Notes under the pieces: model-generated
Told to the model about the DNA's origin: nothing
Databases searched by the model: none
What the model saw: only the letters and a program-made list of their open reading frames with translations
Made by a program: the position numbers and the translations under genes
Shown here: piece by piece, positions 1-48,814 of the stretch
Layout of the letters: each line of letters opens with the position of its first letter
Position numbering within the stretch: the first letter of the stretch is position 1
Assembly (NCBI GenBank): GCA_021850555.1
Contig: JAJZLX010000026.1
Span: 1 to 48,814 of the forward strand
Direction of reading: 5' to 3'
Length of the DNA: 48,814 nucleotides
Source of the DNA: Pseudomonadota bacterium
GTDB taxonomy: Bacteria > Pseudomonadota > Gammaproteobacteria > Steroidobacterales > Steroidobacteraceae

Positions 1-925
1 TGCGGCCGCTGTCGAGCACCTCGTCGGCGACGGCGACGTTGCGCCGCACGGGCAAGCAGTGCATCAGGCGGCAATCGGGGGCGGTGCGGCTGAACCAGTC
101 GTTGCGTACGCACCAGCCGGTGAGATGAGCACGCAGTGCGGCATCGGCCTCGGCGTCGCCGTAACACGACGTCGCACCCCACTCCTTCGCATAGAGGATG
201 TGCGCGCCGGACAGCGCCTCGTCCCGCTCGTCCGTCTCGCGCACCGATCCTCCCGACAGCCCGGCCGCCTGGCGCGCTTTGTCCATGAGCGCCTTCGGCA
301 GCGCAAACCCTTCCGGCCGCAGCACCACGACCTGCATGCCGCGCAGCGCCGCCATGTGCAGTGCAGCAGCCGGCACAGCGAGCGGCAGCGGGCGCGGGTG
401 GTATGCCCAGGATAGAACGAACCGGCCGCCGCGCGGCACACCCAGATCGTCCATCGTCTTCCAGTCGGCGAGCGCCTGGCAGGGGTGGTTGACGGCGGAT
501 TCGAGGTTGATCAGCGGCTTCTCGATGAGCTCCGCCATGGCGTTGAATCTCGATTCGGCAAGGTCCGCCCCAAGATCCTTGCCGTCCGCGAAGGCCCGGA
601 TCCCGAGCGCATCGCAGTAGGAAGCGAGCACCGGAATCCCCTCACGCGCGTGCTCGGCCGCCGCCCCGTCCATGACCGCACCAAGCTTCGTCTCGAGCTG
701 CCACGTTCCCTGACCGGGCGTGATGACGAAGGAGCTGCCCCCGAGCCGCGCCATGCCCGCCTGGAAGGAGGCCAGGGTGCGAAGCGAGGGATTGAGGAAC
801 AGCAGCCCCAGGATCCTGCCGGAGAGCGCGTGCGGCTCCGGAGAGCGCGTCAGCCGCCGCGCCAGCTCCAGCAACGCGATGATCTCTTCGCGCGTGAGAT
901 CCGCCAGGTCGAGGAAGCGATTCAT
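1..925 (-). CDS. argF': N-acetylornithine (or N-succinylornithine) carbamoyltransferase, partial
   Basis: This transfers carbamoyl phosphate to an N-acylated ornithine, giving acyl-citrulline, in the acyl variant of arginine synthesis used by Xanthomonas and Bacteroides. About 308 residues are visible; the C-terminus lies beyond the left edge. Family motifs are clear: a carbamoyl-phosphate loop (FLNPSLRT, near residue 45), MDG, NHPCQ and MHCLPVRRN near the end. The HCLP-RRN block and overall similarity to the Bacteroides succinylornithine enzyme argue against ordinary ornithine carbamoyltransferase. After MDG the sequence is AAAEH, so the residue that is Glu in the Xanthomonas acetyl enzyme and Pro in the Bacteroides succinyl enzyme is Ala, and acyl specificity cannot be read from sequence. 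The ATG overlaps the argD stop by 4 bp (ATGA), implying translational coupling. Confidence 0.9.
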   Translation of the reverse strand, partial: MNRFLDLADLTREEIIALLELARRLTRSPEPHALSGRILGLLFLNPSLRTLASFQAGMARLGGSSFVITPGQGTWQLETKLGAVMDGAAAEHAREGIPVLASYCDALGIRAFADGKDLGADLAESRFNAMAELIEKPLINLESAVNHPCQALADWKTMDDLGVPRGGRFVLSWAYHPRPLPLAVPAAALHMAALRGMQVVVLRPEGFALPKALMDKARQAAGLSGGSVRETDERDEALSGAHILYAKEWGATSCYGDAEADAALRAHLTGWCVRNDWFSRTAPDCRLMHCLPVRRNVAVADEVLDSGR

Positions 926-2085
926 AGGCCCGACAGCGCGTCCCGCAGCAGGTCGACATGCTCCTCCTTCAGGATGAAGGGCGGCAAAAGGCGCACGACG
1001 TTCGGATCGGTCGCACTGCCCGCGAGGATGCCGCGCTGCAGCAGCTGCGCCTGGACCTGCTTGGCCGGCCTGCTGGTGCGCAGCCCCAGCAGGAACCCCT
1101 CGCCCTGGGTGGCCGTAACCGGGCCGACCACGCAAGTCTGGCGGATGTAGGCCGAGACCCTGCGGACGTTCTCGAGCAGTCCCTCCGACTCGATGGCGTC
1201 GATGGCGGCGAGCACTGTGGCACAGGCCATCGGACCTCCGCCGTAGGTCGTGCCAAGCAGCCCCACCTTCAGAGTGGCGGACACTTTGGCCGAGGTGAGC
1301 AGCGCCGCCACGGGGAAGCCGTTGCCAAGCGCTTTCGCGGTCGTGATCATGTCGGGCACCACGCCGTACAGGGTGGCGGCGAAGGGCGCGCCGATCCGGC
1401 CGAAGCCGCATTGAACCTCGTCGAAAATCAGCAGCGCGCCGACCTGGTCGCAACGCCGCCGCAACGCCGCCAGGTACTCGGCGCCGAGGTCCACCGCCCC
1501 CGCGAGGCCCTGTACGGGCTCGACGATCACCGCGGCCGTGCGCTCGGTCACCAGAGCATCGACGGCCGCCAGGTCCCCCCGCGGCAAGAAACTGACATCG
1601 AAGGGCTTGCGCGGAAAGCCGTACCATGCCTCGGAGCCCCAGGTGACGGCCGAGGCCGCCGCGGTGCGTCCATGGAATGCGCCCTCGACGGCGGCAACGT
1701 GAGGCCGTGAGGTCATGCGCAACGCCAGGCGCAGCGCGTTCTCGTTGGCCTCGGCGCCGGTGCTGACCAGGAATACGCTGGCGAAATCCAGCCCGGAGAA
1801 ATCGAGCAGGCGCCGCGCGGCGCGTGCCCGGATCGGCATCGGCAGGGCATTGGTCTGGAACTGGCACGCGCGCGCTTGCGCGATGAGCGCCTCCGTCCAG
1901 CCGCGGTGGCCATAGCCGAGAGCCGCCACGGCGTGGCCACCGTACAGATCGAGTACTCGCTCGCCTCGGGCGTCCGTCAGCCAGACGCCTTCGGCGGATG
2001 CGACCTCGAAGGGATATTGGGCATAGACCGGCGCGAGGCCGTCGGATGGTGGCTCGGGCGTCGCGGGGAGCGCTGTGGCGTTCAT
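922..2085 (-). CDS. argD: Acetylornithine/succinylornithine aminotransferase
   Basis: A PLP-dependent class III aminotransferase of 387 residues that makes N-acylornithine from the semialdehyde produced by ArgC. The phosphate-binding STGAEANENA segment lies near residue 108, the cofactor-binding Asp in FDEVQCGFGR near 222, and the Schiff-base lysine in TTAKALGNGFP is K251. The ATG beginning MNATALP is chosen because homology starts soon after (PVYAQYPFEV); the open frame runs further upstream, but that stretch reads as argC sequence in another frame. There are 23 bp between the argC stop and this start. The stop overlaps the argF' start. Confidence 0.95.
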   Translation of the reverse strand: MNATALPATPEPPSDGLAPVYAQYPFEVASAEGVWLTDARGERVLDLYGGHAVAALGYGHRGWTEALIAQARACQFQTNALPMPIRARAARRLLDFSGLDFASVFLVSTGAEANENALRLALRMTSRPHVAAVEGAFHGRTAAASAVTWGSEAWYGFPRKPFDVSFLPRGDLAAVDALVTERTAAVIVEPVQGLAGAVDLGAEYLAALRRRCDQVGALLIFDEVQCGFGRIGAPFAATLYGVVPDMITTAKALGNGFPVAALLTSAKVSATLKVGLLGTTYGGGPMACATVLAAIDAIESEGLLENVRRVSAYIRQTCVVGPVTATQGEGFLLGLRTSRPAKQVQAQLLQRGILAGSATDPNVVRLLPPFILKEEHVDLLRDALSGL

Positions 2086-2108
2086 GATGTCTCGCTGACA
2101 GAGGCTGT

Positions 2109-3218
2109 TCAGGTCCAACCCGGGGCGGGCGCCGTGAGCCCCTCGGCTTCGGGCAGCCCCAGCATCCGGTTCATCCACTGCACGGCACCGCCGGCCGCGC
2201 CCTTGTTCAGGTTGTCGATGGCGCACATCACCGCCACCGTGCGGCCGTTGGATGCGGCGGACAGGTGCGCGTAGTTGGTGGTGGCGACGTCTTTCACCCG
2301 TGGCGGGGTGCCGGTGACCCGCACGAACGGCGAGCGGGCGTAGAAATCGCGCAGCGCTGCGAGCACACCCGCGGTGTCCAACGGCCTCGTCAGCTGCGCC
2401 TGCACGGTCACGTGAATGCCACGCGCAAAAGGCCCCGAGTGGGGAACGAAGGCGAACTCCGCCTCCACACCGCTCGCCGCCCGCGCACAGGCGGTGATCT
2501 CGGGCGCGTGGCGGTGCGACAACACGTTGTAGGCGTACAGGTCGCTGTGGCGCAGCGGGTGATGGGTGCCGGGGACCGGCTTGCGTCCCGAGCCGGTGCT
2601 GCCGGTGATACCGGAGACGAAGAGCGCGGGCACGGCGAGCTCCAGCGAGAGCAGCGGCACGCTCGCCAGCAGCGTCGCCGTCGAAAAGCAGCCCGGATGG
2701 GCGACGTGCGCGGTCTCGAGCTTCGCCAGGTGCTCCGGCACCGCGCAGGTGAATTCCTTCAGGCGTGCCGGCGCACCATGCGGATGCTTGTAGACTCTCT
2801 CGTAGTCCGCCGCGGATCGGAAGCGGAAATCCGCGGAGATATCGACGACGCGCGGCCGCGTGCCGGCGCTCGCTGCGCCCGTCAGAAGCGAATCGATCAG
2901 TTGTGCGGAGACGCCATGCGGGGCGGCGCAGAACACCGCGCTCTGCGGAGCTTGGACGAGAATCTCCTGCACTTGCTCCTGCGACTTGAAGCACGTGTCG
3001 CCGTAGACGGCCGCGAGGTGGGGGAAAGCGTCGGCGAGCGGCTCGCCCGGCTGGCTGTCCGACATCACGGCGGCCAGCGCGAGGCGCGGATGGGCCGCGA
3101 TCAGGCGCAGGAGTTCCCCGGCCACGTAGCCGGTGCCGCCGAGCACGACCGCCGCGATGGCGTTGCGAGGCTCCGTCCGGCCGCCGCCGTCCGGCAACGC
3201 TTCACGCAATTCCGTCAT
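2109..3218 (-). CDS. argC: N-acetyl-gamma-glutamyl-phosphate reductase
   Basis: An NADPH-dependent reductase of acylglutamyl phosphate to the semialdehyde, 369 residues. The N-terminal Rossmann motif GGTGYVAGELLRL is at residues 28-40, the catalytic cysteine is in HPGCFSTATLL (C177), and the conserved histidine is in VPHSGPFARGI (about H260). A 20-residue N-terminal extension precedes the Rossmann fold. The ATG overlaps the stop of the upstream P-loop gene by 4 bp, which fixes the start. It sits between the P-loop gene and argD in the arginine operon. Confidence 0.95.
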   Translation of the reverse strand: MTELREALPDGGGRTEPRNAIAAVVLGGTGYVAGELLRLIAAHPRLALAAVMSDSQPGEPLADAFPHLAAVYGDTCFKSQEQVQEILVQAPQSAVFCAAPHGVSAQLIDSLLTGAASAGTRPRVVDISADFRFRSAADYERVYKHPHGAPARLKEFTCAVPEHLAKLETAHVAHPGCFSTATLLASVPLLSLELAVPALFVSGITGSTGSGRKPVPGTHHPLRHSDLYAYNVLSHRHAPEITACARAASGVEAEFAFVPHSGPFARGIHVTVQAQLTRPLDTAGVLAALRDFYARSPFVRVTGTPPRVKDVATTNYAHLSAASNGRTVAVMCAIDNLNKGAAGGAVQWMNRMLGLPEAEGLTAPAPGWT

Positions 3219-4291
3219 GGAGCCGCTCCCCGCGGCAGGCCCACGGCCTCCATCACCCGGTCGCCGAGCGCCGCGCCGTTGCCGATGGCGTTGAACGCGG
3301 CGACACCCAGTTGGCTGGTGATCAGGTCGATCCCCACCTGGTTGTCGGTGGCAGGCCCGGTGACGACGCAGGGCTCGATGCCGAAGCGCTCGCGCAGCAG
3401 CTTCACGCCACCCCAGGCCGCAACCGGATCGTTGGCCGAGAGCACCACGCCGGTGAGCGCAGCGCGTATGTCCGGGCACTCCAGGATGGCGTCCACGCCG
3501 TAGGTGCCGAGAATGCCGTCGCCGAGCTCGAACACGATCGCGTCCGGCTTGCCGGCCGAGAGCTCGGTCAGCATGGCGCGCGTGAGCGCCGGACCATTGT
3601 GCCTCGTGGTGGTGACCACGCCGAAATCGGTGAAGATCGCCGAGCGGCGCGCGCCGGCATCCTCCATGGCGAGGATGTCGCGCCGAAGGGAGACTCCCGT
3701 CGCCTTGAACGCGTCGATGGTGAGCCCACGGTGACGCATGCGGCTGATCATGGCGCAGGCGGCCGCAGTCTTGCCCGCCTCCATGCACGTGCCGGCGAGC
3801 GCCACCACCGGCACTTGCCTCGCATCGAGCGTGCCGGGCTGGTCGAGCTTGCGCAGGCCCACCCGGGCCGGCACCCCTATACGCTCGCCGAGGTACGGAA
3901 AATGCAGCGCCACGCCGAGCACGCGACAGTCGAACGGCTGGCCCTTCTCGGGATTGACCGAGTCGCACGCTCCGAGCACTCCGCCGATGTTGAGCATCTG
4001 GATCACATCGCCGGGCTTGACCGAGGCGGGGATGTGGCCGGAGTAGCCGAACAGCGCCTTGCGGTGACCGAGAGCTCCGACCACGATGTCGCCCTTGCCG
4101 ACCTTGGCCATGCGGCCGCTGGTGAGCTCCAGGGTGTTGTAGGTGGACTTGTTGGTCAGCACCTCGACCACGATCACCACGCCCTCCTCGGCGGGGATGT
4201 CGGGGGAGATGCGCACCTCGCGCGACAGGCGGCAAGCCTGGGCCACGGAGGCGATCTTGTCGACGACGACGCTTCTCATGCCGCTGTTCAT
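3215..4291 (-). CDS. P-loop NTPase-fold protein of unknown function in arg operon
   Basis: Length is 358 residues; I do not recognise a characterised family. Residues 1-150 look beta-rich. Residues 162-350 look like a P-loop domain: AGTCMEAGKTAA (166-177) closely resembles the dethiobiotin synthetase/MobB-type loop, followed by AFKATGVS, FTDFGVVTT and ELGDGILG, strand-loop segments with acidic or Thr residues where such enzymes bind substrate or metal. The ATG overlaps the argG stop and the TGA overlaps the argC ATG, so it is embedded and coupled between two arginine genes. Comparable acyl-arginine operons in Bacteroidetes carry a GNAT acyltransferase near argG. DUF1611/DgcN proteins, which also have a P-loop fold, include a D-glutamate N-acetyltransferase. 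A role in N-acylglutamate formation is therefore possible, but this is inference only. The coding region itself is certain. Confidence 0.85.
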   Translation of the reverse strand: MNSGMRSVVVDKIASVAQACRLSREVRISPDIPAEEGVVIVVEVLTNKSTYNTLELTSGRMAKVGKGDIVVGALGHRKALFGYSGHIPASVKPGDVIQMLNIGGVLGACDSVNPEKGQPFDCRVLGVALHFPYLGERIGVPARVGLRKLDQPGTLDARQVPVVALAGTCMEAGKTAAACAMISRMRHRGLTIDAFKATGVSLRRDILAMEDAGARRSAIFTDFGVVTTTRHNGPALTRAMLTELSAGKPDAIVFELGDGILGTYGVDAILECPDIRAALTGVVLSANDPVAAWGGVKLLRERFGIEPCVVTGPATDNQVGIDLITSQLGVAAFNAIGNGAALGDRVMEAVGLPRGAAP

Positions 4292-5514
4292 TTCGAGCTC
4301 TCGCCGGCCCGCCGGTGGAACACGCCCGTCAGGGCGACGATCTTGGAGAACCCGAGGGCATCCTGCGGCGTCCACTCCCCGGCCGCCTCGCCGTACACGC
4401 CCCTGGAGGCGGCCATGAGCGAGTGGGGCGAGTCCACACCCTCGACGAACAGGTTCCCCGGACGGAACGACACCCGCACCTCGCCCGTGACGCGCTCCTG
4501 GGAGGACATCAGGAGAGATTCGATGTCGCGGCAGACCGGATCGAGCAGCTGGCCCTCGTGCACCAGGTCACCGTAGGGCTGGGCGACCAGCTCCTTGATG
4601 CGCTGCTGGCGTCCGGTGAGCACGAGCTTTTCCAGCTCGCGGTGGGCGGTGAGCAGCACGTCCGCGGCCGGCGCCTCGAACGCCACCCGGCCCTTGGTGC
4701 CGATGATGGTGTCGCCCAGGTGAATGCCGCGCCCGATGCCGAAGGGCGCCGCCAGCGCCTCCAACGCCTCGATCAACGCCACCGGGGAGAGCGGCCGGCC
4801 ATCGAGGCCGCTCGGCCGGCCGCGCTCGAACTGGATGACGTGCGTTTCGGGGGGGCGCGGCTTCGCAAACGCATCCTTCGTCAACACCCATGCATGCTCC
4901 GGTATGGCGCCGGAGGAGGTGAGCGTCTCCTTGCCGCCGATGGTCACGCCCCACAGTCCGCGGTTGACCGAGTAGGCCGCTCCATACGGAGGCACGGGCA
5001 GGCCGCGCTCCTCGAGGTACGCGAGCTCCTCCTGGCGCTTGAACGCGTGATCGCGCACCGGGGCCAGCACCTCCAGCTCGGGGGCTAGCGTGCGCATCGC
5101 AACCTCGAAGCGCACCTGGTCGTTGCCTGCGGCTGTGCAGCCGTGGGCGATCATGCTGGTGCCGAGCTTGCGCGCCATGTGCGCGATGGTCTGCGCCTGC
5201 ATGACGCGCTCGGCCCCGACGCACAGCGGATAGAGCTGGCCGCGCCGGACGTTGCCCATGATCAGGAAACGCAGCACTTGCTCGAAGTAATCGGCGCGCG
5301 CATCGACTTGGTGATGCTCGAGCGCGCCGAGCGCCCGGGCGCGCTCGCCGAGCGTGCGCGCGGCCGCCTCATCGATGCCCCCGGTGTCGACGGTGACGGT
5401 GATGATCGGGCGGCCATAGGTGTCCTTCAGCCAAGGCACCAGGAAAGAGGTGTCGAGGCCGCCGGAATAAGCGAGAACGATGGGCTGCCCGCCCTGGGAT
5501 GCGGATGTCGGCAT
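4288..5514 (-). CDS. argG: Argininosuccinate synthase
   Basis: This ATP-dependent ligase joins citrulline and aspartate; 408 residues, typical length. The ATP pyrophosphatase loop LAYSGGLDTS is at residues 14-23. Further conserved blocks are HGCTAAGNDQVRFE, YSVNRGLWG, HLGDTIIGTKGRVAFEAP and the C-terminal FVEGVDSPHSLM. In acyl-ornithine pathways the product still has to be deacylated; no argE-like deacetylase and no argH is visible in this window. It starts 8 bp downstream of the argR stop and its own stop overlaps the P-loop gene, so it is the first biosynthetic gene of the operon. Confidence 0.95.
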   Translation of the reverse strand: MPTSASQGGQPIVLAYSGGLDTSFLVPWLKDTYGRPIITVTVDTGGIDEAAARTLGERARALGALEHHQVDARADYFEQVLRFLIMGNVRRGQLYPLCVGAERVMQAQTIAHMARKLGTSMIAHGCTAAGNDQVRFEVAMRTLAPELEVLAPVRDHAFKRQEELAYLEERGLPVPPYGAAYSVNRGLWGVTIGGKETLTSSGAIPEHAWVLTKDAFAKPRPPETHVIQFERGRPSGLDGRPLSPVALIEALEALAAPFGIGRGIHLGDTIIGTKGRVAFEAPAADVLLTAHRELEKLVLTGRQQRIKELVAQPYGDLVHEGQLLDPVCRDIESLLMSSQERVTGEVRVSFRPGNLFVEGVDSPHSLMAASRGVYGEAAGEWTPQDALGFSKIVALTGVFHRRAGESSK

Positions 5515-5522
5515 GTAAAGCC

Positions 5523-5969
5523 TTAGATTCGGAAAACGGTCTGCAGCCGCGTGACGAGCTCGTCTTGCGCGCGGCCGGTGGCGGTAGCGATGAAAATGGT
5601 GTCGTCGCCGGAGATGGTGCCCGCGACTTCCGGCCACTCGGCCCGGTCGATGGCGACCGCGACGCTCTGGGCGGCGCCGATGGTGGTCTTCAGCACGGTG
5701 AGCGAAGGCCCGGCGCGCTTCAGCCCACGCACGAATTGCGCCAGCATGGCGAAGTCGCCCTGGGTGCGCGAGACCTCGTCGGGCGGCAGCACGTACCGGC
5801 CACTCGCCTTGAGCACCCCCAGGTCACGCAGGTCGCGGCTGATGGACGACTGGGTCACGTCATGGCCTTGCGCACGCAGCAGGCGAACGAGGTCCTCCTG
5901 GCGATGGACCACTCCCTCGCGCAAAAGGCGCATGACGGCCTGGCGGCGTTCGAGCTGATCGGCGTCCAC
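5523..5969 (-). CDS. argR: Arginine repressor ArgR
   Basis: A hexameric arginine-responsive DNA-binding protein, 148 residues. The N-terminal winged helix contains QSSISRDL (residues 40-47), the usual recognition segment. The C-terminal arginine-binding domain ends with GTISGDDTIFIA (117-128), where the paired Asp residues contact arginine. It is the first gene of the arginine operon and lies just downstream of a promoter overlaid by two ARG boxes, so it should regulate itself and the downstream genes. Confidence 0.95.
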   Translation of the reverse strand: MDADQLERRQAVMRLLREGVVHRQEDLVRLLRAQGHDVTQSSISRDLRDLGVLKASGRYVLPPDEVSRTQGDFAMLAQFVRGLKRAGPSLTVLKTTIGAAQSVAVAIDRAEWPEVAGTISGDDTIFIATATGRAQDELVTRLQTVFRI

Positions 5970-5990
5970 GGAATCAGGTGAGGTCGGATA

Positions 5991-6029
5991 TGTGCATAAA
6001 CTTGCGCGTATTGTGCATATTAATTCGCG
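5991..6029 (-). promoter_or_regulatory. Tandem ARG boxes (ArgR operator)
   Basis: Two 18-bp sites at 5991-6008 and 6012-6029 are separated by 3 bp, giving the 21-bp centre spacing typical of ArgR operators. Both begin TGTGCATA. The core of the second (6014-6027) reads TGCATATTAATTCG and matches the E. coli consensus TGAATWWWWATTCA at 12 of 14 positions. The first is well conserved only in its left half. Both overlap the argR promoter. Confidence 0.8.
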
Positions 6030-6037
6030 CGAGTCAA
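6010..6037 (-). promoter_or_regulatory. Sigma70-type promoter of the argR operon
   Basis: On the minus strand TTGACT (6032-6037) is followed after 16 bp by CACAAT (6010-6015); they match 5/6 and 4/6 of the -35 and -10 consensus. The predicted start of transcription is near 6003, about 34 nt before the argR ATG. One ARG box fills the spacer and the other covers the start site, a layout expected to block polymerase. Confidence 0.65.
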
Positions 6038-6053
6038 GAGCGCATTCCGCTGT

Positions 6054-9000
6054 CTATCTCACCACGCTGAACACCAGATCCGCCCCGCCGATCTGACCGC
6101 TCTTGCTCTGGCCCGCTCCTTTGCCCTGGCCCGCGAGGATGCGGATCATCAGGTGCCGGGTGAGGCTGTAGCGCAGCCGGATCTCGTTCAGCTGCTGCGT
6201 GAGCCCCACACCGTAGCTGACGTAAAGACGCGGCGAGAGGTACTTGCCGAGCACGAGGGAGGTCACGTTGTTGAGGTCGGTTTCAAGGCTCATGGCCGGC
6301 AGGCCGATCTTCTCACCCAGCTGCTGGGCGAGCAGCGCCCCGCCCTGGGCCAACAGCTCGCCGGCCGCGGTGGTCTGCTGAGTCTGCGCGGTGGCCCCCG
6401 TCTGCAGTGCCTGCAGCGAGCCGCCTCCGCCGGAGAAAAGCAGCGACATGATCTGCGACTGCGACAGCGAGGGGTTCGAGAAGAACGACACCTGAGGCTG
6501 TTTCAGGGTGCCGCTGACATCTATGCCGGCCGTGACCTGGGGATAGCTCTTCACGGCGCGGATTTCGATTCCCGGATCATCGAGCAGACCGCCCCTGAAG
6601 AGAAGCCGTCCATACTCGATATCGAGCTTGCGCGCGTAGGCGGCGTACTGGCCCTGCACGATCAGCAGCTCGCCCGTGGCCCGAGTGCCGGTGCCGTAGC
6701 CGCTGCGCACCGTGAATGCGCCCGTCAGCTTGCCGGTGAGGCCCATCGTGTCGATGTTCACGTTGTTGCCCAGCCCCAAGGTGACCGTGCTCATGACCTG
6801 ATAGCGGCGCGCCGCAACGGCCGACTCCTGGCCGACGATCACCTGGTCCGAGGAAGTGCGCATCGCACCCGTGAAATTCCTCGGATGGATGGATGCATAC
6901 GGCACGAAGACCGTCCCCGACACCTCGATCCGGTGAGCGGCCACGTCGAAGTTGAGATCCGGCGACGCGTCGACCTGCGCCTCCGGCGTGTCGACCACCA
7001 GCAGGTCGTTGCCTGTCAGGTGCAGGCGACCATAGGGCAGCAGGCCGCGCCAGCTCATGCGGCCGGTGGCACGTACGGTCCCCCGGCCGACGCGGGCCGA
7101 GCCGTCGAATGCCACGCCACCGTTGCTCAGATGCGCCTTGAGCGCCGCGCCCTGCAGCCGCAGGTTGGTCCGGTACCAGTTGGCGGTGCCGTTTGACACG
7201 GTGAGCAGGCCGTTCAACCGCGGGTCGGCCAGGGTACCGCCGATCTCGGCGTCCGCGACCAGGTTGCCCGAGACCCCATCGACGCCGGGCAGGTAGATCG
7301 AGACCAGATCGAGTCTGGAAGTCTGCGCGTGCATCGCGCCACGGATCGGCATGTTCCGCCAGCCCATGCCGACCCTGCGTGCATCGAGTGTGGCGTTGAA
7401 TGTGCCGATGGCCCCGGCGGTGAGCGACGCCTGGGCGTGAACCGAGCCCGGCAGAGCCACGATCGACAGCAGTCCCGAGCCCAAGGGGGTGCGATCGATT
7501 CGCCCGCTCACCAGACGGCGCGACAGAACGGCCTGGGTCAGGCTCGCACGCAGCGTGCCGCGCGTCGGTGCGCCGCCGCCACCCTCGAGCCGGGCCTGCG
7601 CGCCGATCGTCCCCTGGTATTCGACCGCCGGAGTCAGGCCGGCCGTCAGCGTCGCGAGCGGCAGGTGGCTGGCCGTCAGGTACGCCGACCACGCCGCCGG
7701 AGTCCAATTCCCGCCGACGCACAGTCCGGCGGGCGCACCGCTCAGACACAAATTCTCGAGCACGCTGTGCGCGCGCGACAGGGTGAATACGACCGCCTTG
7801 CGCAGGCGCAGGTTCAGCGCCTGCACGCCCGTCACATGCAATGCCGTGAGTTGCCCGGCGAACACTCCGGCTTGAAGGCTGCCGCGGGCCGCCGCCTGAA
7901 GGGTGAGACCGGGCGCGCCGGCCGCAAGATGCGCCTCGAGATCCGATGCGGGACCCTCCGCGGTCAAGTCCAGGTTGCGCAACAGCCGGCCGTGGAATCG
8001 CAGCCGTCGCAGATGAAGGGCCAGGTCGGAGCGGCGGCGCGAAGTCGGATCGAAATCCACCCGGGCAACGAGGGAGTCGATCTCGAGGCCACCGACCTTC
8101 ACGCCCGAGCCCTGCGCCCGCGCCCGGATATCCAGAGCATCGAGCGGACCCTCGACCGTGCCGGCCGCCTGCACCCCGCCCCGATCTCCTGCAGCCAGCA
8201 TCCGCAGATTGCCCGCAGCGGCGAATCGCACGCGAGTCTGCCGGCGGGTGATGTGTCCGTTGAGCGCGACCCGCACTCCGCCCAGGCTGACTCGCACCCG
8301 ATCGAACGTCCAAGCCCGGTCCGAATGGCTCAATCCGCCCGCACCGCTCGCCGGCAGCCCGTGTACCTGGCCGTGCAGCCCCTCGAGGCGCACCGAGAAC
8401 GGACTGTCGGCGTGAAGCCCTTCTCCCGAGGCGCGCAGCGTAAAGCCGAGGTGTCCTCTGAGGAACGGGCGCACCTCACCTGGGTCGAGCCTCTCGACGA
8501 GTGCGTGCAGGGTCCAGCGTTTGGGAGGCAGCCAGCTCAACTCGCCCCGCCCCAGCACCTGCCCGCCGAGCAATCCCAGCTGCGCGCGATGCACGTTGAG
8601 CCCCTGGCTGCCGAGCGTCGCCACGATGCCGGTGGACGTTACCGTAAGCCGGTGGACGCGAGCGATGCCGCTTGCGGTCACGTTCACCGGCCACCCCCCC
8701 GAAAGGGTGAATGTGCCAGTGCGGCTGTGAAAGGCGGCCTGGCCGGCGAGCGGCCAGCGCAGATGGCTCCAACTGCCGCGCAGAGCGAGCCGTGGTCTGC
8801 CGGGACCGAGGACGAAGCGCCCGCTCGCATCGAGGCGCGTACCCGAGGCGAAGTGCGTGATGGTGAGCCGGCGTGCGATGAGCACTCGCCTGGAATGCGT
8901 GTCCTCGAGCCGGCCGTCGAGCCCGACATGGAAGATCCCCACGTGCAGACCCGTTGGATCGGCGGTGCCACCGGCCTCGAATCCCCTCGCGTCACCGCTC

Positions 9001-9833
9001 AGCGCCAGACGCGCGTTGATCAGGCCGAGAACTGCGCTGCGATGCCAGGCGCGCAGATCGAGGTCGCGGATCCGCGCCTCGCCCCGCCAGTGCCAGCGGC
9101 CCGTCAGATCGAGCGCCAGGCCGTGAAAGTCGACCCGGCAGGGCTCGAGCACCTTCGCGCTGAGCGCGAGCCTGCTCAGGTTGCCGCCGAGGGAGGCCTC
9201 GATCACCCACCGAGGCTGATGGGGCACCGTCCAGACGATGCGTCCGTGGGCGAAGAGCCCGAGCGGACGGGCGGCGTGCAGCGTGCCCGCGGCGGTATAG
9301 CTCATGTCGCCCATGCGCAGCCGGACATGGGAGATGCGTATTGCACGATGGGAGACGCGCGCTGCGCCATCGATGTCCGCTGCCTCGAGCCTCCTGCCAT
9401 CCGGCAAGACCACCAGAGCCTGGCCGATGTGCGCATGCTCGATCCGGATCAGCAGCCACCAGGGCAGGAAGTGCGGTTGCGGGGGGGGAGGCAGGTGCGA
9501 GCGCTTGATCTCGATGTAGACGCTGTCGGCGGAGATCCTCGGGGTCTCGATCGTGCGCCAGTACAGCGGCGGAAACAGCATCCGGGCGTAAACGCCCTCG
9601 AGAACCATATGCTCCCGCAGCCCGTTGATCACGATCCGCCGGGTGCGCACCCCCGTAGCGAGCGTGCCGCTCGCTCCATCGACCCTCACCTGCACGGTGC
9701 CGAAGCGCCGCGGCAGATGGTTGACGATGAATCTCAACCCGCTCTGGGTGAAGACCGCGTAGTAGAGGATCGCGCCCGACAGCACCGCCGCCAGCGCGAA
9801 CAGCAGTCCGGTCAGTGTCAGGAATCGGCGCAT
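6054..9833 (-). CDS. tamB: Translocation and assembly module subunit TamB
   Basis: A 1259-residue AsmA-like inner-membrane-anchored protein that spans the periplasm and works with TamA in outer-membrane protein assembly and/or lipid transfer. One N-terminal membrane segment (about residues 7-29, LTGLLFALAAVLSGAILYYAVF) is followed by long beta-taco repeats. The conserved C-terminal DUF490 block includes GTLKQPQVSFFSNPSLSQ and IMSLLFSGGG, and the protein ends in a beta-strand-like GGADLVFSVVR. Length is normal for the family. Its start is 4 bp after the tamA stop. Confidence 0.93.
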   Translation of the reverse strand: MRRFLTLTGLLFALAAVLSGAILYYAVFTQSGLRFIVNHLPRRFGTVQVRVDGASGTLATGVRTRRIVINGLREHMVLEGVYARMLFPPLYWRTIETPRISADSVYIEIKRSHLPPPPQPHFLPWWLLIRIEHAHIGQALVVLPDGRRLEAADIDGAARVSHRAIRISHVRLRMGDMSYTAAGTLHAARPLGLFAHGRIVWTVPHQPRWVIEASLGGNLSRLALSAKVLEPCRVDFHGLALDLTGRWHWRGEARIRDLDLRAWHRSAVLGLINARLALSGDARGFEAGGTADPTGLHVGIFHVGLDGRLEDTHSRRVLIARRLTITHFASGTRLDASGRFVLGPGRPRLALRGSWSHLRWPLAGQAAFHSRTGTFTLSGGWPVNVTASGIARVHRLTVTSTGIVATLGSQGLNVHRAQLGLLGGQVLGRGELSWLPPKRWTLHALVERLDPGEVRPFLRGHLGFTLRASGEGLHADSPFSVRLEGLHGQVHGLPASGAGGLSHSDRAWTFDRVRVSLGGVRVALNGHITRRQTRVRFAAAGNLRMLAAGDRGGVQAAGTVEGPLDALDIRARAQGSGVKVGGLEIDSLVARVDFDPTSRRRSDLALHLRRLRFHGRLLRNLDLTAEGPASDLEAHLAAGAPGLTLQAAARGSLQAGVFAGQLTALHVTGVQALNLRLRKAVVFTLSRAHSVLENLCLSGAPAGLCVGGNWTPAAWSAYLTASHLPLATLTAGLTPAVEYQGTIGAQARLEGGGGAPTRGTLRASLTQAVLSRRLVSGRIDRTPLGSGLLSIVALPGSVHAQASLTAGAIGTFNATLDARRVGMGWRNMPIRGAMHAQTSRLDLVSIYLPGVDGVSGNLVADAEIGGTLADPRLNGLLTVSNGTANWYRTNLRLQGAALKAHLSNGGVAFDGSARVGRGTVRATGRMSWRGLLPYGRLHLTGNDLLVVDTPEAQVDASPDLNFDVAAHRIEVSGTVFVPYASIHPRNFTGAMRTSSDQVIVGQESAVAARRYQVMSTVTLGLGNNVNIDTMGLTGKLTGAFTVRSGYGTGTRATGELLIVQGQYAAYARKLDIEYGRLLFRGGLLDDPGIEIRAVKSYPQVTAGIDVSGTLKQPQVSFFSNPSLSQSQIMSLLFSGGGGSLQALQTGATAQTQQTTAAGELLAQGGALLAQQLGEKIGLPAMSLETDLNNVTSLVLGKYLSPRLYVSYGVGLTQQLNEIRLRYSLTRHLMIRILAGQGKGAGQSKSGQIGGADLVFSVVR

Positions 9834-9837
9834 TGGC

Positions 9838-11787
9838 CTACAGTTTAGGCGAGAAGTTGATGTAGAAGCGGGGCAGCTGGTGGCCGCGCGCCGACAGCGG
9901 CTGGGCCACGTCGATGCCGAGCGTCATGACCGGCAGGCGCACCAGAAGGCCGAGCCCCGCACCGTATTGCAGCAGCCGGGGGGTGTGCAGGCTGTTGAAT
10001 GCATTGCCATAGTCGAAGAATGCCGCGATTCCGAGGTGCTTCGGCAGATCCCGCTCGATCTCCACCGTGCCCGTGATCAAGTCCTTGCCGCCGGCCTGGG
10101 CGAGAAACGGACATTGGTATTCGATCCGGGCTTTCGCGGTACCCGGATTGAGCGTGATGGCCTTTCCGTTCTGGCAGGGCTGTTTGTTCTCATAGCCGAC
10201 GAAGGATTGATAGGGGCTCAGCGAGTCATACGCGAAGCCGCGCACGCTGCCCTCGCCGCCGGCGAAGAAACGCATCACGGGCGGCAGCCGGTTGAAATGG
10301 GACGCCGCGGTGGCACCGAAATCATTGCGCAGCAGCAGGTGCCACTTCGGCGCCAGAGTGAACACCCGCTCGAGCTCGACCTGCAGCTGCAGGAAGTCGG
10401 AAGCGGAGCCGAGGCTGCCGTGCGAGCCGCGCAGCTGCACGAACACCTCGTGCTGGAACACCGGCTCGCCGAAATAGCCCCTCGGCATCAGGGCGATGTC
10501 CACCCCCGGCACCAGCATGTTGGCGTTTCTGACGCCGGCGAAGACGCTGCGCGGCTGCAGGTATGGTGAGATTGAGCACGCTGCGCCCGGCTGGGCGGTG
10601 GTGGATGCCTCGCAGACGGCACCGCTCACCGAGCCGGTGGCATGCACGGCGTTGACGAACCATACCATCTGCCAGCGGCCGATGACCCGGGTGAGACTCG
10701 GGCCGATGATCATCGTGCGGGCATCGACCGCGGCGAGCTGCCGCTGCTCGACGCTGGCCGCGAGCGTCAGGTTCTCCGTGGCGGGGTCCTCCAGGGGAAT
10801 CACATAGCGGCTCTGCAGGCTGTATTTGATCAGCTTGGCGACCTGCAGGTCGATGCTCATCCGGTGGCCCTCGGCGTTGACCCTGCGATCCTGCCAGCTC
10901 AAGATCGCGCGCGGACCGGTGTCGGTCTCGTACCCCCCCGCCAGGGAGTAGACATTGGGACGGCTGGTGCCGGCGCGGATGCGCACCGGCACCGTGTGAT
11001 CGACCGCATCCGGCTTGCCTGGCAGCACGTCGAGATTGGAGAAGTACCCCGAGTCATCCAGCGCGAACTGGGTCCGCAGCACCTGCGTCAGGTCAAAGAG
11101 CTGACCCCGCCGGTAGCGCAGATAGCGGCGCACCAGCTCCGGCTTGATGGCGTCCTGATTGATCGCGGTCGTCCCGAACCGGTAGCGCACGCCGGTCGCG
11201 AGCGTCAGCTCGATGGCGGCCCAGTGCTTTTGCGGATCGACCAGCAGCGCGTGGCGCGTGAGGCGCGCATCGAGGTAGCCGTAGGTGGCGGCGGTGCGCA
11301 GCAGCTCGCTCTTGAGCTGCTCGTAGGCCACCTCGTTCAGCTGCTCTCCCGTACGAAAGGGCAGGTGCGCGGTGATGTGCGTGAACAGCGGATCGGTGGC
11401 CCCCGGTCCCGTGAGCCGCACGTCCGCCTTTCTCAGGATCACCGGCGGACCGGGATCGATGTCGAGGACGACTCGCCAGTTCCCAGGGCTGGTCTGCGCG
11501 ACGGTGGGGCGCACGGTGGGCTGGAAGTATCCGAAGGGCTCGAGCCCCGAGCGCACCTCCTCGTCGACCCGGTTCTCGAACCGCTCGATCGTGCGGGCGG
11601 TGAGGTGTTTGCTGTTTCGGTACCGCTGGAAGCTCAGATACGCCAGAACGTTTGTCCGCAGCGTGCCGCCCACGCCATGGATGACCACGGTGATGTTTGC
11701 GCGCGCCAGAGGGCTGACGAGAAGCAATACGAGCGCACCCGAGGCTCTGCGCCGCCGAGCCCCGTGTAACGAATTGCGATTCGTCAT
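9838..11787 (-). CDS. tamA: Translocation and assembly module subunit TamA (Omp85 family)
   Basis: A 649-residue outer-membrane protein. A signal peptide (about residues 1-30, hydrophobic ALVLLLVSPLARA) is followed by POTRA-like domains and, from about residue 300, a 16-strand Omp85 barrel. The loop-6 motif VRGF is near residue 515 (GGEGSVRGFAYDSLSPY), and the protein ends in an aromatic-rich final strand (FYINFSPKL). It is immediately upstream of tamB, the usual pair, and two genes of one operon are expected. Confidence 0.93.
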   Translation of the reverse strand: MTNRNSLHGARRRRASGALVLLLVSPLARANITVVIHGVGGTLRTNVLAYLSFQRYRNSKHLTARTIERFENRVDEEVRSGLEPFGYFQPTVRPTVAQTSPGNWRVVLDIDPGPPVILRKADVRLTGPGATDPLFTHITAHLPFRTGEQLNEVAYEQLKSELLRTAATYGYLDARLTRHALLVDPQKHWAAIELTLATGVRYRFGTTAINQDAIKPELVRRYLRYRRGQLFDLTQVLRTQFALDDSGYFSNLDVLPGKPDAVDHTVPVRIRAGTSRPNVYSLAGGYETDTGPRAILSWQDRRVNAEGHRMSIDLQVAKLIKYSLQSRYVIPLEDPATENLTLAASVEQRQLAAVDARTMIIGPSLTRVIGRWQMVWFVNAVHATGSVSGAVCEASTTAQPGAACSISPYLQPRSVFAGVRNANMLVPGVDIALMPRGYFGEPVFQHEVFVQLRGSHGSLGSASDFLQLQVELERVFTLAPKWHLLLRNDFGATAASHFNRLPPVMRFFAGGEGSVRGFAYDSLSPYQSFVGYENKQPCQNGKAITLNPGTAKARIEYQCPFLAQAGGKDLITGTVEIERDLPKHLGIAAFFDYGNAFNSLHTPRLLQYGAGLGLLVRLPVMTLGIDVAQPLSARGHQLPRFYINFSPKL

Positions 11788-11894
11788 CTAGATCCGCGAA
11801 CCCGGCTTGGGAGGTCTTTAAACCGACGATTGTAGTCTTTCCTGACCACCTGTAGCGGGCGCCGGTTCCCGCCGCGCTACACCGAGAGGGCCTC

Positions 11895-12695
11895 TCACGA
11901 TCCCGAGTCGGGCCAGGCTTCGCCGCTCAGCCGATACTCGCTCTCTCCGATGCACCGGCCTTCCCGGTCGAAGCGCCGTTCGGCGAGCACAAGGGTTCCG
12001 GAGGGCTCGATCAGCACCAGGGTGGAGCAGCGCGTACCGTACTGCGGGTGCCGCACGAAGGGCGCCGAGAGCGTTTGCTCCCACTTCGGCGCCAGGCCCA
12101 TGCGGGGTGGCCTTTCCGCTTCGGTGGCCGGCCGCGAGTCTGCGAGCAGTGCGAACAGTGCCGCGGCGTCGGCGTCGCACGAGGCGCTCGCGCGCAGCCA
12201 GGCCTCGAAACCCGCCCGCACCCGGCGCAGTTTCGGCCAGGGCGTATCCAGGCGCTCGTTGGACAGGCCATAGACTCCCGCAGACAGCTCCCGGGCAAAA
12301 GGAGTGACCCGGTTGGAGCCGTACCAGAGCGAGCGGCCGTCGGCGAGCAGCAGGTTGAAGCCCCCGTAGTCGGCCGACTTCGGCTCGAGCGAGGACAGAT
12401 ACTCGCCCGCCCCGACGCCCTGACGCATGAAGTGGGGAATCAGGCCGCCGCGGGAGGGGGCAGTGGGTGGCGCGCGCTGCTGGTCGTGGAAATTCGTGAT
12501 GACGCCGAAGCGGCGGCGGCGATCGACGCCGAGCCAGGTGCCGCCGGCGCGCAGATCACGACCGGCCAGCATCTGCTCGGGCGGCGGCCAGCTCCCAAGC
12601 GGCTCGGCGGGACGATCGTGATACTCGTCCCGGTTGGCGGCGACGATGAGCCGGTAACGGGGGTGCGCGCTCCAGGCGAGCACGAGCAGGCACAC
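11895..12695 (-). CDS. NRDE (TANGO2-like) family protein
   Basis: Length is 266 residues. It begins with a cysteine at position 2 and reaches the family signature AANRDE at residues 19-24, then GGTWLGV and ITNFHD, characteristic of the NRDE/TANGO2 family, whose Ntn-hydrolase-like fold has no firmly assigned bacterial reaction. The GTG start is chosen because a strong AAGGAGG ribosome site lies just upstream and because homology begins with MCLLVLAW; the longer open frame upstream has no support. It is followed by tamA on the same strand after 107 bp and lies 203 bp downstream of nudC. Confidence 0.85.
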   Translation of the reverse strand: MCLLVLAWSAHPRYRLIVAANRDEYHDRPAEPLGSWPPPEQMLAGRDLRAGGTWLGVDRRRRFGVITNFHDQQRAPPTAPSRGGLIPHFMRQGVGAGEYLSSLEPKSADYGGFNLLLADGRSLWYGSNRVTPFARELSAGVYGLSNERLDTPWPKLRRVRAGFEAWLRASASCDADAAALFALLADSRPATEAERPPRMGLAPKWEQTLSAPFVRHPQYGTRCSTLVLIEPSGTLVLAERRFDREGRCIGESEYRLSGEAWPDSGS

Positions 12696-12898
12696 TACCG
12701 CTCCTCCTTCTTCAGGAGCGCAGGATCCGGGTGGCGTGCCCGGCCCAGCGCGGCAGCGGACGGCACCGAAGCAGCCAAGCGTGGCTTTTTGACACCGCTC
12801 GCCACCTCCGGCGGCAGACCGGTCCCTGTGCCTATGCCGTGCCTGCACTTATTGCTCCGGCGTCGCCTGTAGGCGTTGGGCAACTAGGAACTCTCCGA

Positions 12899-13816
12899 TC
12901 AGCCCACGCGCACGTGCGACGGAAGCCCCTGGAGCCAGGCGTCGATCAGGCGGCGGGAAATGGAATGCGCGGGTGGAAGCAGCACGGCGCCGCCGCGCAC
13001 GTCCTCTTGGGTGAACCAGCGGGCATCCTCGAGCTCGCCGCCGACGCGCACCGGATCGGGAAGAGCCTCGGCGTGAAAGCCGACCATCAGCGAGGCCGGG
13101 AAGGGCCAGGGCTGGGAGGAATCGTAGCGGGCATGGGTGATGCGCACACCGGTTTCTTCCATGACCTCCCGGGCGACGGCATCCTCCAGGCTCTCGCCCG
13201 GCTCGACGAAACCGGCGATCGTGGAATACCGGCCGGGCGGCCAGGTGCTCTGGCGCCCGAGCAGCGCCCGCTCCCCGTCCGTGACCAGAACGATGATGGC
13301 CGGCTCCAGGCGCGGGAAATATTCCGCCCCGCAGGGTTCCCGGGAGCACAACAGGCTGTGCCCTGCCCGCTTAGGGTACGTCGCTGCCCCGCAGACGCCG
13401 CAGTGGCGCTGGCGCGAGCGCCAGATGGACAACGCCCGGGCGTAGGCGAGAAGCCCGGCTTCCTCGGCGCCGAGCTGAGGCGAGAGCGCGCGCAGCTCCT
13501 CAAATGCGGTGCCCGGCGGGGGCTCGAGCGCCTCGGGCTCAGGCGGGAGCATCAGCAGCACGCAACGCCGCCCTTGGAACCACCCGAGCAACACGAACTG
13601 ATGCGCGGCGGCAGCCTGCACCGCCGGATGGCCGGCGGGAACGAAGGCGATGTGCGGCCGCGAACCGGTATGAAGGAGCTGGGTCGTGCCCCGGCCGAGC
13701 AAAAATTGCGTCTGCGGGTCCGCGAGCGCCGCCGCCAGCCAGTCGAGCTCTTCACGCGCGTCGGTGCACCGCTCGATGTACGGGCCCGAGAAGAAGTTCG
13801 GCTGGTCGGGATGCAT
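12899..13816 (-). CDS. nudC: NAD(H) pyrophosphatase NudC
   Basis: A Nudix hydrolase of 305 residues that cleaves NADH to NMNH and AMP and can remove NAD caps from RNA. Zinc ligands are C139, C142, C157 and C162. The Nudix box spans residues 202-224 and has all consensus positions (G, E, REVMEE, G). The family-specific SQPWPFP is at 234-240. The ATG at MHPDQPNFFSG is chosen; the longer open frame upstream overlaps the FlhC-like gene. That gene ends 20 bp upstream, so the two may be co-transcribed. Confidence 0.93.
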   Translation of the reverse strand: MHPDQPNFFSGPYIERCTDAREELDWLAAALADPQTQFLLGRGTTQLLHTGSRPHIAFVPAGHPAVQAAAAHQFVLLGWFQGRRCVLLMLPPEPEALEPPPGTAFEELRALSPQLGAEEAGLLAYARALSIWRSRQRHCGVCGAATYPKRAGHSLLCSREPCGAEYFPRLEPAIIVLVTDGERALLGRQSTWPPGRYSTIAGFVEPGESLEDAVAREVMEETGVRITHARYDSSQPWPFPASLMVGFHAEALPDPVRVGGELEDARWFTQEDVRGGAVLLPPAHSISRRLIDAWLQGLPSHVRVG

Positions 13817-13836
13817 GCTCACGGGACGAGCGGATT

Positions 13837-14376
13837 TTACCAGCCGGAGCGGCGGCGCCGGAAGTCGGGCTCGCAGTAATCGCAGACCCGCGGACCCTCC
13901 GGAAGCCGCTCGGCGAGCAGCGGGATATTGCAGTCGGCACAGCAGACCAGCCGCAGCTGATCGCCGCGATGCAGGCACTGCGCCAGAAATACCGCGTACT
14001 CGAATGAGATCACCGGCGCCGATACCGCCTTCCGGTAATACTCGTAGGCATCGAAGAGCACCTCACCAGTGGCGAGGCAGGCAAAGCCGGCGGCGGGCTC
14101 ATTGAGCGTCAGGCCGCAGGAGTAGAGCACCCCGCCCAGGAATGACGCCTGGTGGCGCATCCTCGCGGAGCGGAAGAAATAGCTGGCCTGTTGCGGTGAT
14201 TTACCGCGGTGACGGTACCTCGGGGTCGAGTATTGCTGGGAAAGCTTGCGGATCCGGTCACCGGACAGCCCGGTGAACGCGCGGATGGTCGAGGTCCGCG
14301 CTTCCAGCCAGATGAATCGCAAGGCCAGATCAATGCTGCCGAGCTCTTGTTGATAACGGGCTTCTCCGGCGCGCAT
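13837..14376 (-). CDS. FlhC-like transcriptional regulator
   Basis: Length is 179 residues, similar to flagellar master activator FlhC. An alpha-helical N-terminus resembles FlhC (IDLALRFIWLEARTSTIRAFTGLS), the middle block has SYFFRSARMRHQASF where FlhC has a comparable W/H-A-S-F stretch, and the C-terminal zinc site is C146-x2-C149-x15-C165-x2-C168, nearly the FlhC spacing. The end is basic (FRRRRSGW). The ATG is preceded by GAGGAGGGG. No flagellar genes are in the window, so its targets are unknown. A divergent neighbour has an FlhD-like N-terminus, suggesting a complex. FlhC family membership is well supported; flagellar function is not. Confidence 0.75.
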   Translation of the reverse strand: MRAGEARYQQELGSIDLALRFIWLEARTSTIRAFTGLSGDRIRKLSQQYSTPRYRHRGKSPQQASYFFRSARMRHQASFLGGVLYSCGLTLNEPAAGFACLATGEVLFDAYEYYRKAVSAPVISFEYAVFLAQCLHRGDQLRLVCCADCNIPLLAERLPEGPRVCDYCEPDFRRRRSGW

Positions 14377-14408
14377 ATTCCCCTCCTCTTCCTTTTCGGT
14401 CGTGATTT

Positions 14409-14424
14409 GGCCGCAACTGCGGCC
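14409..14424. promoter_or_regulatory. Palindrome upstream of the FlhC-like gene
   Basis: GGCCGCAACTGCGGCC is a perfect 7-bp inverted repeat with a 2-bp centre, 32 bp upstream of the FlhC-like start codon. A second palindrome with related arms lies the same distance from the divergent gene. An operator or an mRNA hairpin are both possible. Confidence 0.35.
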
Positions 14425-14506
14425 TGGACCGACGATTTTCTGGAATTCCTCGAAAAGCACAATCCGGCAAATCTGGGCAAAAAACACAGAAATGCACAGG
14501 TGGATT

Positions 14507-14520
14507 GCGGCCCTGGCCGC
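14507..14520. promoter_or_regulatory. Palindrome upstream of the FlhD-like gene
   Basis: GCGGCCCTGGCCGC is a perfect 6-bp inverted repeat with a 2-bp centre, 33 bp upstream of the plus-strand start codon. It mirrors the palindrome at 14409-14424 in arms and distance. TACTAT at 14523-14528 could be a weak -10 element next to it. Confidence 0.35.
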
Positions 14521-14553
14521 GGTACTATCGGCGTCAGATCGCACGGAGTCGTT

Positions 14554-15195
14554 ATGCCGCGTCGCGACTGCATTGCCGAGGAGCTGCCCTCCAAGATGCT
14601 CCAGGCATTAAGAGAGCTCAATCTCGAGTGTCTGGAGCTGCTCGCCGCGCAGTCGCGGGCGGTCTCCAGGCGCGATTTTCCGCTCGGAGAGGCCATCGCG
14701 CTCTGGAACGGCCTCGACAGCGAGGCTCGGAGCCGGGCGGTCGACTACCCCTATCTGTTGTTCAACGCGGGCTTCGCCGATCCGCAGCGCTGGCGGCAAA
14801 CGACCAAAGCGCAGGTCAACGAGGATCGGGACGAGCCGTACGAGACGTTCTTCACGGTGCCCGGTGCCGTGCAGGTGGCACACGAGATCTTCGTGCACGC
14901 CTGGTCTGCGGTGCGGGAACACCCCACAAACGCGATGCTGACGCTCGGGATGCACCCCCAGTGCGCGAAGCTCATCGCCGACCACACTCCGGTGTCCTTG
15001 CACAGAGCGGTTGAGCGGCACTGGAGCTGGTTGCGGCCGCGGTGGCTCGACAGACCGCAGATCTGGCAGGAATTGCTGCTTGGCGGCTTGGAGGGCGGGG
15101 AAACCCGCGCGCGCGCGTTCGTACACGGTTTACGGCTCGTCACCGCGGAGATCGCGGCCGCGACGCGAAAGCAGGACAAGCGATTCGTAGGCTGA
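14554..15195 (+). CDS. Hypothetical protein with FlhD-like N-terminus
   Basis: Length is 213 residues with no firm family. Residues 16-80 read as amphipathic helices with LRELNLECLELLAAQSR, then a segment ending LLFNAGFADPQRW; this resembles the FlhD pattern of a leucine-rich INLSYLLLAQRL helix followed by L-x-L-F/HFRF. FlhD itself is about 115 residues, so residues 85-213 would be an extra domain, rich in Trp and His (HWSWLRPRW). The ATG at MPRRDC is chosen because the longer frame runs through the divergent promoter region. The position back to back with an FlhC-like gene is the main support for an FlhD relationship. It converges with the asparaginase gene, 18 bp apart. Confidence 0.6.
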   Translation: MPRRDCIAEELPSKMLQALRELNLECLELLAAQSRAVSRRDFPLGEAIALWNGLDSEARSRAVDYPYLLFNAGFADPQRWRQTTKAQVNEDRDEPYETFFTVPGAVQVAHEIFVHAWSAVREHPTNAMLTLGMHPQCAKLIADHTPVSLHRAVERHWSWLRPRWLDRPQIWQELLLGGLEGGETRARAFVHGLRLVTAEIAAATRKQDKRFVG

Positions 15196-15213
15196 GCGGC
15201 CCGCCCGCGGCTT

Positions 15214-16116
15214 TCAGAGGGCAATCTGCCTCAGGCCTTCCGAATCGCGGGCACCGCGGAACATGCCCCGGGTGGTGAAGTCCATCGCAATCCGGCCGGC
15301 GCCATCGACGGCAATCAGCCCGCCGCTGCCGCCGAGCTCCCCCAGTCGGGCAAGCGTCTCGCGCATCGCCTCCTGAAGGGACAGGCCGCGGTATTCGATC
15401 GCCGCGCACATATGATGGGCGGCCACGATACGCATGAAGTACTCGCCGTGACCGGTGGCGGAGACCGCGCAGACGCCGTTTCGCGCATAGGTGCCCGCAC
15501 CGATGATGGGCGAATCTCCCACCCGTCCGGTGCGCTTGTTGGCGACACCGCCGGTGGAGGTGGCGGCGGCCAGATTGCCGGCCGCATCCAGCGCGACCGC
15601 GCCCACCGTCCCCTGGGGCGAGGGCGCGAGCTGCGAGGCAGCCCGGCCGCTGTACAGGGCATCGAGCTCCGCCCGGCGCTCAGGAGTGCGAAAATAGCTA
15701 TTGGGAACGAGGGTGAGCCCCTCTTCCAGCGCGAATTCCTCGGCGCCGGCGCCGACCAGCAGCACGTGGTGGGATTTCTCCATGACGCGGCGGGCAAGCT
15801 CGATGGGGCTTCTCACGTGCCGGACCGCCGCCACCGCGCCGGCGCGCTGTTGACGGCCTTCCATGATGGCCGCATCGAGTTCCGCCGCGCCCTCGCGGGT
15901 GAGGGCCGCGCCGCGGGCCGCGTTGAACAGGGGGTCATCCTCCAGGACACCGACTGCGGCCGTCACGGCATCGAGGCTGGTGCCGCCGCGCTCGAGCACT
16001 TCGTAGCCGCAGTCGAGGGCAGAGGCGAGACCGTCGCGGTAGTGGGCTTCCCGTGCGCCCGAGATCATCCGCCGCGGCACATCGCTGGCGCCGCCGTGAA
16101 TCGCAATGGCATACAT
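15214..16116 (-). CDS. Isoaspartyl peptidase / plant-type L-asparaginase
   Basis: An Ntn hydrolase of 300 residues that autocleaves to expose a threonine and then hydrolyses isoaspartyl dipeptides or asparagine. The nucleophile is T170 in PQGTVGAVALD. Other signatures are HGGA at 7-10, ELDAAIMEG at 79-87, GDSPIIGAGTYA, and STGG shortly after the nucleophile. The usual NAGRGAVF block reads NAARGAAL (65-72), a mild departure. It is divergent from pyc with 75 bp between starts. Confidence 0.88.
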   Translation of the reverse strand: MYAIAIHGGASDVPRRMISGAREAHYRDGLASALDCGYEVLERGGTSLDAVTAAVGVLEDDPLFNAARGAALTREGAAELDAAIMEGRQQRAGAVAAVRHVRSPIELARRVMEKSHHVLLVGAGAEEFALEEGLTLVPNSYFRTPERRAELDALYSGRAASQLAPSPQGTVGAVALDAAGNLAAATSTGGVANKRTGRVGDSPIIGAGTYARNGVCAVSATGHGEYFMRIVAAHHMCAAIEYRGLSLQEAMRETLARLGELGGSGGLIAVDGAGRIAMDFTTRGMFRGARDSEGLRQIAL

Positions 16117-16191
16117 AAGTGACTCTGAATGCTGCGCGCGAATCGCCCGCGCTCGCTATGATCGGACGGCATCTTAACGGTAGACGAGCAA

Positions 16192-19100
16192 ATGTCGCAG
16201 AGGATTCGAAGCATTCTGGTCGCCAATCGGGGCGAAATCGCCATTCGTGTGATGCGGGCCGCGAGCGAGCTCGGACTGCGCACCGTGGCCGTATATTCCC
16301 AGGAAGACCGCTTCTCGCTGCACCGCACGAAGGCGGACGAGGCCTACCTCATCGGGCAGGGCAAGGGGCCGATCGAGGCTTACCTCGATATCGAGGACAT
16401 CCTTCGCATCGCCCGCGAGACCCGGGCGGACGCGGTTCATCCCGGATACGGCTTCCTGTCGGAGAACCCGCAGCTCGCGGAGGGCTGTGCTCGGGCGGGC
16501 ATCCGCTTCATCGGTCCGGAGCCCGAGACCATGCGCATCCTCGGCAACAAGGTGAGCGCTCGCGATCTTGCGACCCGGGCGGGCGTGCCCGTGATGCCCG
16601 CCACGGCGCCGCTGCCGCAGAGCCTCGCGGAATGCCGGCGCCTGGCGGGCATCATCGGCTATCCGATGATGCTGAAAGCCAGCTGGGGCGGCGGCGGGCG
16701 CGGCATGCGCGTCGTGGAAGGCGATGAGCAGCTCGATCAGTTGCTGCCGGTGGCTCGCCGGGAGGCGAAGGCCGCGTTCGGCAACGACGAGGTCTACCTG
16801 GAAAAGCTGGTGCGCCGCGCACGGCACGTGGAGGTCCAGATCCTCGGAGACGCTCACGGCGGCCTCGTGCACCTCTACGAGCGGGACTGCACCGTGCAGC
16901 GGCGCAACCAGAAAGTCATCGAGCGCGCCCCGGCTGTCTTTCTCAGCGACGCCCAGCGCGAAGAGATCTGCCAGGCCGCGCTTGCGATCGGGCGCGCCGC
17001 GCACTATCGCAGCGCCGGCACTGTGGAGTTCCTGCAGGACGCCGACAGCGGCAAGTTCTTCTTCATCGAGGTCAATCCGCGCATCCAGGTGGAGCACACC
17101 GTCACCGAGTGCGCCACCGGCATCGATCTGGTCAAAGCGCAGATCCGGATCGCAGAAGGCGCGCGTCTCGGCACACCGGAAAGCGGCGTGCCGCCGCAGG
17201 AGGACATCCGCATCCACGCGCACTCGCTGCAGTGCCGGGTCACCACCGAGGACCCTGAGAACAGCTTCATCCCCGATTACGGCAAGATCAGCGCCTACCG
17301 CAGCCCGGCCGGGTTTGGCATCCGCCTCGACGCCGGCACCGCCTACACCGGCGCCATCATCACGCGCTCCTACGACTCCCTGCTGGTCAAGGTGACCTCC
17401 TGGGCGTCCACGCCCGAGGAGGCGATTGCGCGCATGCACCGCGCATTATGGGAGTTTCGCATCCGCGGCGTCGTCACCAACCTGCGGTTCCTCGACCAGG
17501 TCATCACCCACCCGCGCTTCGCCCGCGGCGAGTACACGACCAAATTCATCGACGAGACGCCTGAGCTGTTTCGCTGGCCGCGCAAGCGCGACCGGGCGAC
17601 TCGCATCCTCTCCTACATCGCCGACACCATCGTCAACGGCCACCCGGAGGCGCGCAACCGCCCGCGCCCGCAGCGGCTCGAGAGCGCGAGGCTGCCGCCG
17701 GTGACTCTCGGCGATCCTCCGGCCGGAACCCGCCAGCGGCTCGAGGCGCTGGGCCCGGAGCGCTTCGCGCAGTGGATGCTGCAACAGAAGCGGGTGCTGC
17801 TCACCGACACCACGATGCGTGATGCGCACCAGTCGCTGCTCGCCACGCGCATGCGCACCATCGACATGGCGGCCATCGCCCCGTATTACGCCTGCCTCGC
17901 GCCCGAGCTGTTCTCGGTGGAGTGCTGGGGCGGGGCGACCTTCGATGTGGCCATGCGCTTTCTGCACGAGGATCCCTGGCAGCGGCTGTCGACGCTGCGC
18001 GCGGCTCTCCCCAACCTGCTGCTGCAGATGCTGCTGCGCTCGGCCAACGCCGTCGGGTATACCAACTACCCGGACAACGTGGTGCGCTTTTTCGTCCGGC
18101 GCGCCGCCGAGGGCGGCATCGACGTGTTCCGGATCTTCGATTCGCTCAACTGGGTCGAGAACATGCGCGTGGCGATCGACGCGGTGCTCGAGTCCGGCAA
18201 GCTCTGCGAGGCGGCGATCTGCTACACGGGCAACCTGAGCGATCCGCACGAGAGAAAGTACACCCTGGACTACTACCTGAGACTCGCCCGCGAGCTGAAG
18301 GCCGCCGGGACGCACGTGCTCGGCATCAAGGACATGGCGGGACTGTGCCGTCCGCGTGCCGCCTACACTCTGGTCAAGGCACTCAAGGAGGAGATCGGCC
18401 TGCCGGTGCACTTCCACACTCACGATACCAGCGGCATCGCCGCGGCGAGCGTGCTGGCAGCCGTCGATGCCGGAGTGGATGCCGTCGATGGGGCGATCGA
18501 CGCGATGAGCGGGCTCACCTCGCAGCCGAATCTCGGCTCGATCGTCGAGGCGCTGCGCCACGGAGAGCGCGACCCCGGAGTGGACCCCGCGAAGCTGCGC
18601 ATGCTCTCTTCCTACTGGGAGCAGGTGCGCCGGCTCTATGCCGCCTTCGAAAGCGACATCCGCGCTGGCGCCTCTGAGGTCTATGTGCACGGCATGCCCG
18701 GCGGCCAGTACACCAACCTGCGCGAGCAGGCCCGTGCCCTCGGCATCGACAACGCCCACTGGCCGCAGGTCGCCCAGGCGTACGCCGACGTCAACGCGAT
18801 GTTCGGCGACATTGTCAAGGTCACACCCAGCTCCAAGGTGGTCGGCGATATGGCCCTGCTCATGGTGACGAGCGGCCTCACGCCTCAGCAGGTGCTCGAC
18901 CCCGAGGTCGACGTGCCCTTCCCGGAATCGGTGGTGCAGCTGTTTCACGGCGATCTCGGCCAGCCGGAGGGCGGCTTCCCGCAGGCTCTGCAGCGCAAGG
19001 TGCTCAAGGGCGTGGCGCCCCTCGCCACCCGGCCTGGAGCCTCCCTTGCGCCGGCGGATCTGGAAGCGGAGCGCGCCAGGATCCAGCGGCAGGTGCCGCG

Positions 19101-19638
19101 CCCGGTCACCGACGATGATCTGGCTTCGTACCTCATGTACCCGAAGGTGTGGCAAGAGTATGCCGCGGTGCGCACCCAGTATGGCGATGTCGGCATCCTG
19201 CCGACCCCCGTGTTTTTCTACGGCATGGAGCCGGGGCAGGAGATCTGCCTCGATCTGGAGAAGGGCAAGACGCTGTTCGTGCGCTACGTTGCCTGCAGTG
19301 AGACGCACGAAGACGGCACCCGCACGGTGTTCCTGGAGCTGAACGGCCATCCCCGCTCGCTGCGGGTGCCCGACAGGAGCCAGGTCGCCCGGCGGCCTCC
19401 GCAGCGCAAGGCCGAGGCCGGCAACCCGCGGGAGGTGGGCGCGCCCATGCCGGGCACCCTCACCACCATCGCGGTGAGCGTCGGGCGCAAGGTTGCCCGG
19501 GGCGATGTGCTGGCGACGCTGGAAGCGATGAAGATGGAAACCCAGGTTCGCGCCGAGATCGACGGCGAGGTCGCCGAGGTGTTGGTCACTCCGGGCCAGC
19601 AGGTGGACCCGAAGGATCTGCTGCTGGTGCTGCGTTAG
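16192..19638 (+). CDS. pyc: Pyruvate carboxylase, single chain
   Basis: A 1148-residue biotin enzyme converting pyruvate and bicarbonate to oxaloacetate. The biotin carboxylase domain (about 1-455) has ANRGEIAIRV, the ATP-grasp glycine loop GGGGRGMR and EVNPRIQVEHTVTE. The carboxyltransferase TIM barrel starts near residue 536 with TDTTMRDAHQSLLATR, and its metal site includes HFHTHDTSG. The C-terminal biotinyl domain carries EAMKMET with biotin lysine K1114. The start has only a weak ribosome site, but homology begins at once. Pyruvate is the expected end product of the deoxyhexose routes in this window. Its 3' end overlaps the convergent glucoamylase-family gene by 53 bp. Confidence 0.96.
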   Translation: MSQRIRSILVANRGEIAIRVMRAASELGLRTVAVYSQEDRFSLHRTKADEAYLIGQGKGPIEAYLDIEDILRIARETRADAVHPGYGFLSENPQLAEGCARAGIRFIGPEPETMRILGNKVSARDLATRAGVPVMPATAPLPQSLAECRRLAGIIGYPMMLKASWGGGGRGMRVVEGDEQLDQLLPVARREAKAAFGNDEVYLEKLVRRARHVEVQILGDAHGGLVHLYERDCTVQRRNQKVIERAPAVFLSDAQREEICQAALAIGRAAHYRSAGTVEFLQDADSGKFFFIEVNPRIQVEHTVTECATGIDLVKAQIRIAEGARLGTPESGVPPQEDIRIHAHSLQCRVTTEDPENSFIPDYGKISAYRSPAGFGIRLDAGTAYTGAIITRSYDSLLVKVTSWASTPEEAIARMHRALWEFRIRGVVTNLRFLDQVITHPRFARGEYTTKFIDETPELFRWPRKRDRATRILSYIADTIVNGHPEARNRPRPQRLESARLPPVTLGDPPAGTRQRLEALGPERFAQWMLQQKRVLLTDTTMRDAHQSLLATRMRTIDMAAIAPYYACLAPELFSVECWGGATFDVAMRFLHEDPWQRLSTLRAALPNLLLQMLLRSANAVGYTNYPDNVVRFFVRRAAEGGIDVFRIFDSLNWVENMRVAIDAVLESGKLCEAAICYTGNLSDPHERKYTLDYYLRLARELKAAGTHVLGIKDMAGLCRPRAAYTLVKALKEEIGLPVHFHTHDTSGIAAASVLAAVDAGVDAVDGAIDAMSGLTSQPNLGSIVEALRHGERDPGVDPAKLRMLSSYWEQVRRLYAAFESDIRAGASEVYVHGMPGGQYTNLREQARALGIDNAHWPQVAQAYADVNAMFGDIVKVTPSSKVVGDMALLMVTSGLTPQQVLDPEVDVPFPESVVQLFHGDLGQPEGGFPQALQRKVLKGVAPLATRPGASLAPADLEAERARIQRQVPRPVTDDDLASYLMYPKVWQEYAAVRTQYGDVGILPTPVFFYGMEPGQEICLDLEKGKTLFVRYVACSETHEDGTRTVFLELNGHPRSLRVPDRSQVARRPPQRKAEAGNPREVGAPMPGTLTTIAVSVGRKVARGDVLATLEAMKMETQVRAEIDGEVAEVLVTPGQQVDPKDLLLVLR

Positions 19639-21478
19639 CCGAGCTCGACGGCCGCGGGTGCTTGGCGCCGGCCGTGGCCGACATGGCCGCGCTGAACCAG
19701 CCACCGGTGAATTGGGCCCGGCGCAATCCGGCGCGGACATAAGGATTGCGGCGCATGATCCGCCAGAGCAGGCCGGTGCGCTGGTTCTCGATCATGGCGA
19801 TGATCGGCCCCTGATCGATGCCGAGGAACTTGTTATCGACCCAGCCCCGTCCCGGAATGACGTAACCATGACGGGCCAGCCGGGCATGGGTGAAGCTCGG
19901 GTTGAAGGAGTCCAGGAACCCGTAGCGGGTGTAGAGGATGTCGCCGTAATCGCGCAGGAGCGCCTGCGTCGCCTGGGTCACGATCTGCGGGGCGAACGGC
20001 AGAGAGCCGAGCACCGCGGTCGGTGCCAGGGTGCCGTCGTCGTCGGCGGGGTTGGTGATACCGCGCGCGAAATAGCCGTGGAATTGACGCATCCGGCCGT
20101 CGTAGGGGGCGCGGACGTTTCCCGGCCCGTTACAGGCCGTGAGCCCCCAGATGTCCGGACCATAGCCGGCCCAGCCATTCGGGTTGACGATGGCGTACTG
20201 GCGCTGCGCGAGGGTGGCCCGGGTGCCGTTCTCGAAGTAATTCTCACCATGGGCGAGCATGAATGGATCGGCGATGCCCTGCAGATCGATCCACACGGCG
20301 GTGTACTGCGGGCCGAACTGCGGGCCGAAGGCAAGCAGCGTCTGGCCGTCGAGCTCCCGCCAGTCGTGCTCGTCCGTGGCGGTCCAGGCGCTCCACGCGT
20401 TGTTGCGCAAGGGATACGTGGGTGAGCCCAGTCCGAGGATGTAAAGAATCGACGCTTCGTTGTAGCCGGACCAGCGCGCCTTGGAGAAGCCGTGGCCGGG
20501 ATACCAGGCCATGCTGACACGCGGGTCGGTGCCGGGCGCGGCCCATCCCCAGTTGACGCGCAGGTACAGCCGCTTGGCCAGGTGGCGCACCCTGCGCTCC
20601 GTCGCCGTGGGATGGTCGAAGTAACTCTCTGCGGTGAGGACTCCCGCCATGAGCAGTGCGGTATCGATGGTGGAGAGCTCGCTGTTGCGATACCTCAGGC
20701 CGCTTCGCATGCCGATGAAGTGGTAGAAGAATCCATGGTACCCCGCATAGCCTCTGCGTCCCTTTCCCTGGGGACGGCTGAGCAGGAAGGCAAGAATCTT
20801 GCGTACGCGTGAGGCTGCGGCGTGCCGGGGGACGTATCTGCGGTCGGCGCCGATCACATATGCCGTCAGCTCAAAACCGATAGCCGCGATGCTCGAGGGA
20901 TCGCGGGACGGCCAATGATCCGGTGCCAGCCCGGTCACCGGGTCGGCCGTGTCCCAGAAGTAGTCGAACGTGCGCCGCTCGATGTCGCGGTACATGCGTC
21001 GAGGATCGTTCGCCAGAGCCTGCACGCAGGGCTGGGAGATCAGTGCGACCGGGGTCGGTGGCCACGGCTTCCATGACGTCGGCTTCGCACACGCAATCGC
21101 GACGAGCGCGCCGGGCATGGCGGCGTTCTCCATTGCCAGTCGGGTGACCGGATCCGGGGTATTCGTCTTGTCCCAGATCTCATCGGAAGCCAGGCGCGCG
21201 ATATCGCGGCCCATTTGTCTCGGGTCGACTGAGAAGCGCTGCACGAAGCGCCACGAGAGAGGCGCGGGGGTCAGCGCTCGCGATGGCGATGCATGCGCGC
21301 ACATCATGACCGCGAGCGCCGCGAGCGCCGCGAGCGCGCCGGCCGGGCGCGGCCGGCGAGGCGCGCGTGCGCGGGTCGCAGGCAGGGCGCGCGCCGGCGC
21401 TTGAAGCGCGCAGCTGCGACGAGCCGCTCGTAATGCCGCCTCCTGCGTTTCGCCCTTTCTGAGCAAGGAACCGCTCAT
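19586..21478 (-). CDS. Secreted glucoamylase-family (GH144-like) glycoside hydrolase
   Basis: About 630 residues from the ATG chosen. A signal-like region (AGALAALAALAVMMCAHA) precedes the mature chain. The second half matches the PF10091 glucoamylase-family domain: MRSGLRYRNSELSTIDTALL, YNEASILYILGLGS, YFENGTRATLAQRQYA, GWAGYGPDIWGLTACNGPG and HGYVIPGRGWVDNKFLGIDQGP. Characterised members include GH144 endo-beta-1,2-glucanases and the hydrolase part of cyclic beta-1,2-glucan synthases, so a beta-glucan substrate is more likely than starch. The start is uncertain: the frame stays open to 21781 and contains a LacI-like helix-turn-helix just upstream. The low-complexity C-terminus is encoded antisense to the end of pyc. 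Confidence 0.75.
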   Translation of the reverse strand: MSGSLLRKGETQEAALRAARRSCALQAPARALPATRARAPRRPRPAGALAALAALAVMMCAHASPSRALTPAPLSWRFVQRFSVDPRQMGRDIARLASDEIWDKTNTPDPVTRLAMENAAMPGALVAIACAKPTSWKPWPPTPVALISQPCVQALANDPRRMYRDIERRTFDYFWDTADPVTGLAPDHWPSRDPSSIAAIGFELTAYVIGADRRYVPRHAAASRVRKILAFLLSRPQGKGRRGYAGYHGFFYHFIGMRSGLRYRNSELSTIDTALLMAGVLTAESYFDHPTATERRVRHLAKRLYLRVNWGWAAPGTDPRVSMAWYPGHGFSKARWSGYNEASILYILGLGSPTYPLRNNAWSAWTATDEHDWRELDGQTLLAFGPQFGPQYTAVWIDLQGIADPFMLAHGENYFENGTRATLAQRQYAIVNPNGWAGYGPDIWGLTACNGPGNVRAPYDGRMRQFHGYFARGITNPADDDGTLAPTAVLGSLPFAPQIVTQATQALLRDYGDILYTRYGFLDSFNPSFTHARLARHGYVIPGRGWVDNKFLGIDQGPIIAMIENQRTGLLWRIMRRNPYVRAGLRRAQFTGGWFSAAMSATAGAKHPRPSSSANAAPAADPSGPPAGPE

Positions 21479-21535
21479 CACGCGCGATATGGTCGCGGTG
21501 GAGATTTCGGTCAACGTCGTGACTTCTCGGATATC
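21416..21535 (-). pseudogene. Probable decayed LacI-type helix-turn-helix, in frame with the glucoamylase
   Basis: About 40 codons in the same frame as the glucoamylase gene encode a segment that lines up without gaps with LacI-family N-termini: DIREVTTL, then ISTATISRVMSGS, then ET and LRAA. The recognition-helix pattern (S-x-A-T-x-S-R-V-x-x-G) is complete. The usual A-G turn before it is T-E, no start codon sits at the normal place, and no sugar-binding domain follows. It most likely is the remnant of a regulator deleted next to its target gene; it partly overlaps the proposed N-terminus of the glucoamylase. Confidence 0.5.
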
Positions 21536-21882
21536 GAGAAGGGAAGAATGCAGTCTCGGGGTCGTGAACGTCCATAGGCCGGCGGTCCCGGCTGGACAGA
21601 AAATCCGGCCGGGCTGAGCATCAGTCCAGTGCATGGGTGCCCGATCCGGGGAGATCCTCATGCCGGGCGGCTGCGGCCACTGATTGCAATCATATGCGCT
21701 TTGATTTGCAGGGATTGCAGGCGTTCGCAACACACCCGCCCCGGGGGCGGGACCGGCGCAGCAGTCACTTCCGGGAGGCAACGGCGCGCCGCCCCACGCG
21801 TGCTGCCCGTCGCGGACGCGCTTGACAGCCGATCCAGCCGCTTCGTAATGTCTGAGTTAAATCTGAGCGGTGAGGAGAGCGG
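21479..21882. other. Divergent intergenic region with promoter-like and palindromic elements
   Basis: This 404-bp stretch lies between the glucoamylase-family gene and the FAD dehydrogenase. It holds the upstream part of the LacI-like remnant, a perfect palindrome GATTGCAATC (21682-21691) with further GATTTGCA (21703) and GATTGCA (21713) copies, and TTGACA (21822-21827) with CGTAAT 16 bp on. A TCTGAG direct repeat (21851 and 21863) lies just before the ribosome site. I see no RNA gene or convincing additional open frame. Confidence 0.5.
21822..21849 (+). promoter_or_regulatory. Predicted promoter of the FAD hydroxyacid dehydrogenase
   Basis: A perfect -35 TTGACA (21822-21827) is followed after 16 bp by CGTAAT (21844-21849), 4/6 of the -10 consensus. 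Transcription would start near 21856, about 27 nt before the ATG. The weak -10 suggests an activator or another start. Confidence 0.45.
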
Positions 21883-23286
21883 ATGAGTCAGCTGATCGAA
21901 GCGCTTGCAGCCGCGCTGGGTCCCGAAGCGGTGCTCTGCGGCGGTGCTGCCCGGGAAGCGCGCGATGCGGCCCAGACCCGCGGCCTGTGCACCGAGCTCG
22001 GCACGCCGCTCGCCGTGCTTCGACCGCGCTCGACGGCCGAGGTCTCGCAGATCCTCGCGATGGCCAATGCCGCCGCTCAGTCGGTGGTGCCCTGGGGCGG
22101 GTGCACCGGGCTCGTGGACGGCGCCTATGCCGAGGGTGCCCTGGCGCTGTCCTTGGATCGCCTGTGTGCGATCGAGGAGATCGATGAGACCAACCGCGTG
22201 ATGCGTGTTCAGGCCGGCTGCATCCTGCAGACCGCCTGCGAGGCGGCGGAGGCGCGTGATCTGCTCTTGCCGCTCGACCTCGGCGCGAGGGGGTCCGCGA
22301 CCATCGGGGGCACGATCTCCACCAATGCGGGCGGCAACCGCGTGCTGCGCTGGGGCATGGCCCGGGACATGGTGCTGGGGCTTACCGCGGTGCTCGCCGA
22401 CGGCACCGTGATCGACTCTGTGAACACCCTCATCAAGAACAACGCCGGGTACGACCTGAAGCAGCTGTTCATCGGCTCGGAAGGCACGCTCGGCGTGGTG
22501 ACTCGTGCGGTGTTGCGGCTGCGTCCGAAGCCGCTCAGCGAGAACGTCGCATTGCTCGCGGTCGAGGCGTTCGAGCATCTGCCGCGGCTGCTGCGCCGCC
22601 TGGAGCGCGAGCTCGGCGGATCGCTCTCTTCGTTCGAAGTGATGTGGACCGAATTTTACCAGTTGGTCACGACCGCGCCCGCGCCGGGCCGGCCTATCCT
22701 GCCGCATGGGTCTCCATTCTATGTATTGGTCGAGGCCCGCGGAACCGACGCCCGGGCGGATGCGGAGCAATTCGAGAACGTGCTGGCCGGCGCGCTCGAG
22801 GCCGGTGAAGTCCGCGACGCGGTGATCGCGAAATCCGACAGCGAGCGGCGGACGATGTGGAGCCTGCGCGATGATGTGGCGCAGCTGACCCGCGACGGTC
22901 CGGTATCGGCCTTCGATGTCAGCCTCAAGATCGATGACATGCCCGGGTACCTCGAGGAGGTTCGCGGCGGGCTCAAGAGTCGTTGGGGCAACGCATGTCG
23001 CCTGGTCGTGTGGGGTCACCTCGGCGACGGCAATCTGCACCTGATGGTGAGTGCCGGCGATGACTCGCCGCAGGCGCGGCACGTGATCGGGGAAATCATC
23101 TATGGGTCGTTGCGCAAGCGTTGCGGCTCCTCCATTTCCGGCGAGCACGGCATCGGCCTGCAGAAGCGCGCCTACCTGCCGTGCTCGCGCACGCCCGCGG
23201 AAATCGCGCTCATGCGCACGCTCAAGACGGCTCTCGATCCGCGCAACATCCTCAACCCGGGCAAGCTGCTCGCCGGGACGGTCTGA
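21883..23286 (+). CDS. FAD-linked D-2-hydroxyacid dehydrogenase (GlcD/D-lactate/D-2-hydroxyglutarate type)
   Basis: A 467-residue PCMH-type flavoprotein. The FAD-binding half has VVPWGGCTGL, GGTISTNAGGNRVLRWGM and IGSEGTLGVVT; the C-terminal half has GHLGDGNLHL and ISGEHGIGLQKR with the metal-binding His residues of this family. Substrate among D-lactate, glycolate and D-2-hydroxyglutarate cannot be read from these motifs. Glycolate is attractive because one of the apiose-pathway RLP reactions releases glycolate. The ATG follows a GAGGAGAG ribosome site. The stop faces that of the FMN oxidase 17 bp away. Confidence 0.85.
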   Translation: MSQLIEALAAALGPEAVLCGGAAREARDAAQTRGLCTELGTPLAVLRPRSTAEVSQILAMANAAAQSVVPWGGCTGLVDGAYAEGALALSLDRLCAIEEIDETNRVMRVQAGCILQTACEAAEARDLLLPLDLGARGSATIGGTISTNAGGNRVLRWGMARDMVLGLTAVLADGTVIDSVNTLIKNNAGYDLKQLFIGSEGTLGVVTRAVLRLRPKPLSENVALLAVEAFEHLPRLLRRLERELGGSLSSFEVMWTEFYQLVTTAPAPGRPILPHGSPFYVLVEARGTDARADAEQFENVLAGALEAGEVRDAVIAKSDSERRTMWSLRDDVAQLTRDGPVSAFDVSLKIDDMPGYLEEVRGGLKSRWGNACRLVVWGHLGDGNLHLMVSAGDDSPQARHVIGEIIYGSLRKRCGSSISGEHGIGLQKRAYLPCSRTPAEIALMRTLKTALDPRNILNPGKLLAGTV

Positions 23287-23303
23287 GGCCGCGCCGCGGG
23301 CTC

Positions 23304-24500
23304 TCAGCGGGCGGCCGCGATCCCGGGACCGCGCAGCAGGTGCGGCCCGAGATCGCGCACCGTGCGGCAACTCAGCTGACCGAGCACCCGGTCAAGCTCG
23401 ACGGTGAGCATCTCCAAGGCGCGGCGGACTCCGGGCTCACCGCCCGCGGCCAGCCCATACAGCGTGGCGCGTCCGATCATCACCGCATCGGCCCCGAGAG
23501 CGAGCGCCTTGGCGATGTCGGTGCCGCGGCGAAAGCCGCTGTCGATCACGATCGTGAGGCGGTCGCCGACCGCCTGCGCGATTTCCGCCAGGACCTCGAT
23601 GGGCGCGACGCAATGATCGAGCTGGCGCCCGCCGTGGTTGGTGAGAACGATGCCATCGCAGCCGAGATCGGCGGCGCGACGCGCGTCGGGAACGCTGAGC
23701 ACACCTTTTATCAGGAGCTTGCGAGGCCAGTGCTGCCGCACCCACGCGACGTCCTCCCAGGTGATGGTGGGGGCGAACATCTGCGGAATTATGGTGCTGC
23801 CGCCGACCGCGCTCGCGGCACCCGCGGGAAGGAAGGCCTCGATATTTCGAAAGCGGGGAATGCCGTGGCGCAGGAGGACCTGTATCAGCCAGCGCGGATG
23901 GCGCAGCGTATCGAGGGTCGCGCGCAGGCTCGGGTGGCCGGGAGCGCGGTAATTGCGCTTGTCCCATTCACGGCTGCCGAAGACGTTGGCGTCGGTGGTG
24001 AACAGCAGTGCCTCATAGCCGCTCGCCGCCGCACGGTGCATGATGTCTTCAGCGATCGCACGGTTGCGCATGACGTACAGCTGCATCCACAGCCGTCCGC
24101 CCGCCTGCTTCGCGACATCTTCCAAGAGCGTCGTCGACAGAGTGCTCAGGGTGTAGGGAATGCCCGAGGCGGCCGCCGCCCGGGCGAGTGCAACGTCCCC
24201 CTGGGGATGCAGCATTCCGTTCAGCCCCGTAGGTCCGATCGCGAGCGGCGCGCCGCAGGGCGCACCGAGCAGTTCAGTGGCGAGGCTGCGCCCCTCGGTG
24301 TCGATGAGGGTGGGCGGCACGAACCGCAGCGCCGTAAAGGCTTCGCGGTTGCCGCGCAGCGTCGCTTCGTCCTCGGCGCCGCCTTCAACGTATTCGAAGG
24401 CGAAGCCCGGCACGCGGCGTTGCGCCACCTCGCGCAGATCGGCGATGCTCAATGCCGCGCTGAGATCCCGCCCGGTGAAGGGCCGGCGTTTCCAGGGCAT
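23304..24500 (-). CDS. FMN-dependent L-2-hydroxyacid oxidase/dehydrogenase (LldD/mandelate type)
   Basis: A 398-residue TIM-barrel flavoenzyme oxidising an L-2-hydroxyacid to a 2-ketoacid. It shows PTGLNGMLHPQGD, the FMN-binding WMQLYVMRN, IKGV (active-site Lys), the catalytic TNHGGRQLD and the phosphate-binding DSGFRRGTDIAKALALGADAVMIGR. L-lactate is the likely substrate, since the hydrolytic deoxyhexose route ends in pyruvate plus L-lactate, but mandelate-type activity is not excluded. It is the last gene of the ten-gene minus-strand operon, 49 bp after the SDR; the ATG at MPWKRR fits the family start. Confidence 0.88.
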   Translation of the reverse strand: MPWKRRPFTGRDLSAALSIADLREVAQRRVPGFAFEYVEGGAEDEATLRGNREAFTALRFVPPTLIDTEGRSLATELLGAPCGAPLAIGPTGLNGMLHPQGDVALARAAAASGIPYTLSTLSTTLLEDVAKQAGGRLWMQLYVMRNRAIAEDIMHRAAASGYEALLFTTDANVFGSREWDKRNYRAPGHPSLRATLDTLRHPRWLIQVLLRHGIPRFRNIEAFLPAGAASAVGGSTIIPQMFAPTITWEDVAWVRQHWPRKLLIKGVLSVPDARRAADLGCDGIVLTNHGGRQLDHCVAPIEVLAEIAQAVGDRLTIVIDSGFRRGTDIAKALALGADAVMIGRATLYGLAAGGEPGVRRALEMLTVELDRVLGQLSCRTVRDLGPHLLRGPGIAAAR

Positions 24501-24549
24501 GTGCGGACGCTCCGGTGACGTTGGGTTCGGGTTTGCGCGGCGGCCCGGC

Positions 24550-25290
24550 TCAGAGGCTCCAGCCGCCATCGATCACGTGGATCTGGCCGGTGGTATAGGT
24601 TGCCCCGGCCAGGTACACCACCAGGTCGGCGATCTCCTGCGGGCGGCCGATCCGGCCGATCGGCTGTCGGGCGATGAAAGCGGCGCGCGTCTGCTCGTAG
24701 TCGCCCTGGGAGCGCAGCCGCTCCTCGAGCGAGGGCGTCTCCACGGTTCCGGGGCAGATGGCATTGCAGCGGACGCCGCGGCCGATGAAATCTGCGGCTA
24801 CGGACTTGGTCAGTCCGATCACGGCGGCCTTGGTGGTTCCGTACACGCACCGCACGGGGACGCCCTTGACGCTGCTCGCCACCGAGGACATGTTGATGAT
24901 GCAGCCCTCGCCGCGCTCGAGCATGCCCGGGAGCACGGCGCGAATCGTGCGAAACATCGCCTTGACGTTCAGGTCATAGGCGAAATCGAGCTCCTCGTCG
25001 GTGCTGTCGAGGAGCGTGCCGTGGTGCACGCAGCCGGCACAGTTAAAAAGAATGTCGACCGCGCCGGCACGCGCGACTGCCGCGGCGACGCTCTTTGCGT
25101 CGAGCACGTCCATCCGGCAGACCTCGATGCCGTGCCCGGCAAGCGGCGCGAGCTTTTCCTCATCGATGTCGGTGGCGAGGACTCTGGCGCCGGCGGCCGC
25201 CAGGGCCAAGCCGCTCGAGCGCCCGATGCCCTGGGCGGCGGCAGTGACGAGCGCGGTCTTGCCTTTCAAGCTGATAGCGGTATTGGACAT
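24550..25290 (-). CDS. SDR, probable 2-keto-3-deoxy-L-fuconate (or -rhamnonate) dehydrogenase
   Basis: A 246-residue NAD(P)-dependent short-chain dehydrogenase. The cofactor loop TAAAQGIG is at 16-23, D41 after the second strand favours NAD, NCAG is at 83-86, and the catalytic set is S135/S136, Y150 and K154. The sequence around INMSSVASSVKGVP, CNAICPGTVETPSLEERL and HVIDGGWSL strongly resembles the Xanthomonas/Burkholderia L-KDF dehydrogenases, which oxidise 2-keto-3-deoxy-L-fuconate to the 2,4-diketo acid. The partner hydrolase and lactonase are in the other minus-strand operon at the right edge. It sits 22 bp after the Gfo/Idh/MocA gene. Confidence 0.8.
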   Translation of the reverse strand: MSNTAISLKGKTALVTAAAQGIGRSSGLALAAAGARVLATDIDEEKLAPLAGHGIEVCRMDVLDAKSVAAAVARAGAVDILFNCAGCVHHGTLLDSTDEELDFAYDLNVKAMFRTIRAVLPGMLERGEGCIINMSSVASSVKGVPVRCVYGTTKAAVIGLTKSVAADFIGRGVRCNAICPGTVETPSLEERLRSQGDYEQTRAAFIARQPIGRIGRPQEIADLVVYLAGATYTTGQIHVIDGGWSL

Positions 25291-25312
25291 GCCTGTTCTC
25301 GGGTCTATGACG

Positions 25313-26383
25313 TTACGAATGTGGAATCGGCGTCGCCGGCGCCTCGTTGGACCGGTAGCACGCCTCGACCAGCGCCATGGTGCGCCAGGCGTCCTCGACC
25401 GAAGTGCGCAGCATCTCATCCTCGCCGCTCGCAAAGCGCTGGACGTTGGACATCGTGCCGATGAACGCGTCCGGAAACCATGCGCCTTCGAGCGGCACCG
25501 CCTGCCAGGGGCCGCCCCGCGGGGCGATCCACAGCTCATCGGGCTCGCCCCTGGGATAGTCGAGCAGCAGACCGAGCTTCACCAGTGCCGCGCCGCGCTC
25601 CCCCTCGATGCGAAGGGTGGCATCCTGGAACCGCCGTCCGAAGTCATGATGATGGTTGATCGAAAGCGTCACGCGACGCTCCGGGCCGTAATCGAGAATG
25701 GCGGAGGTGCGCGTTTGCGCGAGCGCGCTGCCCGGATAGTGATAAGTGCGGGCAAGGACACCGTGCGGCTCGCCGGCGAGCGCCCGGATGACATCCAGGT
25801 AATGAATGGAGTGCGAGACGATCTCGACACGCGGGTTGGGAATGAGGTGAGGGAAAAGCTCCCAGGGCGTGACGAGACTCAAGTGCGCTTCGATATCGAT
25901 GAGCCGGCCAAGGAGCCCCTGCTCCTGTGCGGCCGCGACGGCTTCCATCATGGGGGCGAAACGCAGCTGGAAATTGACGGCCGCGGCGAAGCGCCGCTCG
26001 CGGCAGACGGCGCGGATGTCGGTGGCCTGTGCGAGATCGAGCCCAAGGGGCTTCTGGATCAGCACCGCGGCTCCGGGCGGCAACGCCGTGAGAATGGCGC
26101 GATGCGCCACCGGCGGGGCTGCGATGTCGAAAACGCAGCCCTCGACGCCGGCCGCCTCTTCGAGCGACCGATACACCCGCTCGATGCCCCAGCGTTGTGC
26201 CGTGGCACGCGCCTTGTCGGTGTCGACGTCGAAGATCCCCGCCACTGCGAATCCGGCCTTGCGGTACGCCGGCAGGTGCGCATCGTTCACGATGCCGCCG
26301 CTGCCGATGATGACGATGGGCCGCGCGGCGCCCGGCGGAGGATGCCGCTGGCGCAGGCCCGACGCGCTCCACCCCGTACTCAT
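25313..26383 (-). CDS. Gfo/Idh/MocA-family sugar dehydrogenase
   Basis: A 356-residue two-domain oxidoreductase. The Rossmann loop GSGGIVNDAHLPAYRKAGF (about 27-45) is followed by the family EKP-equivalent, here IQKPLGLDL, where the lysine is kept. A C-terminal substrate domain contains SHSIHYLDVIRAL. D-apiose dehydrogenase belongs to this superfamily, and apiose-type genes lie nearby, so that is a candidate role; other aldoses are equally allowed. The ATG overlaps the stop of the leaderless binding-protein gene (ATGA). The first 20 residues before the Rossmann fold are unusually long and polar. Confidence 0.85.
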   Translation of the reverse strand: MSTGWSASGLRQRHPPPGAARPIVIIGSGGIVNDAHLPAYRKAGFAVAGIFDVDTDKARATAQRWGIERVYRSLEEAAGVEGCVFDIAAPPVAHRAILTALPPGAAVLIQKPLGLDLAQATDIRAVCRERRFAAAVNFQLRFAPMMEAVAAAQEQGLLGRLIDIEAHLSLVTPWELFPHLIPNPRVEIVSHSIHYLDVIRALAGEPHGVLARTYHYPGSALAQTRTSAILDYGPERRVTLSINHHHDFGRRFQDATLRIEGERGAALVKLGLLLDYPRGEPDELWIAPRGGPWQAVPLEGAWFPDAFIGTMSNVQRFASGEDEMLRTSVEDAWRTMALVEACYRSNEAPATPIPHS

Positions 26384-27570
26384 GGGATGATCGCCTCGAG
26401 GCGGGCTTGCGCCTCATCCAACAGCAGTCGGCTTGACTGCTCGGTGTCGAGCGCGCGGGCGAGCAGCGCGTCGATCACCCGTGAGACCTCTGCGAGCCGC
26501 GGATGCAGAGGCATCTCCCGGGCGTGCTCGTGCAGCACATCGAGCTTGTGATAGAAGGGGATCATCCGGTTGATTTCCTCGTCCCCCCAGGTGGAACGGC
26601 GCACTCCGATGGCGCCCTCGAGGGTGGTCAACTTGTCCATGGGGGCCGTCGCCAGATGGCGCAGGAATGCCCAGGCCAGGTCCTTCTGGCGCGAGCCGGA
26701 CGCAAGGGCGATCACCCAGAAGACATTCAAGGAAACGCTGTGCCCGCCGGGTCCCATCGGCAGCGGCGCAACCTCCACACGGCCCTTGACCCGACTCTCG
26801 GCCGAGGATTCGGCGAGGGCGGCGAATCCGAACCAGTTGGCCATCAGCGCCACCTTTCCGGCGCAGAACAGCAGGCCTGCCTTGACACTGTCGAGGGCTC
26901 GCGCGCCCGGCGCGATTGCCGCCTCGTCGCGCGCCAGGAGGCGCAGAAAGTCGAGCGCGCCCTCGGCCTCGCGGGTACGCAGTTGCGGCCGTGCTCCCGG
27001 GCCGAACGGCTCGCCGCCGCGCGACCAGACTTGGATGCAAAAATCGTAGAAGCCGTTGTGACCGTCGGGGTACAGCGCGAGGGTCGTCCCGAAGAGGCCC
27101 CGCTCGGGGTCATGCAGCCGCCGCGCGGCGGCGTGGAAGTCCTCCCAAGTGGCCGGCACGGGCAGGCCGGCCGCCTGCAGCAGGTCCTTGCGGTAGATGA
27201 GGCACTCGGGACCGTCGTGATACGGCAGCCCCCAGAATCCGCCGGCGAAGTCCGCAAGCCGCACCAGCGAGGGGCTCCAGGCCGCCGGGAAATCGGCGAT
27301 CGGCGCTCGGGCGAGATAGGGGCGCAGATTCTCGATCAGCCCCGCGGACTGCGCTTCGGCGAGCCAGTCGGTCGAGAGGAAGGCGAGGTCGAGCGATCCG
27401 TCGCGGAGGGCGTCCTGACCGAACAGTCGCGCGTGCAGATCGTTCAGCTCCAGCGCATCGACCTCGAGACCGGGCGCCTCGCCGGTGGCTCGCGCAAAAT
27501 CCGTGAATTGCCGGCGGATGGCGCTCTCGAACGGGTCAAACTTGCGGATCGCTATGCGGATTGCTCGCAC
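26380..27570 (-). CDS. Leaderless extracellular-solute-binding-protein (family 1) homologue
   Basis: Length is 396 residues. The whole chain has the fold pattern of carbohydrate ABC binding proteins: DLAFLSTDWLAE, GFWGLPYHDGPECLIYRKDLLQAAGLPVPATWEDF, a Trp/Gly-rich region, then APLPMGPGGHSVSLNVFWVIA. There is no signal peptide: it starts GTG with a charged stretch (RAIRIAIRKFDPFESAIRR), and an in-frame stop lies only 8 codons upstream (27592-27594), so none can be added. The GTG has an AGGAGG site and overlaps the IclR gene by 35 bp. No cognate MalFG-type permeases are present. A cytoplasmic sensor or scavenging role is inferred; the export status and function are open. Confidence 0.8.
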   Translation of the reverse strand: MRAIRIAIRKFDPFESAIRRQFTDFARATGEAPGLEVDALELNDLHARLFGQDALRDGSLDLAFLSTDWLAEAQSAGLIENLRPYLARAPIADFPAAWSPSLVRLADFAGGFWGLPYHDGPECLIYRKDLLQAAGLPVPATWEDFHAAARRLHDPERGLFGTTLALYPDGHNGFYDFCIQVWSRGGEPFGPGARPQLRTREAEGALDFLRLLARDEAAIAPGARALDSVKAGLLFCAGKVALMANWFGFAALAESSAESRVKGRVEVAPLPMGPGGHSVSLNVFWVIALASGSRQKDLAWAFLRHLATAPMDKLTTLEGAIGVRRSTWGDEEINRMIPFYHKLDVLHEHAREMPLHPRLAEVSRVIDALLARALDTEQSSRLLLDEAQARLEAIIP

Positions 27571-28375
27571 CGCGCGCCTCCTCTTCCGGCTTCAGTCCAG
27601 CGTGCACCGCGATCACATCTGCGCAGGCCTTCAGCGCCGGAAGCATGTTTTCGAGGCTGGGGCCGCTCTTTTCCTTGAGCGTTGCGATGGTGAGGGCCGC
27701 CTTGATGGAGGAGCCCGCAGAGCCGACCGGCACGCCGATATCCAATCCTCCGACGAATCGCTCGCCCTCGGAGCGCTCGTAGCCGCGCTCGCGGATCGCC
27801 GCGAGCCGCTTCAGGAATTGTGCGCGTGCGGCCGGCTTCTCGCGCCGCCATTCGAGGTCGTGCGTCAGCAGCTCCTCACAGTCTTCAGGATCCATGTTCG
27901 CGAGCAGCACGCGGCCCGAGGTGGTGTGCATGGGCGGGTGCTGCGAGCCGACTTCGACCGACAGGCGGAAGGGCTTCGGGCTCTCCTCCTGGGCGAGCAC
28001 CAACACCCGCTCGCGGTGCAGCACGGACAGATGGCAAGACTCGCGCAGATCCTCGGCGAGCCCGCGCATCAACGGCTGGGCGGCCTTCAGCAGAGCCTCG
28101 TAGGGCGAGTGGGTTCGCGAGAGCTCGAACAGCTTGAGCGTCAGCGAGTACGCGCCGGTAGTCGGCTCGCGCCTCAGGTAGCCGCGGCTCTCCAGGCAGG
28201 CGAGCATGCGGAAGATTTCCCCGGCCTGGCGGTTGAGGGCGCGGGCAAGCTGCGCCTGGGTGAGCGGCACGGCCTGGTCGGACAGGTATTCCAGGACGTC
28301 GAGACCCTTCTCGAGCGCCGGCACGGAATACTTGGTGCGGCGCTCCTCGAGGCTGAGCAGGCTATCGTGTGTCAT
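27536..28375 (-). CDS. IclR-family transcriptional regulator
   Basis: A 279-residue regulator: winged helix-turn-helix at about 17-80 (VPALEKGLDVLEYLS, LTQAQLARALNRQAGEIFRMLACLESRGYL), then an effector domain with ESCHLSVLHRERVLVL, TTSGRVLLANM and VPVGSAGSSIKAALTIA. A strong AAAGGAGG site precedes the ATG. It lies inside the operon, after the sugar permease and before the leaderless binding protein, and is the natural candidate to control the divergent 33597-33693 promoter region. The effector is unknown; a sugar acid is likely for the neighbourhood. Confidence 0.9.
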   Translation of the reverse strand: MTHDSLLSLEERRTKYSVPALEKGLDVLEYLSDQAVPLTQAQLARALNRQAGEIFRMLACLESRGYLRREPTTGAYSLTLKLFELSRTHSPYEALLKAAQPLMRGLAEDLRESCHLSVLHRERVLVLAQEESPKPFRLSVEVGSQHPPMHTTSGRVLLANMDPEDCEELLTHDLEWRREKPAARAQFLKRLAAIRERGYERSEGERFVGGLDIGVPVGSAGSSIKAALTIATLKEKSGPSLENMLPALKACADVIAVHAGLKPEEEARGASNPHSDPQV

Positions 28376-28391
28376 GCAACCTCCTTTGAGC

Positions 28392-29423
28392 TCAGAGGAC
28401 GGCTGGCCGGGATTGTGCCTGATGCGCATCAGGCGCGCCGGATGGAGGGTCGGCCGACAGTCGCGGCGCGCGCCGGCGGCCGCCGACCGTATAGATGGCG
28501 GCCGCCGCGATCAGCACGGTTCCTTCGATCAGACCCTGGTAGTTCGCGCCGAGGTTCAACACATTGAAACCATTGGTCAGGGTGTACAGCACCAGCGCGC
28601 CGGCCACCGTCTTCAGCACGCTGCCGGCGCCTCCGAACAGCGAGGTGCCGCCGAGAATCGCCGCCGCAATCACCGTCAGCTCCTCGCCCTGCAGCGCAGT
28701 CGGGTTCATGGCGCCGAACCGGGAGGCGTACAGGACGCCGGCGAAGCCGGCCGCGAGACTCGAGAGCACGAACGCGCCGAGCCTGTAGCCGCGCACGTTG
28801 ATGCCCGCGAGCCGTGCCGCCTCCGGGTTGCCGCCGGCGGCATAGATGCGCCGCCCGGCGGTGGTGAAGCGCAGCACCAGCCAGATCAGCAGGGTAAAGC
28901 CGGCCATGTACAGAATCGGCAGGGGCAGGCCGGCCGCGCGCCCGCTCTCGAAGCCCGTCATGGCGTTGAGCGCGGCGGGCGTGCCGACCATCAGCGAGCG
29001 GTCATCGGTCACCACCAGCACCAGGCCCCGGATCGCGGTGAGCGTGCCCAGCGTGACGATGAAGGCGTTGATCCCGACCAGCTCCACCATCACCCCGTTG
29101 AGCAGTCCGGCCGCGCCGGCGGTCGCGAGCGACAACATCAGCGCAGCCCAGAAGCCCACGTGGTCGATCACCAGGATGTTGACGGCGGCGGCCAGTGCCG
29201 CCACCGAGGCCACCGAGAGATCGAAGTTGCCCGTGATCAGCACCACGGTCATCGCCACGCCCATGATGGCGACCGGCGCGGTCTGATAGAGGATGTTGAT
29301 GAGATTGACGGGGCTGAGATAGCTCGGCCGGCCGAGTGCGGCGGTGACCCCCGTGAGCGCGGCCACCAGCAGCAACAGCGCGTAAAAGACGCCTGCCTCG
29401 CGCAGGCTCAGTAAGCGTCGCAT
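28392..29423 (-). CDS. Sugar ABC transporter permease (RbsC/AraH type)
   Basis: A 343-residue hydrophobic protein with 8-10 predicted membrane segments, the BPD_transp_2 family. Signatures are ITGNFDLSVASVAALAA, GINAFIVTLGTLTAIRGL, YAAGGNPEAARLAGI and the ILGGTSLFGGAGSV loop that contacts the ATPase. The C-terminal 30 residues are polar. It is 17 bp after the ATPase gene and completes a CUT2-type importer. Confidence 0.9.
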   Translation of the reverse strand: MRRLLSLREAGVFYALLLLVAALTGVTAALGRPSYLSPVNLINILYQTAPVAIMGVAMTVVLITGNFDLSVASVAALAAAVNILVIDHVGFWAALMLSLATAGAAGLLNGVMVELVGINAFIVTLGTLTAIRGLVLVVTDDRSLMVGTPAALNAMTGFESGRAAGLPLPILYMAGFTLLIWLVLRFTTAGRRIYAAGGNPEAARLAGINVRGYRLGAFVLSSLAAGFAGVLYASRFGAMNPTALQGEELTVIAAAILGGTSLFGGAGSVLKTVAGALVLYTLTNGFNVLNLGANYQGLIEGTVLIAAAAIYTVGGRRRAPRLSADPPSGAPDAHQAQSRPAVL

Positions 29424-29440
29424 CGATTCCCCCGAACCCG

Positions 29441-30949
29441 TCAGTGTATCTGCCCCTGCGGCCCGGCGCCGGCGGCGAGCCGGATCAGCTCCTGCTCGTC
29501 CGTTTCCGCCGCCACGCGTTCCGCCACGATCGCCCCCTCGCGCATGACCAGGATGCGGTCGGCTTCCTCGAGCAGCAGCTTCAGCTCCGAGTCGACCAGG
29601 ATGACGGCCACCCCCGCGCTCGAGAGCTCGCGGACCTGGTCGAGGATTTCCGTCTTGGCGCCGATGTCGATCCCGGCAGTCGGCTCATCGAGCAGCAGCA
29701 GCTTCGTCGGGCCGCACAGCCATCGGGCGATGCTGACCTTCTGAGCGTTGCCTCCGGACAGATCGCCGACCGCGGCGTCGAGATCGCGTGTCTTGATCAG
29801 CAGACGCCTGACGGCCGCGGCCGCGGCCGCGCGCTCGAGCCTGCGCCGCGGAAACACGCCCCAGCGCGAGAACCGCCCCAGATGCGCGAGCGTCATGTTC
29901 TGCCACAGCGGCAGCCCCGGCACCAGCGCCTGGGAGGCCCGATCCTCGGGCACCAGAGCGATGCCGGCGCGCACCGCCGCAACCGCGGAGCGCGCCACAA
30001 CTTGACCGGACACGCGCACCTCGCCGCGAGCGCTTCGGTCGGCTCCAAAGATCGCGTGGAGCAGCTCGCTGCGCCCGGATCCGAGAAAACCGGCGATGCC
30101 GAGCACCTCGCCGCCGCGCACGCGAAACGTGCACGGCGCCAGGCGCCCGGGCGAGCGGAGCCCGACGATTTCGGCGGCGACGTCGGCCCCGGCGCGCACG
30201 GTCTGTCTGGTGGCTCTATGGATGGTGCGGCCGGCAATCGCGGTGGCAATTGCGGCCTCATCGACCGCGGCGCTGTCCATGCTCATCACCGCCGCGCCGT
30301 CGCGCAATACGGTCAAGGCATCCGTCACCGCCAACACTTCGTCGAGAAAATGCGTTACCAGCAGCACCGCGCACCCCTCGGCGGCGAGACGCCGGATCGC
30401 GCGATGCACGATCCGGCGCTCGGGTGCGGCGAGCGAAGCCGTCGGCTCGTCCATCACGATGAGCTGTGCGTCGGCCGCGAGCGCCTGCAGAATGCCGACC
30501 ATCTGCCGCTCCCCGATCGCTAGCGCCGCGACCGGGGTATCAGGCTGCAAGTGGTAGCCGATCGAGTCCATCAGACGCGAGAGCTGCCGGCGCTCCTCGC
30601 GGCCGCTGCGGGCCCATCCGCTGCGCCCGAGGAACACGTTCTCCCGGACTGACAGCGAGCCGACCAGAGGGATTTGCTGGTGCAGCGTGGCGACCCCGGC
30701 TGCGCGTGCCTGCGCCGGGCACGACCACTGTACCGGAGCGCCGCGCCATAGGATCCTGCCCGCAGTCGCGTGCGTGGCGCCGCAAAGGATGCGGATGAGA
30801 GTCGACTTGCCCGCGCCATTGGCGCCAAGCAGGCCGTGGACGGTCCCGGAGCGGACCGTGAGATCGACACCACGCAGCGCGGCGGTGCCGTTGGGATAGA
30901 TCTTGGCCAGGCGCTCGAGCGACAGCAGGGGTTGGACGACGCTCGACAC
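29441..30949 (-). CDS. Sugar ABC transporter ATPase, two fused domains (RbsA/MglA type)
   Basis: A 502-residue CUT2 ATPase. Domain 1 has a normal Walker A (GANGAGKST, about residue 42), a weak signature (LAIGERQM) and Walker B ending MDEPTASL. Domain 2 has the usual altered Walker A (GFLGSGRSE), a full signature LSGGNAQK and Walker B ending LDEPTAGID. One consensus and one degenerate site is normal for this family. The start is GTG, 7 bp after the binding-protein stop. It energises uptake with the neighbouring permease. Confidence 0.92.
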   Translation of the reverse strand: MSSVVQPLLSLERLAKIYPNGTAALRGVDLTVRSGTVHGLLGANGAGKSTLIRILCGATHATAGRILWRGAPVQWSCPAQARAAGVATLHQQIPLVGSLSVRENVFLGRSGWARSGREERRQLSRLMDSIGYHLQPDTPVAALAIGERQMVGILQALAADAQLIVMDEPTASLAAPERRIVHRAIRRLAAEGCAVLLVTHFLDEVLAVTDALTVLRDGAAVMSMDSAAVDEAAIATAIAGRTIHRATRQTVRAGADVAAEIVGLRSPGRLAPCTFRVRGGEVLGIAGFLGSGRSELLHAIFGADRSARGEVRVSGQVVARSAVAAVRAGIALVPEDRASQALVPGLPLWQNMTLAHLGRFSRWGVFPRRRLERAAAAAAVRRLLIKTRDLDAAVGDLSGGNAQKVSIARWLCGPTKLLLLDEPTAGIDIGAKTEILDQVRELSSAGVAVILVDSELKLLLEEADRILVMREGAIVAERVAAETDEQELIRLAAGAGPQGQIH

Positions 30950-30956
30950 GACCGGC

Positions 30957-31919
30957 TCACCACTGCGGGGGGCACTCGCGCGCGTTCGCCCGGGTGATCC
31001 CGGGTGTCCGGTACGTGACGAACGCCGCGTGCAGCGGCTTCTTGCCCGTCACGTCGTCATAGAGCGCCTCGAAGGCGAGCGCACCGAGCTCGAGCGGCTT
31101 GTAGCAGACCGTGCCGTCGATGCGGCCGGCCTCGAGCGAAAGGATCGCAAGACTCGAGCCGCCGATGCCGATCAGTTTCGCGTGCGAGCCGGCGGAGCGC
31201 ACCGCGCGCGCGCAGCCCACCGCCATGTCGTCCGCTTCGTTGAAGAACAGGTCGACATTCGGATGGGCTTCGAGAATGTTCTGACAGGCCATGTCCGCGT
31301 CCTCCATGCGCCAATAGCCGGGTTGGGTCGCGACGATCCGGTACTTCACGTGCGCGCTCCGAAGCCCCTGCTCGAAGCCGTCCTCGCGCTGCAGGACTTC
31401 CGGAAACCCGGGCGCGCCCTGAATGATGGCGATATGCGCGAGGCGCCCCGGCGGCAGAAGCCGGGCTGCGAGCCGGCCGGCCTCGCGGCCGGCGGCGGTC
31501 TCGTCCTGGGTGACCAGAGCCACGAGCTTCGGATACACATCCCGCAGAGGCCGTCTGCGCGGATTGCCGACCTGCGAGCCCACCGCCACGATCGGGATGC
31601 CGGCCCGCGCGGCTTGGCTCACCCAGCTCTCCGCGATCACCGAATCGAGCGGCATGAGCACGATGCCGTTGACCCGTTCGGCGATCAAGTCCTGCAGGTC
31701 GTTGGCCTGCTTCTGCACGCGGTTCTGGGCATCGAGCACGATGGCCTGCACGCCCGCGCGAGCGGCCGCCTGCTTGAAGCCGCGTGCGATCGCCGCAGCG
31801 AACGGATAGCTCAGTCCCGCGCTCGAGAGGCCGAAGCGCAGCGGGGCTGCGGTCACGGCGCGCGCGAGCAGCGTGGCGCACAGGGCCGCCGCAAATGCCG
31901 TGCTGCGCGCGGCTTTCAC
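30957..31919 (-). CDS. Periplasmic sugar-binding protein (RbsB type)
   Basis: About 320 residues: a signal peptide (KAARSTAFAAALCATLLARAVTA) followed by a type I periplasmic binding fold with LRFGLSSAGLSYPFAAAIARGFKQAA and VNGIVLMPLDS. The GTG start places the signal peptide at the N-terminus; an in-frame ATG at 31982 would add 21 residues and overlap the MaoC gene by 44 bp, which I consider less likely. It delivers sugar to the adjacent importer. Apiose-binding proteins of ABC systems exist and would suit this locus, but ligand identity is inferred from context only. Confidence 0.85.
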   Translation of the reverse strand: MKAARSTAFAAALCATLLARAVTAAPLRFGLSSAGLSYPFAAAIARGFKQAAARAGVQAIVLDAQNRVQKQANDLQDLIAERVNGIVLMPLDSVIAESWVSQAARAGIPIVAVGSQVGNPRRRPLRDVYPKLVALVTQDETAAGREAGRLAARLLPPGRLAHIAIIQGAPGFPEVLQREDGFEQGLRSAHVKYRIVATQPGYWRMEDADMACQNILEAHPNVDLFFNEADDMAVGCARAVRSAGSHAKLIGIGGSSLAILSLEAGRIDGTVCYKPLELGALAFEALYDDVTGKKPLHAAFVTYRTPGITRANARECPPQW

Positions 31920-31938
31920 GATCGCGGCCCGCCGCGTC

Positions 31939-32391
31939 TCATGCGAGGGCCTCGCGCCGCTCGACCAGATACAGGTGCTCACAGCCGAGCACGGTCTCGC
32001 CCCGCTGATTGGCGATCTCGACCTGCTCGACGATGATGCCGTGCGTCTTGCGCTTGGGATGGTCGCGTCGCGCGCTGATGCGTGCGGTCACGGTGAGCGT
32101 ATCGCCGATGAACACCGGCCGGATGAAGCGCACCCGGTCGTAGCCGTAGGACATCGAGCGCGGGTTGATGGTGTTGGCGGTCATCCCGATGCCGATGCTC
32201 AACACCAGCGTGCCGTGGGCGATGCGCAGCTTGAACGGCTGTTGCGCGCACCATTGCGCGTCCATGTGATGGGGGAAGAAATCGCCGGTCTGGCCCGCGT
32301 GCATCACGATGTCCGCTTCGGTGAGCGTACGGCCGAAGGTCCGCCGCTCGGCGCCGATCTCATAGTCCTCGAAGTATTGCTCGACGATCAT
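31939..32391 (-). CDS. MaoC-like dehydratase/hydratase
   Basis: A 150-residue hot-dog-fold protein. The hydratase-type Asp/His pair is in [12 protein letters not shown] (D37 and H41 or H42), followed by [12 protein letters not shown] and [19 protein letters not shown]. Such proteins hydrate or dehydrate acyl-CoA thioesters. The ATG overlaps the CaiB stop by 4 bp, so the two enzymes are coupled and likely act on the same CoA ester. The substrate is unknown; being the second gene of a sugar-transport operon is unusual for this family. Confidence 0.88.
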
Positions 32392-33596
32392 GCCGACCCT
32401 CCCGGTGTGTCGAGCCCGAAGCGGCGCAGGATCTCGTCGGTGTCGCGGCCGAGCGCCGGAGCGCCGCGCGAGGCGCCGAGCACCTGCCCGTCGATGCGGA
32501 TGGGGCAGCGGGTCGTGCGCAGGGTGCCGTGCTCACCGTCGTGGATGTCCTGCGTCAACGCGAGGGCGGCAAAGCCTTCGCGCTCGAGCAGCTGGGGCCA
32601 GGTGAGCACCTCGGCGCACCAGACGTCGGCGGGCTCCAGGATTGCCAGCCAGTGCGCGCTCGGCTGCGCGGCAAGGTGCGCGGCGAGAATGGACTTGATC
32701 CGGGCCCGCTCGGTGAACCAGCGGGCCGGGTCGGTGTAGGCCTTGAGCGGCTCGCAGCCGATGAGCGCCCCGAGGCGATCGACCGGGGACATCGCGACCG
32801 CGAGGTAGCCGTCGGCGGTCTGGTAGATGCCGTACGGCGCACCGAGATACACGCTCGCGTTGTTGACCGCATCGCGGGCCGGCTGCCGGCCGTCGCCATT
32901 GAGAAATGCGCTGAACTGCTCGAACTGCATGTCGATCGCGGATTCGAACAGGCTCACATCGACTCGTCCGCCCCTCCCGGTCCGTCCGCGCCGCACCAGC
33001 AGGGCGAGTACCCCCTGGCAAAGGTGTGCGCCGGCCATCAGGTCGGCGATGGACACGCCCATGGGCACCGGTCCCTGGGCGGCGTCACCCGAGAGCCATG
33101 CCAGCCCCGACATGGCCTGCACCAGCAGGTCCTGTCCCGGTTTCTTGCGCCAGGGGCCTTCGGTGCCGTAACCGGTGATGGCCGCGTAGATCAGGCGCGG
33201 GTTCAGGTCCGCGACCGTGGTGTAGTCCAGGCCGAGTCGGTCCATCACGCCCGGTCGGAAATTGTGGACCATCACATCGGCGCGCCGGATCAGCGCCTTG
33301 ACCCGCTCGAGATCGGCGGGATCCTTCAAGTCCGCGGCGAGACTTTCCTTGTTGCGGTTGATGGTATGAAAGAGCGCGCTGTCCTCGCCGAAGGATTGGT
33401 CGGCCAGGTACAGGCGGCGGGACAGATCCCCCCCCTGTGGACGCTCCACCTTGATCACCTCGGCACCGAGATCCGCCAGCCGCAGGCAGCAGGAGGGTCC
33501 GGCTAGAAACTGGCTGAAATCCAGCACCAGCACCCCCTCCAGCGGTCGCTCGGCGGTCGTCCTCGGCGCGCCGTCGTCCACGTGCGCTGTCTTCAA
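32388..33596 (-). CDS. CaiB/BaiF-type (class III) CoA-transferase
   Basis: A 402-residue family III CoA-transferase. The N-terminal CoA-binding region has [31 protein letters not shown]; the catalytic aspartate is D156 in [14 protein letters not shown]. The start is TTG, preceded by GAGGA and sitting about 24 nt after the predicted transcription start, with homology beginning near residue 20. It opens the ten-gene minus-strand operon. Partner acids are unknown; a sugar-derived hydroxy acid dehydrated by the coupled MaoC protein is one hypothesis. Confidence 0.9.
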
Positions 33597-33621
33597 CCGG
33601 GTTCCTCGCGTATAGTTTGTA

Positions 33622-33643
33622 GGTAAATGCTAGATTCGTTACC
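33622..33643. promoter_or_regulatory. Inverted repeat over the CaiB promoter, candidate operator
   Basis: GGTAA (33622-33626) and TTACC (33639-33643) form a 5-bp inverted repeat with a 12-bp centre that covers the -10 element and most of the spacer. An imperfect extension (GTTTG on the left, AAAC on the right) lengthens it. The position would let a repressor, perhaps the IclR protein, block the minus promoter; the plus-strand TATAGT (33611-33616) could be the -10 of the divergent operon. Confidence 0.45.
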
Positions 33644-33655
33644 AAACGGTGTCAA
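33627..33655 (-). promoter_or_regulatory. Strong sigma70-type promoter of the CaiB operon
   Basis: On the minus strand a perfect TTGACA (33650-33655) is followed after exactly 17 bp by TAGCAT (33627-33632), 4/6 of the -10 consensus. Transcription would start near 33620, giving a leader of about 24 nt before the TTG start codon. Confidence 0.7.
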
Positions 33656-33693
33656 CCCGATCATGGGATGGGCCGAGGACGAGGGGGTGAGCG

Positions 33694-34830
33694 ATGCGCA
33701 AAGATCGGGCAATCCTGCTGCGAGGCATGACCTGGGACCATCCGCGCGGCTATGGACCGCTCGTGGCGTGCTCGGCCGTATGGCGCGAGCGCACCGGCGT
33801 GGAGATCGAGTGGGAGCGGCGCTCGCTGCAGGATTTCGAGTCCTTTCCGGTCGCTGAGCTCGCCGCCCGCTACGACCTCATCGTGATCGATCATCCGCAC
33901 GTCGGACAGGTGGCGCGCGAGGAATGCCTCGCACCGATCGATGAGGGCGTCGATGCGGGAGATCCGGCGTGCGCGGCGGTCGGGGCCTCGCTCTCGAGCT
34001 ACCGGTGGGGCGATCGGCTCTGGGCGCTGCCCATCGACGCGGCGGCACAGGTTCTGGCCTGGCGTCCGGATCGCCTGTCCGCCCCCCCCGCGGACTGGTC
34101 GGCCGTGCTCGAGATGGCGGCGGGCGGCGCAGTGCGGTGCCCGCTGCGACCGCCGCACAATCTGATGGCGCTGTTCACGCTGTGCGGATTGGCCGCTCAC
34201 CCGCCCCGCACGCATGGAGGAGAGCTCTTTGAGCCGGCGGCCGGCCGCGAGGCCTATGAGCGCTTGCGCGAGCTCGCCGCGCGCATCGGCCCGCGCTGCG
34301 GCGAGCAGGATCCGATTGCAGTGCTGGAGGAGATGGCCGCGCCGGACTCGAGAGCGGACTGCGCGCCGCTCATCTACGGCTATGTCAGTTATTGCAGATC
34401 TGATGCCCGGGGCGCCCGCGTGGCTTTTGCAGATCTGGCGCCGCTTGCGCGCGGCGGCTCGTGCGCCGGCTCGGCGCTCGGCGGCACCGGCATCGCCGTT
34501 TCGGCGCAAGGTACGGAGCGCGCCGCCGCGCTCGCTTTCGCACGCTGGGTGGCCGGCGCCGAGGCGCAATGCGGACCGTATCTTGCCGGCGGCGGCCAGC
34601 CGGCGCACCGCGCCGCCTGGGACGACGCGCGCGCGAACGAAGTCTCACTCGGCTTCTTTCGCAACACCCGCGCGACGCTGGAGGGCGCCTGGGTGCGCCC
34701 GCGTCATGCGGGTTACATGACATTTCAGGATGCGGCCGCCGAGCGCCTCGCGCAGGCGCTGGCGGCGCACGAACCGGGCGTCTCGGTCATCGCGGCGCTC
34801 AATCGACTGTATCTGGAGGTACTGCCATGA
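33694..34830 (+). CDS. Leaderless solute-binding-protein-like protein
   Basis: A 378-residue protein with binding-protein fold features: MTWDHPRGYGPL, YDLIVIDHPHVGQ, WALPIDAAAQVLAWRPD, GTGIAVSAQGTERAAALAFARWVAGAEAQ. There is no signal peptide: it starts MRKDRAILLRGMTW and an in-frame TGA sits two codons upstream (33688-33690), so the N-terminus is fixed. The ribosome site GAGGGGGTGA is strong. It heads the plus-strand operon with GH127, the RuBisCO-like protein and the kinase, divergent from CaiB. It has no transport partners of its own. Function unknown; a cytoplasmic ligand-binding role is inferred. Confidence 0.8.
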   Translation: MRKDRAILLRGMTWDHPRGYGPLVACSAVWRERTGVEIEWERRSLQDFESFPVAELAARYDLIVIDHPHVGQVAREECLAPIDEGVDAGDPACAAVGASLSSYRWGDRLWALPIDAAAQVLAWRPDRLSAPPADWSAVLEMAAGGAVRCPLRPPHNLMALFTLCGLAAHPPRTHGGELFEPAAGREAYERLRELAARIGPRCGEQDPIAVLEEMAAPDSRADCAPLIYGYVSYCRSDARGARVAFADLAPLARGGSCAGSALGGTGIAVSAQGTERAAALAFARWVAGAEAQCGPYLAGGGQPAHRAAWDDARANEVSLGFFRNTRATLEGAWVRPRHAGYMTFQDAAAERLAQALAAHEPGVSVIAALNRLYLEVLP

Positions 34831-36662
34831 GCCGACCCACCTCACGCCGGACATTCCTGCAATCAGCCGCAACGGCGGCCGGACTCGGGGTCATCGGCGC
34901 ACGCCCGCGCTGGGCCCGCGCTCGCCCGGCGATGGCGCGCAACGGCTCTCCAGGTCCGCTCATCGAGAGATTGCGGGAGTTCGATTATGCGGACGTGGCC
35001 CTCACAGGCGGCCCGCTCAAGAGGCAGTACGACTTCATTCATGCTCACTATCTGGCGCTCGACAACGACCGGCTTCTGCAGGTCTACCGCGAGCACGCCG
35101 GCCTGCCGGCACCCGGCATCGACATGGGTGGCTGGTACGGCAAGGGCGGATTCATTCCCGGCCATGCGCTCGGTCAATACGTCTCCGGCATCGCGCGTTT
35201 CGGCCGCTGCACCGGTGACGAAGCGTGCCGGTCGAAGGTGCACGAGCTGGTGCGCGGCTTCGGCGAGGCCCTGGACGCCAACCCGGTTCCGTACGCCGGC
35301 GAGGGCGCCTGGAAAGTCTGGCCGGCCTACGTGCTCGACAAACACATGATCGGACTGATCGATGCCTACCGTCTGAGCGGCATGCGCCAGGCGCTCCCGT
35401 TGATCCCGCGCGTGATTCGCGGCGCGCTGCCGTTCATCTCGCCGGTCAGCCGCGACCGGATCGGCGTCAAGAACCCGCCCTATGACGAAACCTACATCGT
35501 TTCGGAGAACCTGTTCACCGCGGCGCACCTGACCGGCGAGCGCAGCGTGCGCGATCTGGCGGTGAAGTACCTGTTGAACAAACCTTACTTCGATCCGCTC
35601 TCCCGCGGTGAGAACGTACTGGCCGGCCGTCAGGCCTACAGTCACGTCATGGCGCTCAGCTCGGCGGCCATGGCGTACCTCGAGCTCGGCGAGCCCCGTT
35701 ACCGCGATGCGCTCGTCAACGGCTGGAAATTCCTCGACGAGCAAAGCTACGCGACCGGCGGCTGGGGACCGAACGAGCTGCTGATCGCTTCGGGCACCGG
35801 CGAGCTGTACTCCAGCCTGGCCGGCACCGTGAATCATTTCGAGACGCCGTGCGGCACCTACGCGACCATGAAGGCCGCCCGCTACCTGATGCGCTTCACG
35901 GGCGATGCGCGCTACGGCGATGGGCTCGAGCGCATCATGTGGAATGGGCTGATGGCGGTGAAGCCGCCGGACTCGAACGGCAACTCGCCGTACTATTCGA
36001 GCTATCACCCGGACGGGAAAAAGGTCTTCTATCCTGAAAAGTGGCCGTGCTGCTCGGGCACTCTGGCGCAAGGCGTGGCCGATTATGTCCGCAATGTCTA
36101 TTTCCACGCGCCGGGCGCGCTCTACGTGAACCTGTTTGCCCCGTCGCGGGTGCGCTGGCGCACGGGAGGGAGAGCCGTAACGCTCACGCAGCACACCGAC
36201 TACCCGATGGGCGGGTCGGTGACGCTGCAGGTGGCGACAGCTGCACCGGCGACGTTCGCGCTCATGATCCGCATTCCCGGCTGGCTGCAGGCCGATGCGG
36301 AAATCCGCGTCAACGGCCGGCGAATGACGATCGCGGCCGAGCCGGGCACGTTCGCCGCGCTCAAGCGCACCTGGCGCGACGGCGATCGGGTGCAGTTGCA
36401 CCTGCCGCAGTCGTTGCGCACGCAGTCCATCGACCGCTCGCACCCCGGCACGGTGGCCCTGTTGCGCGGGCCGCTCGTGTACAGCGCGCTGAACTTCGCC
36501 GGCCCCGGCACGCCCGTGCCGCGGCTCGAGGTGTCCGGCCTGAGTCCGGTCACCGGCGCGCCCGACACCTACCGGCAGATGGATCGCGGGCAGCAGATCC
36601 TGTTCGTGCCTTTCTACAAAGTCCAGAGCGAGTCCTACAATGTCTACTTCGAGCGGGCCTGA
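34827..36662 (+). CDS. GH127-type (DUF1680) beta-L-arabinofuranosidase-like hydrolase, Tat-exported
   Basis: A 611-residue protein. A twin-arginine signal (SRRTFLQSAATAAGLG, from residue 6) indicates export in folded form. The all-helical catalytic domain has NHFETPCGTYATMKAARYLMRFTGDARYGDGLERIMWNG; the zinc/cysteine site of the family (Glu and Cys pair, then Cys-Cys) corresponds to E339, C342, C408 and C409 (WPCCSGT). The C-terminal half has beta-sandwich segments (IRIPGWLQADAEIRVNGRR). Known members remove beta-L-arabinofuranose, and relatives occur in pectin RG-II breakdown. The ATG overlaps the upstream stop (ATGA); its own stop overlaps the RLP start by 23 bp. Confidence 0.88.
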   Translation: MSRPTSRRTFLQSAATAAGLGVIGARPRWARARPAMARNGSPGPLIERLREFDYADVALTGGPLKRQYDFIHAHYLALDNDRLLQVYREHAGLPAPGIDMGGWYGKGGFIPGHALGQYVSGIARFGRCTGDEACRSKVHELVRGFGEALDANPVPYAGEGAWKVWPAYVLDKHMIGLIDAYRLSGMRQALPLIPRVIRGALPFISPVSRDRIGVKNPPYDETYIVSENLFTAAHLTGERSVRDLAVKYLLNKPYFDPLSRGENVLAGRQAYSHVMALSSAAMAYLELGEPRYRDALVNGWKFLDEQSYATGGWGPNELLIASGTGELYSSLAGTVNHFETPCGTYATMKAARYLMRFTGDARYGDGLERIMWNGLMAVKPPDSNGNSPYYSSYHPDGKKVFYPEKWPCCSGTLAQGVADYVRNVYFHAPGALYVNLFAPSRVRWRTGGRAVTLTQHTDYPMGGSVTLQVATAAPATFALMIRIPGWLQADAEIRVNGRRMTIAAEPGTFAALKRTWRDGDRVQLHLPQSLRTQSIDRSHPGTVALLRGPLVYSALNFAGPGTPVPRLEVSGLSPVTGAPDTYRQMDRGQQILFVPFYKVQSESYNVYFERA

Positions 36663-37926
36663 CAGTGCGCGCGTTCTGGCGCGCTACTGGATCGAAACCG
36701 CCCGTCCGCTGGAGGAAGCGGCGGCGCAGATGGCCGGCGAGCAGTCGACCGGCACGTTCGTGCGCGTCGCCGGTGAAACGGACGCGCTGCGCGAACACTT
36801 CACCGCGCGCATCGAGGCATTGACGCAGACGGGGGAGAGGAGCTCACCCTCGTTGCCCGGAGCCTGGCAGCCGCGAGGCGGGCCGGGCGTGTGGCGTACC
36901 GCCGAGGTCACCCTGTCCTGGCCGCTGCACAATTTCGGACCGTCGCTGCCGAACCTGCTCGCCACCGTCGCCGGAAACCTCTGGGAGCTGAAGGCGTTCT
37001 CCGGCATGCGGCTGCTCGATCTGACGCTGCCGCGGGAATTTCTCTCGGCCTATCCCGGCCCCCGGTTCGGGGTGCCCGGAACACGCGCGGTGAGCGGCGT
37101 GCACGGCCGGCCGCTCATCGGCACGATCATCAAGCCAAGTGTGGGCCTCTCGCCCGAAGCGACCGCCGCGCGGGTCGCCGAGCTCGCCGCCGCCGGCGTG
37201 GACTTCATCAAAGATGACGAGCTGCAAGCGGACGGTCCGCTCTGCCCGTTCGAGGCGCGCCTCGGCGCGGTGATGCGCGTGCTGCGCGAGCACGCCGAGC
37301 GCACCGGGCGGCGCGTCCTTTACGCAGTCAACATCACCGGCGAGATCGATCAGATGCTGCGCCGCCATGAGCGTGTCGTGGCCGAAGGCGGCAATTGCAT
37401 CATGGTGAGCCTGCACAGTATCGGTTTGCCGGCGCTGACGGCCCTGCGCGCCCAGTGCCAGGTGCCGATCCACGGCCACCGCAACGGCTGGGGCCTGCTC
37501 GGCCGCTCGCCGGCGATCGGGGTCAGCTTTTCGGCCTGGCAGAAGCTGTGGCGCGTGGCGGGCATCGATCACGTGCACGTCAACGGTCTCGACAACAAGT
37601 TCTGCGAGAGCAACGAGTCGGTCATCGCCTCGGCGCAGGAGTGTCTGACGCCGATGTTCTCGCCTCCGGCTCGCGGCTGCCAGATCATGCCGGTGTTCTC
37701 TTCCGGCCAGACGGCGCTGCAGGCGCCGGGCACTTGGCAGGCGCTCGGCTCGGTGGATCTCATTCACGCCTGCGGCGGCGGCATCATCGGCCACCCCGGC
37801 GGCGCGGCCGCCGGAGTGCGCAGCCTGCATCAGGCCTGGGAAGCGGCCGTCGCCGGCATCCCCCTCGCGCACTATGCGCGTGAGCATCGCGAGCTCGCCG
37901 AGGCAATTGCCGCCTTTGGCCGCTGA
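36640..37926 (+). CDS. RuBisCO-like protein, probable 3-oxo-isoapionate-4-phosphate decarboxylase or transcarboxylase/hydrolase
   Basis: A 428-residue member of the RuBisCO large-chain superfamily. Active-site equivalents: K165 in GTIIKPSVGL (RuBisCO K175), the K191-D-D-E box (K201, D203, E204), H278/H280-R281 (H294 region), H313 and K320 (H327, K334), S355-G (S379) and the phosphate-binding GGGIIGHPGG (379-388). RuBisCO K177 is replaced by S167, so it should not fix CO2 as RuBisCO does. RLPs next to a DUF1537 kinase act in D-apiose catabolism, either decarboxylating 3-oxo-isoapionate 4-phosphate or splitting it to 3-phosphoglycerate and glycolate. Which one applies here is not readable from sequence. 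Confidence 0.85.
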   Translation: MSTSSGPDSARVLARYWIETARPLEEAAAQMAGEQSTGTFVRVAGETDALREHFTARIEALTQTGERSSPSLPGAWQPRGGPGVWRTAEVTLSWPLHNFGPSLPNLLATVAGNLWELKAFSGMRLLDLTLPREFLSAYPGPRFGVPGTRAVSGVHGRPLIGTIIKPSVGLSPEATAARVAELAAAGVDFIKDDELQADGPLCPFEARLGAVMRVLREHAERTGRRVLYAVNITGEIDQMLRRHERVVAEGGNCIMVSLHSIGLPALTALRAQCQVPIHGHRNGWGLLGRSPAIGVSFSAWQKLWRVAGIDHVHVNGLDNKFCESNESVIASAQECLTPMFSPPARGCQIMPVFSSGQTALQAPGTWQALGSVDLIHACGGGIIGHPGGAAAGVRSLHQAWEAAVAGIPLAHYAREHRELAEAIAAFGR

Positions 37927-37936
37927 GGAGCGTCTC

Positions 37937-39250
37937 GTGGACCGTCCTCTGTACGCGTATTACGGCGATGACTTCACCGGCTCGACCGACGTCCTCGAGG
38001 TGTTGGCGTCGGCCGGCGTGCGCAGCGTGCTGTTCATCGGGCCGCCGGGCGAGCGGCACGTCCGCCGGTTCCGCGGCTGTCAGGCGCTCGGCATCGCGGG
38101 CGACAGCCGCAGCCGCTCGCCCCGGTGGATGAGCGAGCGCCTGCCGGCGTTGCTCTCACGGCTTGGGGCATTCGGCGCGCCGATCGCGCACTACAAGACC
38201 TGCTCCACGTTCGACAGCTCGCCGCGGATCGGCTCGATCGGGCGTGCGCTTGAGATCGGGCGCGACACGCTGCCCGGCCCCTTCATTCCAATCGTGGTCA
38301 CAGCGCCGCACCTTGGCCGCTACGTGGCCTTCGGCAACCTGTTCGCGGACGCCGGCGGGGTCGTGCACCGGATCGATCGCCATCCCACGATGCGGGCTCA
38401 CCCGGTCACACCCATGCAGGAGGCGGATTTGCGCCGTCACCTGGCTGCGCAAACCGCGATGCGCATCGGGCTGATCGAGCTGCCGGCACTGGCGCGCGGC
38501 GCCGCGGCCGAGGCGCTGGCCGGCTGCCTCGCCGCCGGTGATGAGGCGGTGCTCTTCGACGGGGTCAGCGAGGCGGACCTCGCCCAGATCGGGCGGGTGT
38601 TGTGGCGCAGCGCGCAGTGTCGTGCGCTGTTTTGCGCCGGCAGCTCCGGACTTACGCACGCGTTGCTGTCGGTCTGGCGGGACGCGGGACTGATTCCGGC
38701 GCGAAGCGAGACACAGTCTTGCGGGAAGCCCGTGGACACGCTGCTGGCGATGAGCGGCAGCTGCTCGCCCGTGACCGAGCGTCAGATCCAGGCAGCCCTG
38801 CGCGCGGGTTATCACGGCATCGCGCTGGATCCGGCGCTTCTGCTCAGCGAAGCGTCCGGCGCGCAGGCGGGCGAGCGGCTGGTGCGTGAGGCTGCTGCCC
38901 GCTTGCGGGACGGCCGCAGCACGGTCCTCTACAGCGCGCTCGGGCCGCCGTGCACCGGCTCACCCGCCTCGGGCGAGGAGCTCGGCCGCCGGATGGGCGA
39001 GCTGCTTGCACGCATCCTCGCCGCCGCGCCGGTGCCGCGCGTGCTGCTCGCCGGCGGCGATACCTCGAGCCATGCGGTCGCACAGCTCGGTCTGTACGCC
39101 CTCACCTGGAGTGCAAGTCTCGAGCCGGGCGCGCCGTTGTGCCGGGCGCATGCCGAGGAGCGATCCGCTCTGGAGGGCTTAGAGCTCGTCCTCAAGGGCG
39201 GTCAGGTTGGGAGCGAGGGGTTCTTCGAGCGTGTCAGGCTCGGCCGTTAG
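37937..39250 (+). CDS. oiaK: Four-carbon acid sugar kinase family (DUF1537), probable 3-oxo-isoapionate kinase
   Basis: A 437-residue ATP-dependent sugar-acid kinase. The N-terminal substrate domain begins YAYYGDDFTGSTDVLEVL (GDDFTGSTD at 10-18); then HYKTCSTFDSSPRIGSIG; the C-terminal nucleotide domain has AMSGSCSPVTERQI, LLAGGDTSSHAVAQLG and the terminal GAPLCRAHAEE...LVLKGGQVGSEGFF. The start is GTG, chosen for the GAGGAG site 6 bp upstream and the family start (DRPLYAYYGDD); a longer frame from 37874 overlaps the RLP gene. It begins 10 bp after the RLP stop, the arrangement expected for apionate catabolism. Its last 72 bp are antisense to the end of the MFS gene. Confidence 0.85.
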   Translation: MDRPLYAYYGDDFTGSTDVLEVLASAGVRSVLFIGPPGERHVRRFRGCQALGIAGDSRSRSPRWMSERLPALLSRLGAFGAPIAHYKTCSTFDSSPRIGSIGRALEIGRDTLPGPFIPIVVTAPHLGRYVAFGNLFADAGGVVHRIDRHPTMRAHPVTPMQEADLRRHLAAQTAMRIGLIELPALARGAAAEALAGCLAAGDEAVLFDGVSEADLAQIGRVLWRSAQCRALFCAGSSGLTHALLSVWRDAGLIPARSETQSCGKPVDTLLAMSGSCSPVTERQIQAALRAGYHGIALDPALLLSEASGAQAGERLVREAAARLRDGRSTVLYSALGPPCTGSPASGEELGRRMGELLARILAAAPVPRVLLAGGDTSSHAVAQLGLYALTWSASLEPGAPLCRAHAEERSALEGLELVLKGGQVGSEGFFERVRLGR

Positions 39251-40477
39251 TCCGGCCGTGCAGTCGACCAGGGAGAATACTCCGGCCGCGATCAACACCA
39301 TCAGCGCCACCGCCCGCACGGGCAGCTCGTAGTTGCCGGTGGCGCCGGCGATATAGCCGAAGGCGAGCGTGCAGAGAACACCTCCGACCTGACCGGCGGT
39401 GTTCATCACTCCGGTGGCCGCGCCGCCGTGGTTGCCGCCGATGCTCATGCACATGGCCCAGGAGGCCGGCAACATCAGGTCCATGGTGGCGAACCCCGCG
39501 CTGGCGAGGATCACGATGGCCACCTGGTCGCGGACCAGGCTCATGGCGGTGAGCAGTCCGGCGCCCACGATCAGGCACACGGTGGTCATGAGGCGCGTGG
39601 CGTTGCGCAGGCCGATCCTCATGCCCAGCCGGTCGCACACCGCCCCGCCGATGAGGTTGCTGCCGATGCCGAGAAGAAACGGAAAGGCCGCATACACTCC
39701 CATCTGGCGCAGCGTGAAGTGCCCGGCATGCACCATCCAGGTGGGGAACCAGTTGAAGTAGAACCAGCTGCCGCAGCCATAGCAGCCGTAGGCGAGCACG
39801 ATGAGCCACAGCTGGCGCAGCCTCAGCAGCCGGCGCAGCGCCCCCTTCCCGCCGTGCGCATCGCCGCTGCGCGGGCCGATCTCGGCGAGCTCCTCAGGGC
39901 GAATGCCCGGCTGCTCGGCCGGCCGGTCGTGATACCAGAGCCACCACGCCAAAGCCCACACCGCGCCGATGACGGCGAGCACCCAGAATACCGCGCGCCA
40001 GCCGAAGTACAGCGCCAGGGGCACGAGCAGCAGCGGCGCAAGTGCTCCGCCGAGACGGCTCGCGGCCCATACGGCGCCCTGGCCCCGCGCCCGCTCGCGC
40101 GCCGGCAGCCAACGCCACAACACGCCGGATGCGTTGGGGTAGGCGCCCGCCGAGCCGAGACCGAAGCAGAAGCGCACGATCGCGAGCGGGATGAAGCTCG
40201 TGCACGTCCCCGTGAGCGCCGTGAATCCCGACCACCAGGCGGCGATCCGCGAGAGCTCGCGCCGCTGTCCATGGCGATCGCCGAGCACGCCGGAGGGAAT
40301 TTCGAACAGCCCGTAGGCGATGACGTAGGCGCTGAGCACCCAGCCCCATTCCTCGGGAGTGAGGCCGAGGTCGTGCTGGATCCGCGGACCGAGCACCGCG
40401 ATCGCCATGCGATCGAGAAACGTGATGACCGAGACGACGCTCAGCAGCCCGACGACGGCGTGGCGCTTCTTGATCAT
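39179..40477 (-). CDS. MFS transporter, anion:cation symporter (sugar-acid) type
   Basis: A 432-residue protein with 12 predicted membrane segments. The N-terminal half has LDRMAIAVLGPRIQHDLGLTPEEWGW and the loop GVLGDRHGQRRE; CFGLGSAGAYPNASGVLWRWLPARERARGQG is typical of the ACS family that carries galactonate, glucarate or similar acids. It is the last gene of the right-hand operon, its ATG abutting the preceding stop. A sugar acid such as an aldonate is the likely cargo. The C-terminal tail of about 24 residues is encoded across the end of the convergent kinase gene. Confidence 0.88.
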   Translation of the reverse strand: MIKKRHAVVGLLSVVSVITFLDRMAIAVLGPRIQHDLGLTPEEWGWVLSAYVIAYGLFEIPSGVLGDRHGQRRELSRIAAWWSGFTALTGTCTSFIPLAIVRFCFGLGSAGAYPNASGVLWRWLPARERARGQGAVWAASRLGGALAPLLLVPLALYFGWRAVFWVLAVIGAVWALAWWLWYHDRPAEQPGIRPEELAEIGPRSGDAHGGKGALRRLLRLRQLWLIVLAYGCYGCGSWFYFNWFPTWMVHAGHFTLRQMGVYAAFPFLLGIGSNLIGGAVCDRLGMRIGLRNATRLMTTVCLIVGAGLLTAMSLVRDQVAIVILASAGFATMDLMLPASWAMCMSIGGNHGGAATGVMNTAGQVGGVLCTLAFGYIAGATGNYELPVRAVALMVLIAAGVFSLVDCTAGLTAEPDTLEEPLAPNLTALEDEL

Positions 40478-41152
40478 TCAGCCGGTCCCGAGACCGAACA
40501 CCTCACGCACTTGGCGCACGCCGGACTCCGGACTCGACAGCACCGGCGCTTTGACCGCCCCGGCCGGGAGAGCCGCCACAACCCGCGCCATCGAGGCCTG
40601 CGCTAGCACGATCACATCGACATCGCGCATCCGTTCGGTCAGCGCCGCGGTCAGCAGACGATCGTGCGTGGCGGTGTTGCCGGCGAGAACGGCCTCGAAC
40701 GCGCCTTCGCACAGACATTCGACGACCTCGACCGCTCGCCCGGCCTCGAGAGCCGCGCCGCGCACCAGCGCCGATGTCGGCTCGAGCGTGGTGCGCAGCG
40801 TCGCGAGCACTCCGATTCGCCGGCCCTGGCGCACCGCGGCGCGCGCCATGGGCGCATCGACCCGGAGCACCGGCGGGTCGTACAGCTGCCGGGCGACATC
40901 CACGGCCGGACCTAGAGACGAGCAGGTCACCAGGACGCCGTCCGCGCCGCCCTCGAGTGCGGAGCCGACGAGCGTGGCGAGCCTGCGCATTGTCGTTTTC
41001 TCCAGCCGTCCGGCCTGGATGGTGTTCTTGATGAGACTTTCGTCGACGGCATGGAAGATCTGCAGCTCCGGCAGCCACTGCTCGCACAGCGAGGCGAACA
41101 ACGGAGTCAGCACGGGCGAGGTGTGCAGCAGGGCGAGCTTACGTTGCGTCAT
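40478..41152 (-). CDS. Asp/Glu racemase-superfamily protein with one catalytic cysteine
   Basis: A 224-residue protein of the aspartate/glutamate/hydantoin racemase superfamily. The first catalytic cysteine is present (C77 in VTCSSLGP). The second, expected in the IVLGCAxM segment, is Q185 in IVLAQASMAR. True racemases need two cysteines; superfamily members with one include arylmalonate decarboxylase, so a decarboxylase or isomerase acting on a sugar-derived acid is possible. Its ATG is 1 bp after the rhamnosidase stop and its stop abuts the MFS start. Confidence 0.82.
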   Translation of the reverse strand: MTQRKLALLHTSPVLTPLFASLCEQWLPELQIFHAVDESLIKNTIQAGRLEKTTMRRLATLVGSALEGGADGVLVTCSSLGPAVDVARQLYDPPVLRVDAPMARAAVRQGRRIGVLATLRTTLEPTSALVRGAALEAGRAVEVVECLCEGAFEAVLAGNTATHDRLLTAALTERMRDVDVIVLAQASMARVVAALPAGAVKAPVLSSPESGVRQVREVFGLGTG

Positions 41153-41153
41153 G

Positions 41154-44100
41154 TCAGTCTCTCGTCAACTCATAGGTGCCCGAGCCCAGCTCGGTGATGA
41201 AGGCGCCGGAGCCGTGGGCTGCGGGGCGCGTGCGGGCCGTGGCGAGCGGCCTGCCGTCGGCACGCCATTCGAGCGGCCCGCCCGGCAAATGCACTTCCGC
41301 CCGGCTGTTGGCCGGTACCTGCAGTCCCAACCGCGTGAGGCCGCGCGCATCGCCCTCGACCTCGGTCGCAATCCGCCCGAGGCAGGAGTCGTAATGCGCG
41401 CGCACGCGGGGAATGCGCGCGTCGAAGATCGGATCGATCTTGATGCGCCGGAATCCCGGTGCGGCTTCGTTGATGCCGCCGATCCGCCGGTACATGAACC
41501 CGACCACGGCGCCGAGCGCGTAGTGATTGAAGGAATTCATGGATTGATCAACGGCGTTGCCGTTCCACCGCTCCCACATGGTGGTCGCGCCGTGGTCGAT
41601 CATGTAGCCCCAGGAGGGATATCTCGTCTGCAGCAGCAGCGTGACCGCGAGCCGCTCTTGGCCCGTGTCGGCGAGCGCATCGAGCAGGCAGGGGGTGCCG
41701 AGAAAGCCCGTGGACAGCAGATTGCCCCGATGCTCGACATTGGCCGCGAGTCGCGCGCCGGCGCTGCGGCGCAGAGCGGCCGGCACCAGACCGAAACGCA
41801 GCGAGAGCGCGTAGCTCGTCTGGCTGCCGTTGCCCACTGTACCGTCGCGGCGCACGAACTCCCGGATGAAGGCCCGCTCGATGTGCCGGCGCATCCGCAG
41901 GTAGCGCTCGGCCTCGTCCTGGTGACCGATGGCCGCGGCCATCTCGGCCATCAATGCCGCGCACCGGGCCCAGTACGCCGTCGCCACCAGCATCTTCGGT
42001 GTGGTCGCGTCGGCCGGATCCGGCGCCACGTACGGGTTGGTCGAGGCGACTGAGAGCCAATCGCCGAGATCGAGCCCCCTGCGGTGACGCCAGAGGAAAT
42101 CCGGATTCGCCTCGGCGAGGTAATCGACCCAGCGCTGCATGTTCGGCCAGTTCTCTTCGATCACCGTCGTGTCGCCGTACCGCCGATACAGCGTCCACGG
42201 CAGGATCACGCCCGCGTCGCTCCAACCTGCCGTCACCAGCTCCGGGAAGGAGCGTGGCTGGGGCGTAACGATCGGAAATGCGCCATCGGGAGTCTGACCC
42301 GCGCGCACCTCGATCAAGAACCGGCGGATGAAGGCATCGACGTCCATGTTGAAGGCGGCGGCATCCAGAAACACCTGAATGTCGCCCATCCAGCCCATGC
42401 GCTCGTCGCGCTGGGGACAGTCGGTCGGCACGCCGAAGAAGTTCGATCGCTGGCTCCACAACGCGTTGTGCCAGATCTGCTGCGCGATCGGCTGCTCGAG
42501 CTCGAGCGCGCCGGTCTCGGCGGCGTCGGTGTGCACCACCACGCCTTCAATCGATTCGCGGCTGGGAATGCCGGGGAAGCCGGTGATCTCGACGTAGCGA
42601 AAGCCGTGATAGGTGAAGTGCGGCTCGTAAGTCTCACCGTGCGGATCGCCACGGAGCGTGTAATGGTCCGTGGCGCGCGCGGCGCGCAGATTGGAGGTGT
42701 TGATGTTGCCGTCGGGATAGAGAATTTCGGCGTGCCGCAGGCGCACCGTCGTGCCGGCCGGCCCCTGCACACGCAGCCGGCACCAGCCGGCGAAATTCTG
42801 GCCCAAGTCGCACACATAGACACCGGGGCGGGGCTGAGTGATGGTTCGGACCGCCACGGTCTGCAATGCGCGGATGGGCGGATCGACCTGCGCCACGAGC
42901 CGCTCGCGTGGCCGCGCGCCGATCGCGGCCGCCTGCCAGGCGGTATCATCATAGCCCGGCTCATCCCAGCCGGGCCGCTCGAGGCGCGCGTCGTAGTCCT
43001 CGCCGTTGTAGATCTCGGAGGAGAGGATCATGGAGTTGGCCAGCCGCCAGTCGGAGTCGGTGACCACGATGTCACGGCTGCCGTCGGTGTACTCGAGCAC
43101 CAGCTGGGCCAGAAAGCGCCTCGGGCTGTCGGCGAGGGAGTAGCGCTCGTCCATCCAGCTGAAGGCTGAGGCGTACCACCCGTCGCCGATCAACGCGCCG
43201 AGCGCATTGCGGCCGGGATGCAGCAGCGCGGTCGGGTCGTAGCACTGGTAGAGCACGTGGCTGCCGGCCACGGTGATCTCCGGCGACAAGTGAGCGCAGC
43301 CGAGCCGCTTGCCGTTGATGTGCGGCTCGTAGGCGCAGAGCGCCGTCGCGTACAGCCTCGCGCGCGCCAGCGGCTTGGCGACCGTGAACTCCCGGCGGGC
43401 GAACATCGCGGGGCGCGGCGGCCTGGGATCGCACGGCGGAGCGGTGGCGGCGGGCCGCGCGTGCGGCCATGCGCTGTCATCGAAATCCAACGCCGTCCAG
43501 CCGGCCGGGGCCGTGCGCGAGGTGCGCCAGTCCGGTCCGCTGGTGAATCGTCCGATCGTTCCGTCCGTGTGCCGGATCTTGACGATGGCGGCCAGCGCTC
43601 CGCCCGTGCCCGGCATGAAGGTGCCGGGATCGGCCCGAGCACTCACGCCGATGAGGTGGGCCCCGGGGGTCACCGGCAGCGCGATGCGCTGCATCGATCC
43701 CCAGGGGCGCTCGGCGGGCAGCTCCACGGGTTGGCCGTCGATCCACACCCCGAGCAGGTCGTCCTTGGCGGACAGCCACAGCTGCGCCTGGCGCACGCCG
43801 GCGGGCAGCGCGATCCGGTAGCGAAACTGCTGCGGCTCGGGCGCGAGCGCCGGCGCATCACTCCAGATCCAATGAATGCCGACCGCGCGGTCCGCGCGCT
43901 CGTCCGCGTCCTCGATGGCGAGCCACTCGGCCTGCCAATCGGCGGGCTGCAACAATCCCATCTCGAACCAGGCGGGCTCGCTGGGCGGCGACGGTCGGTC
44001 CTCGGCGTCCCAGAGCTGCACGCGCCACCACGCACGTTGCCCCGAGCGCAGCGTCGCGCCGCCGTAGGGGACTTCGAAACAGCGGTCCGAACGGACCCGC

Positions 44101-44411
44101 CCGCTGTCCCAGAGGTCGGCAGTGCCCGCCTCGAGGCGCTCGCGGCTCGAAGCGGCGCTGATGCGATAGGCGCTCTGCACGGCGCCACGCGCACGGCTCG
44201 CGCACGCCCAGGACAATCGCGGCTGCAGGACTTCGAGACCGAACGGCTGCTCGATGTACTCGGCGCGCGGCCGGATGACCCGAAGCGCTTGCGCTTCGGG
44301 CACCGCGGCGCCCCCTTCGGCCCCCTGCGCACGCCTCGGCCGCAGCAGTATCGGTGCGGCGGCGAGCAGTCCCGTGCCGATCAGCACGCCACGCCGGTTG
44401 ATCCTGGCCAT
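41154..44411 (-). CDS. GH78 alpha-L-rhamnosidase, exported
   Basis: A 1085-residue inverting glycosidase releasing terminal L-rhamnose. An N-terminal Arg pair followed by a hydrophobic stretch (INRRGVLIGTGLLAAAP) suggests Tat export. Then come the fibronectin-like and N-terminal beta domains (PFGLEVLQPRLSWAC near 57) and the (alpha/alpha)6 barrel with the general-acid segment TDCPQRDERMGWMGD (about 660-675) and general-base WERWNG (about 946), then a C-terminal beta domain. The ATG at MARINRR is used; the open frame continues upstream over the GDSL gene. It lies 11 bp after that gene and in one operon with RhaT and the deoxyhexose enzymes. Confidence 0.93.
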   Translation of the reverse strand: MARINRRGVLIGTGLLAAAPILLRPRRAQGAEGGAAVPEAQALRVIRPRAEYIEQPFGLEVLQPRLSWACASRARGAVQSAYRISAASSRERLEAGTADLWDSGRVRSDRCFEVPYGGATLRSGQRAWWRVQLWDAEDRPSPPSEPAWFEMGLLQPADWQAEWLAIEDADERADRAVGIHWIWSDAPALAPEPQQFRYRIALPAGVRQAQLWLSAKDDLLGVWIDGQPVELPAERPWGSMQRIALPVTPGAHLIGVSARADPGTFMPGTGGALAAIVKIRHTDGTIGRFTSGPDWRTSRTAPAGWTALDFDDSAWPHARPAATAPPCDPRPPRPAMFARREFTVAKPLARARLYATALCAYEPHINGKRLGCAHLSPEITVAGSHVLYQCYDPTALLHPGRNALGALIGDGWYASAFSWMDERYSLADSPRRFLAQLVLEYTDGSRDIVVTDSDWRLANSMILSSEIYNGEDYDARLERPGWDEPGYDDTAWQAAAIGARPRERLVAQVDPPIRALQTVAVRTITQPRPGVYVCDLGQNFAGWCRLRVQGPAGTTVRLRHAEILYPDGNINTSNLRAARATDHYTLRGDPHGETYEPHFTYHGFRYVEITGFPGIPSRESIEGVVVHTDAAETGALELEQPIAQQIWHNALWSQRSNFFGVPTDCPQRDERMGWMGDIQVFLDAAAFNMDVDAFIRRFLIEVRAGQTPDGAFPIVTPQPRSFPELVTAGWSDAGVILPWTLYRRYGDTTVIEENWPNMQRWVDYLAEANPDFLWRHRRGLDLGDWLSVASTNPYVAPDPADATTPKMLVATAYWARCAALMAEMAAAIGHQDEAERYLRMRRHIERAFIREFVRRDGTVGNGSQTSYALSLRFGLVPAALRRSAGARLAANVEHRGNLLSTGFLGTPCLLDALADTGQERLAVTLLLQTRYPSWGYMIDHGATTMWERWNGNAVDQSMNSFNHYALGAVVGFMYRRIGGINEAAPGFRRIKIDPIFDARIPRVRAHYDSCLGRIATEVEGDARGLTRLGLQVPANSRAEVHLPGGPLEWRADGRPLATARTRPAAHGSGAFITELGSGTYELTRD

Positions 44412-44422
44412 CACCGAGTCCC

Positions 44423-45691
44423 TCAGCGGTGCGGGTGGGCGGTCGCGGCGCGCGCCAGCGGCCTGCCCGGCGCAAACAACTCCTGGTACACGGTCTCGGC
44501 CATGAGGTGATATCCGGCGTCGTTCGGGTGCAGATCGTCGCCGCACTGGAGCGCACCGATATAGTGATGCGGATGCCGTGGATCGCGCAGTGCGCCATCG
44601 AAGTGGATCACGCCGTCGAAGCCTCGGCCCCGGCGGATCCAGGCGTTGACCTGCTCGCGCACCTTTTCGCCCGCGGGGTGCTCGTAGATGGCCCCGAGGT
44701 ACGGAGTGAGCGTGCCCAGGTAGATTTTGATGCCGCGCGCGTGTGCCTGCCGGATCAGCTCGCGGTAGGCGCCGGTGATCGCCGAGGCCGGCAGCGGACC
44801 GGTGTCGCCGCTCGGATCGTAGGCCCAGCCGATGTCGTTGATCCCCTCGAGCAGCACGATGGCGCGCACGCCCGGGATGTCGAGCGCATCGCGCTTGAAG
44901 CGCGACAGCGCCTTCGGCCCCGCGCCGTTGTGCAGCAGACGATTGCCGCTGATGCCGGAGTTGATCACGATCCAGCGCCGATCCGCGGCGTGCGCCGCGA
45001 GCAGGCGCGCCAGCTGCTCCGGATAGTCAAGATGCATGCCTGGGGTCGAGCAGAAGCCCTCGGTGATGGAGTCGCCGAAGGCGACCAGCACCGGGCGCGG
45101 GTGGGCGGCATACACCTCCACGCCGCTCGCCAGCTCCGGCGCCTGCGGCCGTCCCCCCAGCGGCCAGACCGCCTCGGTGACGTGATTTCCCGGCGGCGAG
45201 ACCCACAGATTCTGCAGGTGTCCGGCCGGGGCGGCGCCCGAGGGGTAGTAGACCGAAATGGCGATGTTCTCGAAGCGGTGCACCCGCATGTCGACCGGGT
45301 CGCTCACCCAGGCCTTCCCGCGCGGGATGACTCCACCGCGCCTGCCGCCGAAGGTGACCACGTGAAGCGTACCCGGCTGCAGCACGCCGTTCGGCGAGGA
45401 CACGGCGATGGTGACTTCGCCGAACCGCAGCCGCGAGAGTCCCAGCTCGTTGGTGAGGCGCACGCGCACGCGGCTGCCGCCGGCCTCGAGGCGCACGACC
45501 TGACGAACCGACTGATGACTGAAGGTACGCTGTTGATTGCAGCCCCACACGGCCGTGACCGGATACGGCGGGGCATACCAGGCCTCGACCCAGTGACCGG
45601 CACCCGCGGCCCAGGACCTGGACGCACAGAAACACGCGGCCAGCAGGACCGCGATCCGCATCGCCTTGCGGCTCGCGCGCCCGCCGCTCAT
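44423..45691 (-). CDS. Secreted SGNH/GDSL hydrolase (carbohydrate esterase-like)
   Basis: A 422-residue protein. A signal peptide (MRIAVLLAACFCASRSWA from the second Met) is followed by a beta-sandwich-like N-terminal part and an SGNH domain: VAFGDSITEGF (nucleophile Ser), GISGNRLL, GINDIG and CGDDLHPND (catalytic Asp-His). Related enzymes deacetylate plant polysaccharides, which would prepare substrate for the neighbouring rhamnosidase; the actual ester is unknown. The ATG overlaps the rhaT stop by 4 bp; an internal Met at 45661 is an alternative start. Confidence 0.86.
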   Translation of the reverse strand: MSGGRASRKAMRIAVLLAACFCASRSWAAGAGHWVEAWYAPPYPVTAVWGCNQQRTFSHQSVRQVVRLEAGGSRVRVRLTNELGLSRLRFGEVTIAVSSPNGVLQPGTLHVVTFGGRRGGVIPRGKAWVSDPVDMRVHRFENIAISVYYPSGAAPAGHLQNLWVSPPGNHVTEAVWPLGGRPQAPELASGVEVYAAHPRPVLVAFGDSITEGFCSTPGMHLDYPEQLARLLAAHAADRRWIVINSGISGNRLLHNGAGPKALSRFKRDALDIPGVRAIVLLEGINDIGWAYDPSGDTGPLPASAITGAYRELIRQAHARGIKIYLGTLTPYLGAIYEHPAGEKVREQVNAWIRRGRGFDGVIHFDGALRDPRHPHHYIGALQCGDDLHPNDAGYHLMAETVYQELFAPGRPLARAATAHPHR

Positions 45692-46776
45692 CCGCGCACC
45701 ACGAGGTAGTTGCCGAGGCCGATCACGACCGTCGCGCCGACCAGGATCAGGAGGCCGGCGGTCAGGAAGGCGAAGCTGCGCCTGCTCGCCCCCTTCCACT
45801 CCTTGAGCGCGAGTCCCCACAGGGTGGCGAAGATGATGATGCTGGACATGTGCAGCGTCCAGCTGGAGAAGGCGTATCGGCCCATCTGACTTTCCCCCAT
45901 GGTGTAGAAAAAGAACTGCAAGTACCAGGCGGTACCGCCGAGGGCGCACAGCAGGTAATTGCGCTTCAGGGACGAGGTCCGGTCGGCACCGGCCACTCCA
46001 GCCTTGCCCGTCAGCTGGCGGGCGCTGAGGTTCCTGAGCATGAGATAGAGGCACCAGAGGGCGTTGGTGGTGAAGCCGCCGAGAAGCACCACCACGAGCA
46101 CGGGCAGCCCTTGCCAAAGCGTGCCGGTGCCCTGCGCGAGCGTGAGATGCTGGATCGGGCTGCCGGCATCGAGCCCGTAGGCGAAGCAGCTGCTCATGAC
46201 GCCGGAGAAGATCGCCACGGCGATGCCCTTGCGGAAGTCCCTCTCGCGCGGCAGGGCGCGGTCCTGCTCGGTGAGATGTTTCTCGCCCTGCTCTCGCTCC
46301 TTGTCGTGACCGGCCTTGCCGACGATGGCGATGCCCGCGAGCGCCACGGCCACACCGAGGAGCACGATCTGTCCGCCGCTGCTGTGGATGAGGCTGCCGA
46401 AGAGCTGCCCGCTCACGAGCGGCGGGATCAGCGTGCCGAACGCGGCGGTGAGGCCCAGGGCGACCGCGGTGCCGAGGGAGATGCCGAGGTAGCGCATGGT
46501 GAGGCCAAAGGTGAGGCCTCCGAACCCCCACAACACGCCGAAGAAATAGCACAGCGCCAGTGTGCGCGGCGGCGTCGCCGCCAGGACCTCGAGCAGGTGG
46601 TGAGTCTGCACGCCGGCGAACAGCCAGGGCGCGATGATCCAGCTGAACACGCCTCCGACCAGCCAGAACACCTCCCACGACCAGCCGCGCACCGCGCGGT
46701 AGGGCACATAAAAGCTCGCCGAGGCGAGTCCGCCGAGCCAGTGGAAGCAAACGCCGAGCAGCGGATTGGGCGTCAT
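45688..46776 (-). CDS. rhaT: L-rhamnose-proton symporter RhaT
   Basis: A 362-residue inner-membrane carrier with about 10 membrane segments, matching E. coli RhaT along its length: WSWEVFWLVGGVFSWIIAPW, LTMRYLGISLGTAVALG, GGTAWYLQFFFYTMGES and a final GLALKEWKGASRR block. It imports L-rhamnose (possibly L-fucose or related 6-deoxyhexoses) freed by the GH78 enzyme. The ATG at MTPNPLLGV fits RhaT; a 20-residue longer frame exists. It lies 56 bp after the lactonase gene. Confidence 0.9.
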   Translation of the reverse strand: MTPNPLLGVCFHWLGGLASASFYVPYRAVRGWSWEVFWLVGGVFSWIIAPWLFAGVQTHHLLEVLAATPPRTLALCYFFGVLWGFGGLTFGLTMRYLGISLGTAVALGLTAAFGTLIPPLVSGQLFGSLIHSSGGQIVLLGVAVALAGIAIVGKAGHDKEREQGEKHLTEQDRALPRERDFRKGIAVAIFSGVMSSCFAYGLDAGSPIQHLTLAQGTGTLWQGLPVLVVVLLGGFTTNALWCLYLMLRNLSARQLTGKAGVAGADRTSSLKRNYLLCALGGTAWYLQFFFYTMGESQMGRYAFSSWTLHMSSIIIFATLWGLALKEWKGASRRSFAFLTAGLLILVGATVVIGLGNYLVVRG

Positions 46777-46832
46777 CGCGGGCGCGCCTGTTGGTGTGTG
46801 ACCGATGGTGCGGAAAAAAACGGCATCGCAGC

Positions 46833-47735
46833 TCAAATCCGGTAGATTCTCTCGGCAGTGGCGGCAAACAGATCAGCGCGCTCCGCGAGGCTCGCGCCGG
46901 CGAGCAGATCGGCGTAGGCCGCGTGGAACTGCCCGAACGTGCCGAACAGCCGGTCCACCGGAAAGTTGCTGGCGAGCATCGTGCGCGCCGCGCCGAAGAT
47001 CTCGAGCGTCTCGAGCACGAAGGGGCGCAGCGACCCCACACTCCAGCGCCAGTCGAGCATGGCGAGGCCGGAGATCTTGACCGCGACGTTCGGTTGCGCT
47101 GCGAGCAGTCGCATGCCGCCGCGCCACGCCGCGAGTCCTTCCCGATCCTTGTCCACCGGCATGCCGGTGTGGTTGAGGATCAGCGAAGTCTCGGGATGAC
47201 GGGCGGCGAGGCGGGCCGCCGCGCTCATCTGTTCCGGATAGATCTGCAGATCGAAGGACAGGCCGTGGCTCGCAAGCAGCGCGAAGCCCGCTTGCCAGGC
47301 CTCGTCGGTGAGCAGGTCGCGCGGCGTGTAGGACTTGGCCGGATCCGGGTGCCAGTTGAGGATCTGGCGGATGCCGCGCACGTTGCGATGCGCGGCATGA
47401 CGCCCGAGCAGTGCCGCGGCGTCGGGCTTCTCGAGCTGCGCGTGGGCGACGATGGCCTGCGGGTAGCCGCGGGCGTCGGCGGTCTCTTGCAGCCAGCGCG
47501 TTTCGGCCAGCGCGTCGGCCGGGTCGGCGCCGGCCTCTATGTGGACGATCTTGACCGGATGCACGCCGCCCTGTGCGGCATCACGCAGATAATCATCGAG
47601 CAGGTAGTCGCGCGCGATGGGCGTCACGTCACCGGTGATGCCCACGGGCAGGGGCGGCGTGAGCCACGGGTAGCGGATGTGCTGCAGGTCCCACAGGTGC
47701 ATGTGGGAGTCGACGAGGGTCGGCTGCACGCTCAT
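46833..47735 (-). CDS. Amidohydrolase-family sugar lactonase (L-fucono/L-rhamnono-lactonase type)
   Basis: A 300-residue COG3618 amidohydrolase. Metal ligands start at H11 and H13 (DSHMHLWD), followed by QLEKPDAAALL, GIRQILNWHPDP, LNHTGMP and an ASNFPVDRLFG block with the conserved Asp. Family members hydrolyse L-fuconolactone or L-rhamnonolactone from the preceding dehydrogenase. The ATG at MSVQPT has a GGAG site 7 bp upstream; a GTG 4 codons earlier is an alternative. It sits between the SDR and rhaT. Confidence 0.86.
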   Translation of the reverse strand: MSVQPTLVDSHMHLWDLQHIRYPWLTPPLPVGITGDVTPIARDYLLDDYLRDAAQGGVHPVKIVHIEAGADPADALAETRWLQETADARGYPQAIVAHAQLEKPDAAALLGRHAAHRNVRGIRQILNWHPDPAKSYTPRDLLTDEAWQAGFALLASHGLSFDLQIYPEQMSAAARLAARHPETSLILNHTGMPVDKDREGLAAWRGGMRLLAAQPNVAVKISGLAMLDWRWSVGSLRPFVLETLEIFGAARTMLASNFPVDRLFGTFGQFHAAYADLLAGASLAERADLFAATAERIYRI

Positions 47736-47817
47736 ATCGATCTCCACACACGCACGCGCGGCCGCGCAGTGCCCGAGCGGGGTTTTCGGGCCGGATTGGT
47801 CCGCGCCATGGCCGGCA

Positions 47818-48567
47818 TCAGTACGTCGTTCTTCCGCCGGAGATGTCGAACGTGGCCGCCGTGGAGAAGGAACACTCTTCGCTCGCCAGCCAGCACACCA
47901 GCGCGGCCACTTCCTCGACCTCCCCGAGCCGGCCCATGGGGATTTTCGAGCGCATGTAGTCGATCTGGCTTTGCGGCAGCTGCTCCAGAATCGGGCTCTT
48001 GAAGGTCGCCGGCGTCACGCAATTGACGCGCACGCCGGTCTGGGCGAGCTCCTTGCCGAGCGACTTGGTGAGGCCTATGACCGCGGCTTTGGCGGCGGAA
48101 TATGCCGATGCGTTCGGATTGCCTTCCTTGCCGGCGACCGATGCGATGTTGACGATCCGTCCGTAGTCGTTCTTGAGCATGTGCGGCACGGCGGCGCGGC
48201 ATGAGTTGAACACACCGTGCAGATCTACGTCGATGACCCGCCGCCACTCCTGCGGCGGATACGCCCAGAGCGGGGCGGTCAGACCGGTGATGCCGGCGCT
48301 CGCGATGAGCACGTCGATCCGGCCGAAGACGGCGAAGGCGCGCTCGGCCGCGCGCGCCACCTGTTCGGCATCCGCCACATCGACCTTGGCGACTTCGGCG
48401 CCGGGAATGGCTTGCCCGGCCGCGCTCAAGGCCTTCTCGTCCCAATCCCACAGGCAAACCCTGCCTCCCTCGGCTGTGATGCGCATCGCCGCTTCACACC
48501 CGACGCCGGAGCCACCGCCGGTGATGATCGCGACCCGATGCTCGAAACGGCCGGAATACACTGTCAT
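47818..48567 (-). CDS. SDR sugar dehydrogenase (L-fucose/L-rhamnose dehydrogenase candidate)
   Basis: A 249-residue short-chain dehydrogenase. The cofactor loop TGGGSGVG is at 16-23, D41 (CLWDWD) points to NAD, the usual NNAG is IASAG, and the catalytic residues are S143, Y156 and K160 (YSAAKAA). By position, between the FAH hydrolase and the lactonase, it should oxidise the imported deoxyhexose to its lactone or act on another step of the same route. The family alone does not fix the substrate. A GCGAGGAC ribosome site precedes the ATG. Confidence 0.86.
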   Translation of the reverse strand: MTVYSGRFEHRVAIITGGGSGVGCEAAMRITAEGGRVCLWDWDEKALSAAGQAIPGAEVAKVDVADAEQVARAAERAFAVFGRIDVLIASAGITGLTAPLWAYPPQEWRRVIDVDLHGVFNSCRAAVPHMLKNDYGRIVNIASVAGKEGNPNASAYSAAKAAVIGLTKSLGKELAQTGVRVNCVTPATFKSPILEQLPQSQIDYMRSKIPMGRLGEVEEVAALVCWLASEECSFSTAATFDISGGRTTY

Positions 48568-48580
48568 GTCCTCGCTCCCC

Positions 48581-48814
48581 TCAACGCCGCCAGGCACGCA
48601 CGGTCTGACTTTGCTCGCCGAGCTTCTCGATACCGAGCCGGATACGATCCCCGGGCGCGAGATACACCGGCTTGGGCTTCTGCCCCATGCCGACGCCGGG
48701 AGGCGTGCCCGTCGTGATGATGTCGCCGGGCTCGAGCGTCATGAAGCGGCTGACGTAGCTCACCAGGATCGCGACGCCGAAAATCATGGTCCTCGTGTTG
48801 CCGGTCTGCTTGCG
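48581..48814 (-). CDS. Fumarylacetoacetate hydrolase family, C-terminal part (2,4-diketo-3-deoxy-L-fuconate hydrolase candidate)
   Basis: Only the last 77 residues are visible; the rest lies beyond the right edge. The segment TMIFGVAILVSYVSRFM, LEPGDIITTGTPPGVGMG and KPVYLAPGDRIRLGIEKLG is the standard C-terminus of FAH-family hydrolases. In the deoxyhexose route such an enzyme cleaves the 2,4-diketo-3-deoxy acid to pyruvate and L-lactate. The stop is 13 bp before the SDR start, so the operon continues to the right of the window. Confidence 0.9.
   Translation of the reverse strand, partial: RKQTGNTRTMIFGVAILVSYVSRFMTLEPGDIITTGTPPGVGMGQKPKPVYLAPGDRIRLGIEKLGEQSQTVRAWRR

Follow-up and report, generated by a model that had tools for sequence, protein, structure and literature searches.

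The trehalose/maltose-binding protein of Thermococcus litoralis (TMBP, 1eu8) and MalE3 of Thermotoga maritima (6dtq) are MalE-fold proteins that we take to be exported importer subunits, and in the futalosine pathway the enzymes MqnA and MqnD have a type II binding-protein fold that has been turned to catalysis. Two-subunit class III CoA-transferases include the BbsEF type as well as SmtAB, and we know of no binding protein that is a partner of such enzymes. According to the accessible part of a study of SBP repertoires, cytosolic single-domain proteins with other functions make up around 1% of the proteins retrieved under SBP Pfam profiles (PMC9602780). The non-phosphorylative L-fucose/L-rhamnose pathway, as outlined in the accessible part of its description, comprises a dehydrogenase, a lactonase, a dehydratase, a 4-dehydrogenase and a 2,4-diketo hydrolase (PMC13406643).

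Here we analyzed two leaderless binding proteins, SBP2 and SBP1, encoded in a stretch of 48,814 nt from a gammaproteobacterial assembly (contig JAJZLX010000026.1, in the following ‘the window’). We estimate a probability of roughly 0.5 that SBP2 is a cytosolic ligand-binding MalE-fold component, conserved in an oxidative 6-deoxyhexose (L-fucose/L-rhamnose type) module, and not an accessory of transport or regulation. In full-text searches, judged by titles and abstract openings and with most subscription papers outside the coverage, no description of this gene set was found.

The SBP2 gene and its operon

The following features of the window are relevant for the analysis:

24550..25290, minus strand: SDR oxidoreductase of the operon (PF13561)
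25313..26383, minus strand: Gfo/Idh/MocA oxidoreductase (PF01408), 4 bp overlap with SBP2
26380..27570, minus strand: SBP2, leaderless MalE-fold binding protein of 396 aa with a GTG start (PF01547/PF13416)
27571..27600, minus strand: AGGAGG and in-frame TGA upstream of the SBP2 GTG
27536..28429, minus strand: IclR-type regulator (PF01614, PF09339), 35 bp overlap with SBP2; the gene call starts at 28375
28392..29423, minus strand: ABC permease of the PF02653 type
29441..30949, minus strand: ABC ATPase with two domains (PF00005, two stretches)
30957..31919, minus strand: signal-bearing Peripla_BP_4 binding protein of the importer (PF13407; hydrophobic N-terminal stretch 2.23)
31939..32391, minus strand: MaoC-type hydratase/dehydratase (PF01575, E 6.7e-22)
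32388..33596, minus strand: CaiB-type class III CoA-transferase, assigned by sequence (PF02515, E 1.9e-102)
33694..34830, plus strand: SBP1, second leaderless binding protein, 378 aa (PF13416)

The AGGAGG lies 6 bases 5' of the SBP2 GTG. The in-frame stop, a TGA, is eight codons ahead of the start, in agreement with the original prediction, which was also correct in its overlaps of 35 bp with the IclR ORF and 4 bp with the Gfo/Idh/MocA ORF. Similar purine-rich stretches are found upstream in 15 window-like loci; in these the overlap of SBP2 with Gfo is 4 bp in 14 cases and 1 bp in one, and the overlap with IclR is 29-35 bp in the 9 of 15 loci where a value was obtained. SBP2 matches PF01547 (E 2.3e-25) and PF13416 (E 9.2e-16), and its AF2 model (pLDDT 95.5, first strand at residue 4) fits 6dtq and 1eu8 over the full length with TM 0.88-0.90 at 23-24% identity. 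With the pocket placed by alignment, SBP2 thus appears to have the type II two-lobed binding-protein fold with a sugar pocket. Among 7995 scored candidates we found 1750 homologues at E<=1e-20, and the best 120 (window protein included) are 391-411 aa long with 98-100% query coverage. The residues R9, D68, H118, D169, H171, N172, N245 and R324 are invariant in 69/69 aligned proteins and, as read from the alignment, pocket-like; W246 (69/69) and W285 (68/69) are aligned to TMBP tryptophans that are presumably pocket residues.

The prediction that the operon holds an ABC importer with its own signal-bearing binding protein was borne out by the PF02653 permease, the two-domain ATPase and the Peripla_BP_4 protein, and this supports the further claim that SBP2 is dispensable for the adjacent importer. 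No cognate permease of the MalF/MalG type (PF00528) for SBP2 was found in the operon, and 4 of 11 Bacteroidota genomes carrying the SBP2 family have a single PF00528 match genome-wide. When aligned to a formyl-CoA transferase chain, the window CaiB keeps an Asp in the stretch SIADLMAG, which we take to correspond to the catalytic Asp of class III CoA-transferases; from the PF02515 fold and this aligned residue it is predicted to belong to that class.

Missing export signals and the IclR regulator

We scored signal-likeness by a hydropathy measure of the N-terminal stretch and used 10 transport proteins of our own choice as controls, all of which have an export-like start (10/10; 1.63-2.44). 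On this measure none of the best 120 SBP2 family members, window protein included, has an export-like hydrophobic start (maximum 1.32), and no signal-like stretch was observed in the best 120 SBP1 family members, again including the window protein (maximum 1.38). By hydropathy SBP2 therefore lacks the export signal of family-1 solute-binding proteins (PF01547/PF13416). Homologues with signal peptides, which would have pointed to a truncated copy, are absent among these best 120 members, so the leaderless state is a family trait, and together with the upstream stop this rules out a truncated transport protein in the window. Two of the 127 proteins encoded in the loci score as high as the lowest transport control (1.63) or higher: SBP2 of L056 (1.86), whose stretch was judged by eye to lie inside the domain, and SBP1 of L045 (1.74), for which the script start is 20 residues ahead of the conserved start. 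In L055-L057, three loci from Acidobacteriota, the reading frame of SBP2 continues upstream and includes a hydrophobic stretch (1.68-1.99), so that a longer start is possible in those three loci.

SBP1 lies 6.1 kb from SBP2, and since both families are leaderless, the prediction of two different leaderless binding proteins within 7 kb holds. The SBP1 AF2 model has a pLDDT of 93.7 with the first strand at residue 8, and 4078 family matches were found at E<=1e-15 (about 8000 candidates scored). Of the 41 wide loci, defined by at least 9 kb to either side of SBP2, 35 contain both proteins, which supports the predicted intracellular setting common to the two.

The more specific suggestion that SBP2 presents a ligand to the IclR regulator was not supported. 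We defined IclR as directly upstream when it is on the same strand within 300 bp, and considered loci with at least 1 kb upstream (n=74). IclR is directly upstream of SBP2 in 19/74 loci, namely in 15/15 window-like and 4/25 Sphingomonadales/Alpha loci, and in none of 19 Bacteroidota, 9 Acidobacteriota and 6 other loci. The tblastn searches behind these counts (six IclR queries, E<=1e-6) also detected IclR in 14/41 wide SBP2 loci, and IclR genes are near SBP1 in several plasmid loci. In 7 of 11 Bacteroidota genomes with SBP2 a convincing IclR is absent, with IclR-HTH matches of 22.9-24.5 bits at a cut-off of 22. The predicted conserved linkage to IclR, as expected of a regulator-coupled binding protein, is thus largely absent: the overlap with IclR is specific to the lineage to which the window belongs, and from the distribution we reject an IclR partnership as the general role of SBP2.

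Conserved neighbourhood and pathway context

The neighbours SBP1, CaiB CoA-transferase(s), MaoC and Gfo are conserved across phyla. In the 41 wide loci we found Gfo in 40, MaoC in 39, CaiB in 36, SBP1 in 35 and SDR in 34, counts that ignore kinship (27 of the 41 are window-like or Sphingomonadales and only 3 are Acidobacteriota). L065 and L066 (24-30% identity) were removed before counting, and the set includes two duplicate pairs (L084=L042, L088=L064). Gfo is directly downstream of SBP2 in 64/75 loci. All 19 Bacteroidota loci, two of which are duplicates, have CaiB upstream and Gfo downstream of SBP2. An evenly drawn Bacteroidota sample gave SBP2 in 10/296 genomes (centre genome G002 included), and in each of the ten the gene directly upstream is CaiB and Gfo lies downstream. 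In five Bacteroidota genomes, G003, G323, G468, G500 and G520, we found exactly two CaiB genes each, both in the SBP2 locus, and in G003 and G468 the same is true for the two PF13416 matches; such PF13416 counts are lower bounds because the profile misses some members (0 matches in G319 despite its SBP2). In the haloarchaeal locus L068 an AMP-binding gene adjoins SBP2.

For SBP1, a CoA-transferase (annotated or detected) is the next gene in 7/9 plasmid regions, some of which were selected with a CaiB already in evidence. Of 7 SBP1 places in an alphaproteobacterial sample, 4 have CaiB beside them, two of the four being in the centre genome; outside the centre genome the figure is 2/5. In L076 the gene immediately before SBP1 encodes a class I CoA-transferase (PF01144), and just ahead of that gene lies a CaiB gene. 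Other neighbours around SBP1 in plasmid loci are varied. SBP and CaiB domains are found in one chain in 4 of 113 long matches to a joined query; two of these chains look clean, two have frameshift-like linkers, and all four come from metagenomic sources only (ena, jgi).

A deep-branching group of Acidobacteriota (L048, L053-L058 and L062) shows no detectable CaiB, MaoC or SBP1 in the available locus DNA, and in L056 and L058 SBP2 lies between enzyme genes without CaiB. Genome-wide, CaiB has no match in 4 of 6 Acidobacteriota genomes searched (G008 and G594-G596, partly incomplete MAGs) and one match each in G009 and G597. This weakens the idea of SBP2 as a universal CaiB subunit. The branch keeps the family-invariant SBP2 residues, although it differs at positions 11, 13, 117 and 282, so the protein could bind its ligand without CaiB. 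In the part shown of a midpoint-rooted tree, this branch and the haloarchaeal protein are set apart from the CaiB-linked clade.

The Flavobacterium locus L045 contains an L-fucose dehydrogenase (355.6 bits, cut-off 300) together with homologues of L-fucono-lactonase (260 bits, below the cut-off of 400) and 2,4-didehydro-3-deoxy-L-rhamnonate hydrolase (374 bits, below the cut-off of 500), with a dehydratase homologue missing. The five Bacteroidota genomes named above, picked because each showed only two weak enolase-family matches, have an L-fucose dehydrogenase within about 10 kb of SBP2 and no PF13378, PF00920 or PF04295 match within 100 kb of it on the contig. Four of the five have a second L-fucose dehydrogenase with a PF04295 match within 2.4 kb. 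In G004, the genome of the close relative L001, a gene of the enolase superfamily lies at a distance of about 15 kb from SBP1, which limits the missing-dehydratase argument to Bacteroidota. The window itself has RhaT, an SDR and a lactonase homologue (NF052480, 110 bits against a cut-off of 400) at 18-21 kb from SBP2. Among its scanned genes, which lie beyond position 16116, we found neither an FAA hydrolase nor a sugar-acid dehydratase. The L045 locus also encodes an MFS transporter, which we read as FucP-like. Aceric acid was considered as a substrate with GH127 nearby, and a literature search gave no support for it.

Proposed role, alternative readings and comparison with known systems

As SBP1 and SBP2 are kept intracellular in sugar-breakdown clusters, usually with CoA-transferases, a metabolic role is more probable than import or a regulator partnership, and SBP2 probably serves the CoA-transferase as a cytosolic sugar- or sugar-acid-binding component. 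SBP2, and likewise SBP1, would bind a sugar acid or one of its derivatives and retain it for the CoA-transferase or hand it to that enzyme. As a CoA thioester the acid would then be open to dehydration by MaoC and to processing by Gfo/SDR, and this CoA route may replace the classical sugar-acid dehydratase in some lineages. The full form of this proposal, in which CoA-thioester dehydration of 6-deoxy sugar acids supplants the classical dehydratase and both MalE-fold proteins are acid-capturing CoA-transferase subunits that moved from import to catalysis, is speculative and we put it forward tentatively.

In the main rival reading SBP2 would catalyse a step of the sugar-acid pathway, its MalE fold having become an enzyme much as happened with MqnA and MqnD; we regard this as possible if somewhat doubtful. 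The invariant polar residues, the gene's place between enzymes in L056 and L058 and the one pathway step without a gene in the Bacteroidota locus are consistent with catalysis, but the conserved tryptophans W246 and W285 and the full-length fit to maltose-bound MalE3 (TM 0.88) are what one expects of a plain binder. Moreover, the examined loci do not share any one missing step, so we claim no specific enzyme activity; profile searches of the window proteins (limit E 0.001) gave no match to MqnA/MqnD-type enzyme families. A soluble sugar buffer or channelling protein without a fixed partner would explain why the invariant residues are conserved with and without CaiB and why SBP1 neighbours vary. 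However, the CaiB and Gfo flanks of the 19 Bacteroidota loci together with the tight gene overlaps suggest a stoichiometric partner, and we consider a buffer unlikely.

Presentation of a ligand to IclR appears very unlikely: it draws on the 35 bp overlap, on the adjacent IclR of all window-like loci and on the IclR genes near SBP1 or in wide SBP2 loci, but it conflicts with the Bacteroidota and Acidobacteriota loci, with the seven genomes without any convincing IclR and with the usual direct binding of the effector by an IclR C-terminal domain. The least probable reading, to which we give hardly any weight, is a transport binding protein with a lost or hidden export signal. MalE fold, sugar-pocket residues and the hydrophobic stretches that a longer start may include in L055-L057 could be cited for it. 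It is contradicted in the window, and against it stand the upstream stop, the SBP2 fold that begins at residue 4, the signal-free best 120 family members, the nearby PF02653 permease with its own type I binding protein and the genomes with a single PF00528 match.

The listed SBP1/SBP2 family matches with a source name are nearly always named as transport binding proteins, and if these proteins act in cytosolic pathways, the numbers of transporters counted in genomes are too high. If the cytosolic-component reading is true, the MalE fold has also acquired a function inside the cell, and a CoA-dependent sugar-acid branch is to be described in Proteobacteria, Bacteroidota, Acidobacteriota, Chloroflexota and one haloarchaeon.

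Compared with known systems, the SBP repertoire study (Microbiol Spectr 2022, PMC9602780) describes, in its accessible part, no such protein in a CoA-transferase module. The two-subunit class III CoA-transferases of the BbsEF type are matched by tandem CaiB genes in some loci and by a natural CaiB-CaiB fusion (P0244), and the CaiB of the window is similar to a subunit of a benzylsuccinate CoA-transferase (9fn0), whereas only one CaiB was detected in window-like loci. The non-phosphorylative L-fucose/L-rhamnose pathway shares dehydrogenase and lactonase/hydrolase homologues with the Flavobacterium module locus. However, that pathway has a dehydratase, while the module locus in the five Bacteroidota genomes is without an enolase-, IlvD- or altronate-dehydratase-type gene and instead has CaiB, MaoC, Gfo and two leaderless binding proteins. 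In the alignment, TMBP Tyr121 and Asp123 (numbering and roles as we assume them) correspond to His118 and Gly120 of SBP2. SBP2 thus resembles TMBP and MalE3 in its fold and aligned tryptophans, but it differs from both in that it has no signal and its neighbours are enzymes.

Gene, fold and absence of an export signal

The two binding proteins of the window are encoded at the following positions:

26380-27570, minus strand: SBP2, open reading frame of 396 residues with a GTG start
33694-34830, plus strand: SBP1, leaderless binding protein

We observed an in-frame TGA eight codons 5' of the SBP2 GTG and an AGGAGG six bases ahead of it, and the reading frame overlaps that of IclR by 35 bp and that of the Gfo/Idh/MocA oxidoreductase (Gfo) by 4 bp; start, upstream stop and both overlaps had been described in the original prediction and are all seen in the sequence. 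SBP2 matches PF01547 (E 2.3e-25), and its AlphaFold2 model (66 sequences, mean pLDDT 95.5, first strand from residue 4) aligned over the whole chain with maltose-bound MalE3 (TM 0.88) and TMBP (TM 0.90). By structure comparison the SBP1 model (pLDDT 93.7, first strand from residue 8) is also similar to sugar-binding proteins. Directly behind SBP1 lies a GH127-family glycosidase (PF07944; 34830-36662, +), which was found in 7/7 window-like loci (close relatives of the window locus) that extend 9 kb or more to either side; its N-terminus in the window is twin-arginine-like, as read from the sequence by eye.

As signal measure we used the highest 12-residue hydropathy mean within the first 45 residues. 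The maximum was 1.32 in the best 120 SBP2 matches (window protein included; 391-411 aa, query coverage 98-100%) and 1.38 in the best 120 SBP1 matches, compared to 1.63 to 2.44 in ten binding-protein controls composed of nine proteins annotated as transport and the binding protein of the window importer. Two of 127 locus-derived proteins (76 SBP2, 51 SBP1) were at or above 1.63: the SBP2 of locus L056 (1.86), where the stretch lies within the domain by eye, and the SBP1 of L045 (1.74), owing to an over-long scripted start. A stop codon is mostly located 7-10 codons 5' of the SBP2 start in window-like loci (38 codons in L013), and many Sphingomonadales loci have an upstream frame that is open over a long distance, without a strong hydrophobic stretch. 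For the Acidobacteriota loci L055-L057 a longer start, possibly of an exported form, is conceivable because the upstream frame is open and contains a hydrophobic stretch (1.68-1.99). Judged from these sequences, SBP2 is leaderless by family and not in the window copy alone, and the predicted leaderless state is thereby borne out as a family trait.

Among 69 aligned SBP2 proteins, W69, H118, G120, P121, D169, H171, N172, N245, W246, G248 and F249 never vary, and 68 of the proteins have W285. In the alignment to TMBP, W246 and W285 fall on its pocket tryptophans; given these kept tryptophans and the invariant residues, SBP2 has probably retained the ability to bind a sugar-like ligand. In the branch of Acidobacteriota that lacks CaiB (class III CoA-transferase), the invariant residues are all present, and positions 11, 13, 117 and 282 differ.

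Regulator, importer and CoA-transferase neighbours

SBP2 had been proposed to present ligand to IclR. We found IclR directly upstream of SBP2 in 19 of the 74 loci that have 1 kb or more of upstream sequence, namely in 15/15 window-like loci, 4/25 loci of Sphingomonadales/Alpha and none of 19 Bacteroidota, 9 Acidobacteriota and 6 remaining loci, in one of which (L059) it lies two genes upstream. Among the 41 wide loci, those with 9 kb or more to either side, 14 have IclR within the sequence covered, and 7 of 11 Bacteroidota genomes have only marginal IclR-HTH matches (22.9-24.5 bits, cut-off 22). As a general link the coupling does not hold, and IclR is no obligate partner. Several SBP1 plasmid loci have IclR genes nearby; the IclR protein is therefore probably a common local regulator. 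A protein of L049 (8244-9509, +) has an unusual architecture for a regulator, with an IclR-type HTH and a Peripla_BP_4 sugar-binding domain in one chain.

The adjoining importer comprises a PF02653 permease, a two-domain ATPase and its own signal-bearing type I binding protein. SBP2 is no part of it, in agreement with the view that SBP2 is dispensable for this importer. At the Bacteroidota loci, RhaT or MFS transporters take the place of such an importer. A single PF00528 match was found genome-wide in 4 of 11 SBP2-bearing Bacteroidota genomes (G003, G319, G323, G520); exactly two PF13416 matches were detected in G003 and in G468, both at the SBP2 locus, counts that are lower bounds because the model misses some family members.

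The wide loci (n = 41) contain Gfo in 40, the hydratase/dehydratase MaoC in 39, CaiB in 36, SBP1 in 35 and an SDR oxidoreductase in 34 cases. SBP2 occurs in 10 of 296 evenly drawn Bacteroidota genomes (centre genome included), in all ten with CaiB directly upstream and Gfo downstream; the usual Bacteroidota order is SBP1-CaiB-CaiB-SBP2-Gfo-MaoC. Exactly two CaiB genes per genome, both at the SBP2 locus, were detected in G003, G323, G468, G500 and G520. CaiB retains the Asp that aligns with the catalytic residue both in the window and in L069. Around SBP1, a class I CoA-transferase (PF01144; L076, 5-1486, +) lies directly 5', and this gene is itself preceded closely by a CaiB gene of that contig. 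In nine SBP1 plasmid regions, some chosen from matches already showing CaiB, a CoA-transferase is the next gene in seven (L067, L070, L098-L101, L104), with SBP1 of L101 flanked by CoA transferase and enoyl-CoA hydratase; it is 2.6 kb away in L102, and none is annotated in the L103 region. The haloarchaeal plasmid locus L068 (10332-13236, +) has SBP2 adjoining an AMP-binding gene, surrounded by MaoC, Gfo, L-rhamnose mutarotase and alpha-L-fucosidase genes.

A joined CaiB+SBP1+SBP2 query matched 113 long proteins, four of which (P0286, P0287, P0289, P0292) combine SBP and CaiB families in one chain by listed domains. Both parts were confirmed in P0286 and P0292, whose linkers look clean by eye; those of P0287 and P0289 do not. 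All four are of metagenomic origin and might reflect gene-calling effects. Many top matches have CaiB-CaiB length (named sources Hymenobacter, Pelagicoccus and Planctomycetota), and two CaiB domains were confirmed in P0244, which suggests that the module's two CaiB proteins form a heterodimer. CaiB is also fused to a 3-hydroxyisobutyrate-dehydrogenase-like part (P0290) and to an FAD-binding part (P0302).

Rarity, proposed role and alternative readings

Of 274 genomes sampled from the G004 class, 1 carried SBP2, and this was the centre genome G004 itself; SBP1 was present in 6 of the 289 sampled from the alphaproteobacterial class (centre included). CaiB lies beside 4 of 7 SBP1 places in this sample, two of them in the centre genome and 2/5 outside it. 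CaiB gave no match in 4 of the 6 SBP2-bearing Acidobacteriota genomes searched, several being MAGs that may be incomplete. The loci L056 and L058 have genes for a sugar kinase and KDPG-type aldolase ahead of SBP2, and genes for SDR, FAA hydrolase and aldehyde dehydrogenase behind it; the SBP1 relative of L103 adjoins mannonate dehydratases. The genomes lacking CaiB, the gene contexts of L056, L058 and L103 and the partial CaiB share beside SBP1 weigh against our main reading, in which SBP2 would be a cytosolic sugar- or sugar-acid-binding component of a 6-deoxyhexose pathway with CoA chemistry, probably serving the CoA-transferase. In view of them SBP2 is possibly an enzyme with the SBP fold, or a cytosolic protein that simply binds its ligand.

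L-fucose genes and the dehydratase gap

Genes divergent from the module in Flavobacterium L045 (genome G003) encode a zinc alcohol dehydrogenase and an L-fucose dehydrogenase that scores above its curated cut-off; L-fucono-1,5-lactonase and 2,4-didehydro-3-deoxy-L-rhamnonate hydrolase are represented there by homologues that stay below theirs. No PF13378 match lies within 100 kb on the SBP2 contig in 11/11 Bacteroidota genomes, some contigs of this search possibly being short. In G003, G323 (SBP2 identical to that of Flavobacterium L064), G468, G500 and G520, chosen for having only two weak PF13378 matches each, PF00920 and PF04295 matches are found only beyond 100 kb or on separate contigs, and 5/5 have an L-fucose dehydrogenase no farther than about 10 kb from SBP2. 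All of these except G500 have a second L-fucose dehydrogenase with a PF04295 match within 2.4 kb (4/5), so that a dehydratase-type gene stands beside only one of the two separate places; this second locus may serve a different sugar from the SBP2 locus. An FAA hydrolase was observed in only 3 of 9 wide Bacteroidota loci.

OiaX- and OiaK-related genes, an isoapionate-like pair, lie beside the module in the window (36640-39250, +; RuBisCO-like protein 443 bits, kinase 461 bits, cut-off 700 for each), and Flavobacterium L050 has such homologues at most about 10 kb from SBP2.

In the close relative G004, SBP1 and a gene of the enolase superfamily are about 15 kb apart. In several SBP1 plasmid loci the module cannot simply replace a mandelate-racemase-type enzyme, because such a gene coexists there with CaiB and MaoC. 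According to PMC13406643, known L-fuconate dehydratases are enolase-superfamily enzymes, and members of the altronate-dehydratase family also take part in L-fucose pathways. Compared to these, the expected dehydratase appears to be missing at the SBP2 locus of the five genomes, because PF13378, PF00920 and PF04295 matches are remote while L-fucose dehydrogenase is near; as an argument from a gap, limited by the few loci with an FAA hydrolase, the G004 gene, possibly short contigs and a possible difference in sugar, this falls short of proof. CaiB, MaoC, Gfo and two binding proteins stand at that place instead.
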